From Streptomyces sp. B1I3 (GTDB taxonomy: Bacteria; Actinomycetota; Actinomycetes; Streptomycetales; Streptomycetaceae), in the NCBI RefSeq assembly GCF_030816615.1, contig NZ_JAUSYD010000001.1, forward strand, positions 5,540,501 to 5,604,500: a DNA stretch of 64,000 nt, in the 5' to 3' direction. The notes below the pieces were generated by a model. It did no database searches. It was not told the DNA's origin and saw only the letters and a program-made list of their open reading frames with translations. The translations under genes and the position numbers were made by a program. Shown here piece by piece: positions 1-64,000 of this stretch. Each line of letters opens with the position of its first letter. Positions within the stretch are counted from its first letter, which is position 1.

Positions 1-375
1 GATGACGCTGTCGCCGGCCGCCACGGCCCGGATGCCGAAGACGAGTTCCTCGGGGCGTGCGTCCTTGAGGAAGAACCCGGCCGCTCCGGCTCGCAGGGCC
101 TCGTAGGCGTACTCGTCGAGGTCGAAGGTGGTTAGGACCAGGACCCGCGAGCGGCCGCCGGACTCGACGATGCGGCGGGTGGCCTCGATGCCGTTGACGC
201 CGGGCATCCGGACGTCCATCAGGACGACGTCGGGACGCAGTTCCGCGGTCAGGCGGACAGCCTCCTGACCCTGGGAGGCTTCGCCGACGACTGAGGTATC
301 CGGCTGTGCTTCAAGGAGCATGCGAAAGCCCAGTCGTTGCAGGGTCTGGTCGTCGACGATGAGGACGGTGGTCAT
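1..375 (-). CDS. NarL/LuxR-family response regulator (C-terminus cut by window edge)
   Basis: This is the receiver half of a two-component response regulator. The first 125 residues are visible and begin MTTVLIVDDQTL. The acidic pocket (IVDDQ), the phospho-acceptor Asp in VVLMDVRMPG (about residue 54), the Thr of VLTTFD and the conserved Lys of FFLKDA are all present. The DNA-binding domain lies beyond position 1, so the LuxR-type helix-turn-helix is inferred from the receiver type and the kinase partner, not seen. Its ATG overlaps the stop of the upstream histidine kinase gene by four bases (ATGA), so the two are translationally coupled. The target is unknown; the neighbouring MMPL exporter on the same strand is the obvious candidate. 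Confidence 0.93.
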   Translation of the reverse strand, partial: MTTVLIVDDQTLQRLGFRMLLEAQPDTSVVGEASQGQEAVRLTAELRPDVVLMDVRMPGVNGIEATRRIVESGGRSRVLVLTTFDLDEYAYEALRAGAAGFFLKDARPEELVFGIRAVAAGDSVI

Positions 376-1691
376 ACGCGGTGCTTCTCCGTGGCGGCGC
401 TGGGCAGGGTGTGGGAGGTGCTCAGGACGGTGTGGACGCGCCAGCCGCCGGCGAGGGTCGGGCCTGCGCTGATGCGGCCCTGGTAGAGGGCGGCGCGGTG
501 GCGCATGCCGACCAGGCCTTGCCCGCTGTGCCTGCCGTGCCGTTCGCTGTCCGCCGCACGGGTCGGGCCGGTGTCCTCCACCGTGATGTGCACCAATTCC
601 TCATCTGTGTACAGGTCGACGGACACGGTGGTGTCGGCCGCGGCATGTTTGAGGGTGTTGGTGAGGGCTTCCTGCACGATGCGGTAAACGGTGAGCTGAA
701 GGCCGGGACTGAGCGGTGTCAGGTCCCCGTTGGTGTGCAGGTCGGCGGTGGGGCCGGCGGCGCGGACGCGGTGGAGCAGCGCGGGCAGGTCCTCAAGGTT
801 CGGCTGCGGTGCGAGCGGGGTGGTGTCCCGCGGTGTCGCGGGGTTGTCGACCACGATGAGCAGGCGGCGTAGTTCCGCGAGGGCCTCGCGGCTGCTGTCG
901 CCGATGAGGTCGAGGGTGCCGGCGGATTTCTCCGAGCGGGACCTGGCCAGGGCGGCAGCTCCGTTGGCGAGCCCGATGATGACGGCGAGGGTGTGGCCGA
1001 GGATGTCGTGCATCTCGTGGGAGACGCGAGTGCGTTCCGAGGCTGCGGCCAGGCGGGTCTGCTGGTCCCTCTCGGTCTCCAATGCCACGATGTATGCCTT
1101 CGCCAGGCGTCCGGTGAGGGCCAGTCCGGCGCAGGCGGTCACGGCGAGCATAGCCAGCAGTGTGACGATTTCCGGGCGCTTGGCGTGTTGCAGTTGGCCG
1201 CTTCCCCAGAATGCCGCGATCCAGAGAACGAGCTGGGCGGCGGTGACCGTGCAGGCGATGACCAGCTGGCGGTGGCTACCGTAGCGGCCGACGTTGTAGA
1301 GCGCGACGATCCGGGCCGCGTCGGCGCCGTTGAGGACGTTCAGCGGCAGCGCGAGGACGGAGGCGGCCGTGGTGATCGCGAACACCAGGCCGGGCCGTCG
1401 TTCCCGCCACAGCAGCGGAACCGTGTAGGCGAGGGTGAGGACGATCTCGCTGGGCAGGTGGGCGCGGTTGGCCGGGTTGAGTAGGGAGGGCAGTGCGAGG
1501 ACGGCGCAGAAGACGGGCACGGCCCACAACCGCAGCCGGGGGTGGTCGCGGTCGAGCATCCGCCAGGCGGCCAGCCCGCTGATGATCGACACCGTGACGC
1601 GGTGGTCGGGGTCGCTGGTCAGTGACTGCGGAAGCCGGGAAGCATGGGGCGAGGTGCCGCGTACGGGTTCTCGGGTGGTCGGCTCGCTCAT
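372..1691 (-). CDS. Sensor histidine kinase, HisKA_3 (NarL-partner) type
   Basis: This 439-residue membrane kinase phosphorylates the response regulator encoded immediately downstream. Hydrophobic segments fill about residues 55-200 with no large extracellular loop. The dimerisation/phospho-acceptor box is SHEMHDILGH, with His228 as acceptor. A HATPase domain follows, with the N-box EALTNTLKHA and the G-boxes VEDTGP and GQGLVGM. The start chosen is ATG at 1691 because an AAGG Shine-Dalgarno lies just before it. A longer frame reaches 1796, but its extra N-terminus is low-complexity Arg/Pro. The short-loop architecture suggests an intramembrane-sensing kinase of the cell-envelope-stress or drug-response kind, which is inference. 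Confidence 0.92.
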   Translation of the reverse strand: MSEPTTREPVRGTSPHASRLPQSLTSDPDHRVTVSIISGLAAWRMLDRDHPRLRLWAVPVFCAVLALPSLLNPANRAHLPSEIVLTLAYTVPLLWRERRPGLVFAITTAASVLALPLNVLNGADAARIVALYNVGRYGSHRQLVIACTVTAAQLVLWIAAFWGSGQLQHAKRPEIVTLLAMLAVTACAGLALTGRLAKAYIVALETERDQQTRLAAASERTRVSHEMHDILGHTLAVIIGLANGAAALARSRSEKSAGTLDLIGDSSREALAELRRLLIVVDNPATPRDTTPLAPQPNLEDLPALLHRVRAAGPTADLHTNGDLTPLSPGLQLTVYRIVQEALTNTLKHAAADTTVSVDLYTDEELVHITVEDTGPTRAADSERHGRHSGQGLVGMRHRAALYQGRISAGPTLAGGWRVHTVLSTSHTLPSAATEKHRV

Positions 1692-1820
1692 GGATGGGCG
1701 CCTTTTCGCTGTCCGGGCAGGCCGTCCGCCGCTCCTCGGGGAGCGTGAGCCGGCGGGCGGGGGCCAAGGGGCCCGGACAGCCGCTGTGCGGTGCACGGTG
1801 TGCTGTCCGGGCCCCGGGGA

Positions 1821-1859
1821 CCGCCTGCCGACCCTCGGGGGATGGGGGCCGGCAGGCGG
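1821..1859. terminator. Hairpin terminator after the MMPL gene
   Basis: A 10-bp perfect stem (CCGCCTGCCG with its complement) is separated by a 19-base loop, directly downstream of the MMPL stop codon. There is no T-tract, as is usual in Streptomyces. It separates MMPL transcription from the kinase gene. Confidence 0.55.
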
Positions 1860-1883
1860 GGTCGGGGTGTGCCGGGGCTGTGC

Positions 1884-4118
1884 CTACCCGAGGGGCGCGG
1901 GCGCCGTCGGCTCCTGGCCGTTCTGCGCGGGGATGCGGGTCTGGTGGTCGCGTTCGGCCAGGACTTGGCGGAGCTTCTCGCCTTCCACGTCGACGTTGGG
2001 CAGGAGGTGGTCGAGCCAGCGGGGTAGTGCCCAGGCCCGTGCGCCGAGCAGGGTCATCACCGCGGGGACGAGGGTCATGCGGATGACGAAAGCGTCGAAG
2101 AGGACTGCGGTGGCAAGTCCCATGCCGATGGATTTCACCAGGGCGATGTCGTCGAGGAGGAACCCGGCGAATACCGAGATCATGATGATGGCGGCGGCGG
2201 TGACCACGCGGGCGCCGTGGCGGAACCCGGTGACGATCGCTTCGGTGGGGCCGGCGCCGTGGACGTATGCCTCGCGCATCCCGGAGACGAGGAACACCTC
2301 GTAGTCCATGGCCAGGCCGAAGACCACGCCGATCAGCAGGATGGGAAGCAGGCTGACGATGGGTGCGGTCTCGTCGATGCCGAAGATGTCCTTGAGCCAG
2401 CCCCATTGGAACACGGCTACCAGCACGCCGAGGGTGGCGACGACGCTGAGGAGGAAGCCGGCCGCGGCCTTGATCGGGATCAGGACCGAGCGGAATACGA
2501 GAAGCAGCAGGACCAGCGCGAGGCCGACAACGATGGCCAGGTAGGGCACCATCGCCTCGCCGAGCTTGGCGGAGACGTCGATGTTGAGCGCGGTCGTGCC
2601 GGTCACCATCACCTGCGTGCCGCTGTCCTTCTTCACCGCGTCGCTGCGGTCGCGGATGTCGCCGACCAGGTCGACGGTCTCCTGGCTGGTGGGCGGGCTG
2701 CTCGGCACCGCGGTGATCAGGGCGACGTCACCGGCCTCGTTGAAGACCGGGGGCCGTACGGTGGCGACGTCGTCGAGGCCCTCCAGCATGGCGGAGGTGT
2801 CCGTGGCCGCGGTCTTGGCGTTGTCGCTGTCCCGAGCGTCGACGACGATGGTCAGCGGGCCGCTGAAGCCCGGCCCGAAGCCCTTGCTGAGGGTGTCGTA
2901 GGCCACGCGCTGGGTGCTGCCGGGAGCGGCCATGCTGTCGTCGGGCAGGGTAAGCCGCAGCGAAAGTGCCGGGATGGCCAGTACACCCAGGCCGATAACC
3001 GACGCCAGTAGCATCTTCCAGGGGTGGCGGGTGACGAAGCGACCCCAGCGAACGCCCATCGTGACGCGCCGGCCGTGCTGCTCGGCCCGCACGCGGCGTG
3101 TGGTGAGGCGGCCGTGGGCCACGCGGGTGCCGGTGAAGCCCAGCGTGGCAGGCAGGAGGGTGAGCGCGACCAGCACGGCGACGGTGATGGCGAAGGCCGC
3201 GGCCAGGCCCATGGTGGTGAGCATCGCGATGCCGATGACGCTCAGACCGGCGAGCGCGATGACGACGGTCAGACCGGCGAAGACCACCGCCGAGCCAGCG
3301 GTGCCCAGGGCACGCCCGGCGGCTTCCTCGGGCGTGTGCCCCTCACGCAGCTCTGTGCGGTAGCGGGAGACGATGAACAGGGCGTAGTCGATGGCCACCG
3401 CCAGACCCAGCATGAGCGCCAGGGTCTGCGCGTTGGAGGCCATGTCGACGAACGACGAGGCGACGGTGATGGCGCACAGGGCGATGCCGACGCCGACGAT
3501 CGCGGACACCAGGGGCAGTCCGGCCGCGACCAGTGAACCGAAGGTGATGACCAGGACGAAGGCGGCGACCAGCAGGCCGATCAGTTCGGCCGCGTTGCTC
3601 TGCTCCTCCTCCAGCACCGCGTTGCCGCCGAGGCTGATCTTCAGGTATGCCTTCTCGCCCTTCTCCGCCACCTGGTGCAGGGCGTCCGACGCGGCGGGAG
3701 TGATGTCGGCCTGCGGGACGGAGTAGGTCACCTGGGCGTAGGCGATGCTTGCCGAGGAGCTGACCAGGCCGGCGGTGAAGGGGTCGGTGACGTTCGCCAC
3801 CTGCGGTGCCTCGCGCAGGTCGGCGACCAGGGACTCCACCTCCTGCTTGTGCGCGGCGGACGTCAGCTTCTGCCCGTCCGGAGCCTCGATGGCCACACGG
3901 GCCGTAGCGCCGCCGGCCGAAGCCTGCGGGAACTCCTTCTCCAGCAGGTCAATGGCCTGCTGCGACTGGGTTCCGGGAAGCGTGAAGTCGTCCGTCGTAC
4001 TGCCCGACACGCTGCTGACGCCGATGACCGCGGCGACGAGCACCGCGATCCACGCCAGCAGCACCAGCCGGCGCCGCCGGAAGGCGAGCCGGCCGAGCCG
4101 GTAGAGAAAGGTGGCCAC
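1884..4118 (-). CDS. MMPL/RND-family membrane transporter
   Basis: This 744-residue exporter has two halves. Each has one N-terminal membrane helix, a large extracytoplasmic domain (about 30-185 and 385-510) and a bundle of five to six helices. Family signs are the opening MATFLYRLGRLAFRRR, a TDDFTLPGT motif at the start of the first outer domain, and the helix motifs GLAVAIDYALFI and GLAMDYEVFLVSG, whose Asp-Tyr pair belongs to the proton relay. The start is GTG at 4118, eight bases after GGGAG; the frame stays open upstream to 4379 but with no ribosome site. MMPL proteins export lipids, siderophores or antibiotics; the substrate is unknown. It lies 173 bp after the SDR gene and beside a kinase/regulator pair and a MarR gene, so induced efflux is plausible. 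Confidence 0.93.
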   Translation of the reverse strand: MATFLYRLGRLAFRRRRLVLLAWIAVLVAAVIGVSSVSGSTTDDFTLPGTQSQQAIDLLEKEFPQASAGGATARVAIEAPDGQKLTSAAHKQEVESLVADLREAPQVANVTDPFTAGLVSSSASIAYAQVTYSVPQADITPAASDALHQVAEKGEKAYLKISLGGNAVLEEEQSNAAELIGLLVAAFVLVITFGSLVAAGLPLVSAIVGVGIALCAITVASSFVDMASNAQTLALMLGLAVAIDYALFIVSRYRTELREGHTPEEAAGRALGTAGSAVVFAGLTVVIALAGLSVIGIAMLTTMGLAAAFAITVAVLVALTLLPATLGFTGTRVAHGRLTTRRVRAEQHGRRVTMGVRWGRFVTRHPWKMLLASVIGLGVLAIPALSLRLTLPDDSMAAPGSTQRVAYDTLSKGFGPGFSGPLTIVVDARDSDNAKTAATDTSAMLEGLDDVATVRPPVFNEAGDVALITAVPSSPPTSQETVDLVGDIRDRSDAVKKDSGTQVMVTGTTALNIDVSAKLGEAMVPYLAIVVGLALVLLLLVFRSVLIPIKAAAGFLLSVVATLGVLVAVFQWGWLKDIFGIDETAPIVSLLPILLIGVVFGLAMDYEVFLVSGMREAYVHGAGPTEAIVTGFRHGARVVTAAAIIMISVFAGFLLDDIALVKSIGMGLATAVLFDAFVIRMTLVPAVMTLLGARAWALPRWLDHLLPNVDVEGEKLRQVLAERDHQTRIPAQNGQEPTAPAPLG

Positions 4119-4291
4119 GAAAATTACTCCCACCAGGAGGGAAAACGGATGTGTGAGGGCGAGCCCGACAGGCTCCGCCCATGAACGTAGAAGTCGCGTG
4201 CGGCCGAAATGAGCTACGCGAGGACGAATCTGCGGCCGGGACGGTACCCCCGTACCGGGCGGTGTCCTCCTTGAGGCGGACGTCCCGGGTC

Positions 4292-5158
4292 TCAGCCGGC
4301 CGGGTGGGCGGCGAGAAGCGCCGCGGTCGCGTCCCACAGCTCCCGCTGCACGCGCGGCTCCCGGCCGGGCTCGGGGCACTGCAGGGGACGGGCGTCGCGG
4401 GCGGAGAAGTATCCGCCGGTGGTGCCCGCGAGCGCCGGGTCGGTGGCGAGCCGCACGATGATGCCGGCGCCCTTGCGAGGATCACCGATCCTCAGCGTGT
4501 TCAGCACCCGCTGCAGGACGGCGGAGCCGGGCAGGTCCCGGCCCAGGCCGGTGGCGTTGAAACCGGGATCGCAGCAGTTCACGGTCACCTTGTCCGCATT
4601 CAGGCGGCGGGCGAGTTCCTGCATCCACATGATGGTCATCAACTTGGTGCGCCCGTACAGGGCCATCGACTCCCGGCGGGTGTAAGCCTCGGTGCGCCGC
4701 AGATCGTCGGCCGGGTCGATCGTTTTCGCCTGCTGAGCCGCTTCGGAGGCGACGTTGACGATCCGGGCCGGCGCCGAGGCACCGAGCTTCACCGTCAGCG
4801 CCTCGGTCAGGACGAACGGGCCGAGGTAGTTCACCGCCGTCATCTCCGCGAGGTCCTCGGTGGTGACACGCTGCGCGAAAGCGTGCAGGCCAGCGTTGTT
4901 GACGAGGACGTCCAGACGCGGGTAGTGCGCGGCGATCTCCTCGCCCGCGCGGCGGACGTCGGAGAGCAGACCCAGGTCGGCGTGGAAGACGTCGACGGGC
5001 TCGTCGGTCACCGCCTTCAGGTCGGTGACGAGGGCTTGCGCCTTGCTGCGGGAGCGGGCCACGGTGCCGATGCGGTAGCCCTGACGGGCCAGCTCAAAGG
5101 CGGCGATGCGGCCCAGTCCGGAGGTAGCTCCGGTGATCACGGCGACGGGACGATCCAT
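4292..5158 (-). CDS. Short-chain dehydrogenase/reductase (SDR)
   Basis: This 288-residue cytoplasmic NAD(P)-dependent oxidoreductase has a Rossmann N-terminus with TGATSGLGRIA (residues 9-19), a structural NNAG motif at 87-90, and the catalytic Ser138, Tyr168 and Lys172 (the YGRTK box). The length and the loop between Ser and Tyr fit the retinol-dehydrogenase-like/WW-oxidoreductase-like SDRs. The substrate cannot be read from sequence. It starts at ATG 5158, divergent from the MarR gene, with a palindrome between them. The MMPL gene follows on the same strand, so both may belong to a MarR-controlled detoxification unit. Confidence 0.92.
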   Translation of the reverse strand: MDRPVAVITGATSGLGRIAAFELARQGYRIGTVARSRSKAQALVTDLKAVTDEPVDVFHADLGLLSDVRRAGEEIAAHYPRLDVLVNNAGLHAFAQRVTTEDLAEMTAVNYLGPFVLTEALTVKLGASAPARIVNVASEAAQQAKTIDPADDLRRTEAYTRRESMALYGRTKLMTIMWMQELARRLNADKVTVNCCDPGFNATGLGRDLPGSAVLQRVLNTLRIGDPRKGAGIIVRLATDPALAGTTGGYFSARDARPLQCPEPGREPRVQRELWDATAALLAAHPAG

Positions 5159-5173
5159 CCCACAACCCTTTCG

Positions 5174-5185
5174 TGAGGTACCTCA
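5174..5185. promoter_or_regulatory. Perfect 12-bp palindrome, candidate MarR operator
   Basis: TGAGGTACCTCA sits in the 56-bp gap between the divergent SDR and MarR starts. Its position and symmetry are those of a MarR autoregulatory operator. The protein-DNA link is inferred. Confidence 0.55.
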
Positions 5186-5214
5186 TGATTATGTTGTGCG
5201 AGGATACCCGAACC

Positions 5215-5679
5215 ATGGAGCAGCACGAATCAACAACGGCGGGCAGCGCCCCTGAGCAGGTGGGACTGTCCTTCCTGGCCCTCGCGTACAGCCTGCGCGA
5301 ACAGGTCGACCAGCACATGCTGGCGACCGCCGGCCTGTCCCTGTCCCGCACCAAGGTCCTTCAGGCACTGACCGGCTGCGGCGCCCTCCACCAAGCGCAG
5401 CTGGCCTCCTCCCTCGGCCAAGCACCGCGCTCCGTCACCCAGATCGTGGAGGGCCTGGAGCGCCTCGGCATGGTCGCCCGAACCGGCGACCCCGAGGACC
5501 GCCGCCGCAAGACCGTCTCCATCACCGACACCGGCCGCACGGCACTAAGGGCCGCGGAAGAAGCAGGCACGCACGTACTTCGCCAGCGCTTCGGCCGTCT
5601 CGAACCACAACAACTGGCCACACTCGACACGCTGCTCGCGCACCTGGACATCGCCCTCACTGGCGGCAAGACCGGCTGA
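5215..5679 (+). CDS. MarR-family transcriptional regulator
   Basis: This is a 154-residue winged-helix repressor-type protein. The core helix-turn-helix is visible in HQAQLASSLGQAPRSVTQIV, followed by the wing with the family's DPEDRRRKTVSITDTG segment at about residues 95-112. ATG 5215 was chosen because GAGGA lies ten bases upstream; a GTG at 5173 would put the palindrome inside the coding region. It is transcribed away from the SDR/MMPL genes and most likely controls them and itself. The ligand is unknown. Confidence 0.9.
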   Translation: MEQHESTTAGSAPEQVGLSFLALAYSLREQVDQHMLATAGLSLSRTKVLQALTGCGALHQAQLASSLGQAPRSVTQIVEGLERLGMVARTGDPEDRRRKTVSITDTGRTALRAAEEAGTHVLRQRFGRLEPQQLATLDTLLAHLDIALTGGKTG

Positions 5680-6085
5680 CACGGACGGAAGAGCCCCGCC
5701 CCAGTGGGTCAACCCATAGACCTGTAGGAAAACTGGGCCTTGTGCTGGGCTGATGGCTGTTTCTGGTGCGCAGAAGGCGCCTCACACCGAGTGCGCTGAG
5801 CTGTGGTCTGGCCGTAGTCGAGGTACGCGCGATCTTCCGTTTCCGTGCCGGAAGGAGATCGATCCGGTGCCGATCCGGTCGAGGCAGGCGGCGACGACGG
5901 GGCGAGGGCGCGCGAGGCGTGACAAGGAACGGTCGGTGGCCCGGACGCTGAGCGGCAGTGCGCTGTCGTGCCAACTCCTGGGCGCAGAGAGGAAAGTCGG
6001 CCGGTCGGGCCGGTCATAGCTTTGGGGTGTGCCGAGCCGCGGGAATGCGGCAGGCGCGATACCGACTGTTTCGAAAGGACCCCTG
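5680..6085. other. Intergenic stretch without recognisable gene
   Basis: About 400 bases between the MarR gene and the YcaC-like gene. Both strands carry open frames, but with Arg-rich, low-complexity translations and no ribosome sites. The last 60 bases serve as leader of the YcaC-like gene (AAAGGA before ATG 6086). Confidence 0.5.
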
Positions 6086-6748
6086 ATGTTCGACATCAAC
6101 AAGGTGCAGGCTGCCCCGAGCTCGGATCTGCTCACGCCCGACAACGCGGTCATGCTTTTCGTGGACCACCAGCCGCAGATGTTCTTCGGTACCGGGAGCG
6201 GCGACCGCGCTGCGATCATCAACAGCACCGTGGGTCTCGCCAAGGCGGCTCAGGCGTTCGATGTGCCGGCAGTCCTGACCACGGTCGCCGCCGAGTCGTT
6301 CTCCGGCCCCCTGCTGCCGCAGCTTGCCGAGGTGTTTCCTGACCACGAGGTCATCGACCGCACGACGATGAACGCATGGGAGGACGAGGCGCTCGTGGCG
6401 GCGGTCAAGGCCACCGGGCGCAAGAAGATCATCCTGGCGGGCCTGTGGACCGAGGTCTGCTTGGTGCTGCCCGCGCTGTCCGCGCTGGAGCAGGGTTACG
6501 AGGTGTACGTGGTCTCCGACGCCTCCGGCGGCGTCAGCCCGGCCGCCCACGAGCACGCGCTGCAGCGGATGATCGCTGCCGGCGCGGTGCCGGTGACATG
6601 GGTGCAGGTGCTGCTGGAGCTGCAGCGTGACTGGGCGCGCCAGGAGTCGTACGGCGCGGTGATGGAGATCGTCAAGGCCCACGCGGGCGCGTACGGCCTG
6701 GGTGTCGTGTACGCGCAGAGCATCATCGGCGCACACGCGGCCGGCTGA
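6086..6748 (+). CDS. YcaC-like isochorismatase-family cysteine hydrolase
   Basis: This 220-residue alpha/beta hydrolase of the isochorismatase superfamily has its catalytic Asp in FVDHQ (Asp27) and nucleophile in TEVC (Cys125). The segments MNAWED, TGRKKIILAG and the VSDASGG loop are those of the YcaC subgroup, which forms octamers and whose physiological substrate is unsettled. I could not place the third catalytic residue (normally Lys) with confidence. The start is ATG 6086 after AAAGGA. The DoxX-type gene begins five bases after its stop, so the two are co-transcribed. YcaC/DoxX pairs in actinobacteria often sit near redox-stress or detoxification genes, which fits the neighbours here. 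Confidence 0.9.
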   Translation: MFDINKVQAAPSSDLLTPDNAVMLFVDHQPQMFFGTGSGDRAAIINSTVGLAKAAQAFDVPAVLTTVAAESFSGPLLPQLAEVFPDHEVIDRTTMNAWEDEALVAAVKATGRKKIILAGLWTEVCLVLPALSALEQGYEVYVVSDASGGVSPAAHEHALQRMIAAGAVPVTWVQVLLELQRDWARQESYGAVMEIVKAHAGAYGLGVVYAQSIIGAHAAG

Positions 6749-6753
6749 CCTCC

Positions 6754-7266
6754 TTGGACACCGGCATTCTGATCCTGCGTCTGCTGGTGGGCCTGCTCGT
6801 CGCCGGCCACGGCGTGCAGAAAATCAGCTCACACCTGGGCGGCAGGGGACTTGAGGGCGGCACGGAGGAGTTCCGTGCTGACGGTTTCCGCGGTGGACGC
6901 CTCACCGCCCTGGCGGCGGGCGGTGGCCAGATCGGATCGGGTCTGCTGCTCGCCGCCGGTCTTCTGACTCCGCTCGCGGCCGCCGGGGTGATCGGAGTCA
7001 TGACAGTCGCTCTCACCGTGAAATGGCACAACGGCCTCTGGGTGCAGAACGACGGGTACGAATACCCGCTCGTCCTCATCGGCACCGCCGCCGCTCTCGC
7101 TGCCACCGGACCGGGCGCCTGGTCGCTCGATGCGCCCCTCGGCCTCACGCCGTACCCGTTGTGGGGGGCGGTCCTCGCTCTCGTGGTGGGTCTCGGCAGC
7201 GGGCTGCTCACCCGGCTTGTACTGCATCGGCCGACCCCAGGGGCGCCGCAGGCCGCCAGGCGCTGA
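6754..7266 (+). CDS. DoxX-family membrane protein
   Basis: This 170-residue integral membrane protein has four predicted helices (about residues 5-20, 50-70, 73-95 and 135-160). The family signature HGVQKI follows helix 1, and GRLTALAAGGGQIGSG leads into helix 2. The start codon is probably TTG at 6754, giving a protein that opens DTGILILRLLVG as DoxX proteins do. DoxX proteins are linked to membrane redox functions and sometimes form complexes with superoxide dismutase and a thiol oxidoreductase; no such partners are seen here. It is coupled to the YcaC-like gene. Confidence 0.85.
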   Translation: MDTGILILRLLVGLLVAGHGVQKISSHLGGRGLEGGTEEFRADGFRGGRLTALAAGGGQIGSGLLLAAGLLTPLAAAGVIGVMTVALTVKWHNGLWVQNDGYEYPLVLIGTAAALAATGPGAWSLDAPLGLTPYPLWGAVLALVVGLGSGLLTRLVLHRPTPGAPQAARR

Positions 7267-7649
7267 GCAGGAGCCGCGCAGACCGGGCCCGGCTGCCCCA
7301 CGTCCCCCGCCCGGGCGGCCGGGCCCTCTCACTCGTCCCACCAAGAGCACCTGAAGGAAACCGCGTTCATCGCATCCGCCACCGCTCCTGGCGTGGTGGC
7401 GGCCAGCCGCTGCCGCGCCAGAAGCGTGCCTGAACGAGGCGTTCGGCACGCTCAAGCAGCTGCCGGTCTGTCTCGGCCACGAAATCCGTGTGCATGCCTC
7501 CCAGCGGCTGAGCCGCGTACGCGCGCCGACACGCGGAGCCGGTACTCCCTCGACCTCGACAGAAAGCACCACCGGACCTTCCTCACGTCGCGCGTGGCAC
7601 CCGCGGGACACCCGCCCGATTCCTCACACCTTCCGAAGGAGAACCCCTC
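7267..7649. other. Intergenic stretch without recognisable gene
   Basis: About 380 bases with no frame that looks like a protein on either strand. The 3' end holds AAGGAG, the ribosome site of the esterase gene. No hairpin or palindrome of note was seen. Confidence 0.5.
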
Positions 7650-8603
7650 ATGCCGAACCTGCCGACCCTCGAACCCGCCGCTCAGGCGTTCGCCGAGGCC
7701 ACCGCCCAGCCGCCATTCCTCTTCCAGGTTCCGGTGGCGGACGGCCGCACGGCCGTGGACGACGTCCAGAGCGGTGAAGACATCCTGCTGCCCGCCGTCG
7801 ACGAGGAATGGATCACTGTCCACGGCGGTCCGACCGGCGACGTCCGTGCCCGGATCGTGCGCCCGCGCGGGGCCACCGGCCCCCTCCCCGTCATCCTGTA
7901 CATCCACGGTGCGGGTTGGGTGTTCGGCAATGCCCACACCCACGACCGGCTGGTACGCGAACTGGCCGTCGGCGCGAACGCCGCTGTGGTCTTCCCTGAG
8001 TACGACCTCTCTCCCGAGGCCCGCTATCCGGTCGCCATCGAGCAGAACTACAGCGTCGCCCAGTGGATCGCCCGCGAGGGACACCACAAGGAGCTCGACG
8101 GCACCCGGATCGCCGTCGCCGGCGACTCGGTCGGCGGCAACATGACCGCTGCCCTCACCCTCATGGCCAAGCAGCGTGGCGACGTCCGCCTCGTCCACCA
8201 GGTCCTCTTCTACCCGGTCACCGACGCGAGCTTCGACACCGACTCGTACCAGCAGTTCGCGGAGGGCTACTTCCTGCGCCGCGACGGCATGCAGTGGTTC
8301 TGGGACCAGTACACAACCGACGAGGCCGACCGCGCCCAGATCACCGCCTCGCCGCTGCGTGCGACCACCGAGCAATTGACCGGCCTGCCGGCCGCCCTCG
8401 TCATAACCGCCGAAGCCGACGTCCTGCGCGACGAGGGCGAGGCGTACGCGGCGAAGCTTCGCGCCGCCGGAGTCTCCGTCACCGCCCTGCGCGTACAGGG
8501 GACCATCCACGACTTCGTCATGCTGAACGCGCTGCGCGAGACACAGGCCGCTGAACTCGCCATCGGCGTCGCGATCGACACACTGCGCAAGGCCCTGGCG
8601 TGA
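7650..8603 (+). CDS. Alpha/beta hydrolase, HSL-like esterase
   Basis: This 317-residue carboxylesterase of the hormone-sensitive-lipase family has the oxyanion-hole motif HGAGW (residues 86-90), the nucleophile elbow GDSVGG with Ser160, and the remaining triad members at Asp257 (AEADVLRDEGE) and His287 (IHDF). The N-terminal cap of about 60 residues is typical. There is no signal peptide, so it is cytoplasmic. It starts at ATG 7650 after AAGGAG and overlaps the next start, so it heads an operon with an amidohydrolase and a membrane transporter. Together these suggest uptake and stepwise hydrolysis of an ester- or amide-containing compound. The substrate is unknown. Confidence 0.92.
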   Translation: MPNLPTLEPAAQAFAEATAQPPFLFQVPVADGRTAVDDVQSGEDILLPAVDEEWITVHGGPTGDVRARIVRPRGATGPLPVILYIHGAGWVFGNAHTHDRLVRELAVGANAAVVFPEYDLSPEARYPVAIEQNYSVAQWIAREGHHKELDGTRIAVAGDSVGGNMTAALTLMAKQRGDVRLVHQVLFYPVTDASFDTDSYQQFAEGYFLRRDGMQWFWDQYTTDEADRAQITASPLRATTEQLTGLPAALVITAEADVLRDEGEAYAAKLRAAGVSVTALRVQGTIHDFVMLNALRETQAAELAIGVAIDTLRKALA

Positions 8604-10510
8604 TGGGGCCGTCGATGAGTATGCCGACGACGAGCATGCCCGTGGCGGGCCTCGGGCCCGGTCCGCAGCAGGAACATCCGCAGGCCGACCTTCTCGTCCG
8701 CAACGCGAAGGTGTTCACCGGCGACGCCGACCGACCTGAGGCCCGCGCCGTCGCGATCCGCGACGGCCGGGTCGCGGCCCTCGGCGACGACCACGACCTC
8801 GCCCACCTCGTCGGGCCGAGGACCAGGGTCGTCGACGCGCTCGGCCGCAGGGTCATCCCCGGCCTGAACGACTCACACCTGCACGTCATCAGGGGCGGCC
8901 TCAACTACGTGATGGAGTTGCGCTGGGACGGGGTACGCAGTCTCCGCCACGCCCTCGGCATGCTGCGCGAGCAGGCCGGCCGCACTCCCAAGGGGCAGTG
9001 GATCCGGATCGTCGGCGGCTGGACCGCCGAACAGTTCGCCGAGCGCAGGATGCCGACCGTCGCCGAGCTGAACGCCGCCGCTCCCGACACCCCGGTCTTC
9101 GTCCTGCATCTGTACCAGTCGGCGTTGATGAACCGGGCCGCGGTGCGGGCCGCCGGTTTCACCCGGGAGACCCCCGACCCTCGCGGCGGTCAGATCGTCC
9201 GGGCCCGGGACGGGGAACCCAACGGGGTCCTCCTCGCGGCGCCGAGCGCGCTCATCCTGTACTCGACCCTGGCCAAGGCGCCGGCCCTCGACGAGACCGA
9301 CAAGCGGACGTCCACGCGACACTTCCTGCGCGAGTTGAACCGCTTTGGCCTGACGTCGGCGGTCGACGCCGCCGGAGGGTTCCAGAACTTCCCCGACAAC
9401 TACGCCACGGTCGCCGACCTCGCCAGGTCGGGGGAGCTGACCCTCCGGATCGCCTACCACCTCTTCCCGCAGACGGCCGGACAGGAGCTCGCCGACCTGA
9501 AGCGATGGACCGAGATGGTCAAGCCCGGAGACGGGGACGAGTGGCTGCGGCTGAACGGCGCGGGGGAGAACCTGACCTGGGCCGCCGCGGACTTCGAGAA
9601 CTTCTCCGAGCCCCGTCCCGCGCTCGCCGAGGGATACGAGGCCGAATTCGAGCAGGCGGTCCGGCTGCTGCTCGAGAACGGCTGGGGATTCCGGCTCCAC
9701 GCCACGTACGACGAGACCATCCGCCGCGACCTGGCCGTCTTCGAGAAACTCGCGGCCGAAGGACTGTTCCCCGGCGGCAACCGCTGGCTCTTCGACCACG
9801 CGGAGACCGTCTCGACCGACAGTCTGGACCGGATCGCGGCCCTCGGCGGCGCCCTGTCCATCCAGAACCGCATGTCCTTCCAGGGCTCCGCGTTCCTCGA
9901 CCGCTACGGCGCCGAGGCGGCCGCCCACACCCCGCCGGTCCGGGCCATGCTCGAGCGCGGCCTGACCGTCGCCGCCGGAACCGACGCCACCCGCGTCTCG
10001 TCGTACAACCCCTGGGTCGCCCTCCACTGGTTGGTCACCGGCCGCACCGTCGGCGGCACGACCCTCTACCCGGCCGGGAACCTGATCGACAGGGAGACCG
10101 CCCTCGACCTCTACACCCGCGGGGGAGCCCAGCTCACCGGTGAGCAGGACGTCAAGGGAACTCTGCGAGAGGGCTGCTACGGCGACCTCGCGATCCTCTC
10201 CGACGACTTCCTCACTGTGCCCGAGGAGGCCATTCCCGACATCGAGTCCGTACTCACCGTCGTCGGCGGCCGCATCGTCTACGCGACCGCGGAGTACGCG
10301 GGGCTCGACGAGGCGGTCCCGCCGGTGAGCCCCGAATGGAGCCCCGTGGCCCATTTCGGCGGCTACCAGTCGGGCCAGGAAGGCGCCCGCCAGGCGTCGG
10401 TCTTGGCCGAGGCCGTCGCCGAGTCCGAGCAGCACCGCCGCTGGCGGGTCGCGCGTGGCGTCGTACCCGAAACCACGCCGTCCTTCGTCGATCCCTGCTT
10501 CGAGCACTGA
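8600..10510 (+). CDS. Amidohydrolase family 3 (YtcJ-like) metal-dependent hydrolase
   Basis: This 636-residue enzyme has a small beta-sandwich domain at the N-terminus (DLLVRNAKVFTGD) and a TIM-barrel metal site. The metal-binding motif LNDSHLH lies at about residues 92-98; further ligands or catalytic residues appear in RLHATYDET, FDHAE and GTDATRV. The C-terminal GCYGDLAILSDD and VGGRIVY strands complete the sandwich domain. The family is broad (N-acyl hydrolases, imidazolonepropionase-like), so the substrate is open. GTG 8600 or the adjoining ATG 8603 starts the frame, overlapping the esterase stop. The 60-residue extension after the sandwich domain is longer than in many relatives. Confidence 0.9.
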   Translation: MMGPSMSMPTTSMPVAGLGPGPQQEHPQADLLVRNAKVFTGDADRPEARAVAIRDGRVAALGDDHDLAHLVGPRTRVVDALGRRVIPGLNDSHLHVIRGGLNYVMELRWDGVRSLRHALGMLREQAGRTPKGQWIRIVGGWTAEQFAERRMPTVAELNAAAPDTPVFVLHLYQSALMNRAAVRAAGFTRETPDPRGGQIVRARDGEPNGVLLAAPSALILYSTLAKAPALDETDKRTSTRHFLRELNRFGLTSAVDAAGGFQNFPDNYATVADLARSGELTLRIAYHLFPQTAGQELADLKRWTEMVKPGDGDEWLRLNGAGENLTWAAADFENFSEPRPALAEGYEAEFEQAVRLLLENGWGFRLHATYDETIRRDLAVFEKLAAEGLFPGGNRWLFDHAETVSTDSLDRIAALGGALSIQNRMSFQGSAFLDRYGAEAAAHTPPVRAMLERGLTVAAGTDATRVSSYNPWVALHWLVTGRTVGGTTLYPAGNLIDRETALDLYTRGGAQLTGEQDVKGTLREGCYGDLAILSDDFLTVPEEAIPDIESVLTVVGGRIVYATAEYAGLDEAVPPVSPEWSPVAHFGGYQSGQEGARQASVLAEAVAESEQHRRWRVARGVVPETTPSFVDPCFEH

Positions 10511-10526
10511 AAGAGAGATCCCCCCG

Positions 10527-11267
10527 ATGACCGCAGCCTCTCCCACCGCTGCCGACAGCGGCGACGCCCACGCCACCCCGCCGGAAGGTCCCCAGGGTCG
10601 CCGTTTCGAACCGGACCTCCGGTCGATGACACGGATCAACCTGCGCCCCATCGCCTCGCCCATGCCGCTGGGCTTCTTCACGATAGCCATCGCTTCCGTG
10701 ATGACGGGCTGCCTCCAGCTCGGCCTCTTCGACGAGACAGCCCGCGCCGCCGTCGCCTTCACCGTGCTGCCGGCCTTCGTCCTCCAACTCCTGGTGAGTG
10801 TCCTGGCCTTCGGCGCCCGTGACGTGATCGCGGCGACGCTGATGGCGGTGTTCGCCGGCAGCTGGCTGCCCTACTCACTCATCATGCTCAGCGACGCGGC
10901 CGACGGCCTCCAGGTCCTCGGCGTGTTCAACCTGGCGCTCCTCTGCTTCGGCGCGCTGATGGCCGCCGTGACGCGGCCCAAGCGCGCGCTGTGGCTCGTG
11001 ATCGTGGTCTCCCTGCCCCGCTGGGCGGCCACCGGCCTCGCGGGTATCACCGGCGCCGAATGGCTGACGCACACGTCCGGTGCGCTCGGCCTCGTGGTGG
11101 CGCTCGTCGCGATGTACACAGCGTTCGCTCTGATGCTCGAGGACATGCGCAGCGAGCAGGTCCTGCCCATCGGCCGCAGCGGTCCCGCTCACCTCGCCGT
11201 CGAAGGCGACCTGTCCGTCCAGCTTCGCAATCTGGAACGCCAGGCGGGCGTGCGCCGCACGCTCTGA
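10527..11267 (+). CDS. GPR1/FUN34/YaaH-like (acetate-uptake-type) membrane protein
   Basis: This 246-residue protein has a hydrophilic N-terminus of about 45 residues and six membrane helices. The entry motif PIASPMPLGFF matches the NPxPLGL-like motif of the GPR1/FUN34/YaaH family, and the ARDVIAATLMAVFAGSWLPY stretch matches its helix 3. The family forms hexameric channels for acetate/succinate. The match is partial (SPMPLG in place of NPAPLG), so a related anion or small-molecule channel is possible. ATG 10527 follows AGAGA. It lies 16 bp after the amidohydrolase and is the third gene of that operon, possibly handling an organic acid released by the two hydrolases. Confidence 0.72.
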   Translation: MTAASPTAADSGDAHATPPEGPQGRRFEPDLRSMTRINLRPIASPMPLGFFTIAIASVMTGCLQLGLFDETARAAVAFTVLPAFVLQLLVSVLAFGARDVIAATLMAVFAGSWLPYSLIMLSDAADGLQVLGVFNLALLCFGALMAAVTRPKRALWLVIVVSLPRWAATGLAGITGAEWLTHTSGALGLVVALVAMYTAFALMLEDMRSEQVLPIGRSGPAHLAVEGDLSVQLRNLERQAGVRRTL

Positions 11268-11310
11268 CAATATTCACCGATCCCCTTGACGGGACAGCAC
11301 AGGAGCCCTC

Positions 11311-11625
11311 ATGGAACCGCAGGTGGTGGACCACGTTGAGAAGTCCCGCTACGAGATTTTCACCGGTGACGACGGCACCGAGATCGCGGGCTTCGCCGAG
11401 TATCACCTTTCGGAAGGCGAGCTCGCCTTCATCCACACCGAGACCGAACCCCGGTTCGCAGGTCGGGGGCTGGGCGGACTACTCGCCCGGGGCGCCCTCG
11501 ATGACGCGCGGACACGTGGGCTGCGCGTCCTGCCGTACTGCCCCTTCATCCGGGGGTGGATCGGCAAGCACCCCGAGTACGCCGACCTGGTACCCGACGC
11601 GCGCCGCGCACATTTCGGCCTCTGA
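11311..11625 (+). CDS. NATD-type (YjdJ-like) GNAT N-acetyltransferase
   Basis: This 104-residue single-domain protein is the compact GNAT form lacking the N-terminal strands. The acetyl-CoA-binding signature FAGRGLGGLL (about residues 50-59) is clear, and the C-terminal CPFIRGWIGKHPEY is the conserved tail of this subgroup. The sequence aligns end to end with the family's usual length of 90-110 residues. The substrate is unknown. The start is ATG 11311 after AGGAG. It lies 43 bp after the transporter gene and could be read as the last gene of that unit. Confidence 0.88.
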   Translation: MEPQVVDHVEKSRYEIFTGDDGTEIAGFAEYHLSEGELAFIHTETEPRFAGRGLGGLLARGALDDARTRGLRVLPYCPFIRGWIGKHPEYADLVPDARRAHFGL

Positions 11626-12054
11626 AGCGCGCCGACCGAAGCAGGCCGCGGCCCTGGACGCGTGCCGAGCCCACGCACAGGGCTTCCAGAAGTAGTCGAC
11701 AAGCTGTCGACCCAGCTGCTCCAGTCCCTCGGACGCAGTTCATGTTCGACGGTTCGGAACCCGATGCCTGCGACAGCGGGTGCCGGGACGTTATGGAAGG
11801 CGCCATCGACCGGATCGGCGCAAAGAGCAACCAGGTGATGGCCGACTCCATCGAACGGTCCTGTGCGGTGGCGAGGGCCCGCCGTCCTGCTGCTGGTCCC
11901 CGCGCTGCTGGCGCTGAGGGCCGGTCTCCTCCTTCCCGGCCTGTGCGCGCCCTGCTGCAGTCCTTCATAGCCGGGGAGGGGGACGCAGTGGGGTGGGCTC
12001 GACAACTACGCGTGGCCGCTCTACGGTTCCGAGGCGCTTGTCGCGCTGCGCACG
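11626..12054. other. Intergenic stretch, no recognisable gene
   Basis: About 430 bases between the acetyltransferase and the transposase remnant. Frames are open on both strands but the translations show no family features. A palindromic TCGACAAGCTGTCGA lies near 11696-11710. Given the decay on its right it may be degraded coding sequence. Confidence 0.4.
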
Positions 12055-12560
12055 CCCCGGCCCCCGCCGGGACGCCCGGATCGCCACCGGTAGCGGCACC
12101 GACTGAGGGTTGTCACCGACCTGTCCGGGCGTCAACAGGATAGACAAGGGACGGCCGTTCCCGTCCACAGCCAGGTCCCTTCGGTGCTCAACCCGCCGCG
12201 GGATCGTCCCAGTGCCTCGCCGCCGACCGGCGCAACCGGACGCGTGCCGCGGCCCTCCCTTTTTCCGTGCCCCTGCCGCATGCTGATGGTGCCCGGGCGA
12301 TGGTGGAGCCGACCGACACCACCCATCGATCGTCCCGCCCGCGTCATCGTGCGCCTGGACCTGCGTGAGGATCCGATCCCAGGTCCCATCCGCCGTCCAT
12401 CGGCGCAGCCCTCTTATGGCAGGTCTTCCACGGCTCCTACCGCTCCGGCAGGTCCCGCCACGGCGCACTCGTGCGTACCTTTCACAAGAGCCCGTCGATG
12501 ACCTGGCGATGAACCCGCCACCGGCCACGACGCCCGTTGGAGCGTGCAATAGCGGCATGA
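12055..12560 (-). pseudogene. Degenerate IS5-family transposase remnant
   Basis: Read on the minus strand, the three frames together give successive pieces of an IS5-type DDE transposase. The N-terminal piece HRQVIDGLL is followed by TGA, then KVRTSAPWRDLPER by TAG, then EPWKTCHKR. A second frame carries RRWTADGTWDRILTQV. A later piece has QHAAGARKKG, then the frame with LAVDGNGRPLSILLTPGQ and GDNPQ. The order and spacing match a full IS5 transposase up to about two thirds of its length. The rest, including the last DDE Glu region, is gone. At least two nonsense codons and several frameshifts make it non-functional. No clear terminal inverted repeats were found. Confidence 0.75.
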
Positions 12561-12645
12561 TAAATCCCGACCTACCCGGTGTCCTCGAAGGACGTTCGGG
12601 CCCAGCCAGGGTCAGCGACGCCGCCTGTCCGATACCGCCGTCCGA

Positions 12646-13521
12646 TCATTTCCAGGGGGCTCGGCTGATGTCCAGCCGTTCGGATGACGGCTCGTATCCC
12701 GCTGACCTGTAGGCGGCGGCAGCGTTCGAGGTCGGGGTGGTGACGAGTGCGCTTGATGCACCCGGTTCACGCAGCGCCGCCGCAGCGGCGACGCTGATCG
12801 CCGTCCCGTAGCCGCGACCGTGATGGTCGGCGTGCACACCCACCGGCTCCAGCAGGCCGGGCTTGCCTGGCCCGGCCGACCGGACCGTTGCCGCGGCCAC
12901 CGCGTTGTCCTGGTCGTCGTGGCCCGATCAGGCAGCGGGCGTCGGCATAGACCGGCCAGGCCGCGACGGCGTGCCACATCTCCTCGGTGAACGCCGGACT
13001 GCCGAACGCCGAGCGGTGCACTGCGGTCCGCGCCCCCGCCGTCTCCGGACCGGCCACCTCGAATCGCAGGCCAGAGTCCTTCACCGGCTCGGCGAGGTCG
13101 TGGCGCAACGGCGTCCACGGCTCGTCCAGAATCCAGCCCGCCTCCAAGAGGACCTCGCGGAGCAGGGAACCGTCGGGGATTTCGAGCCGACCTTTCCGGG
13201 CGGCAGGACCCCGCGCTCCGGATCATCGAGGTCCGCCAGCAGCCGGCGCGCCAGATGACCGTCCTGGCGCAGGTCCGGCGCGGTCGTCAGGCGCAGCTGA
13301 TCAGTTTCGTCCAGGTATCCGACGGCAATGATCCGTCCGTCCACGCTCCAGGTGCGGACGGCCGCGGCCAGCCTCTCCGCGCCCAGCGCCCAGGCCCAGC
13401 CGAGGTCTCCTGGATGGAGTTGCAGCGGCGTTCGGTCGTCCTGCCGTACGCGGAGGGCATCCACGACCCGGGTCAGCCCATCGACGCCGGGCTCGTTCAG
13501 AACGATCGTCATGCCTGGCAT
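12646..13521 (-). pseudogene. GNAT acetyltransferase broken by two frameshifts
   Basis: Three overlapping minus-strand frames make one protein of about 290 residues. It opens MPGMTIVLNEPGVDG and runs to about 13170, then moves one frame to continue LEIPDGSLLREVLLEAGW and LDEPWTPLRHDL. Near 12910 it moves again to give HDDQDNAVAAATVR and the acetyl-CoA motif HADHHGRGYGTA, ending GYEPSSERLDISRAPWK. The C-terminal third is a textbook GNAT fold. Each break needs only a one-base change. Either the gene is recently inactivated or the assembly carries two indels; the adjacent IS5 decay favours true loss. Substrate unknown. Confidence 0.78.
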
Positions 13522-13743
13522 CTCACACCATCGCGGCGACCCGCCGCACCAGGGGTTTGCCCAGCCAGGCAGACCGGCAGGACCTGCCCTTGGCCCACTC
13601 CAGGTCCAGTCGACCGGCTCGTGACGGTGAAAGCCGACGCCCAGCCGGCCGACGCCGATTGCTTCCAGGCGCAACTCTGCGCCTGGGGGCAAGACGTGGT
13701 GCGTCACGCGACAACTGGCGGCGCAGCGCCGACCGTAGCGTGA

Positions 13744-14637
<894 letters not shown>

Positions 14638-14696
14638 CGCCGCACCCGCCGCTCCCAGTCCACATCCGCAGGATCCAGACAGGTTCAGGAGAACAC

Positions 14697-15794
14697 ATGC
14701 AATTCGGCATCTTCACCGTCGGAGACGTGACACCCGACCCGACCACCGGCCGCACGCCGTCGGAGCATGAGCGCATCAAGGCGATGATCGCCATCGCGCT
14801 CAAGACCGAGGAAGTCGGCCTTGACGTCTTCGCGACGGGCGAGCACCACAATCCGCCGTTCGTACCGTCGTCCCCGACCACGATGCTCGGCTATATCGCC
14901 GCCCGCACCGAGAAGCTGATCCTGTCCACCGCCACGACGCTGATCACCACCAACGACCCGGTGAAGATCGCGGAGGACTACGCAACACTCCAGCACCTGG
15001 CCGACGGCCGGGTCGACCTCATGCTGGGGCGTGGCAATACAGGCCCTGTGTACCCGTGGTTCGGGCAGGACATCCGCCAGGGCATCAACCTTGCCAAGGA
15101 GAACTACGCACTGCTGCGCCGGTTGTGGCGCGAGGACGTCGTGGACTGGGAGGGAACGTTCCGTACGCCCCTGCAGGCCTTTACCTCGACACCCCGGCCG
15201 TTGGACGGCACCCCGCCGTTCGTCTGGCACGGATCCATCAGGTCCCCGGAGATCGCGGAGCAGGCCGCGTTCTACGGCGACGGCTTCTTCCACAACAACA
15301 TCTTCTGGCCCCTGGACCACACCAGGCGCATGGTCCAGCTGTACCGGCGTCGCTACGCTCACCACGGTCACGGCCGTCCGGAGGACGCCATCGTGGGTCT
15401 CGGCGGACAGGTCTTCATGCGGAAGAACTCCCAAGACGCCGTGCGAGAGTTCCGCCCGTACTTCGATAATGCTCCCGTGTACGGCCACGGCCCCTCGCTG
15501 GAGGAGTTCACCGAGCAGACCCCGCTGACCGTGGGCTCACCCCAGCAGGTCATCGAGCGGACCCTGACCTTCCGGGAGTCGGTCGGCGACTACCAGCGCC
15601 AGCTCTTCCTGATGGATCATGCGGGCCTGCCCCTGAAGACCGTCCTGGAACAGCTCGACATTCTCGGCGAAGAGGTCGTGCCCGTGCTGCGCAAGGAGTT
15701 CGCGAACGGACGCCCGGCCGACGTGCCGAACGCACCGACGCACACGGAACGGGGCATCGCCGCCGCAACGACGCGGGAAGCGACCGCCGCATGA
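14697..15794 (+). CDS. LLM-class flavin-dependent monooxygenase
   Basis: This 365-residue TIM-barrel oxygenase of the bacterial luciferase type uses reduced FMN supplied by a partner. The N-terminus MQFGIFTVGD, the active-site GEHHNPPF (about residues 48-55), LMLGRGNTGP and the GSPQQVIE segment near residue 285 are all family landmarks. ATG 14697 is preceded by AGGAGA. It overlaps the FMN-reductase gene by four bases, so the two are translationally coupled into a two-component monooxygenase. The organic substrate is unknown; relatives of this subgroup act on alkanes, ketones or aromatic compounds. Confidence 0.92.
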   Translation: MQFGIFTVGDVTPDPTTGRTPSEHERIKAMIAIALKTEEVGLDVFATGEHHNPPFVPSSPTTMLGYIAARTEKLILSTATTLITTNDPVKIAEDYATLQHLADGRVDLMLGRGNTGPVYPWFGQDIRQGINLAKENYALLRRLWREDVVDWEGTFRTPLQAFTSTPRPLDGTPPFVWHGSIRSPEIAEQAAFYGDGFFHNNIFWPLDHTRRMVQLYRRRYAHHGHGRPEDAIVGLGGQVFMRKNSQDAVREFRPYFDNAPVYGHGPSLEEFTEQTPLTVGSPQQVIERTLTFRESVGDYQRQLFLMDHAGLPLKTVLEQLDILGEEVVPVLRKEFANGRPADVPNAPTHTERGIAAATTREATAA

Positions 15795-16405
15795 AGCTGA
15801 TCGCCGTTTCCGCAGGGCTGAGCTCCCCCTCCTCCACCCGCCTGCTCGCGGACCGGCTCGTCGGGTCCGCCGCCGGCGAACTCGGGGCCCAGGGACATAC
15901 CGTGCCGACCGAGGTCATCGAGCTGCGCGAACTGGCCCGCGACATCGCCAACCATCTTGTGACCGGCTTTCCACCGCCCCAACTGGCCGCAGCGATCGAC
16001 GCAGTGAAGGAGGCCGACGGTCTGATCGTCGTGACTCCCGTGTTCACGGCTTCCTACAGCGGGTTGTTCAAGTCCTTCTTCGACCTGTTCGACCCGGACG
16101 CCTTCACCGGGAAACCGGTCCTGGTCGCGGCGACGGGTGGTACCGCTCGCCACTCCCTGGTCCTGGAGCACGCCCTGCGCCCGCTCTTCGCCTATCTGCG
16201 CGCCGCCATCGTCCCGACGGCGGTGTACGCGGCGTCCGAGGACTGGGGATCAGGGGGAGACGAGTACACCGACGGCCTCCCCTCGCGCATTCGACGGGCG
16301 GGCAGCGAGCTGGCAGCGCTCATGGCCGCCCGCCCGGCCCGCGTCGAGCCCGAGGATGACGTCACCGCGCTCGAACGGCAACTCGCCGACTTGCGCCTCG
16401 ACTGA
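15791..16405 (+). CDS. NADPH-dependent FMN reductase (flavodoxin-like)
   Basis: This 204-residue flavoprotein supplies FMNH2 to the coupled LLM monooxygenase. The flavin-phosphate loop is SAGLSSPSSTRLLAD (residues 7-21). VVTPVFTASYSGLFKSFFDL (about 81-100) is the conserved isoalloxazine-contact helix of the MsuE/CE1759-type reductases. Start ATG 15791 lies inside the stop of the previous gene. With the upstream hydrolase it forms a compact three-gene oxidation cassette. Confidence 0.92.
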   Translation: MKLIAVSAGLSSPSSTRLLADRLVGSAAGELGAQGHTVPTEVIELRELARDIANHLVTGFPPPQLAAAIDAVKEADGLIVVTPVFTASYSGLFKSFFDLFDPDAFTGKPVLVAATGGTARHSLVLEHALRPLFAYLRAAIVPTAVYAASEDWGSGGDEYTDGLPSRIRRAGSELAALMAARPARVEPEDDVTALERQLADLRLD

Positions 16406-17300
16406 GGCAGGGACGTCCTCGGGGAGGTCGGTTCGGGCCCCCACGCTTCGTACGGATCCTCCGCTACCGCGCTCGGCATCGTTTCCGTCCGGGGCGGCCC
16501 CCGGGCGGCGAATGAGCGTGAACCGATCGACAACCTGGCCTTTCCCGAGGACGTCGGCGGTGTGAGGACGCCCGTCGGCGGCAGGGCGGGGGAACCGGCA
16601 CATCTATGAGCGGCTCGACTCCCTGGCCGCCGCACAGGTGGGGTCCTCCGGGCAGCTACAACACCACGAACCTCGTGGAGCTGCGGCATTTGCGAAGCCG
16701 CGCGGGGTGCGGGCGTACCACGAGGGAGTGGGCCCTGACGACCAGCTTGTGCCGCTCGCCACGCTGCTGGAGGCGTTGATCTCCAGGGAGGTCCGCTGCC
16801 CGGCTCGGGACCTTGCCACGGCCCAGCCAACGGTTCTGGCTGCCCCAGGAAGGAGAGGCCCCAACCGCTGGATGAGAAGGGCACCAGCAGAACGCGGTGC
16901 ATGGGCATCTCCCCTGCTCCACGCTGACGAGAACCCGAAGGAGTGGACGTCCCCATGGACGTCGCTACGGCCGCGGCCTTCACGCGGACGGCCTCGGCGG
17001 CGACGGGGTGGAAGAAGGCGTCCTGGGCCCTGCCGGCCAGGCCGACCGCGCGATCAACCCCTGTGGGCATCGCTTCGGCGCTCAGCGCGCTGGGGCAGTC
17101 ATCGGTGAGGTTCCGGACGTCTGCCACGCCGCCGCCCTACCCGAACCCAAGCCGGTCGCCGACCCCTTGTGGGACGCGGTACGGGCGACGAGCCGACTCT
17201 GTTCTTCAAGCTGTGCGCACGAGGTCAAGATCGTGTGCTTGGGGAGACTCGCCGTCATCCGGAGAACCCTTAATTTCGAGTTGTGGCGAAAGGGATTGGC
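16406..17300. other. Long stretch with no recognisable gene
   Basis: About 900 bases. Both strands contain open frames up to 311 codons, but with Arg/Pro/Ala-rich translations lacking any family feature. No terminator-like stem stands out after the FMN reductase. Given pseudogenes further right it may be eroded coding DNA, but I cannot identify an ancestor. The last 15 bases hold AAAGGGA, the ribosome site of the SsgA-like gene. Confidence 0.45.
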
Positions 17301-17732
17301 ATGAGACTCCCCGTTGAGAAGCAAATCAACGTGACAGTACAGTCGGTGATGGCGGGCGAATGGCATGAACTGCCGCTGGTTATGCGGCACTTGCCGGACG
17401 ATCCGCTGGCGATTCGGATGGAATTTCGGGTGAGTGAGAACGAGCCCCCGATAGCCACCTGGGTATTCAGTAGGGATCTGCTCGCCACCGGGCTCATCTT
17501 TCCGTCGGGCGAGGGTGATGTACGTGTCCGTCCGCACGGTGAGGACGAGACGGACATCGAACTCACTTCCGGATGGGCCTGGTGTGTCGTCAGGATGGCA
17601 TCGGCCGATGTGCGTGACTTCGTGGTCAGGACGCGGTCCGCCGAGGAGTACTGCGGCGAGGAGATAGACACCGCACTCGATCGGATATTGGCGGAGCTCC
17701 TCCCGGCGGGCGTCAAGAATGCGGATTCATAG
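17301..17732 (+). CDS. SsgA-like protein (SALP), sporulation/cell-division regulator
   Basis: This 143-residue protein has the SsgA fold signature. The central VFSRDLLATGLIFPSGEGDV (about residues 54-73) and the FVVRTRSAEEYCGEEIDTAL helix are the two hallmarks of the family. SALPs are confined to sporulating actinomycetes and act on septum placement and peptidoglycan remodelling; SsgB recruits FtsZ. Which SALP this is cannot be told here. The start is ATG 17301 eight bases after AAAGGGA; a GTG at 17283 is in frame but without a site. It stands alone amid decayed DNA, which is unusual for a developmental gene. Confidence 0.88.
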   Translation: MRLPVEKQINVTVQSVMAGEWHELPLVMRHLPDDPLAIRMEFRVSENEPPIATWVFSRDLLATGLIFPSGEGDVRVRPHGEDETDIELTSGWAWCVVRMASADVRDFVVRTRSAEEYCGEEIDTALDRILAELLPAGVKNADS

Positions 17733-17774
17733 GGGGGCAGCACAGTTGATGAGGCCGGCGTGGGAGCGCGTCAG

Positions 17775-17990
17775 AGGAGAAGAACCCTACGGGCACCTTG
17801 AGGACGCGCGAGCCGTGGCGCCAGAGGCGGACATCGGAGGGACTCCTTCTCCAGCAGGTGCATGGCCTGCCGCGACCGGTCCCGGGAAGGGCCACGTTGT
17901 CCGTTGCGGTGCCGGACGCGCTACTGGCGCCGACACCGACGGCCGCGAGCAACGCGAGACGGGATCGGGGCTCGAACGTCCACCTGCAAG
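17775..17990 (-). pseudogene. Fragment of an MMPL-family transporter N-terminus
   Basis: On the minus strand, pieces in three frames line up with the beginning of an MMPL protein: RLALLAAVGVGASSASGTAT, DNVALPGT, then RQAMHLLEKE, then MSASGATARA. This is the order found in the intact MMPL protein of this window (VSGSTTDDFTLPGT, then QAIDLLEKE, then ASAGGATARV). The frames shift at least twice within 200 bases and nothing of the rest of the transporter is present. Confidence 0.65.
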
Positions 17991-18184
17991 GTGACCTGGC
18001 AACACGGGGCCCTCGTCTCCTGCGCCGAGCACCACCAGCCTTTCGGTTCTCATTTTGCGCAGCCTTTGACGGCTGCGTGGGGCCCACTTCCTTCGCCGCT
18101 CACACATGCGGCATCGAACACCGGGGCCAGCAGTGGCCCCCGCACCCTTGAGGAGCCCTCATTCTCTTCTCCTCTTACTCCGTT

Positions 18185-18700
18185 ATGCCGCAAAGTGAAC
18201 GCACCGCCCGCTGCCCCTCACCGACGTTGGCGACCGCACTGGTGGCGGACCTCGGATTCGCAGCTTTCGTCGAACGGAACCGGCCGAGATACATGCGCTA
18301 TGCCGAAGCGCGTCTGCCTGGTGATTCGGCCTGCGCGGCCGTGAGCACCACACTGGCGTCCGCCCGGAAGCACTGGGCCTGGTTGTTGAGTCAGCCCTGC
18401 CCCGCTGCCGAGGTCTGGCGTGAACTGCGCCTTCAGGTAGGACGGCGGGCCGATCGGATCGGACCGCGGGACCCGAGCCTGCTCGTGCTGTACGGACAGC
18501 TCCCGGTCGGGTGCGCCGACAGTGTGGTGTTGTGCCGCTGGATCGGCTTCGGCGTCGATGAGGCGGCCGAGCTGATGGGCGCCGAACCGCCCGCGGTCGA
18601 GGTGGCACTGGCCGTCGCCCGGCGCACGCTGCCACATTTCGTCGATAGAGACACTTCTGAATCGACCGTAGCTTTCCCCGGGCTATCCGCCATCGGATGA
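18185..18700 (+). CDS. Small sigma-factor-like regulator (hypothetical)
   Basis: This 171-residue protein opens MPQSERTARCPSP. Residues 30-80 are helical (FVERNRPRYMRYAEARLPG), recalling region 2 of ECF sigma factors. Residues 125-155 (VVLCRWIGFGVDEAAELM, then VALAVARRTLP) resemble a region-4 helix-turn-helix. The region-2 DNA-melting motif is not clear, so it may be a sigma-like protein that no longer initiates transcription. No Shine-Dalgarno is visible before ATG 18185, so a leaderless start or a different start is possible. Neighbouring DNA is decayed but this frame is intact. Confidence 0.55.
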   Translation: MPQSERTARCPSPTLATALVADLGFAAFVERNRPRYMRYAEARLPGDSACAAVSTTLASARKHWAWLLSQPCPAAEVWRELRLQVGRRADRIGPRDPSLLVLYGQLPVGCADSVVLCRWIGFGVDEAAELMGAEPPAVEVALAVARRTLPHFVDRDTSESTVAFPGLSAIG

Positions 18701-19136
18701 TGCCGGACCACCTGGCCGTCAGCTATCACCGGTCCGCGGTGCCTGCCCCACGCCGGCCATCAAGGAGGTGCCTGACGGGCACCGATCTCCAAGGGCTCAG
18801 CCGCGCCTTCGGAGCCTCCGCCTGAGCGCGGACCAGATTTTGCAACTTCGTTGCGTCCCCCTGCTACCTGCGTCGCCGGGAAGCCAGAACCGATATGTCT
18901 GCGGCTCCTGGTGCCGGCTAGATACGGAGTGTGACTGCGGGTGTGGGGGGAGAGGCGGCAATTGAGTCGGCGCATGCGCTGCGGGTGAGCGCGCGGGTGG
19001 CTGCCTTGCAGCAGATGTGCCGGGCGCGGGAGTGCGCTCCGTACCCGTGCGGTACGTACCGCACCGCAGTGCGGCTGCCGGGGACCGAGCCGGACGCAGC
19101 GGGATCCAGCAGGATGTGAATGTCCACCTCTGTGGT
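18701..19136. other. Gene-free stretch with an 18-bp palindrome
   Basis: No recognisable gene on either strand. The only structure is the perfect palindrome GTGCGGTACGTACCGCAC at 19047-19064. Its half-site GTGCGGTA recurs at 19251 and GTGCGGTAC at 19272, so four half-sites bracket the tRNA-like fragment. Confidence 0.5.
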
Positions 19137-19212
19137 GTTTCCGCAGGTGAGAGGCGTCACGCTTTTGGGTTCGAGTCCCACCCGCCCCACCAGTTCCACC
19201 CTGCGGAAACGT
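19137..19212. other. Candidate attachment-site remnant with inverted repeats
   Basis: GTTTCCGCAGGTG (19137-19149) and its inverse CACCCTGCGGAAAC (19199-19212 on the plus strand; complement GTTTCCGCAGGGTG) enclose a tRNA 3' end. A tRNA 3' half bounded by inverted repeats is the usual form of a tyrosine-recombinase attachment site. No integrase gene is present in the window. Confidence 0.5.
19163..19192 (+). tRNA. tRNA 3' fragment (T-arm, acceptor strand, CCA); not a full tRNA
   Basis: GGGTTCGAGTCCC at 19167-19179 is a canonical T-arm with a seven-base TTCGAGT loop. It is followed by the acceptor strand CCGCCCC, discriminator A and an encoded CCA (19190-19192). The outermost T-stem pair is mismatched. 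No matching GGGGCGG 5' acceptor, D-arm or anticodon arm is present upstream, so this is a 3' remnant. The amino acid identity cannot be assigned. Confidence 0.6.
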
Positions 19213-19299
19213 TCTGACCTGCGCTAACGCGGATTTCGCGGCTGTTTTCCGTGCGGTATGCGCTGCGCGCCGTGCGGTACTGAACCGCTGTCGCATTGT

Positions 19300-19760
19300 G
19301 ACAGCGTGTCCTGACGGGTGAGAGCCGTGCAGTAGGCGGTGTGCCGGGCTGCCGCCGCCACGATTCCGCGAGCGGCCCCGCGTCGACGGCGTCGAACCCG
19401 GTGTACTCAACGAGTGCCATTGCCAGGTCAGGCTCTCGCGCGCTGTCGGTCGCGACGGGGAGCAAGACGCGGTCCGCACCTCCCGCCGGCTTGTTCCTGT
19501 GCGCGCACGACTCGGCTCCGATCAGCCCGCAGCTCTCGGCCTGTCCGGCCTCGATCGCCGCGATTCCGTTGTCCCGCTGTGGGAAGTGGAGCGGCGCGTC
19601 GAAGACAACCGTGTCAGCCGACACCTTGGCCATAGTGGTGCGACCCGCGGAACGCGGGCGAGGGAATGGAGAGGATCAGGGCGTCGGCGTCCACTACGGC
19701 TTCCGCCGCCGGCACCCTGTCCGGTGCTCACGACCAAGGCACCGCCTATCAGCAGATCGT
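19300..19760 (-). pseudogene. NADPH-dependent F420-reductase-like gene remnant
   Basis: Minus-strand pieces in different frames give VVDADALILSIP, then MAKVSADTVVFD, FPQRDNGIAAIEAGQAES, then (after an apparent deletion of about 25 residues) PVATD, MALVEYTGFDAVDAGPLAES and WRRQPGT, and in a third frame YCTALTRQDTLSQ. The order and motifs are those of the NAD(P)-binding F420-reductase/oxidoreductase family. The N-terminal Rossmann GxGxxG is not found. At least two frameshifts and one internal deletion are present, so the gene is dead. Confidence 0.7.
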
Positions 19761-19999
19761 GCATGGCACGACTGCTCGACCCGCCCACCGACGCCTCAGA
19801 CATGAACGGCTCCGGTCCGCCGTGCGGGAGGGAGCCAGAGCTGTCAGGAGTCGTGCGCGCTCGGCCATGGGGATCATCAACAGGATCCAAGCGGTGTCGG
19901 TAGCGTCGAAGGCCGGTCCCGGCGACGCGCCGGCCGTCGGCTGCGAGGTGCACCCGACGGCCGGCAGCGCCACCACCATGGCGCATGCCGATCACAAGG

Positions 20000-21370
20000 T
20001 CAGAATGTGCCGGCGGAGTTGCACTTGGCCTTCTGGGTGATGCAGTCCTTCACGCGGTGCCCGAGACCGGCGTTGTCCCAGGCGTTGAAGAAGTCGCCGT
20101 GGATGGACGATGCCATGCCCGAGGCCAGCCGGAAGCCCGCGGTGCTGCCGCTGGTCGGATAGCTGACGACGAAGGAGAGGTTGGGGATGGCGACAGGGTA
20201 GGCGCCGCTGCACTTGCCGTCGTAGGTGGTCGCCACGTGCGACTTGTGGTCGGGACTGTCGAGGTTCTTGCCGTCCCAGCAGTCGGGGAAGACGAGCTGG
20301 TGGGTGAGATGGGCCTGCGGGGCGCAGCGCGGCCAGTTGCCGTCGGCGCTGCGGCCGATCTCACCGCCCTCGCCGGCGCACCAGTACTGGCCCGGCGAGC
20401 CCGCCGGGGTGGGCGTCTGGGTCTTGGCGTTGCCCGCGATCATGCGGAACCCCTGCGGGAAGGGCACGGTCGCCGAGGGGTCGACGAGCCGGGAACCGTA
20501 GTACACGATCATGCCCTCGGCCTCGACGGCCTTGTCGCCTTCGTACAGGGTCGGGATCCAGTACGCCGAGAGGTCGTTGGCAGGGGTGCAACTGGTGGGT
20601 GTGTTGGTCAGCAGCGACTGGGTCGTGGAGAACGCGTCGGTGCTCTTGTTGCCGAAGAAGCTGTGCATGTGGGACGCACCCGGCAGGCCCGGCAGGACGA
20701 TGGGGTCGTCCGGCTTGGAGTGGCTGTAGGAGCAGGTGGCGTTGAACTCCGGGACCCGGACGATACCGGCGGGCACGGCGGCGGGCGTCATCGCACGGAA
20801 CTGCGCCAACTGGGCGTCCCACTTGGCCTGGTCGATGGGGACCCATCCGGCCGCCGGGCTGTCGCCCGCGCCGACGAAGGAGAACCAGTTGATGTTGACG
20901 AAGTCACCGGCCGCCGTGCTGCGCAGCACGGCGAACACCGTCTGTGCACCGGTGGGATGGGTGGTGACGTCGGTGGCCTGGGTGGCCCAGGTCTGCCAGC
21001 CGCCGGTCGGGGAGACCGGTATGACGGCGAGCAGTGGTCCGGTCAGGCTGCCGGTCCGGAATTCCACCGTGCCCGAGCCGACGGCCGACGCGATCCGGGC
21101 CGACACCGTCAGCCGGCCGGCCGCGCCGAGGTCGACGTTGTCGTAGCGCATCCAGTCGCCGTTGGCGAGGAACGCGGCGTTCTGCCCGCCCCCGATGTCC
21201 CCGGTCGCCTCCGACGCGACACCCGACTGGGCTGCGTAGGACTCGGCCTGGACGGTGACCGTCGCGGCCTGGGCCTGCTGGGTCGATACGGTCAAGCTCA
21301 GGGCGGCGGTCAACACGACCGCCAGAGTGCTCACCAACAGTGTGTACAGATGGACGGGATATCTGCGCAT
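20000..21370 (-). CDS. Secreted CBM6-DUF1996 protein
   Basis: This 456-residue secreted protein has a Sec signal peptide (residues 1-36, ending QQAQAA). A CBM6-type carbohydrate-binding domain follows at about 37-170, with AESY near the start, NGDWMRYDNVDLG and the WFSF terminal strand. The DUF1996 domain (about 200-450) has its hallmark His/Cys/Trp residues in CSYSHSKPDDP, GASHMHSFFGN, YWCAGEGGEIG and VFPDCWDGKNLDSPDHKSHV. DUF1996 has no proven activity but is common in fungal and streptomycete secretomes. With the GH16 gene upstream on the same strand it belongs to an extracellular polysaccharide-degrading set. Confidence 0.92.
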   Translation of the reverse strand: MRRYPVHLYTLLVSTLAVVLTAALSLTVSTQQAQAATVTVQAESYAAQSGVASEATGDIGGGQNAAFLANGDWMRYDNVDLGAAGRLTVSARIASAVGSGTVEFRTGSLTGPLLAVIPVSPTGGWQTWATQATDVTTHPTGAQTVFAVLRSTAAGDFVNINWFSFVGAGDSPAAGWVPIDQAKWDAQLAQFRAMTPAAVPAGIVRVPEFNATCSYSHSKPDDPIVLPGLPGASHMHSFFGNKSTDAFSTTQSLLTNTPTSCTPANDLSAYWIPTLYEGDKAVEAEGMIVYYGSRLVDPSATVPFPQGFRMIAGNAKTQTPTPAGSPGQYWCAGEGGEIGRSADGNWPRCAPQAHLTHQLVFPDCWDGKNLDSPDHKSHVATTYDGKCSGAYPVAIPNLSFVVSYPTSGSTAGFRLASGMASSIHGDFFNAWDNAGLGHRVKDCITQKAKCNSAGTF

Positions 21371-21545
21371 TTCACTTCCTCACGGGCATCAGGGGTGACG
21401 GGTCTGCTCGCCGAAGTACAGCGATGGGAGAGCGGGAGGCGGACGGTGGCGCTTGCCCGCAGAACGATTCGGGTGTGTCGGACCGCCGCCCGCAGGGGGC
21501 GGGCGGAGCCGCCCGGGACCTTCGCGGTCACCGGGCGGCCAGGGG

Positions 21546-23261
21546 TTACTGATAGACCCGCACGTGGTCGACGAGCATTTTGGCGGGGAAGGGGGTGCTG
21601 GCGTCTGTCGGGCCCGGCCAGTCACCTCCGACCGCCAGGTTGAGGATCAGGTAGTGAGGGTGGTCGAAGATCCACGGTCCGCGAGTCTGCTCCACCTGCT
21701 CCTTGTCGAGAGTCAGAACGGTCCGGCCGTCCAGGCTGTAGGTGATGCCCTTGCTGTTCCAGTCGGCGACCCAGGTGTGGAAGTCGTCGGAGAAGTCGGC
21801 GTTCCCGGGCAGTGTGTACGGCGCGCCGATTCCACCCCCGCCGTTGTAGGCGGGCGCGTGGACGGTCGAGTAAGCGGTCTTCACGTCCTTGCCGAGGATC
21901 TCCATGATGTCGATCTCGCCGTTGTACGGCCACGGCCGGCCCGTCAGGAAGTCACCGCCCATCATCCAGAACGCGGGCCACAGACCGTTGCCCTTGGGCA
22001 CCTTGATGCGTGCTTCGACGCGCCCGTAGGTGAACTGGAACGTCGCGCCGGTGTTCATCCGCGCCGAGGTGTACTGACACGTGGTGCTGCCGCTCAGCGG
22101 GTCACGCGGGCACGACGACCCGGCGGTGACCTCCTTGCGTGCTTCCATCACCAGGTGTCCCGCCCCGTCCAGTGCGGCGTTGCGGTGGTCGGTGTAGTTC
22201 TCCAGCTCGTTGTTCGGCCCGGTGCCCGGGTCGGCCCTCCACTTCGACGAGTCGGGTTTGCCGCCTGCGGCGCCGTCGAAATCGTCGCTCCACACCAGCC
22301 GCGGCGGGTTCGCGGGGTCACTCGGCAGCGGCGGAGCCTGTATCGGATCGCCGCCGGTGCCGTACACCTGGAACTCCCACAGCGAGTAGCCGTAAGGGGT
22401 GGCGCGCTGCGTCCCGTACATGCGCACGTAGCGGCCGGTGCCGGAGACGGTCAGCGTCTGCTTGAAGCCCGTGCCGGACGTCGTCGAATAGATCGGTGTC
22501 CAGTCGGCTCCATTCGAGGAGACCTGGATCTGGAAGGACTTGGCGTAGGCGGGATCCCACTGCAGGACGACCTTGTCGATCTGCGCCGTCGCACCGAGAT
22601 CGACGGAGATCCAGCCTGGATCGGTCCATCCCGTGGTGGAGCTTGTGGACCAGCGAGAGGCCGGATCCCGGTCGAAAGCCCTGGCCGGCGTGCATTCCCA
22701 GCAGTTCTGGTCACTCTGGGAAGAGGAAGCCGCGCCCGGCCTGCCGTAGGAGAGCAGCCTGGCGGTGTCACCGCCGGAACCGCCGGTGCCGTACACCTGG
22801 AACTCCCACAGCGAGTAGCCGTACGAGGTGGCGCGCTGCGTCCCGTACATGCGCACGTAGCGGCCGGTGCCGGAAACAGCCAGGTTCTGGGTGCCGCCCG
22901 TGCCCGCGGCTGTCTGGTGGACGACGGTCCACCTCTCCGCGTCGCTCGATACCTCGATCCTGAACGCGGTGCCGTACGCGGCTTCCCAGTTGAGGACGAC
23001 CCGGCTGATCCCGGCACTCGCCCCGAGGTCGATCTGAATCCACTGCGGGTCGGCGAAGGCGCTGGACCAGCGCGTCCCGGGGTCGCCGTCGACGGCGCTA
23101 CGAGCGCTGAAGTTTCCCTCGGTACTTGAGGAGGTCGCGGGCTTTCCCTGAGAGAGCAGCACCTCCGCCGCCTGCGCGGAGGGGGTAGGGAGAGAGATGA
23201 AAGCGAGCAGTGCGGCCGCGAGGGCCAAAAATAAGCTGAAGCGACGCAGCGGCGCTTGCAT
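21546..23261 (-). CDS. Secreted GH16 beta-glucanase with two discoidin (F5/8C) domains
   Basis: This 571-residue secreted glycoside hydrolase has a signal peptide (1-31, ending SAQAAE) and two F5/8-type C (CBM32-like) domains at about 33-160 and 170-305, each closing with RYVRMYGTQRAT and YSLWEFQVYG. A GH16 catalytic domain occupies about 325-571. The catalytic motif GEIDIMEILG near residue 450 supplies nucleophile and acid/base Glu (ExDxxE form), which is typical of laminarinases/beta-1,3-glucanases. The start ATG 23261 follows GAGGAG. Upstream are two LacI-type operators and a divergent LacI regulator, which most likely represses it until an oligosaccharide is present. Confidence 0.94.
   Translation of the reverse strand: MQAPLRRFSLFLALAAALLAFISLPTPSAQAAEVLLSQGKPATSSSTEGNFSARSAVDGDPGTRWSSAFADPQWIQIDLGASAGISRVVLNWEAAYGTAFRIEVSSDAERWTVVHQTAAGTGGTQNLAVSGTGRYVRMYGTQRATSYGYSLWEFQVYGTGGSGGDTARLLSYGRPGAASSSQSDQNCWECTPARAFDRDPASRWSTSSTTGWTDPGWISVDLGATAQIDKVVLQWDPAYAKSFQIQVSSNGADWTPIYSTTSGTGFKQTLTVSGTGRYVRMYGTQRATPYGYSLWEFQVYGTGGDPIQAPPLPSDPANPPRLVWSDDFDGAAGGKPDSSKWRADPGTGPNNELENYTDHRNAALDGAGHLVMEARKEVTAGSSCPRDPLSGSTTCQYTSARMNTGATFQFTYGRVEARIKVPKGNGLWPAFWMMGGDFLTGRPWPYNGEIDIMEILGKDVKTAYSTVHAPAYNGGGGIGAPYTLPGNADFSDDFHTWVADWNSKGITYSLDGRTVLTLDKEQVEQTRGPWIFDHPHYLILNLAVGGDWPGPTDASTPFPAKMLVDHVRVYQ
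22358..22870 (-). repeat. Near-identical repeated segments in the two discoidin-domain codings
   Basis: About 85 bases at 22358-22445 and again at 22786-22870 are almost identical at DNA level. They encode the GRYVRMYGTQRAT and GYSLWEFQVYGTGG ends of the two domains. This points to a recent tandem duplication or gene conversion. Confidence 0.8.
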
Positions 23262-23286
23262 GGGCGACTCCTCAAGTGGGGGAGGT

Positions 23287-23302
23287 CAGGGAGCGCTCCC
23301 TG
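23287..23302. promoter_or_regulatory. LacI-type operator, perfect 16-bp palindrome
   Basis: CAGGGAGCGCTCCCTG lies 26 bp upstream of the GH16 start. Its core GGGAGCGCTCCC is the CebR-type LacI operator known for streptomycete polysaccharide genes. It is expected to bind the adjacent regulator. Confidence 0.8.
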
Positions 23303-23386
23303 AAAGGGAGGATGGAGGGACTGGTGAAGGCTGTCAAGACCTCTTTCACCTCAAGAAAACAGCGACGTAACACCCTCGACGTATGT

Positions 23387-23402
23387 CAGGGAGCGGTCTC
23401 TC
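23387..23402. promoter_or_regulatory. Second, imperfect LacI-type operator
   Basis: CAGGGAGCGGTCTCTC repeats the left half of the first operator exactly and the right half imperfectly, 100 bp away. It is placed to serve the divergent regulator gene or looping between the two sites. Confidence 0.6.
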
Positions 23403-23589
23403 AGGGCCTACGCGGCGCGTCGGCAGCCACGGGGGTGGCGCTGAGGGAGACGCCTTTCCGGGCCCGCTCACGTCGCCCCGGCCTGCGGATACGCTGCTCG
23501 CATCGCCATGACGCAGAGCCGGAGGTCGCCCTGATGAGAAAACCCGCCCCGCGCACGAACCCGGGCGGCGGCACAGGGGACGGACAGGT

Positions 23590-24582
23590 ATGAAACGCCC
23601 CACTCTCGATGTGGTAGCCGCCCGAGCGGGCGTGTCCAAATCGAGCGTCTCCCGGGTCATCAACGGCGAGACGACGGTCGCCCCGCAGATCCGAGACGTC
23701 GTCATGCGCGCCGTGAACGAATTGGGCTACGTGCCCAACGGTGCGGCACGCAATCTCGTCACCCGCCGCACTGACACCCTCGCCGTGGTGGTATCCGACC
23801 CGCCCCAAGGAGTCGTCTCCGACGACCCCCTCTTCTCCGCCGTGGTCCGCGCCGTCAGCAGAGAGCTCGAGACGGCGGGCAAACGGCTCGTGCTCATGCT
23901 CGCGGAATCGGACCGGAGCCGGACCAGAGTCGTGCAGTACATCGCCGGCGGGCACGTGGACGGCGTGCTCCTGGTCGCCTTGCACGGGACGGATCCGCTG
24001 CCGGCCGCACTGGCCCGGCAGGGGCTGCCTGTCGTGTCCTTCAACCGCACCTCCGCACAGGACGTCCCGTACGTCGCGCTGGACAACGCCGGCGGAGCGG
24101 CGCTGGCCGTACGTCATCTCCTGGAGCGCGGTCGGCGCCGGATCGCCACCATCACCGGGCCGCTCGAACTGTACGAGGCGCGTGAGCGCCTCGATGGCTA
24201 CCGTCAGACGCTGCGTGACACCGGCCGTCGCTCCATCGTGGCACTGGGCGACTTCACCAGAGCCTCCGGCGCCGAAGCCATGCGGCAGCTCCTGGAGGAC
24301 GATCCCGACCTCGATGCGGTGTTCGCAGCCAACGACCTGATGGCGATCGGAGCCCTGCGCACCCTCCATCGAGCGGGCCGGCGCGTCCCCGAAGACGTGG
24401 CGGTCATCGGCTTCGACGACATAGAAGCCGCGTCCTACACCAGTCCCGCGCTCACCTCGGTGCGCAGCCCGATGGCCGACCAGGCGACCGCCGCCGTCCA
24501 CCTGCTCCTCGGCCTGATCGACGGCGGCCCCACAGGGCCGGTGATCATGCCGAACGAACTCGTCGTGCGCGAGTCGACCTGA
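23590..24582 (+). CDS. LacI-family transcriptional regulator
   Basis: This 330-residue repressor has an N-terminal helix-turn-helix (TLDVVAARAGVSKSSVSRVI, residues 5-24) with the hinge helix ending NGAARNLVTRRT. A periplasmic-binding-protein-like sugar-sensing domain follows, containing GHVDGVLLVALHG, VALDNAGGAALAV and the VIGFDDIEAA core motif. It is divergent from the GH16 gene with two operator-like palindromes between them, so autoregulation and control of the glucanase are the simplest reading. The effector would be a beta-glucan oligosaccharide; that is inference. Confidence 0.93.
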   Translation: MKRPTLDVVAARAGVSKSSVSRVINGETTVAPQIRDVVMRAVNELGYVPNGAARNLVTRRTDTLAVVVSDPPQGVVSDDPLFSAVVRAVSRELETAGKRLVLMLAESDRSRTRVVQYIAGGHVDGVLLVALHGTDPLPAALARQGLPVVSFNRTSAQDVPYVALDNAGGAALAVRHLLERGRRRIATITGPLELYEARERLDGYRQTLRDTGRRSIVALGDFTRASGAEAMRQLLEDDPDLDAVFAANDLMAIGALRTLHRAGRRVPEDVAVIGFDDIEAASYTSPALTSVRSPMADQATAAVHLLLGLIDGGPTGPVIMPNELVVREST

Positions 24583-24606
24583 TCTACCGTCAGCACGCCT
24601 TCACCC

Positions 24607-24647
24607 CCGCGAGCGGAGCGCCGGCGCCGACGGCGCTCCGCTCGCGG
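24607..24647. terminator. Strong hairpin terminator after the LacI gene
   Basis: A 16-bp perfect stem (CCGCGAGCGGAGCGCC and its complement) with a 9-base loop starts 25 bp after the LacI stop. No T-run. Confidence 0.8.
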
Positions 24648-25001
24648 TGAGCAGAACGCCGGTTGTGGGGCCAGGCCCGCTCGTGCGGGCAGCGCCACGC
24701 AGGCAGGAAAACGGCCGCGAGGATACGGACCGCGGCGTGGTTCACGGTCGGGATCGTTGTGCCACCGCCGCGCTCGGCTCATTGCCGGCCCCGGTGAGGC
24801 GTCGGGGTGAGTGATTTCCCTGCGAATCGAGCGCCACGAAAGCCGCACCAAGCAGATATGACCCAGATCACTTCGAGCTGGGATTCGTCTCCACATCACT
24901 TGCGTCACACTGGTCCTCGGCACGCACCGGTCGAGGCGAACTCCCGGTGTGCGATGCCGTGAGACGTGGAGGGGCGTCCGATCATCTTGTAGAAGACAAG
25001 A
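24648..25001. other. Intergenic region before the amidase gene
   Basis: About 350 bases with no convincing gene. Immediately before the amidase start lies an inverted repeat CTTGT-AGAAG-ACAAG (24986-25000), which includes the in-frame TAG that closes the amidase frame upstream. No clear promoter hexamers were identified. Confidence 0.45.
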
Positions 25002-27236
25002 GTGTGGGGAACCGCGGCCGCGGTTGCGGCCGGCATCATCGGAGTCACCGTTCTCCAGGGGAACTCCAGCAGTCCCGGAGGCGACAGCACGAGTGACAAC
25101 GCCGTCGCGGAACCGGTGCAGGCCGATGTCCGCTCAACGGCTCTGGCCGTCAAGGGAGACCGGGCTGAGGTCCCCGAGCGGACCACTGAACCGTTCAGCA
25201 TGCTCGGTCTGTCCTGGACGAAACCGACAGCCGGTCTGACCGGCACTGTTGAGGCCCGGGCACGCAGCACCGCAGACGGTAGCTGGGGCTCGTGGATCAC
25301 CCTCGAGTCCGACGGTGACGGCGCAGCCGAAGCGGAGAGCCGTCGCGGTGCCACCGAGCCCGCATGGGTCGGCCCGTCAAACGGCGTGCAGGTACGTGTG
25401 GACGGGAAGGGCTCCGCTCTCCCGGCTGGGCTGCGCCTGGACATGGTCGACCCCGGCAAGGGCACGGCAGTCATCGGCGCCAAGAACGCCGCGTACGCCA
25501 TCGACGACCCCTCCGCCAGTCCGCCGCAGGCCACCGACGACGCCTCTTCCCCGCCGGAGGAGACAGGCGAGCCCGGCACACCGCCCGCCGTCACCCCATC
25601 CGCTTCTCCCTCGTCCTCCCCACCTGCGACGCCCACTCCGCCGGCAACATCGCCTGTGCCGTCGCAGCCGACGACCAGCGCACCACCCTCCCCGAGCACC
25701 TCATCGCCACAGACACCTCCGCCTGGGCCGGCCTCGACCGCCCCCCGCCCGACAATCGTGACTCGGGCGCAGTGGGGCGCAGATGAGTCGCTCAACGACG
25801 AGGCACCGCAATACGGCAAGGAGATCAAGGCCGTCTTCGTCCACCACACGGTCGACAGCAACGGCTACTCCTGCGCCCAGTCCGCCGCCATGATCCGCGC
25901 CGTCCGGGCTTACCACATGTCACAAGGCTGGAAGGATGTCGGCTACAACTTCTTCGTCGACAAGTGCGGCACGATATTCGAGGGACGCAAGGGCGGCGTC
26001 GACCAACCGGTCATCGGTGCGCAGGCCGTCGGATTCAACACGGACACCACCGGTATCGCAGTGCTCGGAGAGTACTCCTCCATCGACGCCACCACCGCGG
26101 CCAAGAACAGCGTGGCGCGAATCGCGGCCTGGAAGCTCGGCCAGTACCGGCACGACCCGGCCGGCAAGGTCACCCTGACGGCCGGTCTGAGCAACGGCAA
26201 GTTCACCCTCGGCCAGTCGGCGTCCTTCAACCGCATCTCTGGCCATCGCGACAGCTACGCCACCGAATGCCCCGGAAACCAGCTCTACACCTCGCTGGCC
26301 GGCATCCGCACCCTGGCGGCCGGCCCCGTCAGCGGCCTCACTCTCAAGCCCTTCACCGGCGTCGGCATATCAGGTTCCACCGCGTACACCAGAAGCACCG
26401 CCACGGTGAACTGGTCCCTCACCACACCGACCGCATTCGTCAGCCGTTTCGAGATCCTCGTCGACGGCAAGATCGCCGCAACCCCCGGCCCGACAGCCAC
26501 CTCAGCACCGCTCACCCTCACCCCGGGCACCCACACCGTGGCCGTACGAGCCGTCCACATCTCCGGCAAGACGGCGGTGACGCCGAACACCACCGTCGTC
26601 GCCGACACCACGACGCCCTCCTTCACCACCAAGCCGTCGCTCGTGCTGCGCACCGGCACCGTCAACACCACGGCCGTCCCCATCACGCTGGGCTGGAAGG
26701 CCGCCGACACCGGCGCCTTGAAGGAGGTACGCCTGACCCGCCCCTCCGCGCGGACCTTCGGGCCCACCACCACGACCGCCGCGCTCACCTCGAACTCCGG
26801 CACCGCAACGAGCTGGTCGATGACCGCCTACGACCAGGCCGGCAACACCGCCACGGCCTCGGTCCCCGCCACCCCGGTGCTCCTCCAGGAGACCTCCGCC
26901 ACCCGCGCCGGCACCTGGACCACCAAGACCTCCAGCAGCTACCTCGGCGGCAAGTCCTACAGCAGCAGCAGCAAAAACGCCTCACTCAGCTGGAAGTTCA
27001 CCGGCCGCTCCGCAGCCTGGGTCGTATCCCGCGCCAGCAGCTCCGGACAGGCATACGTCTATGTCGACGGGGTCAAGGCGGCCACCTTGGATCTGAAGTC
27101 CACGACCACCAAGTACCGCGACGTTCAATGGACCAAGTCGTGGTCCACGACCGGCAGTCACACCGTCAAGATCGTGGTCGTCGCGACCTCGGGCCGCCCG
27201 ACCATCACCACCGACGGCCTTGTCTACGTGAAGTAG
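25002..27236 (+). CDS. Secreted N-acetylmuramoyl-L-alanine amidase (PGRP type)
   Basis: This 744-residue cell-wall hydrolase has a short hydrophobic N-terminus (residues 2-20) and an N-terminal domain to about 165. A Pro/Ser/Thr linker (about 170-245) and a PGRP/amidase_2 domain (about 250-450) follow. The zinc ligands are visible as FVHHTVD (His281/282), GHRD (His415) and ECPGN (Cys423), so the enzyme should be active. The C-terminal half holds Ig-like repeats, probably for wall or protein binding. The start is GTG 25002; an in-frame TAG lies just upstream and no good ribosome site is seen, so the N-terminus may be a truncated signal peptide with its charged region missing. Confidence 0.9.
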   Translation: MWGTAAAVAAGIIGVTVLQGNSSSPGGDSTSDNAVAEPVQADVRSTALAVKGDRAEVPERTTEPFSMLGLSWTKPTAGLTGTVEARARSTADGSWGSWITLESDGDGAAEAESRRGATEPAWVGPSNGVQVRVDGKGSALPAGLRLDMVDPGKGTAVIGAKNAAYAIDDPSASPPQATDDASSPPEETGEPGTPPAVTPSASPSSSPPATPTPPATSPVPSQPTTSAPPSPSTSSPQTPPPGPASTAPRPTIVTRAQWGADESLNDEAPQYGKEIKAVFVHHTVDSNGYSCAQSAAMIRAVRAYHMSQGWKDVGYNFFVDKCGTIFEGRKGGVDQPVIGAQAVGFNTDTTGIAVLGEYSSIDATTAAKNSVARIAAWKLGQYRHDPAGKVTLTAGLSNGKFTLGQSASFNRISGHRDSYATECPGNQLYTSLAGIRTLAAGPVSGLTLKPFTGVGISGSTAYTRSTATVNWSLTTPTAFVSRFEILVDGKIAATPGPTATSAPLTLTPGTHTVAVRAVHISGKTAVTPNTTVVADTTTPSFTTKPSLVLRTGTVNTTAVPITLGWKAADTGALKEVRLTRPSARTFGPTTTTAALTSNSGTATSWSMTAYDQAGNTATASVPATPVLLQETSATRAGTWTTKTSSSYLGGKSYSSSSKNASLSWKFTGRSAAWVVSRASSSGQAYVYVDGVKAATLDLKSTTTKYRDVQWTKSWSTTGSHTVKIVVVATSGRPTITTDGLVYVK

Positions 27237-27249
27237 GCACCTCCGGTGC

Positions 27250-27283
27250 GGCCGGGCAGGGGACCGGGACGTCCTGCCCGGCC
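27250..27283. terminator. Hairpin terminator after the amidase gene
   Basis: An 11-bp perfect stem (GGCCGGGCAGG and complement) with a 12-base loop lies 14 bp after the stop codon. The remaining bases to 27591 hold no recognisable gene. Confidence 0.7.
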
Positions 27284-27591
27284 GTAAGGCGTGCGGTCAG
27301 GATTTCCTTGTCGATCGGGCAATGGCGACTGCGCGATCGAGCCTCAGCCTGCGGCTCACCCCCGAGCGAGCAGAGCCGCACTGCCGGAATAGTTCGATCG
27401 GCGGCACGCTTCTGTGGCCGTACGGAGCCCGAACGGTACGACCCTCCGGCCCCTCGCCCGCCCCTCCCACTTCCACCGACGTGACAGACAGCCCCGGCCC
27501 CGGATCTCGTTCCGGGGGCGGGGCTGTTCCGTGTCGTGCGCGGGTGGGGACTCGGCGGACGCCCGCCCACGCACGGGTCGTCCTGGAGGCG

Positions 27592-27762
27592 TCAGCGTCT
27601 GCGGGAAGGGCGTCCCGCTCCGATCCCCGCGACGTGCAGGGCGAGAAGTGTCAGGCCCAGAAGCATGACGTTGACGGAGGCGAAGACGTCGTTGGTGGTG
27701 ATGTCTGCGGCGTTGATCAGGAAAGCGATGAAGAACAGGACGGCCGCGGCTATACCGAGCAT
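27592..27762 (-). CDS. Small two-helix membrane protein (hypothetical)
   Basis: This 56-residue protein opens MLGIAAAVLFFIAFLINAA. It has two hydrophobic helices (about 3-19 and 30-47) joined by a DITTNDVFAS turn and ends in a basic tail RPSRRR. The ribosome site GAAGGAG lies ten bases before ATG 27762, which supports it strongly. Small proteins of this type recur across streptomycetes; no function is known. It is divergent from the anti-sigma-like gene. Confidence 0.8.
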   Translation of the reverse strand: MLGIAAAVLFFIAFLINAADITTNDVFASVNVMLLGLTLLALHVAGIGAGRPSRRR

Positions 27763-27930
27763 GGAGTTGCTCCTTCCGAAGGGTGAGTTGAGTGTGCCCT
27801 GACATCCCACGGACAGACCCCCGCTTGCGCCTCGGCTTCGGGACGCCGCCCGGGCCGCGCGACCTACTCGCCGGGGTGGGCCCGGCACACGGGGGTAGAG
27901 GAGTAGCGAGAGCCGAGTGAGGAGGGGCCG

Positions 27931-28371
27931 ATGACGAAGGACACGTCGCTGCGTGCGGTGGGATGGGCGCAGTCGTTCCCGGTGTCGCACGGGGTGCGGG
28001 CGGGCCGTCAGTGGACGAGGGAGCACCTGGAGTCCCTGAAGTGGACGACCGAGTCGCCCGCAACCGTGGACGCGATACTGCTCAGCGTTTCCGAACTGAT
28101 CACCAATGCGCACGTGCACGCGCACAGCGACGCCCAGCTGGTCCTCACCTGGGACAGCCACTGCCTGCACGTGAGTGTGCACGACTCCGATCCGCTGCCC
28201 CCTGCCAAGCAACCCGAGGATCTCAACACGACCGGGGGTCGCGGGCTGGCCATCGTCGACGCGCTCGCCGACGGATGGTCCACGCATCCACAGGCGTCGG
28301 GCAAGACCGTCACCGCCTGCTTCGTGCCGCCCGGCTCCCCGAAGCCCTTGCACGGCGACGAGGTCAGCTGA
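27931..28371 (+). CDS. RsbW-like ATP-binding protein (anti-sigma type HATPase)
   Basis: This 146-residue HATPase_c_2 protein has the N-box SELITNAHVHAHS (about residues 54-66), the G1 box VHDSDP, and the G2 box GGRGLAIVDALAD. These are the features of serine-kinase anti-sigma factors and their many streptomycete relatives. No sigma factor or anti-anti-sigma gene lies adjacent, so the partner is unknown. The start is ATG 27931 (start region GAGGGGCCGATG). Confidence 0.9.
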   Translation: MTKDTSLRAVGWAQSFPVSHGVRAGRQWTREHLESLKWTTESPATVDAILLSVSELITNAHVHAHSDAQLVLTWDSHCLHVSVHDSDPLPPAKQPEDLNTTGGRGLAIVDALADGWSTHPQASGKTVTACFVPPGSPKPLHGDEVS

Positions 28372-28430
28372 TCCGTCGGCGGGAGTGACCGCGGGCGGGC
28401 CGACGGCGCTTCGTCGGCGGAGTGACCGTC

Positions 28431-28458
28431 GGCGAGGTGACCGGGGCGAGGTGACCGG
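28431..28458. repeat. 14-bp unit in tandem, two copies
   Basis: GGCGAGGTGACCGG is repeated head to tail exactly twice, with degenerate related units (AGTGACCG) just upstream. It is non-coding and of unknown role. Confidence 0.7.
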
Positions 28459-28510
28459 GGGAGGGGCCGACAGCGTCTCGTCAGGACCGGCGTACGCCTC
28501 ACACCCGTAC

Positions 28511-28557
28511 CCCCTCATGCGTGTGGCCCGGCACGGCCGGGCCACACGCATGAGGGG
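28511..28557. terminator. Bidirectional terminator, perfect 22-bp stem
   Basis: A perfect 22-bp inverted repeat with a three-base loop lies between the convergent RsbW-like and CsbD genes and can stop both. It is the longest perfect stem seen in the window. Confidence 0.88.
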
Positions 28558-28605
28558 GAGCGTCTCGCGCCCCGCAGGAGTCCCCCGCAGGGTCTCGCGC
28601 CGGAG

Positions 28606-28779
28606 TCAGTGCTTGAAAGCGTCCTTCGCCTTCTCCTTGGCCTGGCGGGCGTCGCCCTTGGCCTGGTCGGTCCGGCCTTCGGCGGTGAGGCGTTCGTTGC
28701 CGGTCGCCCGGCCGGCGGCTTCCTTGACCTTGCCCTTGGCCTGCTCGGTCTTGGCCTGGGTCTTCTCATCAGCAGCCAT
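28606..28779 (-). CDS. CsbD-family stress protein
   Basis: This 57-residue, very hydrophilic, Lys/Ala-rich helical protein has the CsbD repeat pattern KGKVKEAAGRATGNERL followed by AEGRTDQAKGDARQAKEKAK. CsbD proteins are general-stress (sigma-B-type) induced in Firmicutes and abundant in stressed streptomycetes; the molecular role is unknown. ATG 28779 is preferred because AAGGTG lies at the right distance. A GTG nine bases earlier is too close to it. Confidence 0.88.
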   Translation of the reverse strand: MAADEKTQAKTEQAKGKVKEAAGRATGNERLTAEGRTDQAKGDARQAKEKAKDAFKH

Positions 28780-28890
28780 GTCACTCACACCTTGCTGTGC
28801 TCGACGTCAGGAACACTTCTCATGTGACCGCGACCGGCGCGCGCAAACACCGTGCCGGTGACCGGTTCCCGGCGGCCGTTATGATCCCCC

Positions 28891-30159
28891 GTGACCGAAA
28901 CAGCCGAACCACGTGTAACCCGCACGCGCATACTCGCCGACCTGACACCCCTGCGGACCTCGCCCGACTACCGGCGTCTGTGGTTCGGGAACACCGTTTC
29001 CTGGGTCGGTCAGGGCATGACCGCGCTGGCAGTCTCGCTCCAGGTCTACGACATCACCGGCTCCGCGTTCTCCGTCGGGCTGATCGGCCTGTGCTCACTC
29101 GTGCCGCTGGTGCTCCTCGGCCTCCACAGCGGTGCCGTCGCGGACACCGTGGACCGCCGCAAGCTGGGCCTCCTCAGCGCGGCCGGGTCGTTCGTCCTGT
29201 CCATAGCCCTGGCCGGCGTGGCCTTCGCCGGCATCGAGCACGTCGGGTTCCTCTACGCGGTCGTCGCTCTCCAGGCCGTGTGCTTCGCTCTCAACTCCCC
29301 GGCCCGCAGCTCGATGATCGCCCGCCTGCTGCCGGCCGAGCAGCTGCCGGCCGCCAACGCCCTCAACTCCATGACGTCCACCACGGGCGGACTGGTCGGG
29401 CCGATGCTCGGGGGCCTGATCGTCGGCTGGTGGGGCTACCGCGCCGCGTACACCGTCGACGCCGTCACCTTCACCGCATCGCTGTACGCGATGTGGCGGC
29501 TGCCCTCGATGCTCCCGGACCGGGTGTACGGGGGCGAGGGCGCCGAGCGGGCGTCCGTCACCGACGGTCTCCGGTTCCTCGGCACCCGGCCCAATCTGCG
29601 GATGACCTTCTTCAGCGACCTGTGCGCCATGGTCCTCGCCCAGCCGCGTGCGCTGTTCCCGGTGGTGGCCGTGCTCTGGTTCGGGGGCGACGCGAAGACG
29701 ACCGGACTGCTGGTCGCCGCCCCGGCGCTGGGAGCCCTGCTCGGCAGTGTGTTCTCGGGATGGCTGGGGCAGATCCGGAGGCACGGGCTCGCGGTGCTGA
29801 TCGCGGTGGGCTGCTGGGGCGGCGCCATCGCCGTGTTCGGGCTGACCAGACAGCTCTGGCTCGGACTGATCCTGCTGGCGGCCGCAGGATGCGCGGACTC
29901 GATATCCATGGTCTTCCGCAACACCATGCTCCAGGCGGCGGCCCCCGACGAGATGCGCGGGCGTCTGCAGGGAGTGTTCATCGTCGTCGTGGCGGGCGGC
30001 CCCCGGCTCGGCGACCTCGTGGCCGGCTCCGTCGCCGACCTGGCTTCCCCGGCCGTGGCCGTGACCGGCGGAGGTGTCGCATGCGTCCTGGCGGTCTGTC
30101 TGCTGGGGCTGCGTGGGCGAGGGTTCACGCGTTACGACGCGCGGGACCCGCAGCCGTGA
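28891..30159 (+). CDS. MFS exporter, EntS/MFS_3 type
   Basis: This 422-residue transporter has about twelve helices. The N-terminal TSPDYRRLWFGNTVSWVGQGM and the loop motif GAVADTVDRRKLG (between helices 2 and 3) place it in the MFS_3 (enterobactin-exporter-like) branch, which contains siderophore and drug exporters. PDEMRGRLQGVF in the second half is the repeated family motif. The start is GTG 28891. No biosynthetic genes lie nearby to name a substrate. Confidence 0.9.
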   Translation: MTETAEPRVTRTRILADLTPLRTSPDYRRLWFGNTVSWVGQGMTALAVSLQVYDITGSAFSVGLIGLCSLVPLVLLGLHSGAVADTVDRRKLGLLSAAGSFVLSIALAGVAFAGIEHVGFLYAVVALQAVCFALNSPARSSMIARLLPAEQLPAANALNSMTSTTGGLVGPMLGGLIVGWWGYRAAYTVDAVTFTASLYAMWRLPSMLPDRVYGGEGAERASVTDGLRFLGTRPNLRMTFFSDLCAMVLAQPRALFPVVAVLWFGGDAKTTGLLVAAPALGALLGSVFSGWLGQIRRHGLAVLIAVGCWGGAIAVFGLTRQLWLGLILLAAAGCADSISMVFRNTMLQAAAPDEMRGRLQGVFIVVVAGGPRLGDLVAGSVADLASPAVAVTGGGVACVLAVCLLGLRGRGFTRYDARDPQP

Positions 30160-30230
30160 CGATCGTGCCACCGGCCGCCGGACTCCGGAGCCGAGCGGGC
30201 CGCCCGCGGCCCGGCGGGTCAGGGAGCCGC

Positions 30231-30292
30231 GACCGGCACGGCACGGGGAGCCGGTCAGGAGGACCGGCACGGCAGGGGGAGCCGGTCAGGAG
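30231..30292. repeat. 31-bp unit in tandem, two copies with one mismatch
   Basis: Units at 30231-30261 and 30262-30292 differ at one base. The second copy runs seven bases into the 3' end of the VOC gene and supplies its stop codon region. Confidence 0.85.
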
Positions 30293-31083
30293 ACGGCCGT
30301 GACCTTCGGCATCTCGCCCGCGGTCGTCGTGACGTCGATCACCGAGAATACCGCTCCCTGTGGGTCCGTCAGGGAGGCGAACCGGCCGAACGGGATGGTC
30401 ATCGGGCCGAACCGGAGTTCCGCCCCGAGCGACTTCGCCTTCTCCACCGCCGCGTCGCAGTCCGCGACCGTGAAGTACACGTTCAGATGGGCCGGCACCT
30501 CGGGCGGGAACTCCTCGCCCATCTTCATCCGGCCGAGCACCGGGTCCGCGCCCAGGTCGTAGAGCGAGAAGTCGATCGCCTCGTCCTCCAGGCGCTTCAC
30601 CCCGTATCCGAAGACGGCCGCGAAGAACGCGTCCGCCTTCGCCGGGTCCCGGGTGAACACCTCGGCCCACGTGTACGCGCCGGGCACCGTCCGTGCCTGG
30701 AACCCCTCGTGGCTGCCCGCCTGCCACACCCCGAAAGGCGCCCCGGCGGGGTCGGCGGCCAGCACCATCGTCCCGAAGTCGCCGACCCGCATCGGCTCCA
30801 CCAGCACCTCGCCCCCGTGCTCACGGATCTTCGCCGTGGTGGCGTCGGCGTCCGGGGAGGAGAGGTAGAGGGTCCAGGCGGGCGGTGTCTCCTGGCCGGG
30901 CATGGGGGGCGACAGGGCGGCGACGGCCTTGCCGTCCACATGGGCCTGGGTGTAGTTGCCGTACTCGGGCATCGATTCGCCGTACGTCCAGCCCAGGACC
31001 TCTCCGTAGAAGCGCTTGGCCCCTTCCAGGTCGCCGAACGTACCGTCGGCCCAGCACGGAGTTCCCTCAGATTCTGCGGCCAT
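30286..31083 (-). CDS. VOC-family (glyoxalase/bleomycin-resistance fold) two-domain protein
   Basis: This 265-residue protein consists of two tandem VOC domains (about 8-125 and 135-260). Each has the strand-helix pattern with GTPCWADGTFGDLEGAKRFY opening the first and GAYTWAEVFTRDPAKADAFF opening the second. The motifs PAGAPFGVWQ and PQGAVFSVID end each half. The pattern matches the streptomycete hydroxylase-like VOC group often found in stress clusters. Metal ligands cannot be fixed from sequence alone and activity is unknown. Confidence 0.88.
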   Translation of the reverse strand: MAAESEGTPCWADGTFGDLEGAKRFYGEVLGWTYGESMPEYGNYTQAHVDGKAVAALSPPMPGQETPPAWTLYLSSPDADATTAKIREHGGEVLVEPMRVGDFGTMVLAADPAGAPFGVWQAGSHEGFQARTVPGAYTWAEVFTRDPAKADAFFAAVFGYGVKRLEDEAIDFSLYDLGADPVLGRMKMGEEFPPEVPAHLNVYFTVADCDAAVEKAKSLGAELRFGPMTIPFGRFASLTDPQGAVFSVIDVTTTAGEMPKVTAVS

Positions 31084-31122
31084 GACCGGACCTTTCTTTC
31101 ACTCGGCTGATGGTCCTTCCTG

Positions 31123-32526
31123 TCACGCTAGCCAACCGTCGTCCGCACGGCGCGCCGAGCGGTCCCGGTCCTCTCGCCCGGCCGGACCGACCACCGACCG
31201 CACGACGCCGAGTTCCAGCAGGTCCTGCGGGCGCAGCCGCAGCTGGTCGGCGGTGGAACGCACCTGGTCCGGGCCTCGCTTCAGGATCGCGGCGGCCTGT
31301 TCGGGGGCGATGACCGAGAAGTAGCTGTCCGCCGTGACGTGGGTGTTGTCCGGCGCCGCCAGCGCGAGCGCGCCGCCCGAGCCGCCTTCGCCGATCACCA
31401 GCGTCGTCACCGGGACCCGGGCGCCGGCGATCGCCGCGAAGGTCCCGGCGATGGCCGCCCCCGCGCCCGCGCGCTCCGCCTCCGCGTCGTTGGCCGCGCC
31501 GGGGGTGTCGACCAGGGTCAGCACGGGGATGCCGAGCCGGTCCGCGAGGGCGATCACCCGGGACGCCGTGCGGTAGCCGGCCGGGAGGGTGGCGGTGCCG
31601 CACTGGGCGACGTACGCCACGGGCCGCCCGCCGTGCAGTCCGACACCGCAGAGCAGCCCCGGGTCGCTGCCCCCGCAGCGGTCACCGCTGAGAGGCAGCC
31701 GGTCCTCGAAGTACGCGTCCAGGTATGCCGCGGCCCGCGGCCGTGCCGCCGAGCGGGCCTGTTCCACCGCCTCCCAGCCGGTCTCCGGCAACCCCGCCGC
31801 CGACAGCGGGCCCGGGACCGGAGCCGGCTGCGCGGGTCCGGACACCGTCAGCGCGGCCAGCCAGCGGCCCAGCGTCCCCGGCAGTTCCTCCGGCGGCACC
31901 ACCGCGTCGATCTGGCCCGCCGCCCACTGCCCCTCTGCGGTGTACGCGTACGGGTCCGCACCGGCCGGCCGCACCCTGGACCCGGCGAACCCGACCTGCG
32001 CCCCGGGCAGGGCCAGCACCACGTCCGAACCCGCCCCCAGCGTGGCCCAGCCGCCCCCGGCCGTGGGGTCCCGCACCACCGCGATCTGCGGCAGGCCCGC
32101 CGCCCGCAGCAGCGCGGAGGCGCGCGCCACCCGCTGGAGCTGCGTCAGCGCGATCATGCCCTCCTGCATCCGGCTGCCGCCCGTCGCGACGAGCGAGACG
32201 AGCGGCAGCCGCAGCTCGCGGGCCAGCGCGTACGCGGCCTCCAGCCGGTCCCCGGCGTGCCCGCCGAGCGACCCGCCCAGGAAGCCGAACTCGAAGGAGA
32301 CCAGGACGCAGGAGGAACCACCGATGGCCGCCACCCCGTGGAGGACCGACTCCTCCTCGCCGGTCCGTGCCGCGGCGCGCGCCCGGGACTCCCCGTAACC
32401 GGCCCAGCCGAGCGGGCCGTCGCCCGGCGCCGGGCGACGTGGCGGGCGGTGTTCGGTGAAGTTCCCGGCGACGGCGGCGATGATCTCCCGTGCCGACATG
32501 CGGCCGTGGCCGGGAGCGTCAGGCAC
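31123..32526 (-). CDS. Fused biotin-independent-type carboxyltransferase (AccD/AccA or MdcD/MdcE fusion)
   Basis: This 467-residue protein joins a beta-type half (about 20-235, with EFGFLGGSLGGHAGDRLEAA and TGGSRMQEGMIALTQ) and an alpha-type half (about 270-445, with LVDTPGAANDAEAERAGAG and GEGGSGGALALA) of acyl-CoA carboxyltransferases. The zinc-ribbon Cys residues of AccD are absent, which makes it closer to the fused malonate-decarboxylase/biotin-independent type, though I cannot settle this. GTG 32526 overlaps the stop of the MatB-type gene by eight bases, so the two are coupled. Together they suggest malonyl-CoA (or methylmalonyl-CoA) formation or turnover. Confidence 0.82.
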   Translation of the reverse strand: MPDAPGHGRMSAREIIAAVAGNFTEHRPPRRPAPGDGPLGWAGYGESRARAAARTGEEESVLHGVAAIGGSSCVLVSFEFGFLGGSLGGHAGDRLEAAYALARELRLPLVSLVATGGSRMQEGMIALTQLQRVARASALLRAAGLPQIAVVRDPTAGGGWATLGAGSDVVLALPGAQVGFAGSRVRPAGADPYAYTAEGQWAAGQIDAVVPPEELPGTLGRWLAALTVSGPAQPAPVPGPLSAAGLPETGWEAVEQARSAARPRAAAYLDAYFEDRLPLSGDRCGGSDPGLLCGVGLHGGRPVAYVAQCGTATLPAGYRTASRVIALADRLGIPVLTLVDTPGAANDAEAERAGAGAAIAGTFAAIAGARVPVTTLVIGEGGSGGALALAAPDNTHVTADSYFSVIAPEQAAAILKRGPDQVRSTADQLRLRPQDLLELGVVRSVVGPAGREDRDRSARRADDGWLA

Positions 32527-33988
32527 CGAGCGACCTCTTCATGATCTTGCCCAGCTCGTTGCGGGGCAGGGCGTCGAGGTGGCGGACGACGCGCGGGCGC
32601 TTGTGCGGGGCCAGCAGGGCCGCCACATGGTCCGCCAGCTCCTGCTCACCGGGCGGCGCCCCGGGATCGGCCGGGACGACCCAGGCCACGATCCGCTCGC
32701 CCAGGTCCGGGTCGGGCTCACCGGTGACGGCGGCCTCACGTACCCCTGGGTGGTCCAGCAGCGCGTTCTCGATCTCGCCCGCACCGATCTTGTGGCCGCC
32801 GCTCTTGATCAGGTCGGTGGCCTTGCGCCCGACGATCCGTACGTAGCCGTCGGGGTCCATCGTGGCCATGTCGCCCGTACGGAAGAAGCCGTCCTCGGTG
32901 AACGCCGCGGCCGTGGCGTCGGGGCGGTTGAGGTAGCCGGTGAAGAGGTTCGGACCGCGCACCTGGATCTCACCGATGGACGCCGTGTCCCCGAGCACGG
33001 TGCCGTCCTCCTCGACGAGCCGCAGTTCCACACCGGGCAGCGGCGGGCCGACCGTACCCGCGCGCGGTACGCCGTCGGCCCGCACGCCCGTGTTCATCAG
33101 GGTCTCCGTCATCCCGTACCGCTCGATGACCCGCCGGCCGGTGGCCGCGGCGATCCGTTCCTGGTCGTGGACGGGCAGTGCCGCCGAGCCGGAGACCAGC
33201 AGCCTGGCACCCGCCAGGGCCTTCGTGAGCATCCCGGAGACGGCCGGGTCGCTCAGCGCGCCGGCCAGCCGGTGGTACATCGTGGGTACGCCGAACAGCA
33301 TCGTGCCCCCGGAGAGCAGTTCCCGGGCCACCCCCTCGGGGGAGAACCGGCCGAGGTGGCGCACGGAGCCGCCCCGGCGCAGCGGGCCGAGTACGCCCAG
33401 GATCAGTCCGTGCACGTGGAACAGCGGCAGGGCGTGGACGAGGACGTCGTCGGCGGTCCACTGCCAGGCGTCCTCCAGCGCGTCCAGCGAGGCGGCGATC
33501 GCCCGGCGGGGCAGGACCGCACCCTTGGGCGGGCCCGTCGTGCCCGAGGTGTAGACGATCAGGGCGGGTGCGCCGGGGGCGGGCTCGGCGCCGAGGGCGC
33601 CTGTGCCCTCGCCTGTGCCCGCACCCGCCGTACCGACGTCCAGCCGCCGCAGGCCGGTCAGGGCCGGCGGGAGCACGTCGCCCTCCCCGGCGAGCACCAC
33701 GGAAGGGGCGCTGTCGGCGACGATGTGCGCCAGTTCCCGCTCACCCGTCCTCGGGTTGAGCGGTACGGCGGGCACGCCCGACCGCAGGGCCGCCACCACC
33801 GCGATCACCGTCTGCGGGGTGGACGTGGCCCAGACGGCGACACGTCCCGCCCCCGCGATCTCCGCCGCGAGCGCCTCGGACGCCTCGGCCAGCTGGGCGT
33901 ACGACAGGCTGTGTGCGCCGAACCGGACGGCTGGTGCGGAGTCCGGACGGCCGGACGGCCCGTGCAGTGCGGGCAGGAGAGAGGTCAC
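32519..33988 (-). CDS. matB: Malonyl-CoA synthetase-like acyl-CoA ligase (MatB type)
   Basis: This 489-residue member of the ANL adenylating superfamily has the A3 loop YTSGTTGPPKG (about residues 147-157), the A5 motif ERYGMTETL, the A7 TGDMA and A8 hinge RIVGRKATDLIKSGGHKI, and the catalytic A10 Lys in RNELGKIMKR. Its size and overall wording match the streptomycete MatB proteins, which activate malonate and methylmalonate to the CoA thioesters used as polyketide extender units. Start GTG 33988. It is followed, with overlap, by the fused carboxyltransferase. Confidence 0.85.
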   Translation of the reverse strand: MTSLLPALHGPSGRPDSAPAVRFGAHSLSYAQLAEASEALAAEIAGAGRVAVWATSTPQTVIAVVAALRSGVPAVPLNPRTGERELAHIVADSAPSVVLAGEGDVLPPALTGLRRLDVGTAGAGTGEGTGALGAEPAPGAPALIVYTSGTTGPPKGAVLPRRAIAASLDALEDAWQWTADDVLVHALPLFHVHGLILGVLGPLRRGGSVRHLGRFSPEGVARELLSGGTMLFGVPTMYHRLAGALSDPAVSGMLTKALAGARLLVSGSAALPVHDQERIAAATGRRVIERYGMTETLMNTGVRADGVPRAGTVGPPLPGVELRLVEEDGTVLGDTASIGEIQVRGPNLFTGYLNRPDATAAAFTEDGFFRTGDMATMDPDGYVRIVGRKATDLIKSGGHKIGAGEIENALLDHPGVREAAVTGEPDPDLGERIVAWVVPADPGAPPGEQELADHVAALLAPHKRPRVVRHLDALPRNELGKIMKRSLGA

Positions 33989-34076
33989 CCGACGCAGCCT
34001 AGGGTCTTTCGTCCGGATGGGGGAGCGGGATGTGCGGGGCCTGCCCGGCGGGCGGTCCGGGGGCCCGCACGCACGG

Positions 34077-35285
34077 TCATGCCTCGCGCCGGACGTTCCG
34101 CATCCGGCCGTACGCGTACACGGACCCGGCCAGCGCCAGGTCGGAGAGCAGCATGAAGCCGATCGAGTACGAGTCCTTGGCGCTGTAGATGGCGCCCATC
34201 ACCAGCGGAGGCACGAAGCCGCCGAGGCCGCCCGTCGCGCCGACGATGCCCGTCACACTGCCCACCTGGGCCTGCGGCGTCACCTGGGAGACCAAGGCGA
34301 AGACACTGCCGCTCGCGGTGCCCAGCCCGGCGGCCATGCAGAGCAGCGCGACCGTGCCGACCGGATCCAGACCCGGGTCGAACGCCTGGACGATCGCCAT
34401 CAGGGCGGCGAGCAGCAGTGCCACGGCGGTGACCAGAGCCGGGTGCACGCGGTCCGACAGCCAGCCGCCGATCGGCCGGAAGACCACCGTCACCAGCGCG
34501 AACCCGGCCGCCTTGGTCCCCGCCTCCGTGGGCGACATCTCGTACCAGGTCTTCAGATAGGTCGGGAGATAGACCCCGAACGCGACGATGCCGCCGAAGC
34601 CGATCGCGTACAGCGCGGACAGTTCCCAGGTGACCCGCAGCCGGCCGGCCTGCCCCAGCCGGTGGCCGAGCGAGTCCGTCGGCACCTGCCTGCCCGGGCG
34701 GTCACTGATCAGGGCGGCGGCGAGCAGCGCGTACACCACGAGCGCCCCTGCGACGATCAGGAACGGCAGGTTGTCACCGTGCTTAGCGATCCGGGGGGTG
34801 AAGTAGCCGGACAACGCGACACCCCCCATGCCCATGCCGAACACCCCCAGAGCGAGGCCTCGTGCGGAGGGCGGGAACCACGAGTTGACCAGCGGGATGC
34901 CGATCGCGAACGTCGTACCGCCGAGCCCCAGCAGGAAACCGACCGCGAGCATCGCCCCGTACGAGTCCGCCGCGGGGATCAGGAGCAGCACCGGGAGGAC
35001 CGTCAGCGCCGACACCGCGGGGAACATGAGCCGGGCGCCGTACTTGTCGGTCAGCGCGCCGACCGGGATGCGGCCCAGCGAACCCACGAGCACGGGGACG
35101 GCGACGAGGAGTGACTGCTGGAACGAGTTGAGACCGAGCCGCTCCTTGTAATCGCCCGACATCGGGGCGATCAGGTTCCACGCCCAGAAGGTGAGGGTGA
35201 AACCGGCCGTCGCCATGACCAGGTTCCGGTAGGCGGCGGCTCGTTCCCGTTCCGGGGCGCGGGCCTTCTCGACGGCTGTGTCCAC
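34077..35285 (-). CDS. NarK-type nitrate/nitrite MFS transporter
   Basis: This protein of about 402 residues with twelve helices has the nitrate-porter signatures GRIPVGALTDKYGARLM (loop 2-3), LGLGGTTFAIGIPLVNSWFP (helix 4-5) and the second-half GIVGATGGLGGFVPPL. The frame is open to 35438, but the likely start is the GTG at 35285, which gives the usual VDTAVEKARAPERER then MATAGFTLTF beginning and leaves room for a promoter shared with the divergent Lrp gene. No nitrate reductase genes are seen nearby. Confidence 0.88.
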   Translation of the reverse strand: MDTAVEKARAPERERAAAYRNLVMATAGFTLTFWAWNLIAPMSGDYKERLGLNSFQQSLLVAVPVLVGSLGRIPVGALTDKYGARLMFPAVSALTVLPVLLLIPAADSYGAMLAVGFLLGLGGTTFAIGIPLVNSWFPPSARGLALGVFGMGMGGVALSGYFTPRIAKHGDNLPFLIVAGALVVYALLAAALISDRPGRQVPTDSLGHRLGQAGRLRVTWELSALYAIGFGGIVAFGVYLPTYLKTWYEMSPTEAGTKAAGFALVTVVFRPIGGWLSDRVHPALVTAVALLLAALMAIVQAFDPGLDPVGTVALLCMAAGLGTASGSVFALVSQVTPQAQVGSVTGIVGATGGLGGFVPPLVMGAIYSAKDSYSIGFMLLSDLALAGSVYAYGRMRNVRREA

Positions 35286-35446
35286 ACGGCAAGTCAAGGG
35301 CGTGCCGAACCGAGAGGCCTGTCGGGTTGCGCCATCCGGGTAAGGGCCCCGCACGGCAGACGCCCCTTGGGTCGACGGGTCTCCCAGCCCTCCGGGGAAA
35401 GCCGCTCGCCCGCCGCTCACGGCCCCCGACTGCGACAATCAGGGGC

Positions 35447-35878
35447 ATGGACCGGCTGGACAGAGAGATCCTCGGCATTCTCCAGGAGGACGCGCGGATC
35501 TCGTACCGCGATCTGGGCGTGCGCGTGGGACTGAGCGCCAACGCGGCGGGCGACCGCGTGCGCCGTATGCGCCGCGACGGGGTGATCCGGGGCTTCACCG
35601 TGATCGTCGACCCGGCCGCCGACACCCGCTCGGGCCTCGTCGTCTTCATCGACGTGTCCCTGCGCCTCGACACGACGAACGAGGAGTTCGAACGCGCCGT
35701 GCTCGCCCTGCCCGGCATCACCGAGGTGGTGCACGTGACCGGCGGCCACGACTACCTGGTGCGGGCCACGGCCGCCGACTCCGGGTCGCTGGACGCGCTG
35801 CTGCGCCGGCTGAAACGCGACGCGGGCGTCGCCCACTCCAACACCCGCATCGCGCTCAGAGCGGCACCTGCCAGATGA
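35447..35878 (+). CDS. Lrp/AsnC-family transcriptional regulator
   Basis: This 143-residue regulator opens MDRLDREILGILQEDARISY. The helix-turn-helix is RDLGVRVGLSANAAGDRVRR (residues 22-41), and a RAM/ligand-binding domain follows with VVHVTGGHDYLVRA. It is divergent from the NarK-type transporter and probably controls it. The 3' end overlaps the convergent GAF-kinase gene by 23 bases. Confidence 0.92.
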   Translation: MDRLDREILGILQEDARISYRDLGVRVGLSANAAGDRVRRMRRDGVIRGFTVIVDPAADTRSGLVVFIDVSLRLDTTNEEFERAVLALPGITEVVHVTGGHDYLVRATAADSGSLDALLRRLKRDAGVAHSNTRIALRAAPAR

Positions 35879-37361
35879 CCGTCGGCGAGCGGGTGCCGTC
35901 CTCGGCGCGCCCGTCGTCGGCGACCGCCAGGCGCACCGCCGGGCGCCCGTCGGGCAGCCGCGCCGTGACGTCCACCTCAACCTCGATGGCCGAGACCCCC
36001 GGCCGCCGGTGCGCGGTGGCCAGGGCCCCGCGCAGCACGCCGAGCAGCTGACCGTCCACCGGCTCCGGCACCAGGGCGTCCACCGCCCCGGTGAAGTGCA
36101 CCGACGGCTGGAAACCGAGGACCGCCGCGGCCCCCGCCGTCTCGCGCAGCACTCGGCCGCGGAAGGTCGCCGGGGCCTCGGCCGGAGGCTGCTGGAGGGC
36201 GAAGATGGCGGTCCTGACCTCCTGGATGGTGGAGTCCAGCTCGTCGACGGCCCTCGCGAGCAGCTCGGCGGTCCCGCCGTCCCCGGCCAGGTCCTTGCGG
36301 CGGGTCGACTCCAGCATCATCTCCGTGGCGAAGAGCCGCTGGACGACGAGGTCGTGCAGATCGCGGGCGATCCGGTCGCGGTCCTCGTGGACCGCCAGCT
36401 GCTCCCGGTAGTGCTGGGCGTCGGCCATCACGAGGGCCAGCGCCGCCTGGGAGGCGAACTGCGAGGCCAGCAGCCGGTCCACCGCCGTGTAGGGGCGGCC
36501 GCCGCGCCGCCGGGGGAGGGCGAGGGTGCCGATGAGCCGCCCGCCGCTCTGCAGGGGGAGCATCATGCTGGGGCCGAACCGCTCCCGTACGGGCGTCGTC
36601 ATCCGCGGATCCGTCGCGGAGTCCTCCAGGAACACCGGCTCACCGCCCAGCAACTGGACGAGGACCGGGGAGCCCGGCTCGATCACCGTGCCGACGAGAC
36701 CGGCCGGATCGTCGCAGGTCGAGGCGGCGACGATCTCCATGCCGCCCTCCGCGGTCGGCTGGAGGATCACCCCCGCCGACGCGTCGGCGAGCACCCTGGC
36801 CCGCTCCGCGACGGTCGTCAGCGCGTCCGTCGTGCCGGTGCCGGCCAGCAGGGCCCGGGTGACGGCGGCGGCCCCCTCGATCCAGTGCTCCCGCTGTCGC
36901 GCCGCTTCGTACAGATGGGCGCCGTCGACCGCTGTGGCCGCCTGGGAGGCGAGCAGCCGCAGCAGGGCCAGGTCCGTGTCCGTGAACCGCCCCGGATCCT
37001 CACCCGTGAGGCAGAGACAGCCCAGCACCTCGGTGTGCACCCGGATCGGGGCACCCAGGAAGGAGCGCTCCGCCGGGTGCCCGGGAACCAGGCCGGCCCA
37101 GCGTTCGTCGGTGGCCACGTCGTCGATCCGCAGGGGCTCCCCCTCGTCCACCAGGACCGCGACGAAGGGGCCGTGGGCGTCCAGGAGCGGACCCGGGTGC
37201 TGGCGCCCGGCGTCGGCCGGGCCGGTGGTGAACAGGTCGGTGACGCGGCCGTTCCCACGGTCGAGGAGCGCCAGGGCGCCGCGGTCCGCCCCCGCCAGCG
37301 CCGTTGCGGTGTCCACGATGTGCTGCAGGGTGGTCCGCAGGTCGAGCCCGGTCCCGCCCAC
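35856..37361 (-). CDS. GAF-domain histidine-kinase-like protein with degenerate ATPase domain
   Basis: This 501-residue soluble protein has two GAF domains (about 5-150 and 170-315), then a HisKA_3 segment with EDRDRIARDLHDLVVQRLFA and phospho-acceptor His336. The expected HATPase domain is poor. The N-box position reads GVLRGALATAHRRPGV instead of EALTNAxRHA, and after VADDG there is no G2 glycine box; the protein simply ends SPTVIWQVPL. It is therefore probably inactive as a kinase on its own, or acts as a sensor. The GTG start at 37361 lies 16 bp after the mbl stop, so it is co-transcribed with mbl. The 3' end overlaps the Lrp gene. Confidence 0.85.
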   Translation of the reverse strand: MGGTGLDLRTTLQHIVDTATALAGADRGALALLDRGNGRVTDLFTTGPADAGRQHPGPLLDAHGPFVAVLVDEGEPLRIDDVATDERWAGLVPGHPAERSFLGAPIRVHTEVLGCLCLTGEDPGRFTDTDLALLRLLASQAATAVDGAHLYEAARQREHWIEGAAAVTRALLAGTGTTDALTTVAERARVLADASAGVILQPTAEGGMEIVAASTCDDPAGLVGTVIEPGSPVLVQLLGGEPVFLEDSATDPRMTTPVRERFGPSMMLPLQSGGRLIGTLALPRRRGGRPYTAVDRLLASQFASQAALALVMADAQHYREQLAVHEDRDRIARDLHDLVVQRLFATEMMLESTRRKDLAGDGGTAELLARAVDELDSTIQEVRTAIFALQQPPAEAPATFRGRVLRETAGAAAVLGFQPSVHFTGAVDALVPEPVDGQLLGVLRGALATAHRRPGVSAIEVEVDVTARLPDGRPAVRLAVADDGRAEDGTRSPTVIWQVPL

Positions 37362-37376
37362 GGATCGGTGCGGCTC

Positions 37377-38414
37377 TCAGCGGGCGAGCGGAGTGAGGAC
37401 CAGTGGCTTGACCTTGCCGTCCAGCATGGCACCCAGCCCGAGCACGGAGCACACGTCGGGCCGCTCGGCGATGTGCACGGGCACTCCCGTGGCGTCGCGC
37501 AGCATCTGGTCCAGTCCCGGAAGCAGGGCACTCCCGCCGACCATCGTGATCCCGGAGTCCGCGATGTCCGCCACCAGGTCGGGCGGGCAGTCGCGCAGCA
37601 CCTTGCCGAGTCCGTCGATCACCGCCGTGAGAGGGGTGTGGATGGCCTCGCGCACGGCGGCGGTGTCGACCTGCACCGAACGGGCCAGGCCGGTGAGCAC
37701 GTCACGGCCGTGGATCTCCGTCACCGCCGGGCCGCTGAGGGTCAGGCCGTTGCCCCGCAGCGCCAGCTGCAGGGGGCGCACGGACTGGCTGGGCAGCAAC
37801 AGCTCGTGGTGCTGACGCAGGTGCTGGATCACCGCACGGTCGATGGCCTCGCCGCCGATCGGGATGCGTACGGCCGTCACGATCGAGCCGAGCGAGAGCA
37901 CCGCGATCTGGGTCGTGGCGGCCCCGCACATCATGATCATGGTGGCGGTGGGCTGCTCCACCGGCAGCCCACAGCCGACGGCCGCGGCGATCAGGGTGTC
38001 CACCAGCTCCACGCGCCGCGCGCCGAGCCCGATCAGCGTCTCGACGGTCGCCCGCTGGGCCAGCGGATCGGCTTCGTGCGGGGTGCAGGCGGCGGCCCGC
38101 AGCCGGGGCTTGCGGCGCAGCTGGCGCCGGAGCTTCTCGCCGAGGAGGTGGCGCAACATGCGCTGGGCCATGTCGATGTCGACGACGGTCCCGCCGGTCA
38201 CCGGCCGGGACACCCGGATGTAGGCGGGCGTGCGGCCGGTCATCTGTTCGGCGAGGGCGCCGACGGCGATGAGTGAGCCCGTACGGGTGTTGATGGCGGC
38301 GACGCTGGGCTCGTCGACGACGAGGCCGACCCCCTTGACGTACACGCGGGTCCTGGCGGCCCCGAGGTCGACGGCGACATGGCAACGGCGCAACTGCTCA
38401 AGACTGACGGTCAT
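37377..38414 (-). CDS. mbl: MreB-like actin homologue Mbl
   Basis: This 345-residue bacterial actin shows phosphate-1 motif VAVDLGAARTRVYV (residues 13-26), phosphate-2/connect regions MMCGAATTQIAVLSLGS and IPIGGEAIDRAV, and the adenosine motif ITMVGGSALLPGLDQML near residue 285. In Streptomyces coelicolor a second MreB paralogue, Mbl, contributes to spore-wall synthesis with MreB; this gene is not next to mreC/mreD/pbp2, as expected for Mbl and not MreB. The region around residues 100-130 is longer in Arg than in rod-cell MreB. Start ATG 38414. Confidence 0.85.
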   Translation of the reverse strand: MTVSLEQLRRCHVAVDLGAARTRVYVKGVGLVVDEPSVAAINTRTGSLIAVGALAEQMTGRTPAYIRVSRPVTGGTVVDIDMAQRMLRHLLGEKLRRQLRRKPRLRAAACTPHEADPLAQRATVETLIGLGARRVELVDTLIAAAVGCGLPVEQPTATMIMMCGAATTQIAVLSLGSIVTAVRIPIGGEAIDRAVIQHLRQHHELLLPSQSVRPLQLALRGNGLTLSGPAVTEIHGRDVLTGLARSVQVDTAAVREAIHTPLTAVIDGLGKVLRDCPPDLVADIADSGITMVGGSALLPGLDQMLRDATGVPVHIAERPDVCSVLGLGAMLDGKVKPLVLTPLAR

Positions 38415-38543
38415 GGCAGGTCTCCCGAGAGCGCTGACGGGGGGAACCGGCGGTGGCCGGCTGTCCTGGCATCCTCCCGCCGGGCGGGGGACGGCGCGCG
38501 CCGGGTGAGGCGTACGGGGGAAACCGGGCCGGCGGTGCGAGAG

Positions 38544-39119
38544 CTACCGGGCGGGCCCGGGAAGCAGACGCTGGAACAGGCCCCAGGTGAACTCGGCGAC
38601 GTGGCTCCGCCCGTCGGCAGGGTCCGTGACGGCCAGTGCCCAGCGGGTCGGCGCGCTGCCCTCCATCGGGCGGGCCCCCTCGAACGCCCGGGCCACCTCG
38701 TCCACGGTGCAGGACCACGGACGCAGGTCCGCGGCCGTACGCAGCCCGGGGCCGGGCAGGCCAGGGGCGCGGACCAGCCACTCGTTCCACACGGCACCGC
38801 CGGGGCCCGCCATCACCTCGAACCGCAGGTCCGGCCAGAGCGGCAGGGGCCACAACAGCGCGTCGCACTCCAGGTCGCCGACCGTGCGGCGCACGGACGT
38901 CTCGGGCTCGCCGAGGACCGAGCGGTAGCGGCGCAGGGCGCCCCGGCCGCGCGGGGCACGCACCATGGCCTGCCAGCGCCGGTTCGCCTCCCGCATCTCG
39001 GCGAGCGAGGCACTCAGTTCGTGGCGGGCGTCCTCGACCAGGTCCGGCTGGTGATCGGCCATCCGGCGCAACAGGACGAGCTGGAACTCGAGCGGTCCGA
39101 AGGGGGTGGGAGCGGTCAT
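38544..39119 (-). CDS. Conserved hypothetical protein
   Basis: This 191-residue soluble protein opens MTAPTPFGPLEFQLVLLRRM. The first 60 residues are helical with heptad-like leucines, and the rest is mixed with many Trp and Pro (LLWPLPLWPDLRFEVMAG). No signal peptide, membrane helix or known motif was seen. The start ATG 39119 is preferred over 39143 because it gives a conventional N-terminus. It lies upstream of mbl on the same strand with a 129-bp gap and may share its transcription. Confidence 0.6.
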   Translation of the reverse strand: MTAPTPFGPLEFQLVLLRRMADHQPDLVEDARHELSASLAEMREANRRWQAMVRAPRGRGALRRYRSVLGEPETSVRRTVGDLECDALLWPLPLWPDLRFEVMAGPGGAVWNEWLVRAPGLPGPGLRTAADLRPWSCTVDEVARAFEGARPMEGSAPTRWALAVTDPADGRSHVAEFTWGLFQRLLPGPAR

Positions 39120-39242
39120 GGCGCCCATCCTGCCGCGTCCCACGCGTATCGGACGGCGTGCGCCGGAATCCGCTCTTCCCTACAGGATCCTCACCTGAGC
39201 GGCTTCCTCCGCCGCTCCCCACCCGTCTAGTCTGCGGGCCCC

Positions 39243-39962
39243 ATGGACTACTGCCACCCGTGCCAACGGCACCTCAACGGCGCCCTGGCGTGCGCCGGTT
39301 GTGGAACCCCCGCCGACGCGCTGGCCCCCTACGCGGTCCCGGCCCGCTCCGTTCACGAACCGGAGCCGCCGGGCGAGATCCTCGAGCCCTCGGGGAGGGG
39401 AGGGTCCCGCCGCCGCGCCCGGGGCGCTGCGGGCCGCAAAGGCGGCCGTCGCGTGCACCGGCGCCGCGGGCGCGGGCTGCTGCTGACGGCGGTCGGCGTG
39501 GTACTGGCCGCCGGTGCGCTGAGCCTGGCCGAGCTGGCGGTGGAACCCGAGCACGAGGACGGCGCCGCCGAGTACGTGAGCGAGGCGACGGCGACCGTCA
39601 CCGAACCCGTGCCGCCTCCCTCGGCCGGCACGGTGCACGACGGCCCCGGGCCGGTGGACGTCCCCACCGCCGTCCCGGTGACGGACTCCCACTCCGCGGA
39701 CGCCGGGCCGGCCACGTCGGCGGCGCCGGAGGATTCCGGGGCGCCCGAGTCGGCGTCCGCACCGCCGGAGGAGCCGCCCTCCGCGTCCACACCCTCGGAC
39801 CCCACGAACCCCTCGGACCCCCCGGACACGGGGACGCCGGCCGATCCGACGCCTTCCGGCCGGCCGACCGCGGACCCGACGCGGCCGGAGCCCCCGGAGG
39901 AGCCCTCGCCCAGCCCCTCGCCGACCGAGACCTGCACGCGGTGGCTCTGGTTCTGCACCTGA
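39243..39962 (+). CDS. Zn-ribbon, single-pass membrane protein with Pro/Ser/Thr-rich outer tail
   Basis: This 239-residue protein has an N-terminal zinc-ribbon-like CHPCQRHLNGALACAGCG (Cys4-Cys7 and Cys17-Cys20). An Arg-rich cytoplasmic stretch (50-77) and one membrane helix (LLLTAVGVVLAAGALSLAEL, about 79-98) follow. The long acidic Pro/Ser/Thr tail is probably extracellular. The last residues TETCTRWLWFCT carry two Cys that could form a disulfide knob. The layout is that of a membrane sensor or scaffold; no family name can be given. It is divergent from the hypothetical gene upstream of mbl. Confidence 0.75.
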   Translation: MDYCHPCQRHLNGALACAGCGTPADALAPYAVPARSVHEPEPPGEILEPSGRGGSRRRARGAAGRKGGRRVHRRRGRGLLLTAVGVVLAAGALSLAELAVEPEHEDGAAEYVSEATATVTEPVPPPSAGTVHDGPGPVDVPTAVPVTDSHSADAGPATSAAPEDSGAPESASAPPEEPPSASTPSDPTNPSDPPDTGTPADPTPSGRPTADPTRPEPPEEPSPSPSPTETCTRWLWFCT

Positions 39963-40147
39963 GGACGGGCTGCCGCCGGACCTCCCTCGACGGTCAGCCG
40001 GGCGACGGCCTTGCGACGGTGGCGCCCCAAGGGCCCGCGAGCTGGGCGGCGGCGCGTGGTGCCGGGATGACGTGGGGCGACTGCGGCATCCGGTACCGGC
40101 TCATCCGCCCGCGGACCTGATCGGGCGCCGGTTCGACCGCGCGATGT

Positions 40148-40651
40148 TCACCTGGCGGTGCGGCCGAGGGCCACGGCCGTCTCCGGGGGAGCGGTGGGGG
40201 GCACGTCCTCCGGCCGGCCCGCGGGCTCCTCGCCGAGCATGCGGCGCAGCAGGTCGCGCAGCATCGTGCGCTCCGCCTCCGACAGCTCGGCGAGCGGCTC
40301 GCGGGCGAAGTCCAGCGCGTCCCGCAGCTGCCGGGCCGTCCGTATGCCTTCCTGGGTCGGGGCGGCCAGTTTCACCCGCCGGTCGGCGGGGTCCGGGCGG
40401 CGCTCCACCAGGCCGCGGAGCTCCAGCCGGTCGACTATGCCGGTGATGTTGGAGGGCTCGCACTTCAGTTTCCGGGCGACCTTGCGCATGGGCATCGGTT
40501 CGAGGGAGAGGAGACCGAGTACACGGGCCTGGGCGCCGGTCAGGGCGTGGGCGGCCGCGGCCCGGTCGTACTCCTCGTGGTAGCGGGCCACGACGCCGCC
40601 GATGAGTTCGATGACGTCCAGGGTCAGCGGGTCCGTGCGCGAAGTGGCCAT
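40148..40651 (-). CDS. MarR-family transcriptional regulator
   Basis: This 167-residue winged-helix protein has MRKVARKLKCEPSNITGIVD as recognition region (about residues 53-72) and the wing RRPDPADRRVKLAAPTQEG. ATG 40651 is chosen over TTG 40669. It is divergent from an NADP oxidoreductase with a small palindrome in between, which makes the oxidoreductase (and possibly ohr) its likely target. Confidence 0.9.
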   Translation of the reverse strand: MATSRTDPLTLDVIELIGGVVARYHEEYDRAAAAHALTGAQARVLGLLSLEPMPMRKVARKLKCEPSNITGIVDRLELRGLVERRPDPADRRVKLAAPTQEGIRTARQLRDALDFAREPLAELSEAERTMLRDLLRRMLGEEPAGRPEDVPPTAPPETAVALGRTAR

Positions 40652-40671
40652 GACACTCAGGATACCCAATT

Positions 40672-40680
40672 ACTTGACAA
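40672..40680. promoter_or_regulatory. Small inverted repeat in the MarR/oxidoreductase divergent promoter
   Basis: CTTG-A-CAAG lies in the 124-bp divergent gap and contains a TTGACA-like -35 element for the oxidoreductase gene. It is the only symmetric element of note in the gap. Confidence 0.4.
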
Positions 40681-40775
40681 GGTGAAATATCGGAGCGCAT
40701 GGTTGTTTCAGGTAATGAAGCATTTCCGCTTCCCGCCCCACACGTTCCGTGAGACATCGAGGAGACCCCCAGCCC

Positions 40776-41798
40776 ATGTCTGCAGCACTTCCCACGTCCA
40801 GCCGCGAATGGCACCTCGTCGCCCGCCCGCAGGGATGGCCGGAGGCCAAGGACTTCGCGCTGCGCGAGGCGCCGGTGACCGCTCCCGGCGAGGGCCGCGT
40901 CCTCGTCCGTAACCTGTACTTCTCGGTCGACCCCTACATGCGTGGCCGGATGAACGACGTGAAGTCCTACACTCCGCCGTTCAAGCTCGACCACCCCATG
41001 GACGGCGGCGCTGTAGGCGAGGTCGTCGCCTCGAACGCCGACGGCTTCGCCGTGGGCGACCACGTGCTGCACGGCCTCGGCTGGCGCGAGTACGCCGACG
41101 TGCCGGCCAAGCACGCGGTGAAGGTCGACGCCTTGCTCGCCCCGCTCTCCGCCTACCTCGGCGTCCTCGGCATGACCGGCCTCACCGCCTACGCCGGCCT
41201 GTTCGACGTCGCCTCCTTCAAGGAGGGTGACGCCGTCTTCGTCTCCGGTGCGGCCGGCGCGGTCGGCAGCCAGGTCGGCCAGATGGCGAAGCTGAAGGGT
41301 GCCTCACGGGTCATCGGTTCGGCCGGATCCGACGAGAAGGTCAAGCTCCTGGTCGAGGAGTACGGCTTCGACGCGGCCTTCAACTACAAGAACGGCCCCG
41401 TCAGGGACCAGCTGCGCGAGGCGGCGCCGGACGGCATCGACGTCTACTTCGACAACGTCGGCGGCGACCACCTGGAGGCCGCGATCTCCTCGTTCAACGT
41501 GCACGGCCGCGCCACCATCTGCGGCATGATCGCCCAGTACAACGCCACGGAGCCCACCCCGGCCCCCCGCAACCTCGCGCTGGTCATCGGCAAGCGGCTG
41601 CGCCTGCAGGGCATGCTCGTCGGCGACCACTCCGATCTGCAGCCGCAGTTCGTCCAGGAGGTCGCCGGCTGGCTCGCCTCCGGGGAGCTCAAGTACCGCG
41701 AGACGAAGGTCGAGGGCATCGAGAACGGCTTCGACGCGTTCCTGGGCCTCCTGCGCGGCGAGAACACCGGCAAGATGATCGTTTCGCTGGACGCCTGA
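40776..41798 (+). CDS. NADP-dependent medium-chain oxidoreductase (prostaglandin/leukotriene reductase type)
   Basis: This 340-residue zinc-free MDR enzyme has PYMRGRMND near residue 48, the nucleotide-binding GAAGAVGSQVGQMAKLKG (about 157-174) and VYFDNVGGDHLEAA. These place it with the alkenal/curcumin/PTGR-type double-bond reductases. It detoxifies alpha,beta-unsaturated carbonyls in relatives. ATG 40776 follows GAGGAGA. The MarR gene is divergent and the ohr gene follows 89 bp downstream, which fits electrophile or oxidant stress. Confidence 0.92.
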   Translation: MSAALPTSSREWHLVARPQGWPEAKDFALREAPVTAPGEGRVLVRNLYFSVDPYMRGRMNDVKSYTPPFKLDHPMDGGAVGEVVASNADGFAVGDHVLHGLGWREYADVPAKHAVKVDALLAPLSAYLGVLGMTGLTAYAGLFDVASFKEGDAVFVSGAAGAVGSQVGQMAKLKGASRVIGSAGSDEKVKLLVEEYGFDAAFNYKNGPVRDQLREAAPDGIDVYFDNVGGDHLEAAISSFNVHGRATICGMIAQYNATEPTPAPRNLALVIGKRLRLQGMLVGDHSDLQPQFVQEVAGWLASGELKYRETKVEGIENGFDAFLGLLRGENTGKMIVSLDA

Positions 41799-41887
41799 CC
41801 GGCCCTGTCCGTCACCCGCTAGGCTCGGCCCAGGCCGTCGCGGTCGTGGGCGCGAGCCGCGGCGCATCAGCAGGAGGAATCCCCGGT

Positions 41888-42316
41888 ATGACCATCCAGA
41901 ACATAGACGTGGCCTACACCGCCGTCGCCACCGCGGAGAACGGCCGTGACGGCCGTGTCTCCACCGACGACGGCAAGCTCGACGTCGTCGTCAACCCGCC
42001 GAAGGAGATGGGGGGCAGCGGCGCGGGCACCAACCCCGAGCAGCTCTTCGCAGCCGGCTACAGCGCCTGCTTCCAGGGCGCGCTCGGCGTGGTCGCCCGC
42101 AAGGAGCAGGCCGACATCTCCGGCTCGACAGTCACCGCGTCCGTCGGCATCGGCAAGACCGAGGCGGGCGGTTTCGGCCTGGAGGTGGCGATCACCGCCT
42201 CCATCCCGAACGTCGACAGGGCCACCGCCCAGTCGCTCATCGAGAAGGCGCACCAGGTGTGCCCGTACTCGAACGCCACCCGCGGCAACATCAAGGTCGA
42301 GCTGTCGGTCGGCTGA
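41888..42316 (+). CDS. ohr: Organic hydroperoxide resistance protein (Ohr/OsmC family)
   Basis: This 142-residue thiol peroxidase has its two catalytic Cys at GYSACFQGAL (Cys61) and HQVCPYSNATRGNI (Cys125), both required for Ohr activity. The lipoyl-dependent reduction of organic peroxides is known for the family. The start is ATG 41888 after AGGAGGAA. It follows the double-bond reductase on the same strand. Whether the divergent MarR gene is a redox-sensing OhrR is open: its N-terminal region shows no Cys at the usual position, and its only Cys is in KLKCEPS. Confidence 0.93.
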   Translation: MTIQNIDVAYTAVATAENGRDGRVSTDDGKLDVVVNPPKEMGGSGAGTNPEQLFAAGYSACFQGALGVVARKEQADISGSTVTASVGIGKTEAGGFGLEVAITASIPNVDRATAQSLIEKAHQVCPYSNATRGNIKVELSVG

Positions 42317-42334
42317 GCAGGTCATCCGTACGTC

Positions 42335-42370
42335 CGAGGGCCGCATCCCGCTCCAGGGGTGCGGCCCTCG
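42335..42370. terminator. Hairpin terminator after ohr
   Basis: An 11-bp perfect stem (CGAGGGCCGCA and complement) with a 14-base loop begins 19 bp after the ohr stop. Confidence 0.75.
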
Positions 42371-42420
42371 GCCGTACCCGCGGGTAAAGGTGCGCACGGG
42401 GCATTGACGGCCCGCGGAGG

Positions 42421-42449
42421 TTGACCCTACGGTCCCGTTCGAGAATACG
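42421..42449 (+). promoter_or_regulatory. Candidate promoter of the arabinofuranosidase gene
   Basis: TTGACC at 42421-42426 and AATACG at 42444-42449 are 17 bases apart, the spacing of a vegetative promoter. The shared operator lies just downstream, where a repressor would block transcription. Confidence 0.5.
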
Positions 42450-42471
42450 AGCAGCATTCGAAATCTCGAAC
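42440..42471. promoter_or_regulatory. Shared bipartite operator, copy A (arabinofuranosidase)
   Basis: On the minus strand it reads GTTCGAGATTTCG, six bases, then GCTCGTATT. Two other promoters of this block carry the same arrangement with the repeats 19 bases apart. It lies 27 bp before the GH51 start. Confidence 0.6.
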
Positions 42472-42497
42472 ATAGGCAGTCGACCCGTGAGGAAGTC

Positions 42498-44015
42498 ATG
42501 ACCCGCACCGCGCGCTTCACCCTCGACCCCGCCTTCACCGTGGGTGAGGTGAACCCCCGGCTCTTCGGATCGTTCGTCGAACACCTGGGACGCTGCGTCT
42601 ACGACGGCATCCACGAACCGGGCCACCCGCGCGCCGACGAGGCCGGGCTGCGCACCGACGTCCTCGACCTGGTCCGCGAGCTGGGCGTCACCGCCATCCG
42701 TTACCCCGGGGGCAACTTCGTCTCCGGCTACCGCTGGGAGGACAGCGTCGGCCCCGCCGACGAGCGCCCCCGCCGCCTCGACCTCGCGTGGCGCTCCACG
42801 GAGACGAATCGTTTCGGCCTTTCCGAGTACATCGACTTCCTCAGGAAGGTCGGCCCCCAGGCCGAACCGATGCTCGCGGTCAACCTCGGCACCCGCGGCG
42901 TCCAGGAGGCCATCCAGCTCCAGGAGTACGCCAACCACCCGTCCGGTACCGAGCTCTCCGACCGCAGGATCGCCCACGGCGACAAGGACCCCTTCGGCAT
43001 CAAGCTGTGGTGCCTGGGCAACGAGATGGACGGCCCCTGGCAGACCGGCCACAAGACCGCCGAGGAGTACGGGCGGCTCGCGGCCGAGACCGCGCGCGCG
43101 ATGCGCCAGATCGACCCGACCGTCCAGCTCGTCGCCTGCGGGTCCTCCAGCCGCGCCATGCCGACCTTCGCCGCCTGGGAGGCGACGGTCCTGGCCGAGA
43201 CCTACGACCTCGTCGACTACGTCTCGCTGCACGCCTACTACGAGGAGACCGACGGCGACCGGGACTCCTTCCTCGCCTCGGCCGTGGACATGGAGTCCTT
43301 CATCGAGAGCGTCGTCGCGACCTGCGACCACGTCGGGGCGCGCCTGAAGTCGCCGAAGAGGATCAACCTCTCCTTCGACGAGTGGAACGTCTGGTACCAG
43401 AGGCGCTTCCAGCAGGAGACGGAGGAGAACCCGCTCGACTGGCCCGAGGCGCCGCGCCTGCTGGAGGACAACTACACCGTCACCGACGCCGTCGTCTTCG
43501 GCAGCCTGCTCATCGCACTGCTGCGGCACGCGGACCGGGTGACCGTCGCCTGCCTCGCCCAGCTGGTCAACGTCATCGCGCCGATCATGACCGAGCCCGG
43601 CGGGCCCGCCTGGCGGCAGACCACCTTCTTCCCCTTCGCCCAGGCCGCGCGGTACGGGCGGGGCCAGGTGCTGGACGTACGGGTGGACTCGCCGACGTAC
43701 GGGACGGCGAAGTACGGCGAGGCGGACCTGCTGCACGCCACCGCCGTACGGGACCCGGAGACGGGCGCCGTCACCGTCTTCGCGGTCAACCGCAGCCAGG
43801 ACGCCGTGCTGCCGCTCGAAGTCGCCCTGGCCGGACTCGGCCTGGACCGGGTCGCCGAGCACCAGGTGGTCGCGGACGCCGACCCGGAGGCCCGTAACAC
43901 CCTCGCCGAGCCCGAGCGGGTCACACCGCATCCGGCCGAGGGCACCGAGCTGACCGACGGCGTCCTGAAGGCCGTGCTGGAGCCGCTGTCCTGGAACATG
44001 ATCCGGCTGGTCTGA
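42498..44015 (+). CDS. Alpha-L-arabinofuranosidase, GH51
   Basis: This 505-residue cytoplasmic enzyme releases L-arabinose from arabino-oligosaccharides. The opening LFGSFVEHLGRCVYDGIH, the acid/base in WCLGNEMDGP (Glu176) and the nucleophile in SFDEWNVWY (Glu295) are the canonical GH51 elements. A C-terminal beta domain follows from about 400. There is no signal peptide, as usual for intracellular GH51. It starts at ATG 42498. The sugar importer and other catabolic genes on its right are probably in the same regulon. Confidence 0.95.
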   Translation: MTRTARFTLDPAFTVGEVNPRLFGSFVEHLGRCVYDGIHEPGHPRADEAGLRTDVLDLVRELGVTAIRYPGGNFVSGYRWEDSVGPADERPRRLDLAWRSTETNRFGLSEYIDFLRKVGPQAEPMLAVNLGTRGVQEAIQLQEYANHPSGTELSDRRIAHGDKDPFGIKLWCLGNEMDGPWQTGHKTAEEYGRLAAETARAMRQIDPTVQLVACGSSSRAMPTFAAWEATVLAETYDLVDYVSLHAYYEETDGDRDSFLASAVDMESFIESVVATCDHVGARLKSPKRINLSFDEWNVWYQRRFQQETEENPLDWPEAPRLLEDNYTVTDAVVFGSLLIALLRHADRVTVACLAQLVNVIAPIMTEPGGPAWRQTTFFPFAQAARYGRGQVLDVRVDSPTYGTAKYGEADLLHATAVRDPETGAVTVFAVNRSQDAVLPLEVALAGLGLDRVAEHQVVADADPEARNTLAEPERVTPHPAEGTELTDGVLKAVLEPLSWNMIRLV

Positions 44016-44021
44016 CGACGG

Positions 44022-44062
44022 CGAGCGGCGCCCTCCCCCGGGCAGGGGGAGGGCGCCGCTCG
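44022..44062. terminator. Bidirectional terminator, perfect 18-bp stem
   Basis: A perfect 18-bp stem with a five-base loop lies between the convergent arabinofuranosidase and aldose-epimerase genes. Confidence 0.88.
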
Positions 44063-44085
44063 TGGTCCGGCTGCCGGAAGGCGTG

Positions 44086-45243
44086 TCAGCGTGCCGAGAA
44101 GGCGTGCACCGTCGTCGAACGGTACGTCTCACCGGGACGCAGCACCGTCGAGGGGAACGACGGCTGGTTGGGGGAGTCGGGGAAGTGCTGCGACTCCAGG
44201 CAGAACGCGTCGCCCTGGCGGTACACCCGGCCCGCGGTGCCCGTCAGCGTGCCGTCGAGGAAGTTGCCGGTGTAGACCTGCATGCCGGGCTCTGTCGTGT
44301 ACATCTTCATCACCCGGCCCGACCCGGGGTCCGTCACGGTCAGCGCGTACTCCGGGCGGGCCGTGATCCCCTTGTCCAGCACGTAGTTGTGGTCGATCCC
44401 CTGTCCGTAGCCGACCTGCTCGTGCGGGGTGCGGACGGCCTCCCCGATGGCGCGGGACCGCCGGAAGTCGAACGGCGTACGGGCCACCGGGGCGAGCTCA
44501 CCCGTCGGGATGAGCGTCGCGCCGACGGGGGTGTAGCGCGACGCCGCGAGTTCCAGCAGATGCCCGTCGACGCTCCCGCTGCCCTCGCCCGCCAGATTGA
44601 AATAGGTGTGGCTGGTCAGGTTGAGGACGGTGGCGCGGTTCGTGGTCGCCGTGTAGTCGATGCGCCACTCCCCCCGGGAGGTGAGGGTGTAGACGACGCG
44701 GACGGCGAGCGCGCCCGGATAGCCGGCCTCGCCGTCCGGGCTGGTCCGGGTCAGGACCAGTCCGGTGTCGCCGCGTTCGGTGAACGGCTTCACGTCCCAG
44801 ACCCGCTTGTCGAAGCCCTGGTCGCCGCCGTGCAGGCTGTTGGGGCCGTCGTTGACCGGCAGTTGGTGCGTGACCCCGTCGAGGGTGAAGCGCCCCTCGG
44901 CGATGCGGTTGCCGTACCGCCCGATCAGCCCGCCGAAGTACGGGGACTTCGCCACGTAGTCCGCGAGGTTGTCGAAGCCGAGCGCGACGTTCGCCGTCCG
45001 GCCCCTGCGGTCGTGGGTCTCCAGGGACTGGACGACGCCTCCCCAGGACAGGACCCTCAGCCGGGTCCCGCCGTTGGCGAGGGTCCAGCGGTGCACCTTC
45101 GTCCCGTCGGCGAGCGTACCGAAGAGCTCCTTGGACGGGGTGCGTCCGGCGGCCGCGGCGTGCGCGGCCGGGGTGCCTGCCGCCACGGCCAGCCCGGCGG
45201 CGGCCGTGGCCGCCAGGACGGTGCGTCTGCTGGTTCCGGTCAT
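44086..45243 (-). CDS. Secreted aldose 1-epimerase
   Basis: This 385-residue mutarotase carries a twin-arginine-like signal (TSRRTVLAATAAAGLAVAAG). The galactose-mutarotase fold has GLIGRYGNRIAEGRF, the catalytic His in NLTSHTYFNLAG, the substrate-binding DHNYVLDKG and the C-terminal catalytic Glu in CLESQHFPDSPN. Export suggests it interconverts sugar anomers outside the cell before uptake. It lies 28 bp after the permease gene of the sugar importer, so it is the last gene of that operon. Confidence 0.93.
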   Translation of the reverse strand: MTGTSRRTVLAATAAAGLAVAAGTPAAHAAAAGRTPSKELFGTLADGTKVHRWTLANGGTRLRVLSWGGVVQSLETHDRRGRTANVALGFDNLADYVAKSPYFGGLIGRYGNRIAEGRFTLDGVTHQLPVNDGPNSLHGGDQGFDKRVWDVKPFTERGDTGLVLTRTSPDGEAGYPGALAVRVVYTLTSRGEWRIDYTATTNRATVLNLTSHTYFNLAGEGSGSVDGHLLELAASRYTPVGATLIPTGELAPVARTPFDFRRSRAIGEAVRTPHEQVGYGQGIDHNYVLDKGITARPEYALTVTDPGSGRVMKMYTTEPGMQVYTGNFLDGTLTGTAGRVYRQGDAFCLESQHFPDSPNQPSFPSTVLRPGETYRSTTVHAFSAR

Positions 45244-45271
45244 GAAACAACTCCTGTTGGAAGAGGGGGTG

Positions 45272-46512
45272 TTACGAGCCGACCTTGCGCTTGTTCCAGA
45301 CGTCGAAGCCGACCGCGGCCAGCAGCACCGCGCCCTTGATGACCTGCTGCCAGTCGGTGCCGATGCCGACGAGGTTCATTCCGTTGTTCAGCACGCCGAG
45401 GACCAGACCACCGACGATCGCGCCGAGGACCGTTCCGACGCCGCCGCTCATCGACGCGCCGCCGATGAACGAGGCGGCGATGGCCTCCAGCTCGAAGTTG
45501 AGGCCGGCCTTGGGCGAGGCCGCGTTGAAGCGGGCGGCGAAGACCAGACCCGCCAGGGCCGCGAGCATGCCCATGTTCAGGAAGACCAGGAAGGTGACCT
45601 TCTTGTCCTTCACGCCCGACAGTTTGGCCGCGGGCAGGTTGCCGCCGATGGCGTAGATGTGCCGGCCGATGATCGCGTTGCGCATCAGGTAGCCGAACCC
45701 GACGACCAGCACGCCGAGGATGAGGAGTACGACCGGGGCGCCCTTGTAGCTGGCGAGCAGCAGCGTGACGACGAGGACGGCCGAGACCAGTGCGACCAGC
45801 TTCAGCAGGAACAGCTTGACCGGCGGCACGTCGAGGGCGAACTCCTGCTGCCGCTTGCGGTCGCGGACCTCCTGCAGCACCACGAAGGCGATCAGGGCGA
45901 AGCCCAGCACCAGCGTGAGGTTGTGGTAGTTGGTGGTGGGGCCGACCTCGGGCAGGAAGCCGTTGGCTATCTCCTGGAGGTCCTTGGGGAACGGGCCGAG
46001 GGTCTGGCCCTTCAGGAAGATCTCCGTCAGACCGCGGAAGAGCAGCATGCCCGCGAGGGTCACGATGAACGACGGTATGCCGAGATAGGCGATGAAGAAC
46101 CCCTGCACCGAGCCCGCGACGGCGCCGATGGCCAGGCAGAGCACCACCGCGAGCGGCCAGGGGAGATCGTGCTCGACCATCAGCACGGCGGCCATCGCGC
46201 CGATGAACGCGGTCAGGGATCCGACCGAGAGGTCGATGTGGCCCGCGATGATGACGAGCATCATGCCGATCGCGAGGATCAGGATGTAGCTGTTCTGCAG
46301 CACCAGGTTGGAGACGTTGCGCGGCAGCAGCAGGTCGCCGTCCGTCCACACCGCGAACAGCACCACGATCAGGCCGAGGGCCATCAGCATGCCGTACTGG
46401 CGCATGTTGCGGCGCATGCCGCCGAGCATCAGTTGCAGCAGGCCGTCGCCGGAGGCCGGTCCGCCTCCGCCGTGCGGCGCGGGGGCCGGGGTCTTGGCGG
46501 TCAGGTCCGTGC

Positions 46513-46516
<4 letters not shown>
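45272..46516 (-). CDS. mmsB: Sugar ABC transporter permease, MmsB/GguB type
   Basis: This 414-residue permease has about ten helices and an extended central cytoplasmic/loop region. The family's [20 protein letters not shown] and the EAA-like [20 protein letters not shown] segments are clear. The size (over 400 residues) and insert distinguish the multiple-monosaccharide MmsB/XylH type from ordinary RbsC. It overlaps the ATPase gene by four bases. Substrates of the family include L-arabinose, D-galactose, D-fucose and D-xylose. Confidence 0.92.
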
Positions 46517-48063
<1,547 letters not shown>

Positions 48064-48095
48064 GGTCTTGCCTTCCAATCCTTGAGGGGGCCCGG

Positions 48096-49205
48096 TTACT
48101 TGAGGTCGTTCTCGGTGTAGTAGCCGCCGTCGACGAGGACCTCCTTGTAGTTGGCCTTGTCGACGCTGACCGGCTGCAGCAGGAACGCGGGGACGACCTT
48201 CGCGCCGTTGTCGTAGGACTTCGTGTCGTTGACCTCGGGCTTCTTGTCGTTCAGGGCCGCGTCGACCATGTTCGAGGCGACCTTGGCGAGCTGGCGCAGG
48301 TCCTTGTAGACGGTCTGCGTCTGCTCGCCCGTGATGATCGACTTCACCGAGGCGACCTCGGCGTCCTGACCGGTGACGACCGGCATCGGCTTGGCCTTGG
48401 AGCCGTAGCCGTCCGACTTCAGGGCGGAGAGGATGCCGATGGAGATGCCGTCGTACGGGGAGAGCACGGCGTCGATCCGGGTGCTGCGGTAGCTGGACGT
48501 CAGCAGGTCGTCCATGCGCTTCTGCGCCGTGCCGCCGTCCCAGCGCAGGGTGGTGACCTGGTTAAGGGCGGTCTGCTTGGACCTGACGACCAGCTCGCCC
48601 TTGGTCACGTAGGGCTGGAGGACGTTCATCGCGCCCTGGAAGAAGTACTTGGTGTTGTTGTCGTCGTTGGATCCGGCGAACAGCTCGATGCTGAAGGGAC
48701 CCTTCTTGCCGTCCTTCAGGCCGAGCTTGTCCACGATGTACGTGCCCTGCAGCTCGCCGACCTTCTCGTTGTCGAACGAGGCGTAGTAGTCGACGTTCTC
48801 CGTGCCGAGGATCAGCCGGTCGTAGGAGATCACCGGGATGTCGGCGTCCTTGGCCTGCTGCAGCACGTTGTTCAGGGACTTGTTGTCGATCGCGGCCACG
48901 ATCAGGGCGTCCACGCCCTGCGTGATCATGTTCTCGATCTGCGAGACCTGCTGGTCCGGGTCGTCCTCGCCGTAGACCAGCTTGGTCTTGTAGCCCTTGG
49001 CCTTCAGTTCCTTCTCGACGTTGGCGCCGTCGGAGATCCAGCGCTCGGAGGACTTGGTCGGCATCGCGACGCCGATGGTGGCGCCGTCGCTGCCGCCCTT
49101 GTCCTCCTCGCTGCCGCCCTCGCCGTTCTGGCCGCAGGCGGTCAGGGCGAGGGCGAGGGAGGCGGCGGAGGCTATGGCGGCGAGTGCGGCTCTGCGGTTG
49201 CGCAT
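48096..49205 (-). CDS. chvE: Sugar-binding lipoprotein, ChvE type
   Basis: This 369-residue lipoprotein has a type II signal with lipobox LTAC (Cys near residue 24). The periplasmic-binding fold opens [20 protein letters not shown] and contains [29 protein letters not shown] and [14 protein letters not shown]. It matches ChvE/multiple-monosaccharide-binding proteins for arabinose, galactose and related sugars. It is the first gene of the importer operon; a TTCCGGAA palindrome is upstream. Confidence 0.94.
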
Positions 49206-49325
49206 GGTCATCATCCTTGATGTGGGTCAGGGCTCGGTCCGGTGGTGCCTGGCCGCCGAGGGCGGATCGACCGAGAACGGGTGTGTGGGATTGTGCGCGG
49301 CTGTGTCTTTTTTTGGGGGAAGTGT

Positions 49326-49333
49326 TTCCGGAA
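49326..49333. promoter_or_regulatory. TTCCGGAA palindrome upstream of the importer operon
   Basis: The sequence GTTTCCGGAACG is nearly symmetric around TTCCGGAA and lies about 120 bp before the binding-protein start, at the end of the upstream gene. It differs from the bipartite operator of its neighbours. Function is inferred only. Confidence 0.35.
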
Positions 49334-49335
49334 CG

Positions 49336-50319
49336 TTATGACGAGGTTCCGAACCGGCTGAGCGGACCCGGCAGCCGGGTGCCGAGCGGAGCCATGCCCC
49401 CGTCCGCCCCGTGCCGGGCGAGCAGGTCCAGTGCGAGACGGCCGCGTCGCACCCGTTCCTTGGCCGTGGCCAGCGCCAGCTCCCGCAGGTGCCGGCCGTA
49501 CGGGTAGATCCCGGGCGACTTGGAGAGGCCGAACTTCAGGTACAGCGGTGCGCCGCGCCGGACCAGTTCGGCGACCTCGTACATCCGCACGTAGCCGCCG
49601 AGGTCGTCGGGGGCCTCGATGTAGAGGTCCATCGGGGCCCGGGAGACCCGGCGGATCTCCGTGAGCTGGGCGAGCGTCAGGTCGGACGGGATGTTGATCG
49701 AGTCGGCGCCGAGCTGCTCGAACACGGCGTACGAGGCCGGGTTCACCGGCCCGATGAGCGCCGAGACCTTGAACGTGGTGTCCGCGGGCAGGGCGCCCTG
49801 CTCGCGCAGCCGGTGCAGGGTCCACAGCACGCCCTCGTCGGCCACGAGCAGGCACTTCACCCCGAGCCCGGTGGCGCGCAGGGCGTCCTCGACGCAGCCC
49901 GCCAGGGCGTCGTGGCCACGGGATCGCAGCCCGGCGCCACCGGAGTCCGTACGGACCGAGGCGCCGGTGTCCCAGGTGCCGCGCGGCCCGGTGAACAGGC
50001 AGAGTTCGATGTCCCGTTCGGCGCAGCCCTCCACCATTTCGATGATCTCCGCGTCGGTCAGCATCCAGATACCGCTGCCCTGGCTGATGCGGTGGACCGG
50101 GACGTCGAGCCTCGCGGACTCCTTCAGTACGACGCCGAGGGCCTCCGGGCCCTCCACGGACGGCACCTCGGTGCGCCAGCTCCCGCCGTCGGGGAAGGAG
50201 TGCGGGGAGGCGTCGGAGGGCAGCAGGGGCGCCGGACCGAGGCCGAGCGAGGTGAGGACGGCGTCACCGGGGCGGCGGAAGCCGGTGGTACCGGAGGGAG
50301 GGGCAGGGACGTCGTTCAC
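49336..50319 (-). CDS. U32-peptidase-like TIM-barrel protein
   Basis: This 327-residue protein has alternating strands and helices consistent with a TIM barrel. The segments ADSINIPSDLTLAQLTEIRR and YIEAPDDLGGYVRMYEVAEL, then LKFGLSKSPG resemble the U32-peptidase-like proteins found in sugar-acid catabolic gene clusters. No protease motif is certain and enzymatic activity is unknown. The start is GTG 50319. Its own promoter region carries the shared operator, so it is a separate transcription unit within the regulon. Confidence 0.65.
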   Translation of the reverse strand: MNDVPAPPSGTTGFRRPGDAVLTSLGLGPAPLLPSDASPHSFPDGGSWRTEVPSVEGPEALGVVLKESARLDVPVHRISQGSGIWMLTDAEIIEMVEGCAERDIELCLFTGPRGTWDTGASVRTDSGGAGLRSRGHDALAGCVEDALRATGLGVKCLLVADEGVLWTLHRLREQGALPADTTFKVSALIGPVNPASYAVFEQLGADSINIPSDLTLAQLTEIRRVSRAPMDLYIEAPDDLGGYVRMYEVAELVRRGAPLYLKFGLSKSPGIYPYGRHLRELALATAKERVRRGRLALDLLARHGADGGMAPLGTRLPGPLSRFGTSS

Positions 50320-50333
50320 GGCTGGTCCTTCAC

Positions 50334-50361
50334 GTTCGGTATTTCGGACGAAGTTCGGATC
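50334..50361. promoter_or_regulatory. Shared bipartite operator, copy C (U32-like gene)
   Basis: GTTCGGTATTTCG, six bases, GTTCGGATC, 15 bp upstream of the start. It is identical in its first 13 bases and its 19-base pitch to copy B. Confidence 0.7.
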
Positions 50362-50368
50362 TTTGGGA

Positions 50369-50413
50369 GTACACCGGTACGGAGGCGGTCAGGTCGCCGC
50401 CGTACCGGTGTAC
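50369..50413. terminator. Hairpin terminator after the dehydratase/dehydrogenase operon
   Basis: A perfect 14-bp stem (GTACACCGGTACGG and complement) lies between the dehydrogenase stop and the shared operator of the next gene. Confidence 0.75.
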
Positions 50414-50430
50414 GGATCAGGGCGGACCCG

Positions 50431-51450
50431 TCACGGACGCAGCAGCACCTTCCCGGTCTCCGGACCTCCGGCGCCGACGAGCGCGACGGCCTCGGCGAAC
50501 CGCTCCAGCGGGAACTCGTGGGTGATCAGCGGGGCCGGGTCGAGCAGTCCGGCCGCGAACGCCCGCACCGCGTACGACCAGGCCGACGACGGGGCGCCGA
50601 AGACGCTGCGCACCGTGAGCTGGTTCAGGGACAGGTGCACCGGATCGATGCCCACGGCCCCCGGGGTGAACATCCCGGTGAGGATCACCCGCCCGCCGCG
50701 CCGTGCCAGCAGACAGGCGTCGGCCGCGGTGGAAGGGGCGCCGGCGGTCTCCACGACCAGGTCGTACCGGCCCCGGACCCCCTCGGCCTCCTCGGGACTC
50801 CGGGCCTCGCCCGCCCCGAAGTCCAGGGCCTGGGAGGCCCGCGTGCCGCGCGGGTCGATCACGGTGAGCTCGGCCGGTGACACGGCGGCCAGCAACTGGA
50901 CCGCGAGCAGCCCGAGCGTCCCGGCTCCGACCACCGCGATCCGCTCGCCCGGCTCGGGTGCCCCCGCCCGCACCGCCGCAGCGATCACCGCGGCCGGCTC
51001 CAGCAGGGCGGCGGCCCGCAGGTCCGCGTCGTCGGGGAGCGGGTGCAGCAGCCGGGCCGGCACCACCACATGGTCGGCGAACGCGCCGGGCCGGGTGAAC
51101 CCCGTCTCCTCGTACCCCGCCGTGCACAGGGACGTCTCCCCGCACCGGCACCGCTCGCAGGACCCACAGGCGCGGAAGCCCTCGGCGACCGTGCGCCGGC
51201 CGGTGAGCGCGGGATCGACGCCCTCGCCCACGGCGTCGACGGTCCCCGACCACTCGTGACCGGGCACCACGGGATACCGCACGTAGGCCGCGTCGCGGTG
51301 GCCGTCGTACACCTCGCGGTCGCTCATGCAGATTCCGGCCGCGGCGACCCGCACCCGGACCTCACCGGGTCCGGGCTCCGGGAGGCCGTCCTCGATCAGC
51401 CGGTGGCTGCCGGGCCGGTCGATGACCAGCGAACGCGAGACCGTGCTCAC
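50431..51450 (-). CDS. Zinc-dependent alcohol/polyol dehydrogenase (MDR)
   Basis: This 339-residue dehydrogenase has catalytic zinc ligands Cys41 (AAGICMSD), His65 and Glu66 (VPGHEWSG). The four structural Cys are in CGSCERCRCGETSLC, and the nucleotide loop is AVVGAGTLGLLAV. It belongs with sorbitol/L-threonine/galactitol-type MDR enzymes. GTG 51450 overlaps the dehydratase stop (GTGA). It probably oxidises a hydroxyl of the sugar or sugar acid processed by the dehydratase; the substrate is not determined. Confidence 0.92.
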   Translation of the reverse strand: MSTVSRSLVIDRPGSHRLIEDGLPEPGPGEVRVRVAAAGICMSDREVYDGHRDAAYVRYPVVPGHEWSGTVDAVGEGVDPALTGRRTVAEGFRACGSCERCRCGETSLCTAGYEETGFTRPGAFADHVVVPARLLHPLPDDADLRAAALLEPAAVIAAAVRAGAPEPGERIAVVGAGTLGLLAVQLLAAVSPAELTVIDPRGTRASQALDFGAGEARSPEEAEGVRGRYDLVVETAGAPSTAADACLLARRGGRVILTGMFTPGAVGIDPVHLSLNQLTVRSVFGAPSSAWSYAVRAFAAGLLDPAPLITHEFPLERFAEAVALVGAGGPETGKVLLRP

Positions 51451-52601
51451 TTGGGCTGCCTCTTCTCCCAGCCGTCCGCCCACAGGTCGAACCGCGCCTG
51501 CTGCTGCGGGAACTCCGCTGCGGCGTCCACGTCCAGCTCCACACCCAGCCCGGGGGCGTGGGAGAGCTCGAAACAGCCGGTCGCGGGGTCGACCTGGGGC
51601 GCGCCCTTGACGACCTTCTTGATGTCGGCGTCCGCGAAGTCGTTGAAGTGCTCGAGGATCTTGAAGTTCGGTGTGCAGCCGGCGAGCTGGAGGCTGGCCG
51701 CCGTCAGGACCGAACCACCCACGTTGTGCGGGGCGATCAGCGTGTAGTGGGTCTCGGCGGTGGCGGCGAGCTTGCGGGTCTCCAGGATGCCGCCGATGTG
51801 GCCGAGGTCCGGCTGGATGATGTCGGCGGCCTGCGACTCGAAGAGCTCGCGGAACTCGATGCGGTCGTGGATGCGCTCACCCGTCGCGATCGGCAGGTCG
51901 ACCTTCTCCGCGACCTTGCTCAGCGCCTTGAGGTTCTCCGGCGGCACCGGCTCCTCCAGCCACGCCGGCGTGAACGGTGCCATCTCGCGTGCGATCCGCA
52001 CCGCCGTCGACGGGCTGAACCGCCCGTGCATCTCCAGCATCAGCTCGGTGTCGGGGCCGATGGCGTCGCGCACGGCCTCGATGAGGGACACGGCGTAGCG
52101 GGTCTCCTCCTGGCCCAGCTCGAAGTGGCCCGTACCGAAGGGGTCGATCTTCAGTGCCCGGTATCCGCGCTCGACGACTCCCTGCGCCGCCTTGTGGTAG
52201 GCCTCCGGAGTGCGCTCCGTGGTGTACCAGCCGTTGGCGTACGCCTTGACCCGGTCGGTGACCTTCCCGCCGAGCAGCTCCCAGACGGGGACGCCGAGCG
52301 CCTTGCCCTTGATGTCCCAGCAGGCCATCTCGATGACCGCGATGCCGGACATCACGATCTCGCCGGCCCGCCCGTAGTCGCCGTACTTCATCCGGCGGAC
52401 GAGGTCCTCGATCGCGAACGGGTCGGATCCGGTGATGTGGTTGGCGGATGCCTCCCGCAGGTACCCGAGCAGTGCGTCCGTGCGCCCGAGCATCCGTGTT
52501 TCGCCGACCCCGGTGAGGCCCTCATCGGTGTGCACCTGGACATAGGTGAGATTGCGCCAGGGCGTGCCCACGACATGCGTGCTGATTCCGGTGATACGCA
52601 C
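51447..52601 (-). CDS. Enolase-superfamily sugar-acid dehydratase (DgoD-like, MR/MLE)
   Basis: This 384-residue enzyme has the mandelate-racemase-type capping domain and barrel. Likely catalytic and metal residues are Lys151 (ALKIDPFG), Glu190 with His192 (LEMHGRFS), Glu217 (LEEPVP), Glu242 (GERIHDR), Asp265 (QPDLGHIGG) and His292 (APHNVGG). The wording is closest to D-galactonate dehydratase-like enzymes. I cannot tell galactonate from arabinonate, fuconate or similar acids. GTG 52601 follows AGAGAGG. It leads the two-gene operon with the dehydrogenase, with the shared operator upstream. Confidence 0.9.
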   Translation of the reverse strand: MRITGISTHVVGTPWRNLTYVQVHTDEGLTGVGETRMLGRTDALLGYLREASANHITGSDPFAIEDLVRRMKYGDYGRAGEIVMSGIAVIEMACWDIKGKALGVPVWELLGGKVTDRVKAYANGWYTTERTPEAYHKAAQGVVERGYRALKIDPFGTGHFELGQEETRYAVSLIEAVRDAIGPDTELMLEMHGRFSPSTAVRIAREMAPFTPAWLEEPVPPENLKALSKVAEKVDLPIATGERIHDRIEFRELFESQAADIIQPDLGHIGGILETRKLAATAETHYTLIAPHNVGGSVLTAASLQLAGCTPNFKILEHFNDFADADIKKVVKGAPQVDPATGCFELSHAPGLGVELDVDAAAEFPQQQARFDLWADGWEKRQPK

Positions 52602-52620
52602 GGATGTTGCCTCTCTGCGT

Positions 52621-52648
52621 GTTCGGTATTTCGTCACTCGTTCGAAAT
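52621..52648. promoter_or_regulatory. Shared bipartite operator, copy B (dehydratase operon)
   Basis: GTTCGGTATTTCG, six bases, GTTCGAAAT, 20 bp upstream of the dehydratase start. It is the best-conserved partner of copy C. Confidence 0.7.
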
Positions 52649-52713
52649 GCTGGCGTGACGGTAATGACGAGCCCGGGGACGTGTCAATGGTTCGCGCAAG
52701 TACGCTGGCGCCC

Positions 52714-53508
52714 ATGAGTGATCTCGGGGCGGGTTTCGGTTACTTGGTAAAGGGACAGCGGTGGGTCCTCGGACACGGCCGGTGGCTCGGACTCGGCCTG
52801 CTGCCGGGGCTCATCACCCTCGTCCTGTACACGGGCGCGCTGGTCGGACTCGGATACGGAGCCGACGACTTCGTCGCCTGGGCCACCCCGTTCGCCGACG
52901 ACTGGTCCTCCCCGTGGGCGGGGCTCCTGCGCAACACGCTCGTCGTCCTGGTCTTCGTCCTCGGGCTGTTCCTCGCGGTGATCACCTTCACCGCCGTGAC
53001 CCTGCTGGTCGGCCAGCCCTTCTACGAGTCCCTCTCCGAGGAGGTCGACCGCAGCGAGGGCGGTGAGGTGCCCGAGTCGGGGCTGCCGCTCTGGCGCGAA
53101 CTGTGGATCTCCGCCCGCGACTCCGTCCGCATCCTGCTGCGCGTCGCGCTGTACGGCGTCCTGCTCTTCGCCCTGGGGTTCGTCCCCGTCATCGGCCAGA
53201 CCGCCGTTCCCGCGCTCGGCTTCTGCGTCTCCGGCTACTTCCTCTGCGAGGAACTCACGGCGGTCGCCCTCCAGCGCCGGGGCATGGTCCTGAAGGACCG
53301 GCTGGCCCTGCTGCGCGGACGCCGGACCGCGGTACTCGGCTTCGGCGTGCCGCTCGCCCTCGCCTTCCTCGTCCCCTTCGTCGCCGTGTTCCTGATGCCG
53401 GGCGCCGTCGCCGGGGCCACGCTGCTCGCCCGCGACCTGACGGAACCGCCCGGGGCCGCCCCGGAACCGGCCCCGTCGTCGCCCTACACCCTGCACAAGG
53501 AACGATGA
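52714..53508 (+). CDS. EI24-domain integral membrane protein
   Basis: This 264-residue membrane protein has about five helices. It opens MSDLGAGFGYLVKGQRWVLG and has GQPFYESLSEEVDRSEGG between helices 2 and 3, the family's most conserved loop. The EI24/CysZ-like family is widespread in actinobacteria; sulfate transport is proven only for CysZ and is not implied here. ATG 52714 was chosen because the longer frame runs through the promoter of the divergent operon. Confidence 0.85.
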   Translation: MSDLGAGFGYLVKGQRWVLGHGRWLGLGLLPGLITLVLYTGALVGLGYGADDFVAWATPFADDWSSPWAGLLRNTLVVLVFVLGLFLAVITFTAVTLLVGQPFYESLSEEVDRSEGGEVPESGLPLWRELWISARDSVRILLRVALYGVLLFALGFVPVIGQTAVPALGFCVSGYFLCEELTAVALQRRGMVLKDRLALLRGRRTAVLGFGVPLALAFLVPFVAVFLMPGAVAGATLLARDLTEPPGAAPEPAPSSPYTLHKER

Positions 53509-53533
53509 GGCCGACGGGGCGAGCCGGCTGAGG

Positions 53534-53569
53534 GCCCTGCCGCCGGACCGGCCGGTCCGGCGGCAGGGC
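53534..53569. terminator. Perfect 36-bp palindrome between convergent genes
   Basis: An 18-bp arm with no separate loop (cruciform-type) lies between the EI24 and amino-oxidase stop codons. It acts as a bidirectional terminator. Confidence 0.85.
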
Positions 53570-53574
53570 GCCGG

Positions 53575-55500
53575 TCAGGCGCCGTGGACCTCCAGTGCGA
53601 CCCTGACCGCGGACTCCAGGGCCCCCTCGATCCAGGCCGGCTTGACCGAGGTGTGGCAGCCGGCGAAGTGCAGCGGTCCCTCCGGGGTGCGCACATCGGG
53701 GAAGAGTTCGGTGTGCTGGCCCGGCAGGAGGACCGACGCCTCGCCGTACGCGTAGGGGTCGCGCATCCACGACTGGGTGCGGCCCACGCCCGTGTAGAAG
53801 ACCTCCACGCGCTGCCCGTACACGTCCTGGACGCCGCCCAGGGTGCGCGGGTAGCGCTCGTCGTCGTCCAGGGAGTCCCACTTCAGGGCGTCGTCGGCCC
53901 AGCTGTACGACGCGAGGAGCACCCCGCCCGCGCTGCCCTCGACCGGGTGCGACGGCTGGTACATGAAGCGGTTGGGGTTGTCGGTCACCGATCCGCCGCC
54001 GATGACGCGCGCCGCCTCGGGCTGGTCGCGTGCGGTGGCCCGGCAGGCCGCGTAGTGCACCCGCTGGCCGGGTGGGACGTGGCCGCGGGGCACGGACGGA
54101 TGGGCGCCGAGCAGGGAACCGTCGGCCGGGGCCCTGCCGAGGCGGTAGGCGTCGTACAGGCCGGGGCGCACGGCCTCCAGCTCCCGCTTCCAGTCCGCCT
54201 CGTCGAACTCCCACCAGCGGCGGCTGAACTCGAGCAGCACCTTGGTCGCCGCGTCGTAGTGGACCTCGGTGATCGCACGCCGCTTCCCGTACGACAGCGC
54301 CGGGGAGACCGGGATGTGCCGCAGCCCGGAGAACGGCACCGTGATGACGGCCCGGTCCCCGGTGAACGTCTCGCGCACCACGGGGCCTCCGCGCCCCTCG
54401 GAGACCGTCTCGACACGCACTCCGTCCTTGTCGTGGGTGATACGGGTGGCACGGCGGTCCAGACGCACCAGGTCGTCGACGCGTGCGTACATCGCGTCGA
54501 CGAGCGTGGCGGTGCCGTCGGGAAGCTCGAAGAACGCGGTGGCCGGACTGATCAGGGAGGCACCGATGAAGCTGTGGACGAAAGCGAGATGGAGCCGTGA
54601 GGTCATGTTCTCGACGGTGCCGATGAGGTCGACGGTGCGCACGTCGAGCTTGGCGGCCTCGGTCAGGTAGCGGAACATCGACCAGTGTCCGTACCGCTGG
54701 ATCACCGTCGCCCATCCCTCGACGAGCGCGCTGCCCTCCTTGCCCTCGATCTCCTCCCGCACGGGGGCGAAGGCGTCCCGGACGATCTGCGAGGCGGGGA
54801 CGTTCTCGAAGCGCGCGGGGACCCCGAAGGAGCGGTTGACCGCCTGCGGCCTGGCCGCGTAGTCGGCTCGGCGCACACGGACGCCGTTGACGTGGATCCA
54901 GGTGCGGTTGGCGGGGCGGCCTTCACCGTCCACATCGACCAGGTGGAAGCGCCGGCGCTTCAGCCCGAAACCGTCGATCAGCCCGGTGACCAGCGGATGA
55001 CTGTCCGGAATCCGCATCGCGCCGGCCTCGGCGTACTGCTTCGGGTCCGCGAAGGGCGGCTCCGCCTCCTCGTGCCCACCGGCCCGGAAGGTCTTGATGC
55101 GGCCGCCGACCCGGTTGCCGTTGGCCTCGATCACGGTGACCGTGTGCCCGGCCTCACGCAGGAGGTGGGCGGCGGTCAGCCCCGCCGGGCCGGCGCCGAC
55201 GACCAGCACCCGCCGGCGCGCCGCCCGGGTGCGCGGCAGGCCCTTGTCCAGCAGCACCTCGCGGTAACGCGGAACCAGCGGGCGGTCGTTCTCGTCCCGT
55301 ACGAGGATCGCGCGGGCCACCGTCAGGCAGGCGTCCCATTCGGGGCCGGCGGCCGGAGCGAGTGGGGCGGCCGGCACCGCCCGCGCGGGAGCGGCCGGGG
55401 CGGCAGCCACGGCCAGGGCCGCGGCACCCGCGGTGGCACCGGAGAGCACCGTGCGGCGGGAAGGCAGTACGGGCGACGCTTCGTCAGTGGGTGAAGTCAT
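53575..55500 (-). CDS. L-amino-acid oxidase-like flavin amine oxidase, Tat-exported
   Basis: This flavoenzyme of about 641 residues has a twin-arginine signal ([17 protein letters not shown]). The FAD-binding loop is [19 protein letters not shown], with [14 protein letters not shown] following. The substrate domain and the C-terminal FAD motif [20 protein letters not shown] match amine/L-amino-acid oxidases. The likely reaction is oxidative deamination of amino acids with H2O2 release outside the cell. ATG 55500 was chosen over 55509 on spacing to AGGGTG. Confidence 0.9.
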
Positions 55501-55646
55501 GATGATCACCCTGCTGCGCCATACGGGTCGGCGGCCCGCCGGACGCGCCGCCGCCGCCGGGAATCACCCACCAGTGCTTTTGTCTGTCCGGTGTTGACGC
55601 CGGTCCCCGGGCGGGGACCGGAGGCGGTGGACCACCGGCCCGGCGG

Positions 55647-56639
55647 TCAGCGCACCGAGAAGCCGTACACCGTCGTGGACGCGAACTCCTCACCCGGCCG
55701 CAGCACCGTGCTCGGGAACTCCGGCCGGTTCGGCGAGTCGGGGAAGTGCTGGGTCTCCAGCGCGATCCCGGAACAGGGCGCGAACGGCTGCCCGTCCAGG
55801 TGGTCGGCCGTGTACAGCTGCATCCCCGGCTCCGTCGTACGGACGGTCAGCAGCCGCCCCGACGCGGGGTCGTACAGCTCGGCGACCGGCTCCCCACCGG
55901 TCTCGTCGAGCACGTAGTTGGTGTCGTACCCGGCGCCCACCGGCCGCGGCACACGGAAGTCGAACCGGGTGCCGTCCACCGGCGCGAACGCGCCCGTCGG
56001 AACGGCCTCCGCGTCCGCCGGTGTGATCTGCGCGGCGGCGAGCCGCAGTTCGTGGCCGAGCGCGCTCCCGCTGTCCGCGCCGGCCAGGTTCCAGTAGGTG
56101 TGGTTCGTCAGGTTCACCACCGTCGGCGCGTCCGTCGTCGCCCGGTAGGCGATGCGCAGCGCCCCGCCCTCGTCCAGCGTGTACGCCACGGAGACCTCCA
56201 GCCGCCCCGGAAAGCCCTCCTCGCCGTCCTCGGCGACCAGGGAGAGCCGCACGCCGTCCGGCACCTCCTCGGCGTCCCACAGCCGCCTGTCGAAGCCGGC
56301 CGTCCCACCGTGGAGGTGGTTGCGTCCCTCGTTCGCCGTCACCCGGTGCGTCTGCCCGTCGAGTGCGAAGGCGGCGCCCCCGATCCGGTTCGCGTACCGC
56401 CCCACCACGGCGCCGAGGTACGGACCCACGCACTTCTCGTAGGCCACGGCGTCCGGCAGCCCCAGAGCCACCCCGGCGCGTGTGCCGTCCCGGCCGGGAA
56501 CCTCGACCGACTGCACCACGGCGCCGTACGTCAGCACGCGCACCCGCGTACCGTCCCGCTCCAGGGTCCAGCGCCGGACGGGGGTGCCGTCCGTGAGCGT
56601 GGAGAAGTCTTCGCCGTGTACCGCCGCACCCGTCTTCAT
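55647..56639 (-). CDS. galM: Cytoplasmic aldose 1-epimerase (galactose mutarotase)
   Basis: This 330-residue mutarotase has GAVVGRYANRIGGAAF, the catalytic His in VNLTNHTYWNLAG, DTNYVLDETGG and the catalytic Glu in ALETQHFPDSPN. Unlike the paralogue in the sugar-importer operon it has no signal peptide, so it acts inside. It stands with no sugar genes next to it. ATG 56639. Confidence 0.93.
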   Translation of the reverse strand: MKTGAAVHGEDFSTLTDGTPVRRWTLERDGTRVRVLTYGAVVQSVEVPGRDGTRAGVALGLPDAVAYEKCVGPYLGAVVGRYANRIGGAAFALDGQTHRVTANEGRNHLHGGTAGFDRRLWDAEEVPDGVRLSLVAEDGEEGFPGRLEVSVAYTLDEGGALRIAYRATTDAPTVVNLTNHTYWNLAGADSGSALGHELRLAAAQITPADAEAVPTGAFAPVDGTRFDFRVPRPVGAGYDTNYVLDETGGEPVAELYDPASGRLLTVRTTEPGMQLYTADHLDGQPFAPCSGIALETQHFPDSPNRPEFPSTVLRPGEEFASTTVYGFSVR

Positions 56640-56650
56640 GATCAGCGACT

Positions 56651-57565
56651 TTACGCCGGGGGGCCGGCCGCCGTGACGTTGCGGTAAGCGATCTCTGCCA
56701 GCCGGGCCTGGCCGTCACGGCCGGGATGGAACCAGTCCCAGGGGCTTAGCTGCTCGCCCGTGAACCGGTAGGCGAACACCGCCCCTCCGTCGTACCTGCA
56801 CCGCGCGTCCTTCGCGCAGACGTCCCTGAGGACGTCGTTGTACGCGACGACCCGTTTCAGCACCGCCTCGCGCCGGGCCGCGGCCGCCGCGCCCATGTCG
56901 TCCGCGTCCTGGAGCATCGACCGGCAGATACCCAGCTTCCAGACCTGCTTGCCCAGCGGGTTGTCGCGCCCGGTCGACCAGAGCCGCTTCAGGTCCGGCA
57001 CGCTCGACACGTACACCTGGGCCCGGGGAGCCGTAGCGCGCAGCTGCCGCAGCGACGCCTCGAAGGAGGCCCGGAAGTCCGCGACCGGGGTCATGAGCCG
57101 CACGGAGTCCCGGCAGGCGTCGTTCGCGCCGATCATCACCGTGACGAGTTCGGGGCGCTCCTCGGCAGCCAGGGCCATCTGCTCCGGCAGCTGGGCGATC
57201 CGGGCGCCGGACACGGCGTGGTTCGAGCTGTGCGAGGCCGCCCGCGCCGCCCCGAGGAGGCGCACCGCGAGGCTCCGGACCGCGCCGTCCGTGCCCGTCG
57301 CCCACGACACCTCGGGGCAGTCGGCCAGCACCGAGCAGGCATCGAAACCCGTGGTGATGGAGTCCCCGACGGCGGCGAGGGAAGCCGGGCTCACGTCCCA
57401 CGCCGGGGTGGGGGAGGGGGTGGGACTCCGCGGTGCGGGCGCGCTCCTGGGTGCGCCCTCAGGGTCGGCGGCGCAGCCCGTCAGCGCGGCGGCGCCGACG
57501 AGCGCGGCCGCCACGGACGTCACGGCGGCCCTGCGGACGCGATGGCGTGACGAACGCTCACGCAT
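56651..57565 (-). CDS. SGNH/GDSL hydrolase lipoprotein
   Basis: This 304-residue protein has a lipobox LTGC (Cys31) and a Pro/Ser-rich linker to about residue 55. The SGNH hydrolase domain has block I AVGDSITTGFD (Ser68), block III GANDAC and the C-terminal DWFHPGRDG with the catalytic Asp-x-x-His. It is an extracellular, membrane-anchored esterase/lipase. The start is ATG 57565, which gives the charged signal N-region; the longer frame to 57670 does not. Confidence 0.9.
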   Translation of the reverse strand: MRERSSRHRVRRAAVTSVAAALVGAAALTGCAADPEGAPRSAPAPRSPTPSPTPAWDVSPASLAAVGDSITTGFDACSVLADCPEVSWATGTDGAVRSLAVRLLGAARAASHSSNHAVSGARIAQLPEQMALAAEERPELVTVMIGANDACRDSVRLMTPVADFRASFEASLRQLRATAPRAQVYVSSVPDLKRLWSTGRDNPLGKQVWKLGICRSMLQDADDMGAAAAARREAVLKRVVAYNDVLRDVCAKDARCRYDGGAVFAYRFTGEQLSPWDWFHPGRDGQARLAEIAYRNVTAAGPPA

Positions 57566-57926
57566 GCCTGTCTCTCCTCCGGTCACCCAGGTGATTGTGC
57601 CTCCGGCACACCCCGACACCCCCAGGTGGCGGGCCCGCGCTCCCTGGCGGGTGAATGCTGAGCGAATCAAGGGCCCGGGACCGACGGTACGTCACACACC
57701 CGGCCCCGGCGCACGGTAGCTTTTCCCCGTCGAACCAGTGACGCCTTGCCGACCCGCGCACCCACGAGGGTTCCGGTAAGTTACCTCTCGTCACATACTG
57801 TCCTTTTTCAGGAGATTCACTCCCGATGCTGTTTACTGATGACAACCTCGGGAGCCGGCCGGGAAGAGGCGGTACGGGCGCGAGGCCGCTGGGGAAGGCG
57901 AACCTCGACCCACACTGGAGGTCCCG

Positions 57927-58421
57927 GTGACGACACGTGGAGTCCTGTACGTTCACTCCGCACCGCGCGCGCTGTGCCCGCATGTCGAATGGGCGGTGGC
58001 GGGTGTGCTCGGTGTGCGGGTCCAGCTCGACTGGATCAGACAGCCGGCCGCGCCCGGCACCTGGCGGTCCGAGTTCTCCTGGAAGGGCCGCGCCGGTACG
58101 GCTTCCGAGCTGGCCTCGGCACTCCGGGGCTGGGACATGCTGCGCTTCGAGGTGACCGCCGAACCGTGCCCGCAGGCGGAGGGTGAGCGCTACAGCTCCA
58201 CGCCCCACCTCGGCATCTTCCACGCGGTCACGGGCATGCACGGCGACATCCTGGTCCCGGAGGACCGGCTGCGGGCCGCGCTCGCGCGCTCCGTGCGCGG
58301 GGAGACGGACCTGGAGGCGGAGATCGCCAAGCTTCTGGGCAAGCCGTGGGACGACGAGCTGGAGTCCTTCCGCCACGCCGGTGAGGGTGCGCCCGTGCGG
58401 TGGCTGCACCAGGTGGTGTGA
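57927..58421 (+). CDS. DUF3145 family protein
   Basis: This 164-residue soluble protein opens MTTRGVLYVHSAPRALCPHVEWAV and contains RYSSTPHLGIFHAVTGMHGD. This is a full-length match to the DUF3145 family known only from Actinobacteria. It is usually found near the fatty-acid synthase genes, as here (three genes away). The function is unknown. Start GTG 57927. Confidence 0.9.
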   Translation: MTTRGVLYVHSAPRALCPHVEWAVAGVLGVRVQLDWIRQPAAPGTWRSEFSWKGRAGTASELASALRGWDMLRFEVTAEPCPQAEGERYSSTPHLGIFHAVTGMHGDILVPEDRLRAALARSVRGETDLEAEIAKLLGKPWDDELESFRHAGEGAPVRWLHQVV

Positions 58422-58479
58422 CGGGACGCCGCCCCGGCGGCCTTCGTACTACTTCCCGGCAGAAACGTTCGTCCCGCGG

Positions 58480-58890
58480 TGCCGCCGTCGGCGCGCGGGC
58501 ACGGGCCGGCAGCGGGCCGTGCGCGACCGGCGCAGCGGGATGCTGGACCGGCGGCGCTCCGAGACGCTGGTGTTCACCTACCTGGCCGAGCACCTGCGGC
58601 CCGGTGACCTGGCCATCACCGGCTCGGGCACCTTCGCCGACCGGCTGGATCAGCTGCCCGAGTGGGAGGAGTGCGGGCCGAAGCCTGTGTAGGTGTGCGA
58701 GGAGGCCTGGACCTGATGAACGTCGTCCCGGGCTCCCCAGGCGGAGGGAATGGCAGATCACGGGGGAGGACCTGGCCGCGATCGGCCCGTACCTGACCGA
58801 CCACATCATGCGGCCGGCGCATACGCGACCACAGAGCTGACCGTTCGCCCGGAGGCGTTCCACCCGCACCTGATGTCGTCTTCGAGACGG
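58480..58890 (+). pseudogene. Tn3-family transposase C-terminal remnant
   Basis: Three plus-strand pieces in successive frames match the last part of a Tn3-type TnpA: LVFTYLAEHLRPGDLAITGS and DQLPEWEECGPKP (58560-58692), then WQITGEDLAAIGPYLTDHI (58752-58808), then GAYATTELTVRPEAFHPHL (to about 58875). Stop codons and two frameshifts break it. No resolvase or 38-bp inverted repeat was found. Confidence 0.72.
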
Positions 58891-58969
58891 AGGGAGAGCA
58901 GCCGGCTGCCGCGCGAGGACAACCGCTGCGGGGTGCGGCCGGGGCGGCCCTTGACTCGGCCGGTCGGGG

Positions 58970-59998
58970 CTACCGGGCTCCGTCGATCACGCGCCGGGTG
59001 GCTGGTACAGCGGCTTCGGGCTCGTTCAGTACAGGTCCGGCCGCTGCCTCGGCCTGTGCGGTCGCGGTTCCGGAAGGCTCGCCCTCGCCCGCGTCCGGCT
59101 TCGCCGTAGCTTCCTGCTCCCGCTCGATCATGCCCAGTGCCACTCCGGCCATGATGACCACGCCGCCTGCCGCCTGGGCCAGCTGGATCGACTCCCCGTT
59201 GATCACGACGGCACCGATGACGCCGAAGACCGGGACCAGGTTGAGGATGTTCACGGCGACGCTCGACGCCATCCTGCGCAGGCCGTAGTTGTAGAGCAGA
59301 AAGCCGCCGACCGAGCACGCCACGGCCAGGTAGACAATCAGCCAGGAGGCGGTCACGCCTGGCATCCGCCAGTCGCCGGCCTCCAGCAGGGAGGCGAGGA
59401 GGAAACCGGCCGCACCCGCCAGGGTCTGGAAGTACGTGACGCTCACGGCGTTCTGACCGGCACTCGCGCGCTTGCCGAGCACGTTGTACCCGGCCCAGGC
59501 CAACCCGCCGAGCAGCAGGAGGATGTCCCCTGTCCACCGTGAACTTCCGCCGGCCTCGGCTCCGTTGCGTACCACGAGGAAGGCGCCGACGGTCGCCAGC
59601 AGCACACCCGTCACACGCAGCACCGGCATCCGGGTGCGGAAGACGACCAGTTCCAGCAGCATCGTCATCAGAGGGTACGTGGCCACGATCAGGGACGCAT
59701 CGGACGCCGTGGACAGATCGACGCCGACGTTCTCCAGGACGAAGTAGACGGTGATGCCGAGGAATCCGCTCACGTAGAGCTGTCGCCGTTGCTGTGCATC
59801 TGGCCTGGCCGGGCGACGCCGGTTCAGCCCCACCATCACGCCCAGGAGTAAGGCCGCCAGGGTGAACCTGATGGCGCCGATGCTGAGCGGGCCGACGTCC
59901 TCCAGCACCTGCTTGGTCACCGCGTACGAACTGCTCCAGAACAGCGCGGCCGCCACAACCGCACACACCGCCCACACGCTTTGTCCCCGGTCACGCAT
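58970..59998 (-). CDS. EamA/DMT-family membrane exporter
   Basis: This 342-residue transporter has ten helices made of two EamA repeats (about 8-140 and 155-290). The motifs FWSSSYAVTKQVL and YNYGLRRMASSVAVNILNLV begin and end the repeats. A hydrophilic C-terminal tail of about 50 residues follows and is unusually Ala/Glu-rich. ATG 59998 follows GAGAGG. It is divergent from an Lrp regulator, a pairing typical of amino-acid exporters. Confidence 0.9.
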   Translation of the reverse strand: MRDRGQSVWAVCAVVAAALFWSSSYAVTKQVLEDVGPLSIGAIRFTLAALLLGVMVGLNRRRPARPDAQQRRQLYVSGFLGITVYFVLENVGVDLSTASDASLIVATYPLMTMLLELVVFRTRMPVLRVTGVLLATVGAFLVVRNGAEAGGSSRWTGDILLLLGGLAWAGYNVLGKRASAGQNAVSVTYFQTLAGAAGFLLASLLEAGDWRMPGVTASWLIVYLAVACSVGGFLLYNYGLRRMASSVAVNILNLVPVFGVIGAVVINGESIQLAQAAGGVVIMAGVALGMIEREQEATAKPDAGEGEPSGTATAQAEAAAGPVLNEPEAAVPATRRVIDGAR

Positions 59999-60100
59999 CT
60001 GAAGTCGCCTCTCTCCACTACCACCACGCACACCGTGACCGAACAAACATCAGCCAATCGAGGATGAGGCTAGCAAGATCATCGAAGGTGGCGCGTACAA

Positions 60101-60117
60101 TCCGAATTACCTTCGGA
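60101..60117. promoter_or_regulatory. Inverted repeat, candidate Lrp operator
   Basis: TCCGAA-N5-TTCGGA is a perfect inverted repeat in the gap between the divergent DMT and Lrp genes, 22 bp before the Lrp start. Confidence 0.6.
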
Positions 60118-60138
60118 ATCCGGCAGAGTGAGGCAAGC

Positions 60139-60591
60139 GTGGACGAACTAGATTCGGCGTTGATGCGGATGCTCCAGGAGGACGGTCGGCGTACCAACCG
60201 GGACATGGCCCAAGCGCTCGGTATCGCCCCGTCCACCTGTCTGGAGCGGGTCCGGTCGCTGCGCGAGCGTGGTGTCCTGACGGGATTTCACGCGGAGGCC
60301 GACCTCGCGTCGATCGGCCGCGGGCTGCAGGCCGTGATCGCCGTACGGGTCCGCCCGCCGACCCGTGCGGTGATCGAGGCCTTCCAGGCCTTTCTGGAGC
60401 GGATGCCCGAGGTGATCTCGCTCTTCGTCCTCACCGGGAACGACGACTTCCTGGTGCACGTCGCCGTCCGCGACACCGACCACCTGCACGCGGTGGTCCT
60501 GGACAAACTGACGAAGCGCCCGGAACTCGCCGACGTACGGACATCGGTGGTCTACGGGCACATGCGCAAGAAAGTCATCGGGCCGACGTGA
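60139..60591 (+). CDS. Lrp/AsnC-family transcriptional regulator
   Basis: This 150-residue regulator has a helix-turn-helix in RDMAQALGIAPSTCLERVRS (about residues 22-41). A RAM domain follows with VISLFVLTGNDDFLVHVAV and the closing VYGHMRKK. The GTG at 60139 gives the family's standard DELDSALMRMLQEDGR start. It is divergent from the DMT exporter, which it probably regulates in response to an amino acid. Confidence 0.92.
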   Translation: MDELDSALMRMLQEDGRRTNRDMAQALGIAPSTCLERVRSLRERGVLTGFHAEADLASIGRGLQAVIAVRVRPPTRAVIEAFQAFLERMPEVISLFVLTGNDDFLVHVAVRDTDHLHAVVLDKLTKRPELADVRTSVVYGHMRKKVIGPT

Positions 60592-60618
60592 CGCCCGTGC
60601 GGACCCCTGGCGAATGGG

Positions 60619-60960
60619 TCACCGAGCCGGTGGTGCGGTCTCCTCCGCCACCGAGGCCTCGCCCGTCGGCGGCCACAGGAAGTCGGTCTCGCTGGGCAGC
60701 ACCTCCCGGACCGAACCCGAGGAGAGCCTCGCAGGTCCGCTCCCGCTCCGGACGATCCGCTCCACCCGCTCGAAGAGTTCCGCCTCCACGCGCAGCGAGG
60801 CACACGCGGCCCCTCCTCGGCGATGCGGCCCACACCGCACGGCACGGCGCACGTGTGCAGCGCCTCGGCGATCGCGGAGGACGAAGCGCAGTCCTGAGCA
60901 GCCGTCCACGGTTCCAAGATCGCCCTGCTGTCCCTTCCGGCCGGACATCGGCTGACCCCA
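60619..60960 (-). pseudogene. Possible frameshifted hypothetical gene
   Basis: One minus-strand frame carries SSSAIAEALHTCAVPCGVGR, and after a shift near 60835 another ends LRVEAELFERVERIVRSGSG and REVLPSETDFLWPPTG. Both look like genuine coding sequence (ordered, non-repetitive) but I recognise no family. It may be a decayed gene. The rest of 60592-61015 holds nothing else I can support. Confidence 0.3.
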
Positions 60961-61015
60961 CTTCTGGCATCGGCGCGCCGCCACGGCCGGCCGGGTTCCT
61001 GTCCGGGCGACGCGG

Positions 61016-61048
61016 GAGGCCCGCCCCCCGGAGCGGGGAGCGGGCCTC
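61016..61048. terminator. Terminator of the fatty-acid synthase operon
   Basis: A 9-bp stem GAGGCCCGC/GCGGGCCTC, extended by a G-C-rich inner stem, lies 38 bp after the fabF stop. Confidence 0.75.
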
Positions 61049-61086
61049 TGACGCGTATCAGGACGCGCGGTTCAGGATTGCGCCGT

Positions 61087-62349
61087 TCAGACGGAGCGGA
61101 ACGCCAGCACCACGTTGTGGCCGCCGAAGCCGAACGAGTTGTTGATCGCCGCGATCGGGCCCTCCGGCAGGGGCCGGGGCTCACCGCGCACGACGTCCGC
61201 GTCCACGGCCTCGTCGAGGTCGTCGACATTGATGGTGGGCGGCGCCATCCGGTGGTGCAGTGCCAGCACCGTCGCCACGGTCTCGATGCCGCCCGCGCCA
61301 CCCAGCAGGTGACCGGTCATCGACTTCGTGGCGGAGATGGCGACATGGTCCAGGTCGTCACCGAGCACCGCGCGCAGTGCCTTGATCTCCGCCACGTCGC
61401 CCTGCGGCGTGGACGTGGCGTGCGCGTTCAGGTGCACGACCTCCGACGGCTTGAGGTCCGTGGAGTCCAGCAGGTTCTGCATCGCGGCGGCGATCCCGCG
61501 CCCGGTGGGCTCGGGCTGCGCGATGTGGTGGGCGTCCGCGGACAGACCCTGGCCCAGCACCTCGCAGTAGACCCTGGCGCCACGGGCGGCCGCGTGCTCC
61601 GCGGACTCCAGGATGACGACGCCGGCGCCCTCGCCGAGGACGAAGCCGTCGCGGGCCGTGTCGTAGGGACGCGAGGCCTTCTCGGGCTCGTCGTTGCTCT
61701 TGGACATCGCCATCATGTTGGCGAACGCGGCGATCGGCAGCGGGTGGATGGCCGCCTCCGTGCCACCGGCGACGACGACGTCGGCACGGCCGGTGCGGAT
61801 CATCTCGACGGCGTACCCGATGGCCTCCGCGCCCGAGGCGCAGGCCGAGACCGGGGTGTGGACACCGGCCTGGGCGTTGACCTCCAGGCCGACGTTGGCC
61901 GCCGGGCCGTTGGGCATGAGCATGGGAACGGTGTGCGGGGAGACGCGGCGTACGCCCTTCTCCTTCAGCACGTCGTACTGGTCGAGCAGGGTGATCACGC
62001 CGCCGATACCGGAGGCGATGACCGAACCCAGACGCTCGGGCTGGATCTTCTCGTCCTCACCGGCCTTGCCGGTGAAGCCGGCGTCCGCCCACGCCTCGCG
62101 GGCGGCGATCAGCGCGAACTGCGCCGAGCGGTCCAGCTTGCGGGCGAGCGGACGGGGCAGTACCTCGCCGGGGTCGACGGCCGCGAGGGCGGCGATCCGG
62201 ACGGGCAGTTCGGCGAAACGTTCGCCCTCGAGAGGCTTGACGCCGGAGCGGCCGGCCATCAGACCTTCCCAGGTCGATGCGGAGTCGCCACCCAGCGGAG
62301 TGGTTGCGCCGATACCGGTGACGACCACGGTGCGATTGGTCGGGATCAC
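61087..62349 (-). CDS. fabF: 3-oxoacyl-ACP synthase II (KAS II)
   Basis: This 420-residue condensing enzyme extends the acyl-ACP chain. The active-site Cys170 lies in VSACASGAEA, His310 in NAHATSTPQGD, and Lys342/His347 in TKSMTGHLLGG. The Rossmann-like opening VVVTGIGATTPLG is canonical. GTG 62349 is preferred because GGAGAAG lies at the right distance. It is the last gene of the operon, 79 bp after acpP. Confidence 0.97.
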   Translation of the reverse strand: MIPTNRTVVVTGIGATTPLGGDSASTWEGLMAGRSGVKPLEGERFAELPVRIAALAAVDPGEVLPRPLARKLDRSAQFALIAAREAWADAGFTGKAGEDEKIQPERLGSVIASGIGGVITLLDQYDVLKEKGVRRVSPHTVPMLMPNGPAANVGLEVNAQAGVHTPVSACASGAEAIGYAVEMIRTGRADVVVAGGTEAAIHPLPIAAFANMMAMSKSNDEPEKASRPYDTARDGFVLGEGAGVVILESAEHAAARGARVYCEVLGQGLSADAHHIAQPEPTGRGIAAAMQNLLDSTDLKPSEVVHLNAHATSTPQGDVAEIKALRAVLGDDLDHVAISATKSMTGHLLGGAGGIETVATVLALHHRMAPPTINVDDLDEAVDADVVRGEPRPLPEGPIAAINNSFGFGGHNVVLAFRSV

Positions 62350-62428
62350 TGGAAAATCTTCTCCACGTGTAGAGGGTCGTGAATCAGCGGCGCCACCGCC
62401 GGGTGGCGACACACAGGACGGGCTGGGA

Positions 62429-62677
62429 TCAGCCCTGGTTCTTCAGGATGTAGTCGGCGGCGTCGCCGACCGTCTTGAGGTTCTTGACGTCCTCGTCGGG
62501 GATCTTGACGTCGAAGCGCTCCTCGGCGGCGACGACGACCTCGACCATGGACAGCGAGTCGACGTCCAGGTCGTCGGTGAAGGACTTGTCCAGCTGGACG
62601 TCCTCGACCGGGATACCGGCGATCTCGTTGACGATCTCGGCGAGACCGGTGACGATTTCTTCCTGAGTGGCGGCCAT
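62429..62677 (-). CDS. acpP: Acyl carrier protein
   Basis: This 82-residue acidic protein has the phosphopantetheine-attachment motif DDLDVDSLSMVEV with Ser41. It carries the growing acyl chain for FabH and FabF. ATG 62677 follows AAGGAG. It is encoded between fabH and fabF, the conserved streptomycete order. Confidence 0.97.
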   Translation of the reverse strand: MAATQEEIVTGLAEIVNEIAGIPVEDVQLDKSFTDDLDVDSLSMVEVVVAAEERFDVKIPDEDVKNLKTVGDAADYILKNQG

Positions 62678-62741
62678 GTTTGGAGCTCCTTCGAAGTGTT
62701 TCTGCAGGGTTCGGGCGTACGGACCGGAAGATCCGGAGTGC

Positions 62742-63743
62742 CTAGGGGAGGGTAACGACCGTCGCGGCGTAGACGAGACCCGCCCCGAAGCCGATGATGA
62801 GCGCCGTGTCGCCGCTCTTGGCCTGACCGGTCGCCAGAAGCCGCTCCATCGCGAGCGGAATCGAGGCGGCCGACGTGTTGCCGGTGGTTTCCACGTCACG
62901 GGCGACCGTGACGTGCTCCGGCAGCTTGAGCGTCTTCACCATCGAGTCGATGATCCGCATGTTGGCCTGGTGCGGAATGAAGACATCCAAATCGTCCGGA
63001 GTGATCCCGGCCGCCTCCAGCGCCTGCTGGGCGACCTTCGCCATCTCGAAGACGGCCCAGCGGAAGACCGCCTGGCCCTCCTGCGTGATGGCCGGGAACT
63101 TCTCGGGACGGTCGGCGTGGAAGACGTCCCACGCCACGGTCTGCTTGATCGTCCCGGACTTGTCGCCCTCCGAACCCCAGACCGTGGGACCGATGGCCGG
63201 CTCCTTGGCGGGGCCCACGACGACCGCGCCCGCGCCGTCGCCGAACAGGAAGGCCGTCGCGCGGTCCTCCAGGTCGGTGAGGTCGCTGAGCCGCTCGACG
63301 CCGATGACGAGGACGTACTCCGCCGAGCCCTCGACGACCATGCCCTTGGCGAGGGTGAGGCCGTAGCCGAAGCCCGCGCAGCCGGCCGAGATGTCGAAGG
63401 CCGCGGGCTTGCCCGCGCCGACCCGGTGGGCGATCTCGGTCGCGATGGCCGGAGTCTGCTGGAAGTGCGAGACCGTGGAGACGATGACCCCGCCGATCTG
63501 CTCGGGCGCGATCCCGGCGTCGGCGATCGCCTTGCCGGCGGCCTCCACGGACATCACGGCCACGGTCTCCTCGTCGGAGGCCCAGTGGCGGGTCGCGATG
63601 CCGGAGCGGGAGCGGATCCACTCGTCGGACGAGTCGATCGTCTCGAGGATCACCTCGTTGGGCACGACACGGGTCGGCCGGTAACCGCCGACACCCATGA
63701 TCCGTGCGTACGGGGCGCCCTTGCTGGGCTTGATCTTCGACAT
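62742..63743 (-). CDS. fabH: 3-oxoacyl-ACP synthase III (KAS III)
   Basis: This 333-residue initiating enzyme condenses an acyl-CoA with malonyl-ACP. The catalytic triad is Cys122 (SAGCAGF), His258 (IPHQANMRI) and Asn289 (GNTSAAS). In Streptomyces it accepts branched starters, giving iso/anteiso fatty acids. The start ATG 63743 is 14 bases after fabD's stop and uses the AAGGAG overlapping it. Confidence 0.97.
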   Translation of the reverse strand: MSKIKPSKGAPYARIMGVGGYRPTRVVPNEVILETIDSSDEWIRSRSGIATRHWASDEETVAVMSVEAAGKAIADAGIAPEQIGGVIVSTVSHFQQTPAIATEIAHRVGAGKPAAFDISAGCAGFGYGLTLAKGMVVEGSAEYVLVIGVERLSDLTDLEDRATAFLFGDGAGAVVVGPAKEPAIGPTVWGSEGDKSGTIKQTVAWDVFHADRPEKFPAITQEGQAVFRWAVFEMAKVAQQALEAAGITPDDLDVFIPHQANMRIIDSMVKTLKLPEHVTVARDVETTGNTSAASIPLAMERLLATGQAKSGDTALIIGFGAGLVYAATVVTLP

Positions 63744-63756
63744 GCTCTCGGGCTCC

Positions 63757-64000
63757 TTAGGCGCCCGCGTGCTCGGAGATGAGCGCGCGGGCCGCGTCGA
63801 GGTCGTCGGGGGTCTTGAGCGCGAGGGTCTTCACGCCGGGCAGCGCACGCTTGGCGAGCCCGACCAGCGTGCCGCCGGGAGCCGCCTCGACGAGCGCCGT
63901 GACACCGAGCTCCTTGAAGGTCTCCATGCACAGGTCCCAGCGGACCGGGTTGGCGACCTGGCCGACGAGGCGCGTGATGACCTCGGTGCCGGTGGCGACC
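63757..64000 (-). CDS. fabD: Malonyl-CoA:ACP transacylase (C-terminal part)
   Basis: Only the last 80 or so residues are in the window, ending KTLALKTPDDLDAARALISE and AGA. NPVRWDLCMETFKELGVTAL and VEAAPGGTLVGLAKRALPGV are the conserved closing segments of FabD. The catalytic GHS motif lies beyond position 64000. It is the first visible gene of the fabD-fabH-acpP-fabF operon; this order confirms the identity. Confidence 0.9.
   Translation of the reverse strand, partial: VATGTEVITRLVGQVANPVRWDLCMETFKELGVTALVEAAPGGTLVGLAKRALPGVKTLALKTPDDLDAARALISEHAGA

Follow-up and report, generated by a model that had tools for sequence, protein, structure and literature searches.

A likely tyrosine-recombinase attachment site at a tRNA-Met end bounds a 40-kb CIME-like island in Streptomyces sp. 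B1I3

The composite site at positions 19047-19280 of the window, which is the whole stretch of 64,000 nucleotides of Streptomyces sp. B1I3 DNA that was analysed (genome positions 5540501-5604500), is attR of a 40-kb island, and the corresponding attL lies outside the window. From sequence comparison, we consider it probable (about 0.8) that this 39,982-bp island was integrated by a tyrosine recombinase, with the crossover in the T-loop region of tRNA-Met(CAT), and that it is CIME-like and mobilizable in cis. The island looks like a passenger that would depend on the enzyme of another element in order to move. The reading of the site as a tyrosine-recombinase attachment site, given in a preliminary description of this DNA, was supported by the presence of the tRNA end at both ends of the island, by relatives without the arm and by an associated integrase in related genomes.

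The partner end was located upstream of the window site, where an intact tRNA-Met(CAT) gene occupies genome positions 5519634-5519710; the length of the island is the core-to-core distance between the two. The preliminary description had proposed a search for an intact tRNA with the same 3' end, and 27 bases of the site were found to be exactly the 3' end of this tRNA-Met in the same genome. No tRNA gene was detected in the window by ARAGORN, and the tRNA end at 19166-19192 is therefore a fragment, carrying the encoded CCA that had been described. A genome search revealed the second copy of the site at genome position 5519683/5519684, as against 5559666 for the window copy, with 88-89% identity over 115-122 bp. 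This second copy begins in the T-stem of the intact tRNA-Met and continues as a diverged copy of the same downstream arm. Since, leftward of the core, the similarity does not extend beyond the T-stem, the crossover was placed in or near the T-loop. The tRNA 3' end is duplicated at both ends of the insertion, as at tRNA sites used by tyrosine integrases, and attL and attR are both retained, as in a CIME. The right end of the island was 76% identical to G100 and to G029, two related elements that were 85% identical to each other over 409 bp; diverged island ends are as expected if the island is old. The parts of the site and its surroundings are given in Table 1.

Table 1. Features in and around the attachment site, numbered from the first letter of the window.
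Feature	Position	Strand	Basis
Right-hand 19 kb of the 39,982-bp island	1-19165		Core-to-core distance; left part at genome 5519711-5540500, outside the window
P-arm palindrome GTGCGGTACGTACCGCAC, 18 bp, of inverted half-sites GTGCGGTAC and GTACCGCAC	19047-19064		Read in the sequence
Three direct repeats of ~10 bp, GAGCCGGAC, GCAGCGGGAT, CCAGCAGGAT	19087-19115	+	Alignment columns largely conserved
Conserved flanking motif GTTTCCGCAGGTGAG	19137-19151	+	Matches the consensus across viral contigs
GTTTCCGCAGG, left of core	19137-19147	+	Read in the sequence
Short palindrome GGTGAGAGGCGTCAC just left of core; GGTGAGACGCGTCACC in other sites	19146-19160		Invariant or nearly invariant alignment columns
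Core TGGGTTCGAGTCCCACCCGCCCCACCA, tRNA-Met(CAT) 3' end from T-stem to encoded CCA	19166-19192	+	Exact match to the intact tRNA
GTTTCCGCAGG inverted, right of core	19200-19210	-	Motif scan
Degenerate second motif copy CTGACCTGCGCTAACGC; counterpart at attL CTGACCTGCGGAAACAT	19214-19230	-	Sequence comparison
P'-arm half-site 1, GTGCGGTAT, one mismatch	19251-19259	+	Read in the sequence
P'-arm half-site 2, GTGCGGTAC, 21 bp from half-site 1, same orientation	19272-19280	+	Read in the sequence
Further accessory DNA	19281-29000, end approximate in 28.5-31 kb		Not matched by the DNA flanking tRNA-Met in G027 or G095
Probable chromosomal backbone	31123-44015		Its genes follow tRNA-Met in site-free relatives, in a different order

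The pieces of the site are rare. Exact GTGCGGTAC occurs three times in the 64-kb window against 0.52 expected, a count that none of 100 shuffles reached, and all three copies fall inside 234 bp. The 18-bp palindrome composed of two half-sites was present as first described, while only three of the four reported half-site copies are exact, the other being the mismatched copy of the P' arm. The two halves of the palindrome were interpreted as putative arm-type integrase sites, and 16 aligned sites carry an 18-bp palindrome or near-palindrome at the equivalent place, with different half-site letters. The three direct repeats are, by position only, putative excisionase-type sites. At one mismatch or fewer, GTTTCCGCAGG was found six times in the window against 1.22 expected, again a count reached by none of 100 shuffles; an additional exact copy at 15806-15816, just within the start of the FMN reductase gene (15791-16405), is probably due to chance. 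In the 7.52-Mb single-contig genome, GTTTCCGCAGGTSAG occurs exactly in two places only, this site and the left end of the island, and at one mismatch or fewer in 10 places, compared to none for a control pattern. An RNA element was rejected, as Rfam gave no match at the gathering threshold and the predicted fold of 19130-19220 was no better than that of shuffled sequences (z = -0.73).

Relatives without the site illustrate what has been added to this chromosome. In G027 and G095 the DNA after the tRNA-Met gene is different and lacks the arm, and no site-model match at 1e-4 was present among the matches listed; the tRNA flank of G076 likewise lacks the arm. Orthologues of the genes at 31-44 kb of the window come after tRNA-Met at a distance of no more than 1.7 kb (G027) and 7.4 kb (G095), and no orthologous island was seen between the tRNA and these flanking genes. 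The gene order differs in both genomes, with the genes of 35-38 kb preceding those of 31-34 kb, so that these insertion-free relatives do not provide a base-exact empty site. The proposed comparison with strains lacking the insertion showed that the region is not conserved in an insertion-free form. Orthologues of the genes at 31123-32499, 32519-33988 (partial in L411) and 37377-38414 were identified in both L411 and L412, that of 35856-37361 in L412, and those of 38544-39119 (partial) and 42498-44015 in L411. As arm and island are missing from these two relatives, the island of 40 kb is an addition, and so probably are another ~10 kb to the right of attR.

The DNA at 19281-29000 is probably the remnant of an earlier element that supplied the P' arm at 19.25-19.28 kb. 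The GC content rises at 29-31 kb, and the amidase gene at 25758-27236 has relatives inside site-bounded elements of other genomes. No second site was found to the right of attR, as the window holds one match only to the R1 site model. In the proposed mechanism, the P' arm right of the core would derive from this older element, inserted earlier at the same tRNA, which would amount to tandem accretion.

These relatives also bear on the idea that the sequence is a conserved regulatory or terminator element downstream of tRNA-Met and not an attachment site. The downstream motif often lies in hairpin-like sequence near tRNAs, and a query of the tRNA end with the arm matched at least 149 of 150 congeneric genomes, many over the tRNA end only, as a regulatory element might. 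Sites with left arm and core, in contrast, occur away from tRNA genes in arrays and bound different cargo. This explanation is extremely unlikely and was rejected because G027, G095 and G076 possess the tRNA without the arm.

The contents of the island were obtained by Pfam scans of its 31 predicted genes, 30 as proteins and the 31st within a 120-aa integrase fragment. The content is metabolic, transport and regulatory, and the cargo includes a histidine kinase, an MMPL transporter, an SDR, an isochorismatase, an amidohydrolase, a luciferase-like monooxygenase and an FMN reductase. The scans of the 31 genes found no relaxase, coupling protein or intact integrase. The cognate integrase family described below was absent from this genome at E 1e-15 and from the island and its flanks at 1e-5, and the island shares with CIMEs the lack of integrase and conjugation genes. 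By these Pfam scans the island did not qualify as a prophage, structural and packaging genes being likewise absent. The 120-aa integrase frame at genome position 5535119 was rejected as the integrase of the island; it shows no similarity to the cognate family at 1e-5 and lies 15 kb inside the island. At genome 5535119-5537946, left of the window, this integrase C-terminal fragment is followed by a 603-aa protein, with a sub-threshold Phage_integrase match only (E 0.15), and an 85-aa protein; the segment possibly represents the remains of a multi-recombinase transposon inside the island.

An AICE integrase of the kind found at tRNA-Met in other strains could be supposed to have placed the island, since other tyrosine integrases lie directly at tRNA-Met in G082, G012, G055 and G006. 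The far repeats of these elements, however, start in the anticodon loop (GACTCATAATCC...; L042 of G012, L043 of G082) and not in the T-stem, and thus indicate another crossover position, for which reason we rejected this agent and regard it as very unlikely. The island itself was also rejected as an AICE of the pSAM2 type, as the scans revealed no int, rep or tra genes and the core starts in the T-stem.

A candidate enzyme for sites of this kind was identified in relatives. In G025 and G023, the arm motif and two half-sites come after tRNA-Met, and a tyrosine integrase of 411 aa (Phage_integrase 3.2e-17), which reads away from the tRNA, begins within ~50 bp of the half-sites. Matches at least 80% identical to this protein were detected in G025, G023, G113, G052 and G055, the last two partial, which corresponds to five of the 18 genomes with the site among the matches listed against none of the 132 others (Fisher p = 1.4e-5, kinship ignored). 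Without the discovery genomes G025 and G023, the figures were 3/16 against 0/132 (p = 0.001, kinship ignored). A tyrosine integrase is thus associated with the same type of site. A candidate for the integrase using the half-sites, which the preliminary description had proposed to look for, was found in relatives, where its own arms carry the same kinds of half-sites; none was detected in this genome.

The half-sites at the two ends of integrase-bearing elements tend to agree. Exact agreement of both ends, tRNA end included, was observed on one contig each in G006 (half-site GTCAGCAC with palindrome GTGCTGACACGTCAGCAC), G085 (GTCAACAC with GTGTTGACGCGTCAACAC) and G008 (GTCAACG(C) with GCGTTGACGCGTCAACGC). 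The ends in G025, 88 kb apart, agree with one mismatch of eight; in G113 the half-sites agree across two contigs; and in G023 the arm and the nearest full site, which lies 130 kb from the integrase, differ at one or two of eight bases per half-site. In G052, GTGCGGTAC-class arms adjoin an integrase relic. Distant members of the family, 37-59% identical in the left ends read, lie at tRNA-Ala, Ser, His and Leu genes; they use other tRNA genes and other half-sites. The element of G085 encodes a TrwC relaxase, a TraG/TraD-type coupling protein and ParB, and is therefore a T4SS-type ICE by content. A further distant member, at L391 (G145:C9), is 40% identical over the first 192 aa, has one internal stop and lies at the end of a tRNA-SeC gene.

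The site belongs to a family that is spread across the genus. The R1 model, built from 16 sites in 10 genomes including this one, gave at least 31 attR-type matches (left arm and core, at least 100 bits) in 18 of the 150 congeneric genomes among the matches listed, eight of these 18 genomes being independent of the model; 22 of the 31 listed matches extend to model position 237 or beyond. Within the named loci, 48 R1 matches were found in 43 of the 56 searched, out of 71 of which the 15 left out are mostly non-actinobacterial and include two from Bifidobacterium. Common to the aligned sites are the palindrome of 18 bp, perfect or nearly so, some three direct repeats, GCAGGTGAG..CGTCAC, the end of the tRNA and the downstream motif, while the palindrome letters vary (GTGCGGTACGTACCGCAC, GTGCAGCGAACGCTGCAC, GTGTGGCGAACGCCTAAC); related sites carry other tRNA ends and other palindromes. 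A literature search conducted mostly outside subscription journals found no account of this site family.

In total, 27 elements delimited by such sites, 1.8-30.6 kb long and distributed over 15 genomes, were examined in addition to this island. Their ends are conserved between genomes while their interiors differ, and no gene cluster is common to more than six of them. The elements were screened in six frames with a tyrosine-recombinase profile from the integrases of this genome (E 1e-3) and by tblastn with the cognate integrase (E 1e-5), and in 26 of the 27 no integrase was found, the exception being the relic in G052. Judging from translated gene starts, some short site-bounded units appear to hold toxin-antitoxin-like gene pairs. 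Arrays of sites in one orientation occur, and that at G057:C1:5590442-5632611 (L059-L061) presents seven attR-type sites in one orientation over 42 kb, without any integrase found in it; its short units between sites contain small gene pairs that resemble toxin-antitoxin modules. For the comparison of half-sites, 27 elements including this island were used, and the class could be read at both ends in 22 of them: GTGCGGTAC occurs at both ends of three (this island, G100 and G029), at one end of two and at neither end of 17 (p = 0.010, kinship ignored). The two ends carry different half-site classes in G072 and in the first element of G057.

The spacing of the half-sites in the left arm tends to distinguish the integrase-bearing elements from the others. 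Of the 12 pairs detected automatically in 14 integrase-bearing left ends, 11 are direct repeats with a spacing of 11 bp. The left side was viewed at 15 integrase loci, and the spacing count leaves out L390, which has no left end, and L391. Three of the 14 ends gave no automatic 11-bp pair (24 bp in L375, no pair in L382 and L387), and such a pair was visible by eye in each. A pair was obtained from 34 of 61 core-downstream segments not chosen for an integrase, some of which border on chromosome instead of an element; the spacing was 21-22 bp in 22 of the pairs, 11 bp in four (L127, L265, L273, L315) and different in eight. Over all pairs, and with kinship ignored, the tests gave p = 1.1e-6 for 11 bp against other spacings and p = 8.6e-5 for 21-22 bp against other spacings. 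The 21-22 bp pairs are mostly oriented opposite to the 11-bp pairs of integrase-bearing ends, and this island, with 21 bp and the opposite orientation, follows them; by eye, the arm of this kind consists of a palindrome and then a third half-site. This difference in geometry argues against simple deletion as the origin of the integrase-less elements, and represents the main new point of the analysis.

The decayed integrated element of the preliminary description was borne out only in so far as the missing integrase fits it; 26 of the 27 comparable elements showed none either, and many share a left-arm geometry of their own, so that the absence seems to mark a type and to go beyond decay at this locus. 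It is possible, although short of even chances, that the island is an ordinary ICE or prophage that lost its integrase and transfer genes and is now immobile, an outcome compatible with attR. The poorly coding stretches around the site, the divergence between attL and attR (88-89%) and the lack of any integrase of the family in the genome would agree with such a scar. A plain deletion derivative, however, should retain the 11-bp left arm, the ends of the elements are conserved across genomes with different interiors, and the half-sites are largely retained at both ends of this island.

The differing geometry also weakens the link to the known integrase, which may not be the agent here, as its left arms have the 11-bp spacing and the opposite orientation. 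Another tyrosine integrase might therefore serve the island, with the 21-22 bp left arm as its normal P' arm; this is compatible with attR, though not with the named integrase as agent. The 22 of 34 pairs at 21-22 bp in segments not chosen for an integrase, against 11 of 12 at 11 bp in integrase-bearing ends, point in this direction. On the other hand, no integrase was found in 26 of the 27 such elements, the right arms of both kinds carry the same kind of 18-bp palindrome, and the GTGCGGTAC class stands beside an integrase of the known family in G052, and we consider another enzyme rather unlikely.

For the attR of a cis-mobilizable island, the following course of events is envisaged. The N-terminal part of an integrase would bind GTGCGGTAC-type half-sites and its catalytic part the core, and strands would be exchanged in the tRNA T-loop. 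The entry of the island, and any later exit, would depend on an incoming element to supply the enzyme, such as a T4SS ICE whose integrase matches; its movement would require help in trans or accretion with an ICE. More tentatively, and doubtful as a whole, the elements may be satellites without an integrase that form one class throughout the genus Streptomyces and range in size from toxin-antitoxin-like units of 1.8 kb to metabolic islands of 40 kb. They would have in common an attP evolved for this purpose, with an 18-bp palindrome in the right arm and, in the left arm, reversed half-sites at a spacing of 21-22 bp, and integrases of passing ICEs with matching half-sites would capture and release them at tRNA-Met, in an integron-like cassette system on tRNA sites. 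If so, the changed left arm would favour the satellite by biasing or regulating recombination. The half-site class and the tRNA end would then provide a readable code for which integrase moves which island across a genus known for gene exchange, and islands invisible to integrase-based searches could be delimited to the base. It would further be a test case from soil bacteria of satellites that alter the architecture of the attachment site and do not merely lose the enzyme. The varying half-sites are a natural data set on the evolution of integrase arm specificity.

Several known systems can be compared with this family. The attP of a lambda-type tyrosine integrase consists of a P arm, a core and a P' arm. 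The present sites resemble it in having a core in the tRNA 3' end and short putative arm-type half-sites on both sides, but here the half-sites vary between elements, tend to agree within one element, and occur in two left-arm geometries. Integron cassette arrays are tandem, with repeated recombination sites and some toxin-antitoxin units, and the enzyme is not carried by the unit. The site arrays are similar in all these respects; in contrast, they have double-stranded composite att sites with a tRNA end, and the elements reach 40 kb. An integron was rejected, as no integrase was found in the arrays tested except the G052 relic and the sites are composite and double-armed, not of the attC type.

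CIMEs are defined for Streptococcus ICEs, in the relevant part of the source (PMC5704250), as retaining attL and attR, lacking integration and transfer genes and being part of, or forming, tandem arrays at one site. The island keeps both att sites without such genes, and the sites of the family form tandem arrays. Relevant sections of other reports concern XSAM1 next to pSAM2 in Streptomyces (PMC4891641), TR1 of the Streptomyces scab pathogenicity island (PMC8369830), AICE accretion at tRNA-Arg (PMC9513070) and a survey of AICEs across Actinobacteria (PMC3218068), and as far as these sections go, CIMEs and accretion are already established, Streptomyces included (PMC5704250, PMC9513070, PMC4891641, PMC8369830). 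The present family differs in that the att site is a conserved module of ~240 bp with exchangeable half-sites and a genus-wide range, in the seven-site array of G057 without an integrase found, in a left arm unlike that of integrase-bearing elements, and in that the mobilization is putative.

The mycobacteriophages Yoshi, RitSun, ThetaBob and Demsculpinboyz share 31 bp at 93.5% identity with the T-stem-to-CCA core of tRNA-Met; in Yoshi, this stretch is non-coding and lies ~600 bp away from the gene for the tyrosine integrase of the phage. Their arms are not shared, and in the whole-site search no phage covers 80% of the site. Among phages, the best-placed relative of the 411-aa protein is the integrase of Streptomyces phage Chymera, with 36.9% identity over 98%, a distance too great to conclude that both use the same site. 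No phage or plasmid record was accepted as a present-day carrier of the tRNA-Met site, as none covers 80% of the site and the only matches were tRNA ends in phages and one plasmid site. The latter, on the 968-kb linear Streptomyces plasmid pSSP121038 (L072:11997-12194), is a related site whose palindrome is GTGCCCACGAGTGGGCAC and whose tRNA end is a different one; no integrase was found within 12 kb of it, and its half-site matches the integrase-bearing element of G062.

The inverted repeats reported to frame the core were confirmed on both strands, yet they are not special to it, being common elsewhere in actinobacterial mobile DNA. The widespread motif GTTTCCGCAGGTCAGAG, as at window 19137-19151, was collected at L143-L262. 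At least 120 viral-contig stretches contain it, against 23 for a reversed control pattern, and 118 of 127 copies have C at the free position. With two copies as the query and E up to 10, matches were obtained in 494 of 50,697 phage records, 446 of them named Mycobacterium, and in 94 of 72,556 plasmid records. A full-text literature search returned unrelated papers and, in the matching portion of the phiJoe paper, one primer. The motif is often found beside element-specific repeats or a tRNA end. In several integrase-bearing left ends (L378-L383), CTGACCTGCGGAAACGC was seen by eye to belong to a terminator-like hairpin directly after the tRNA, and the element may therefore supply the tRNA gene with a terminator.
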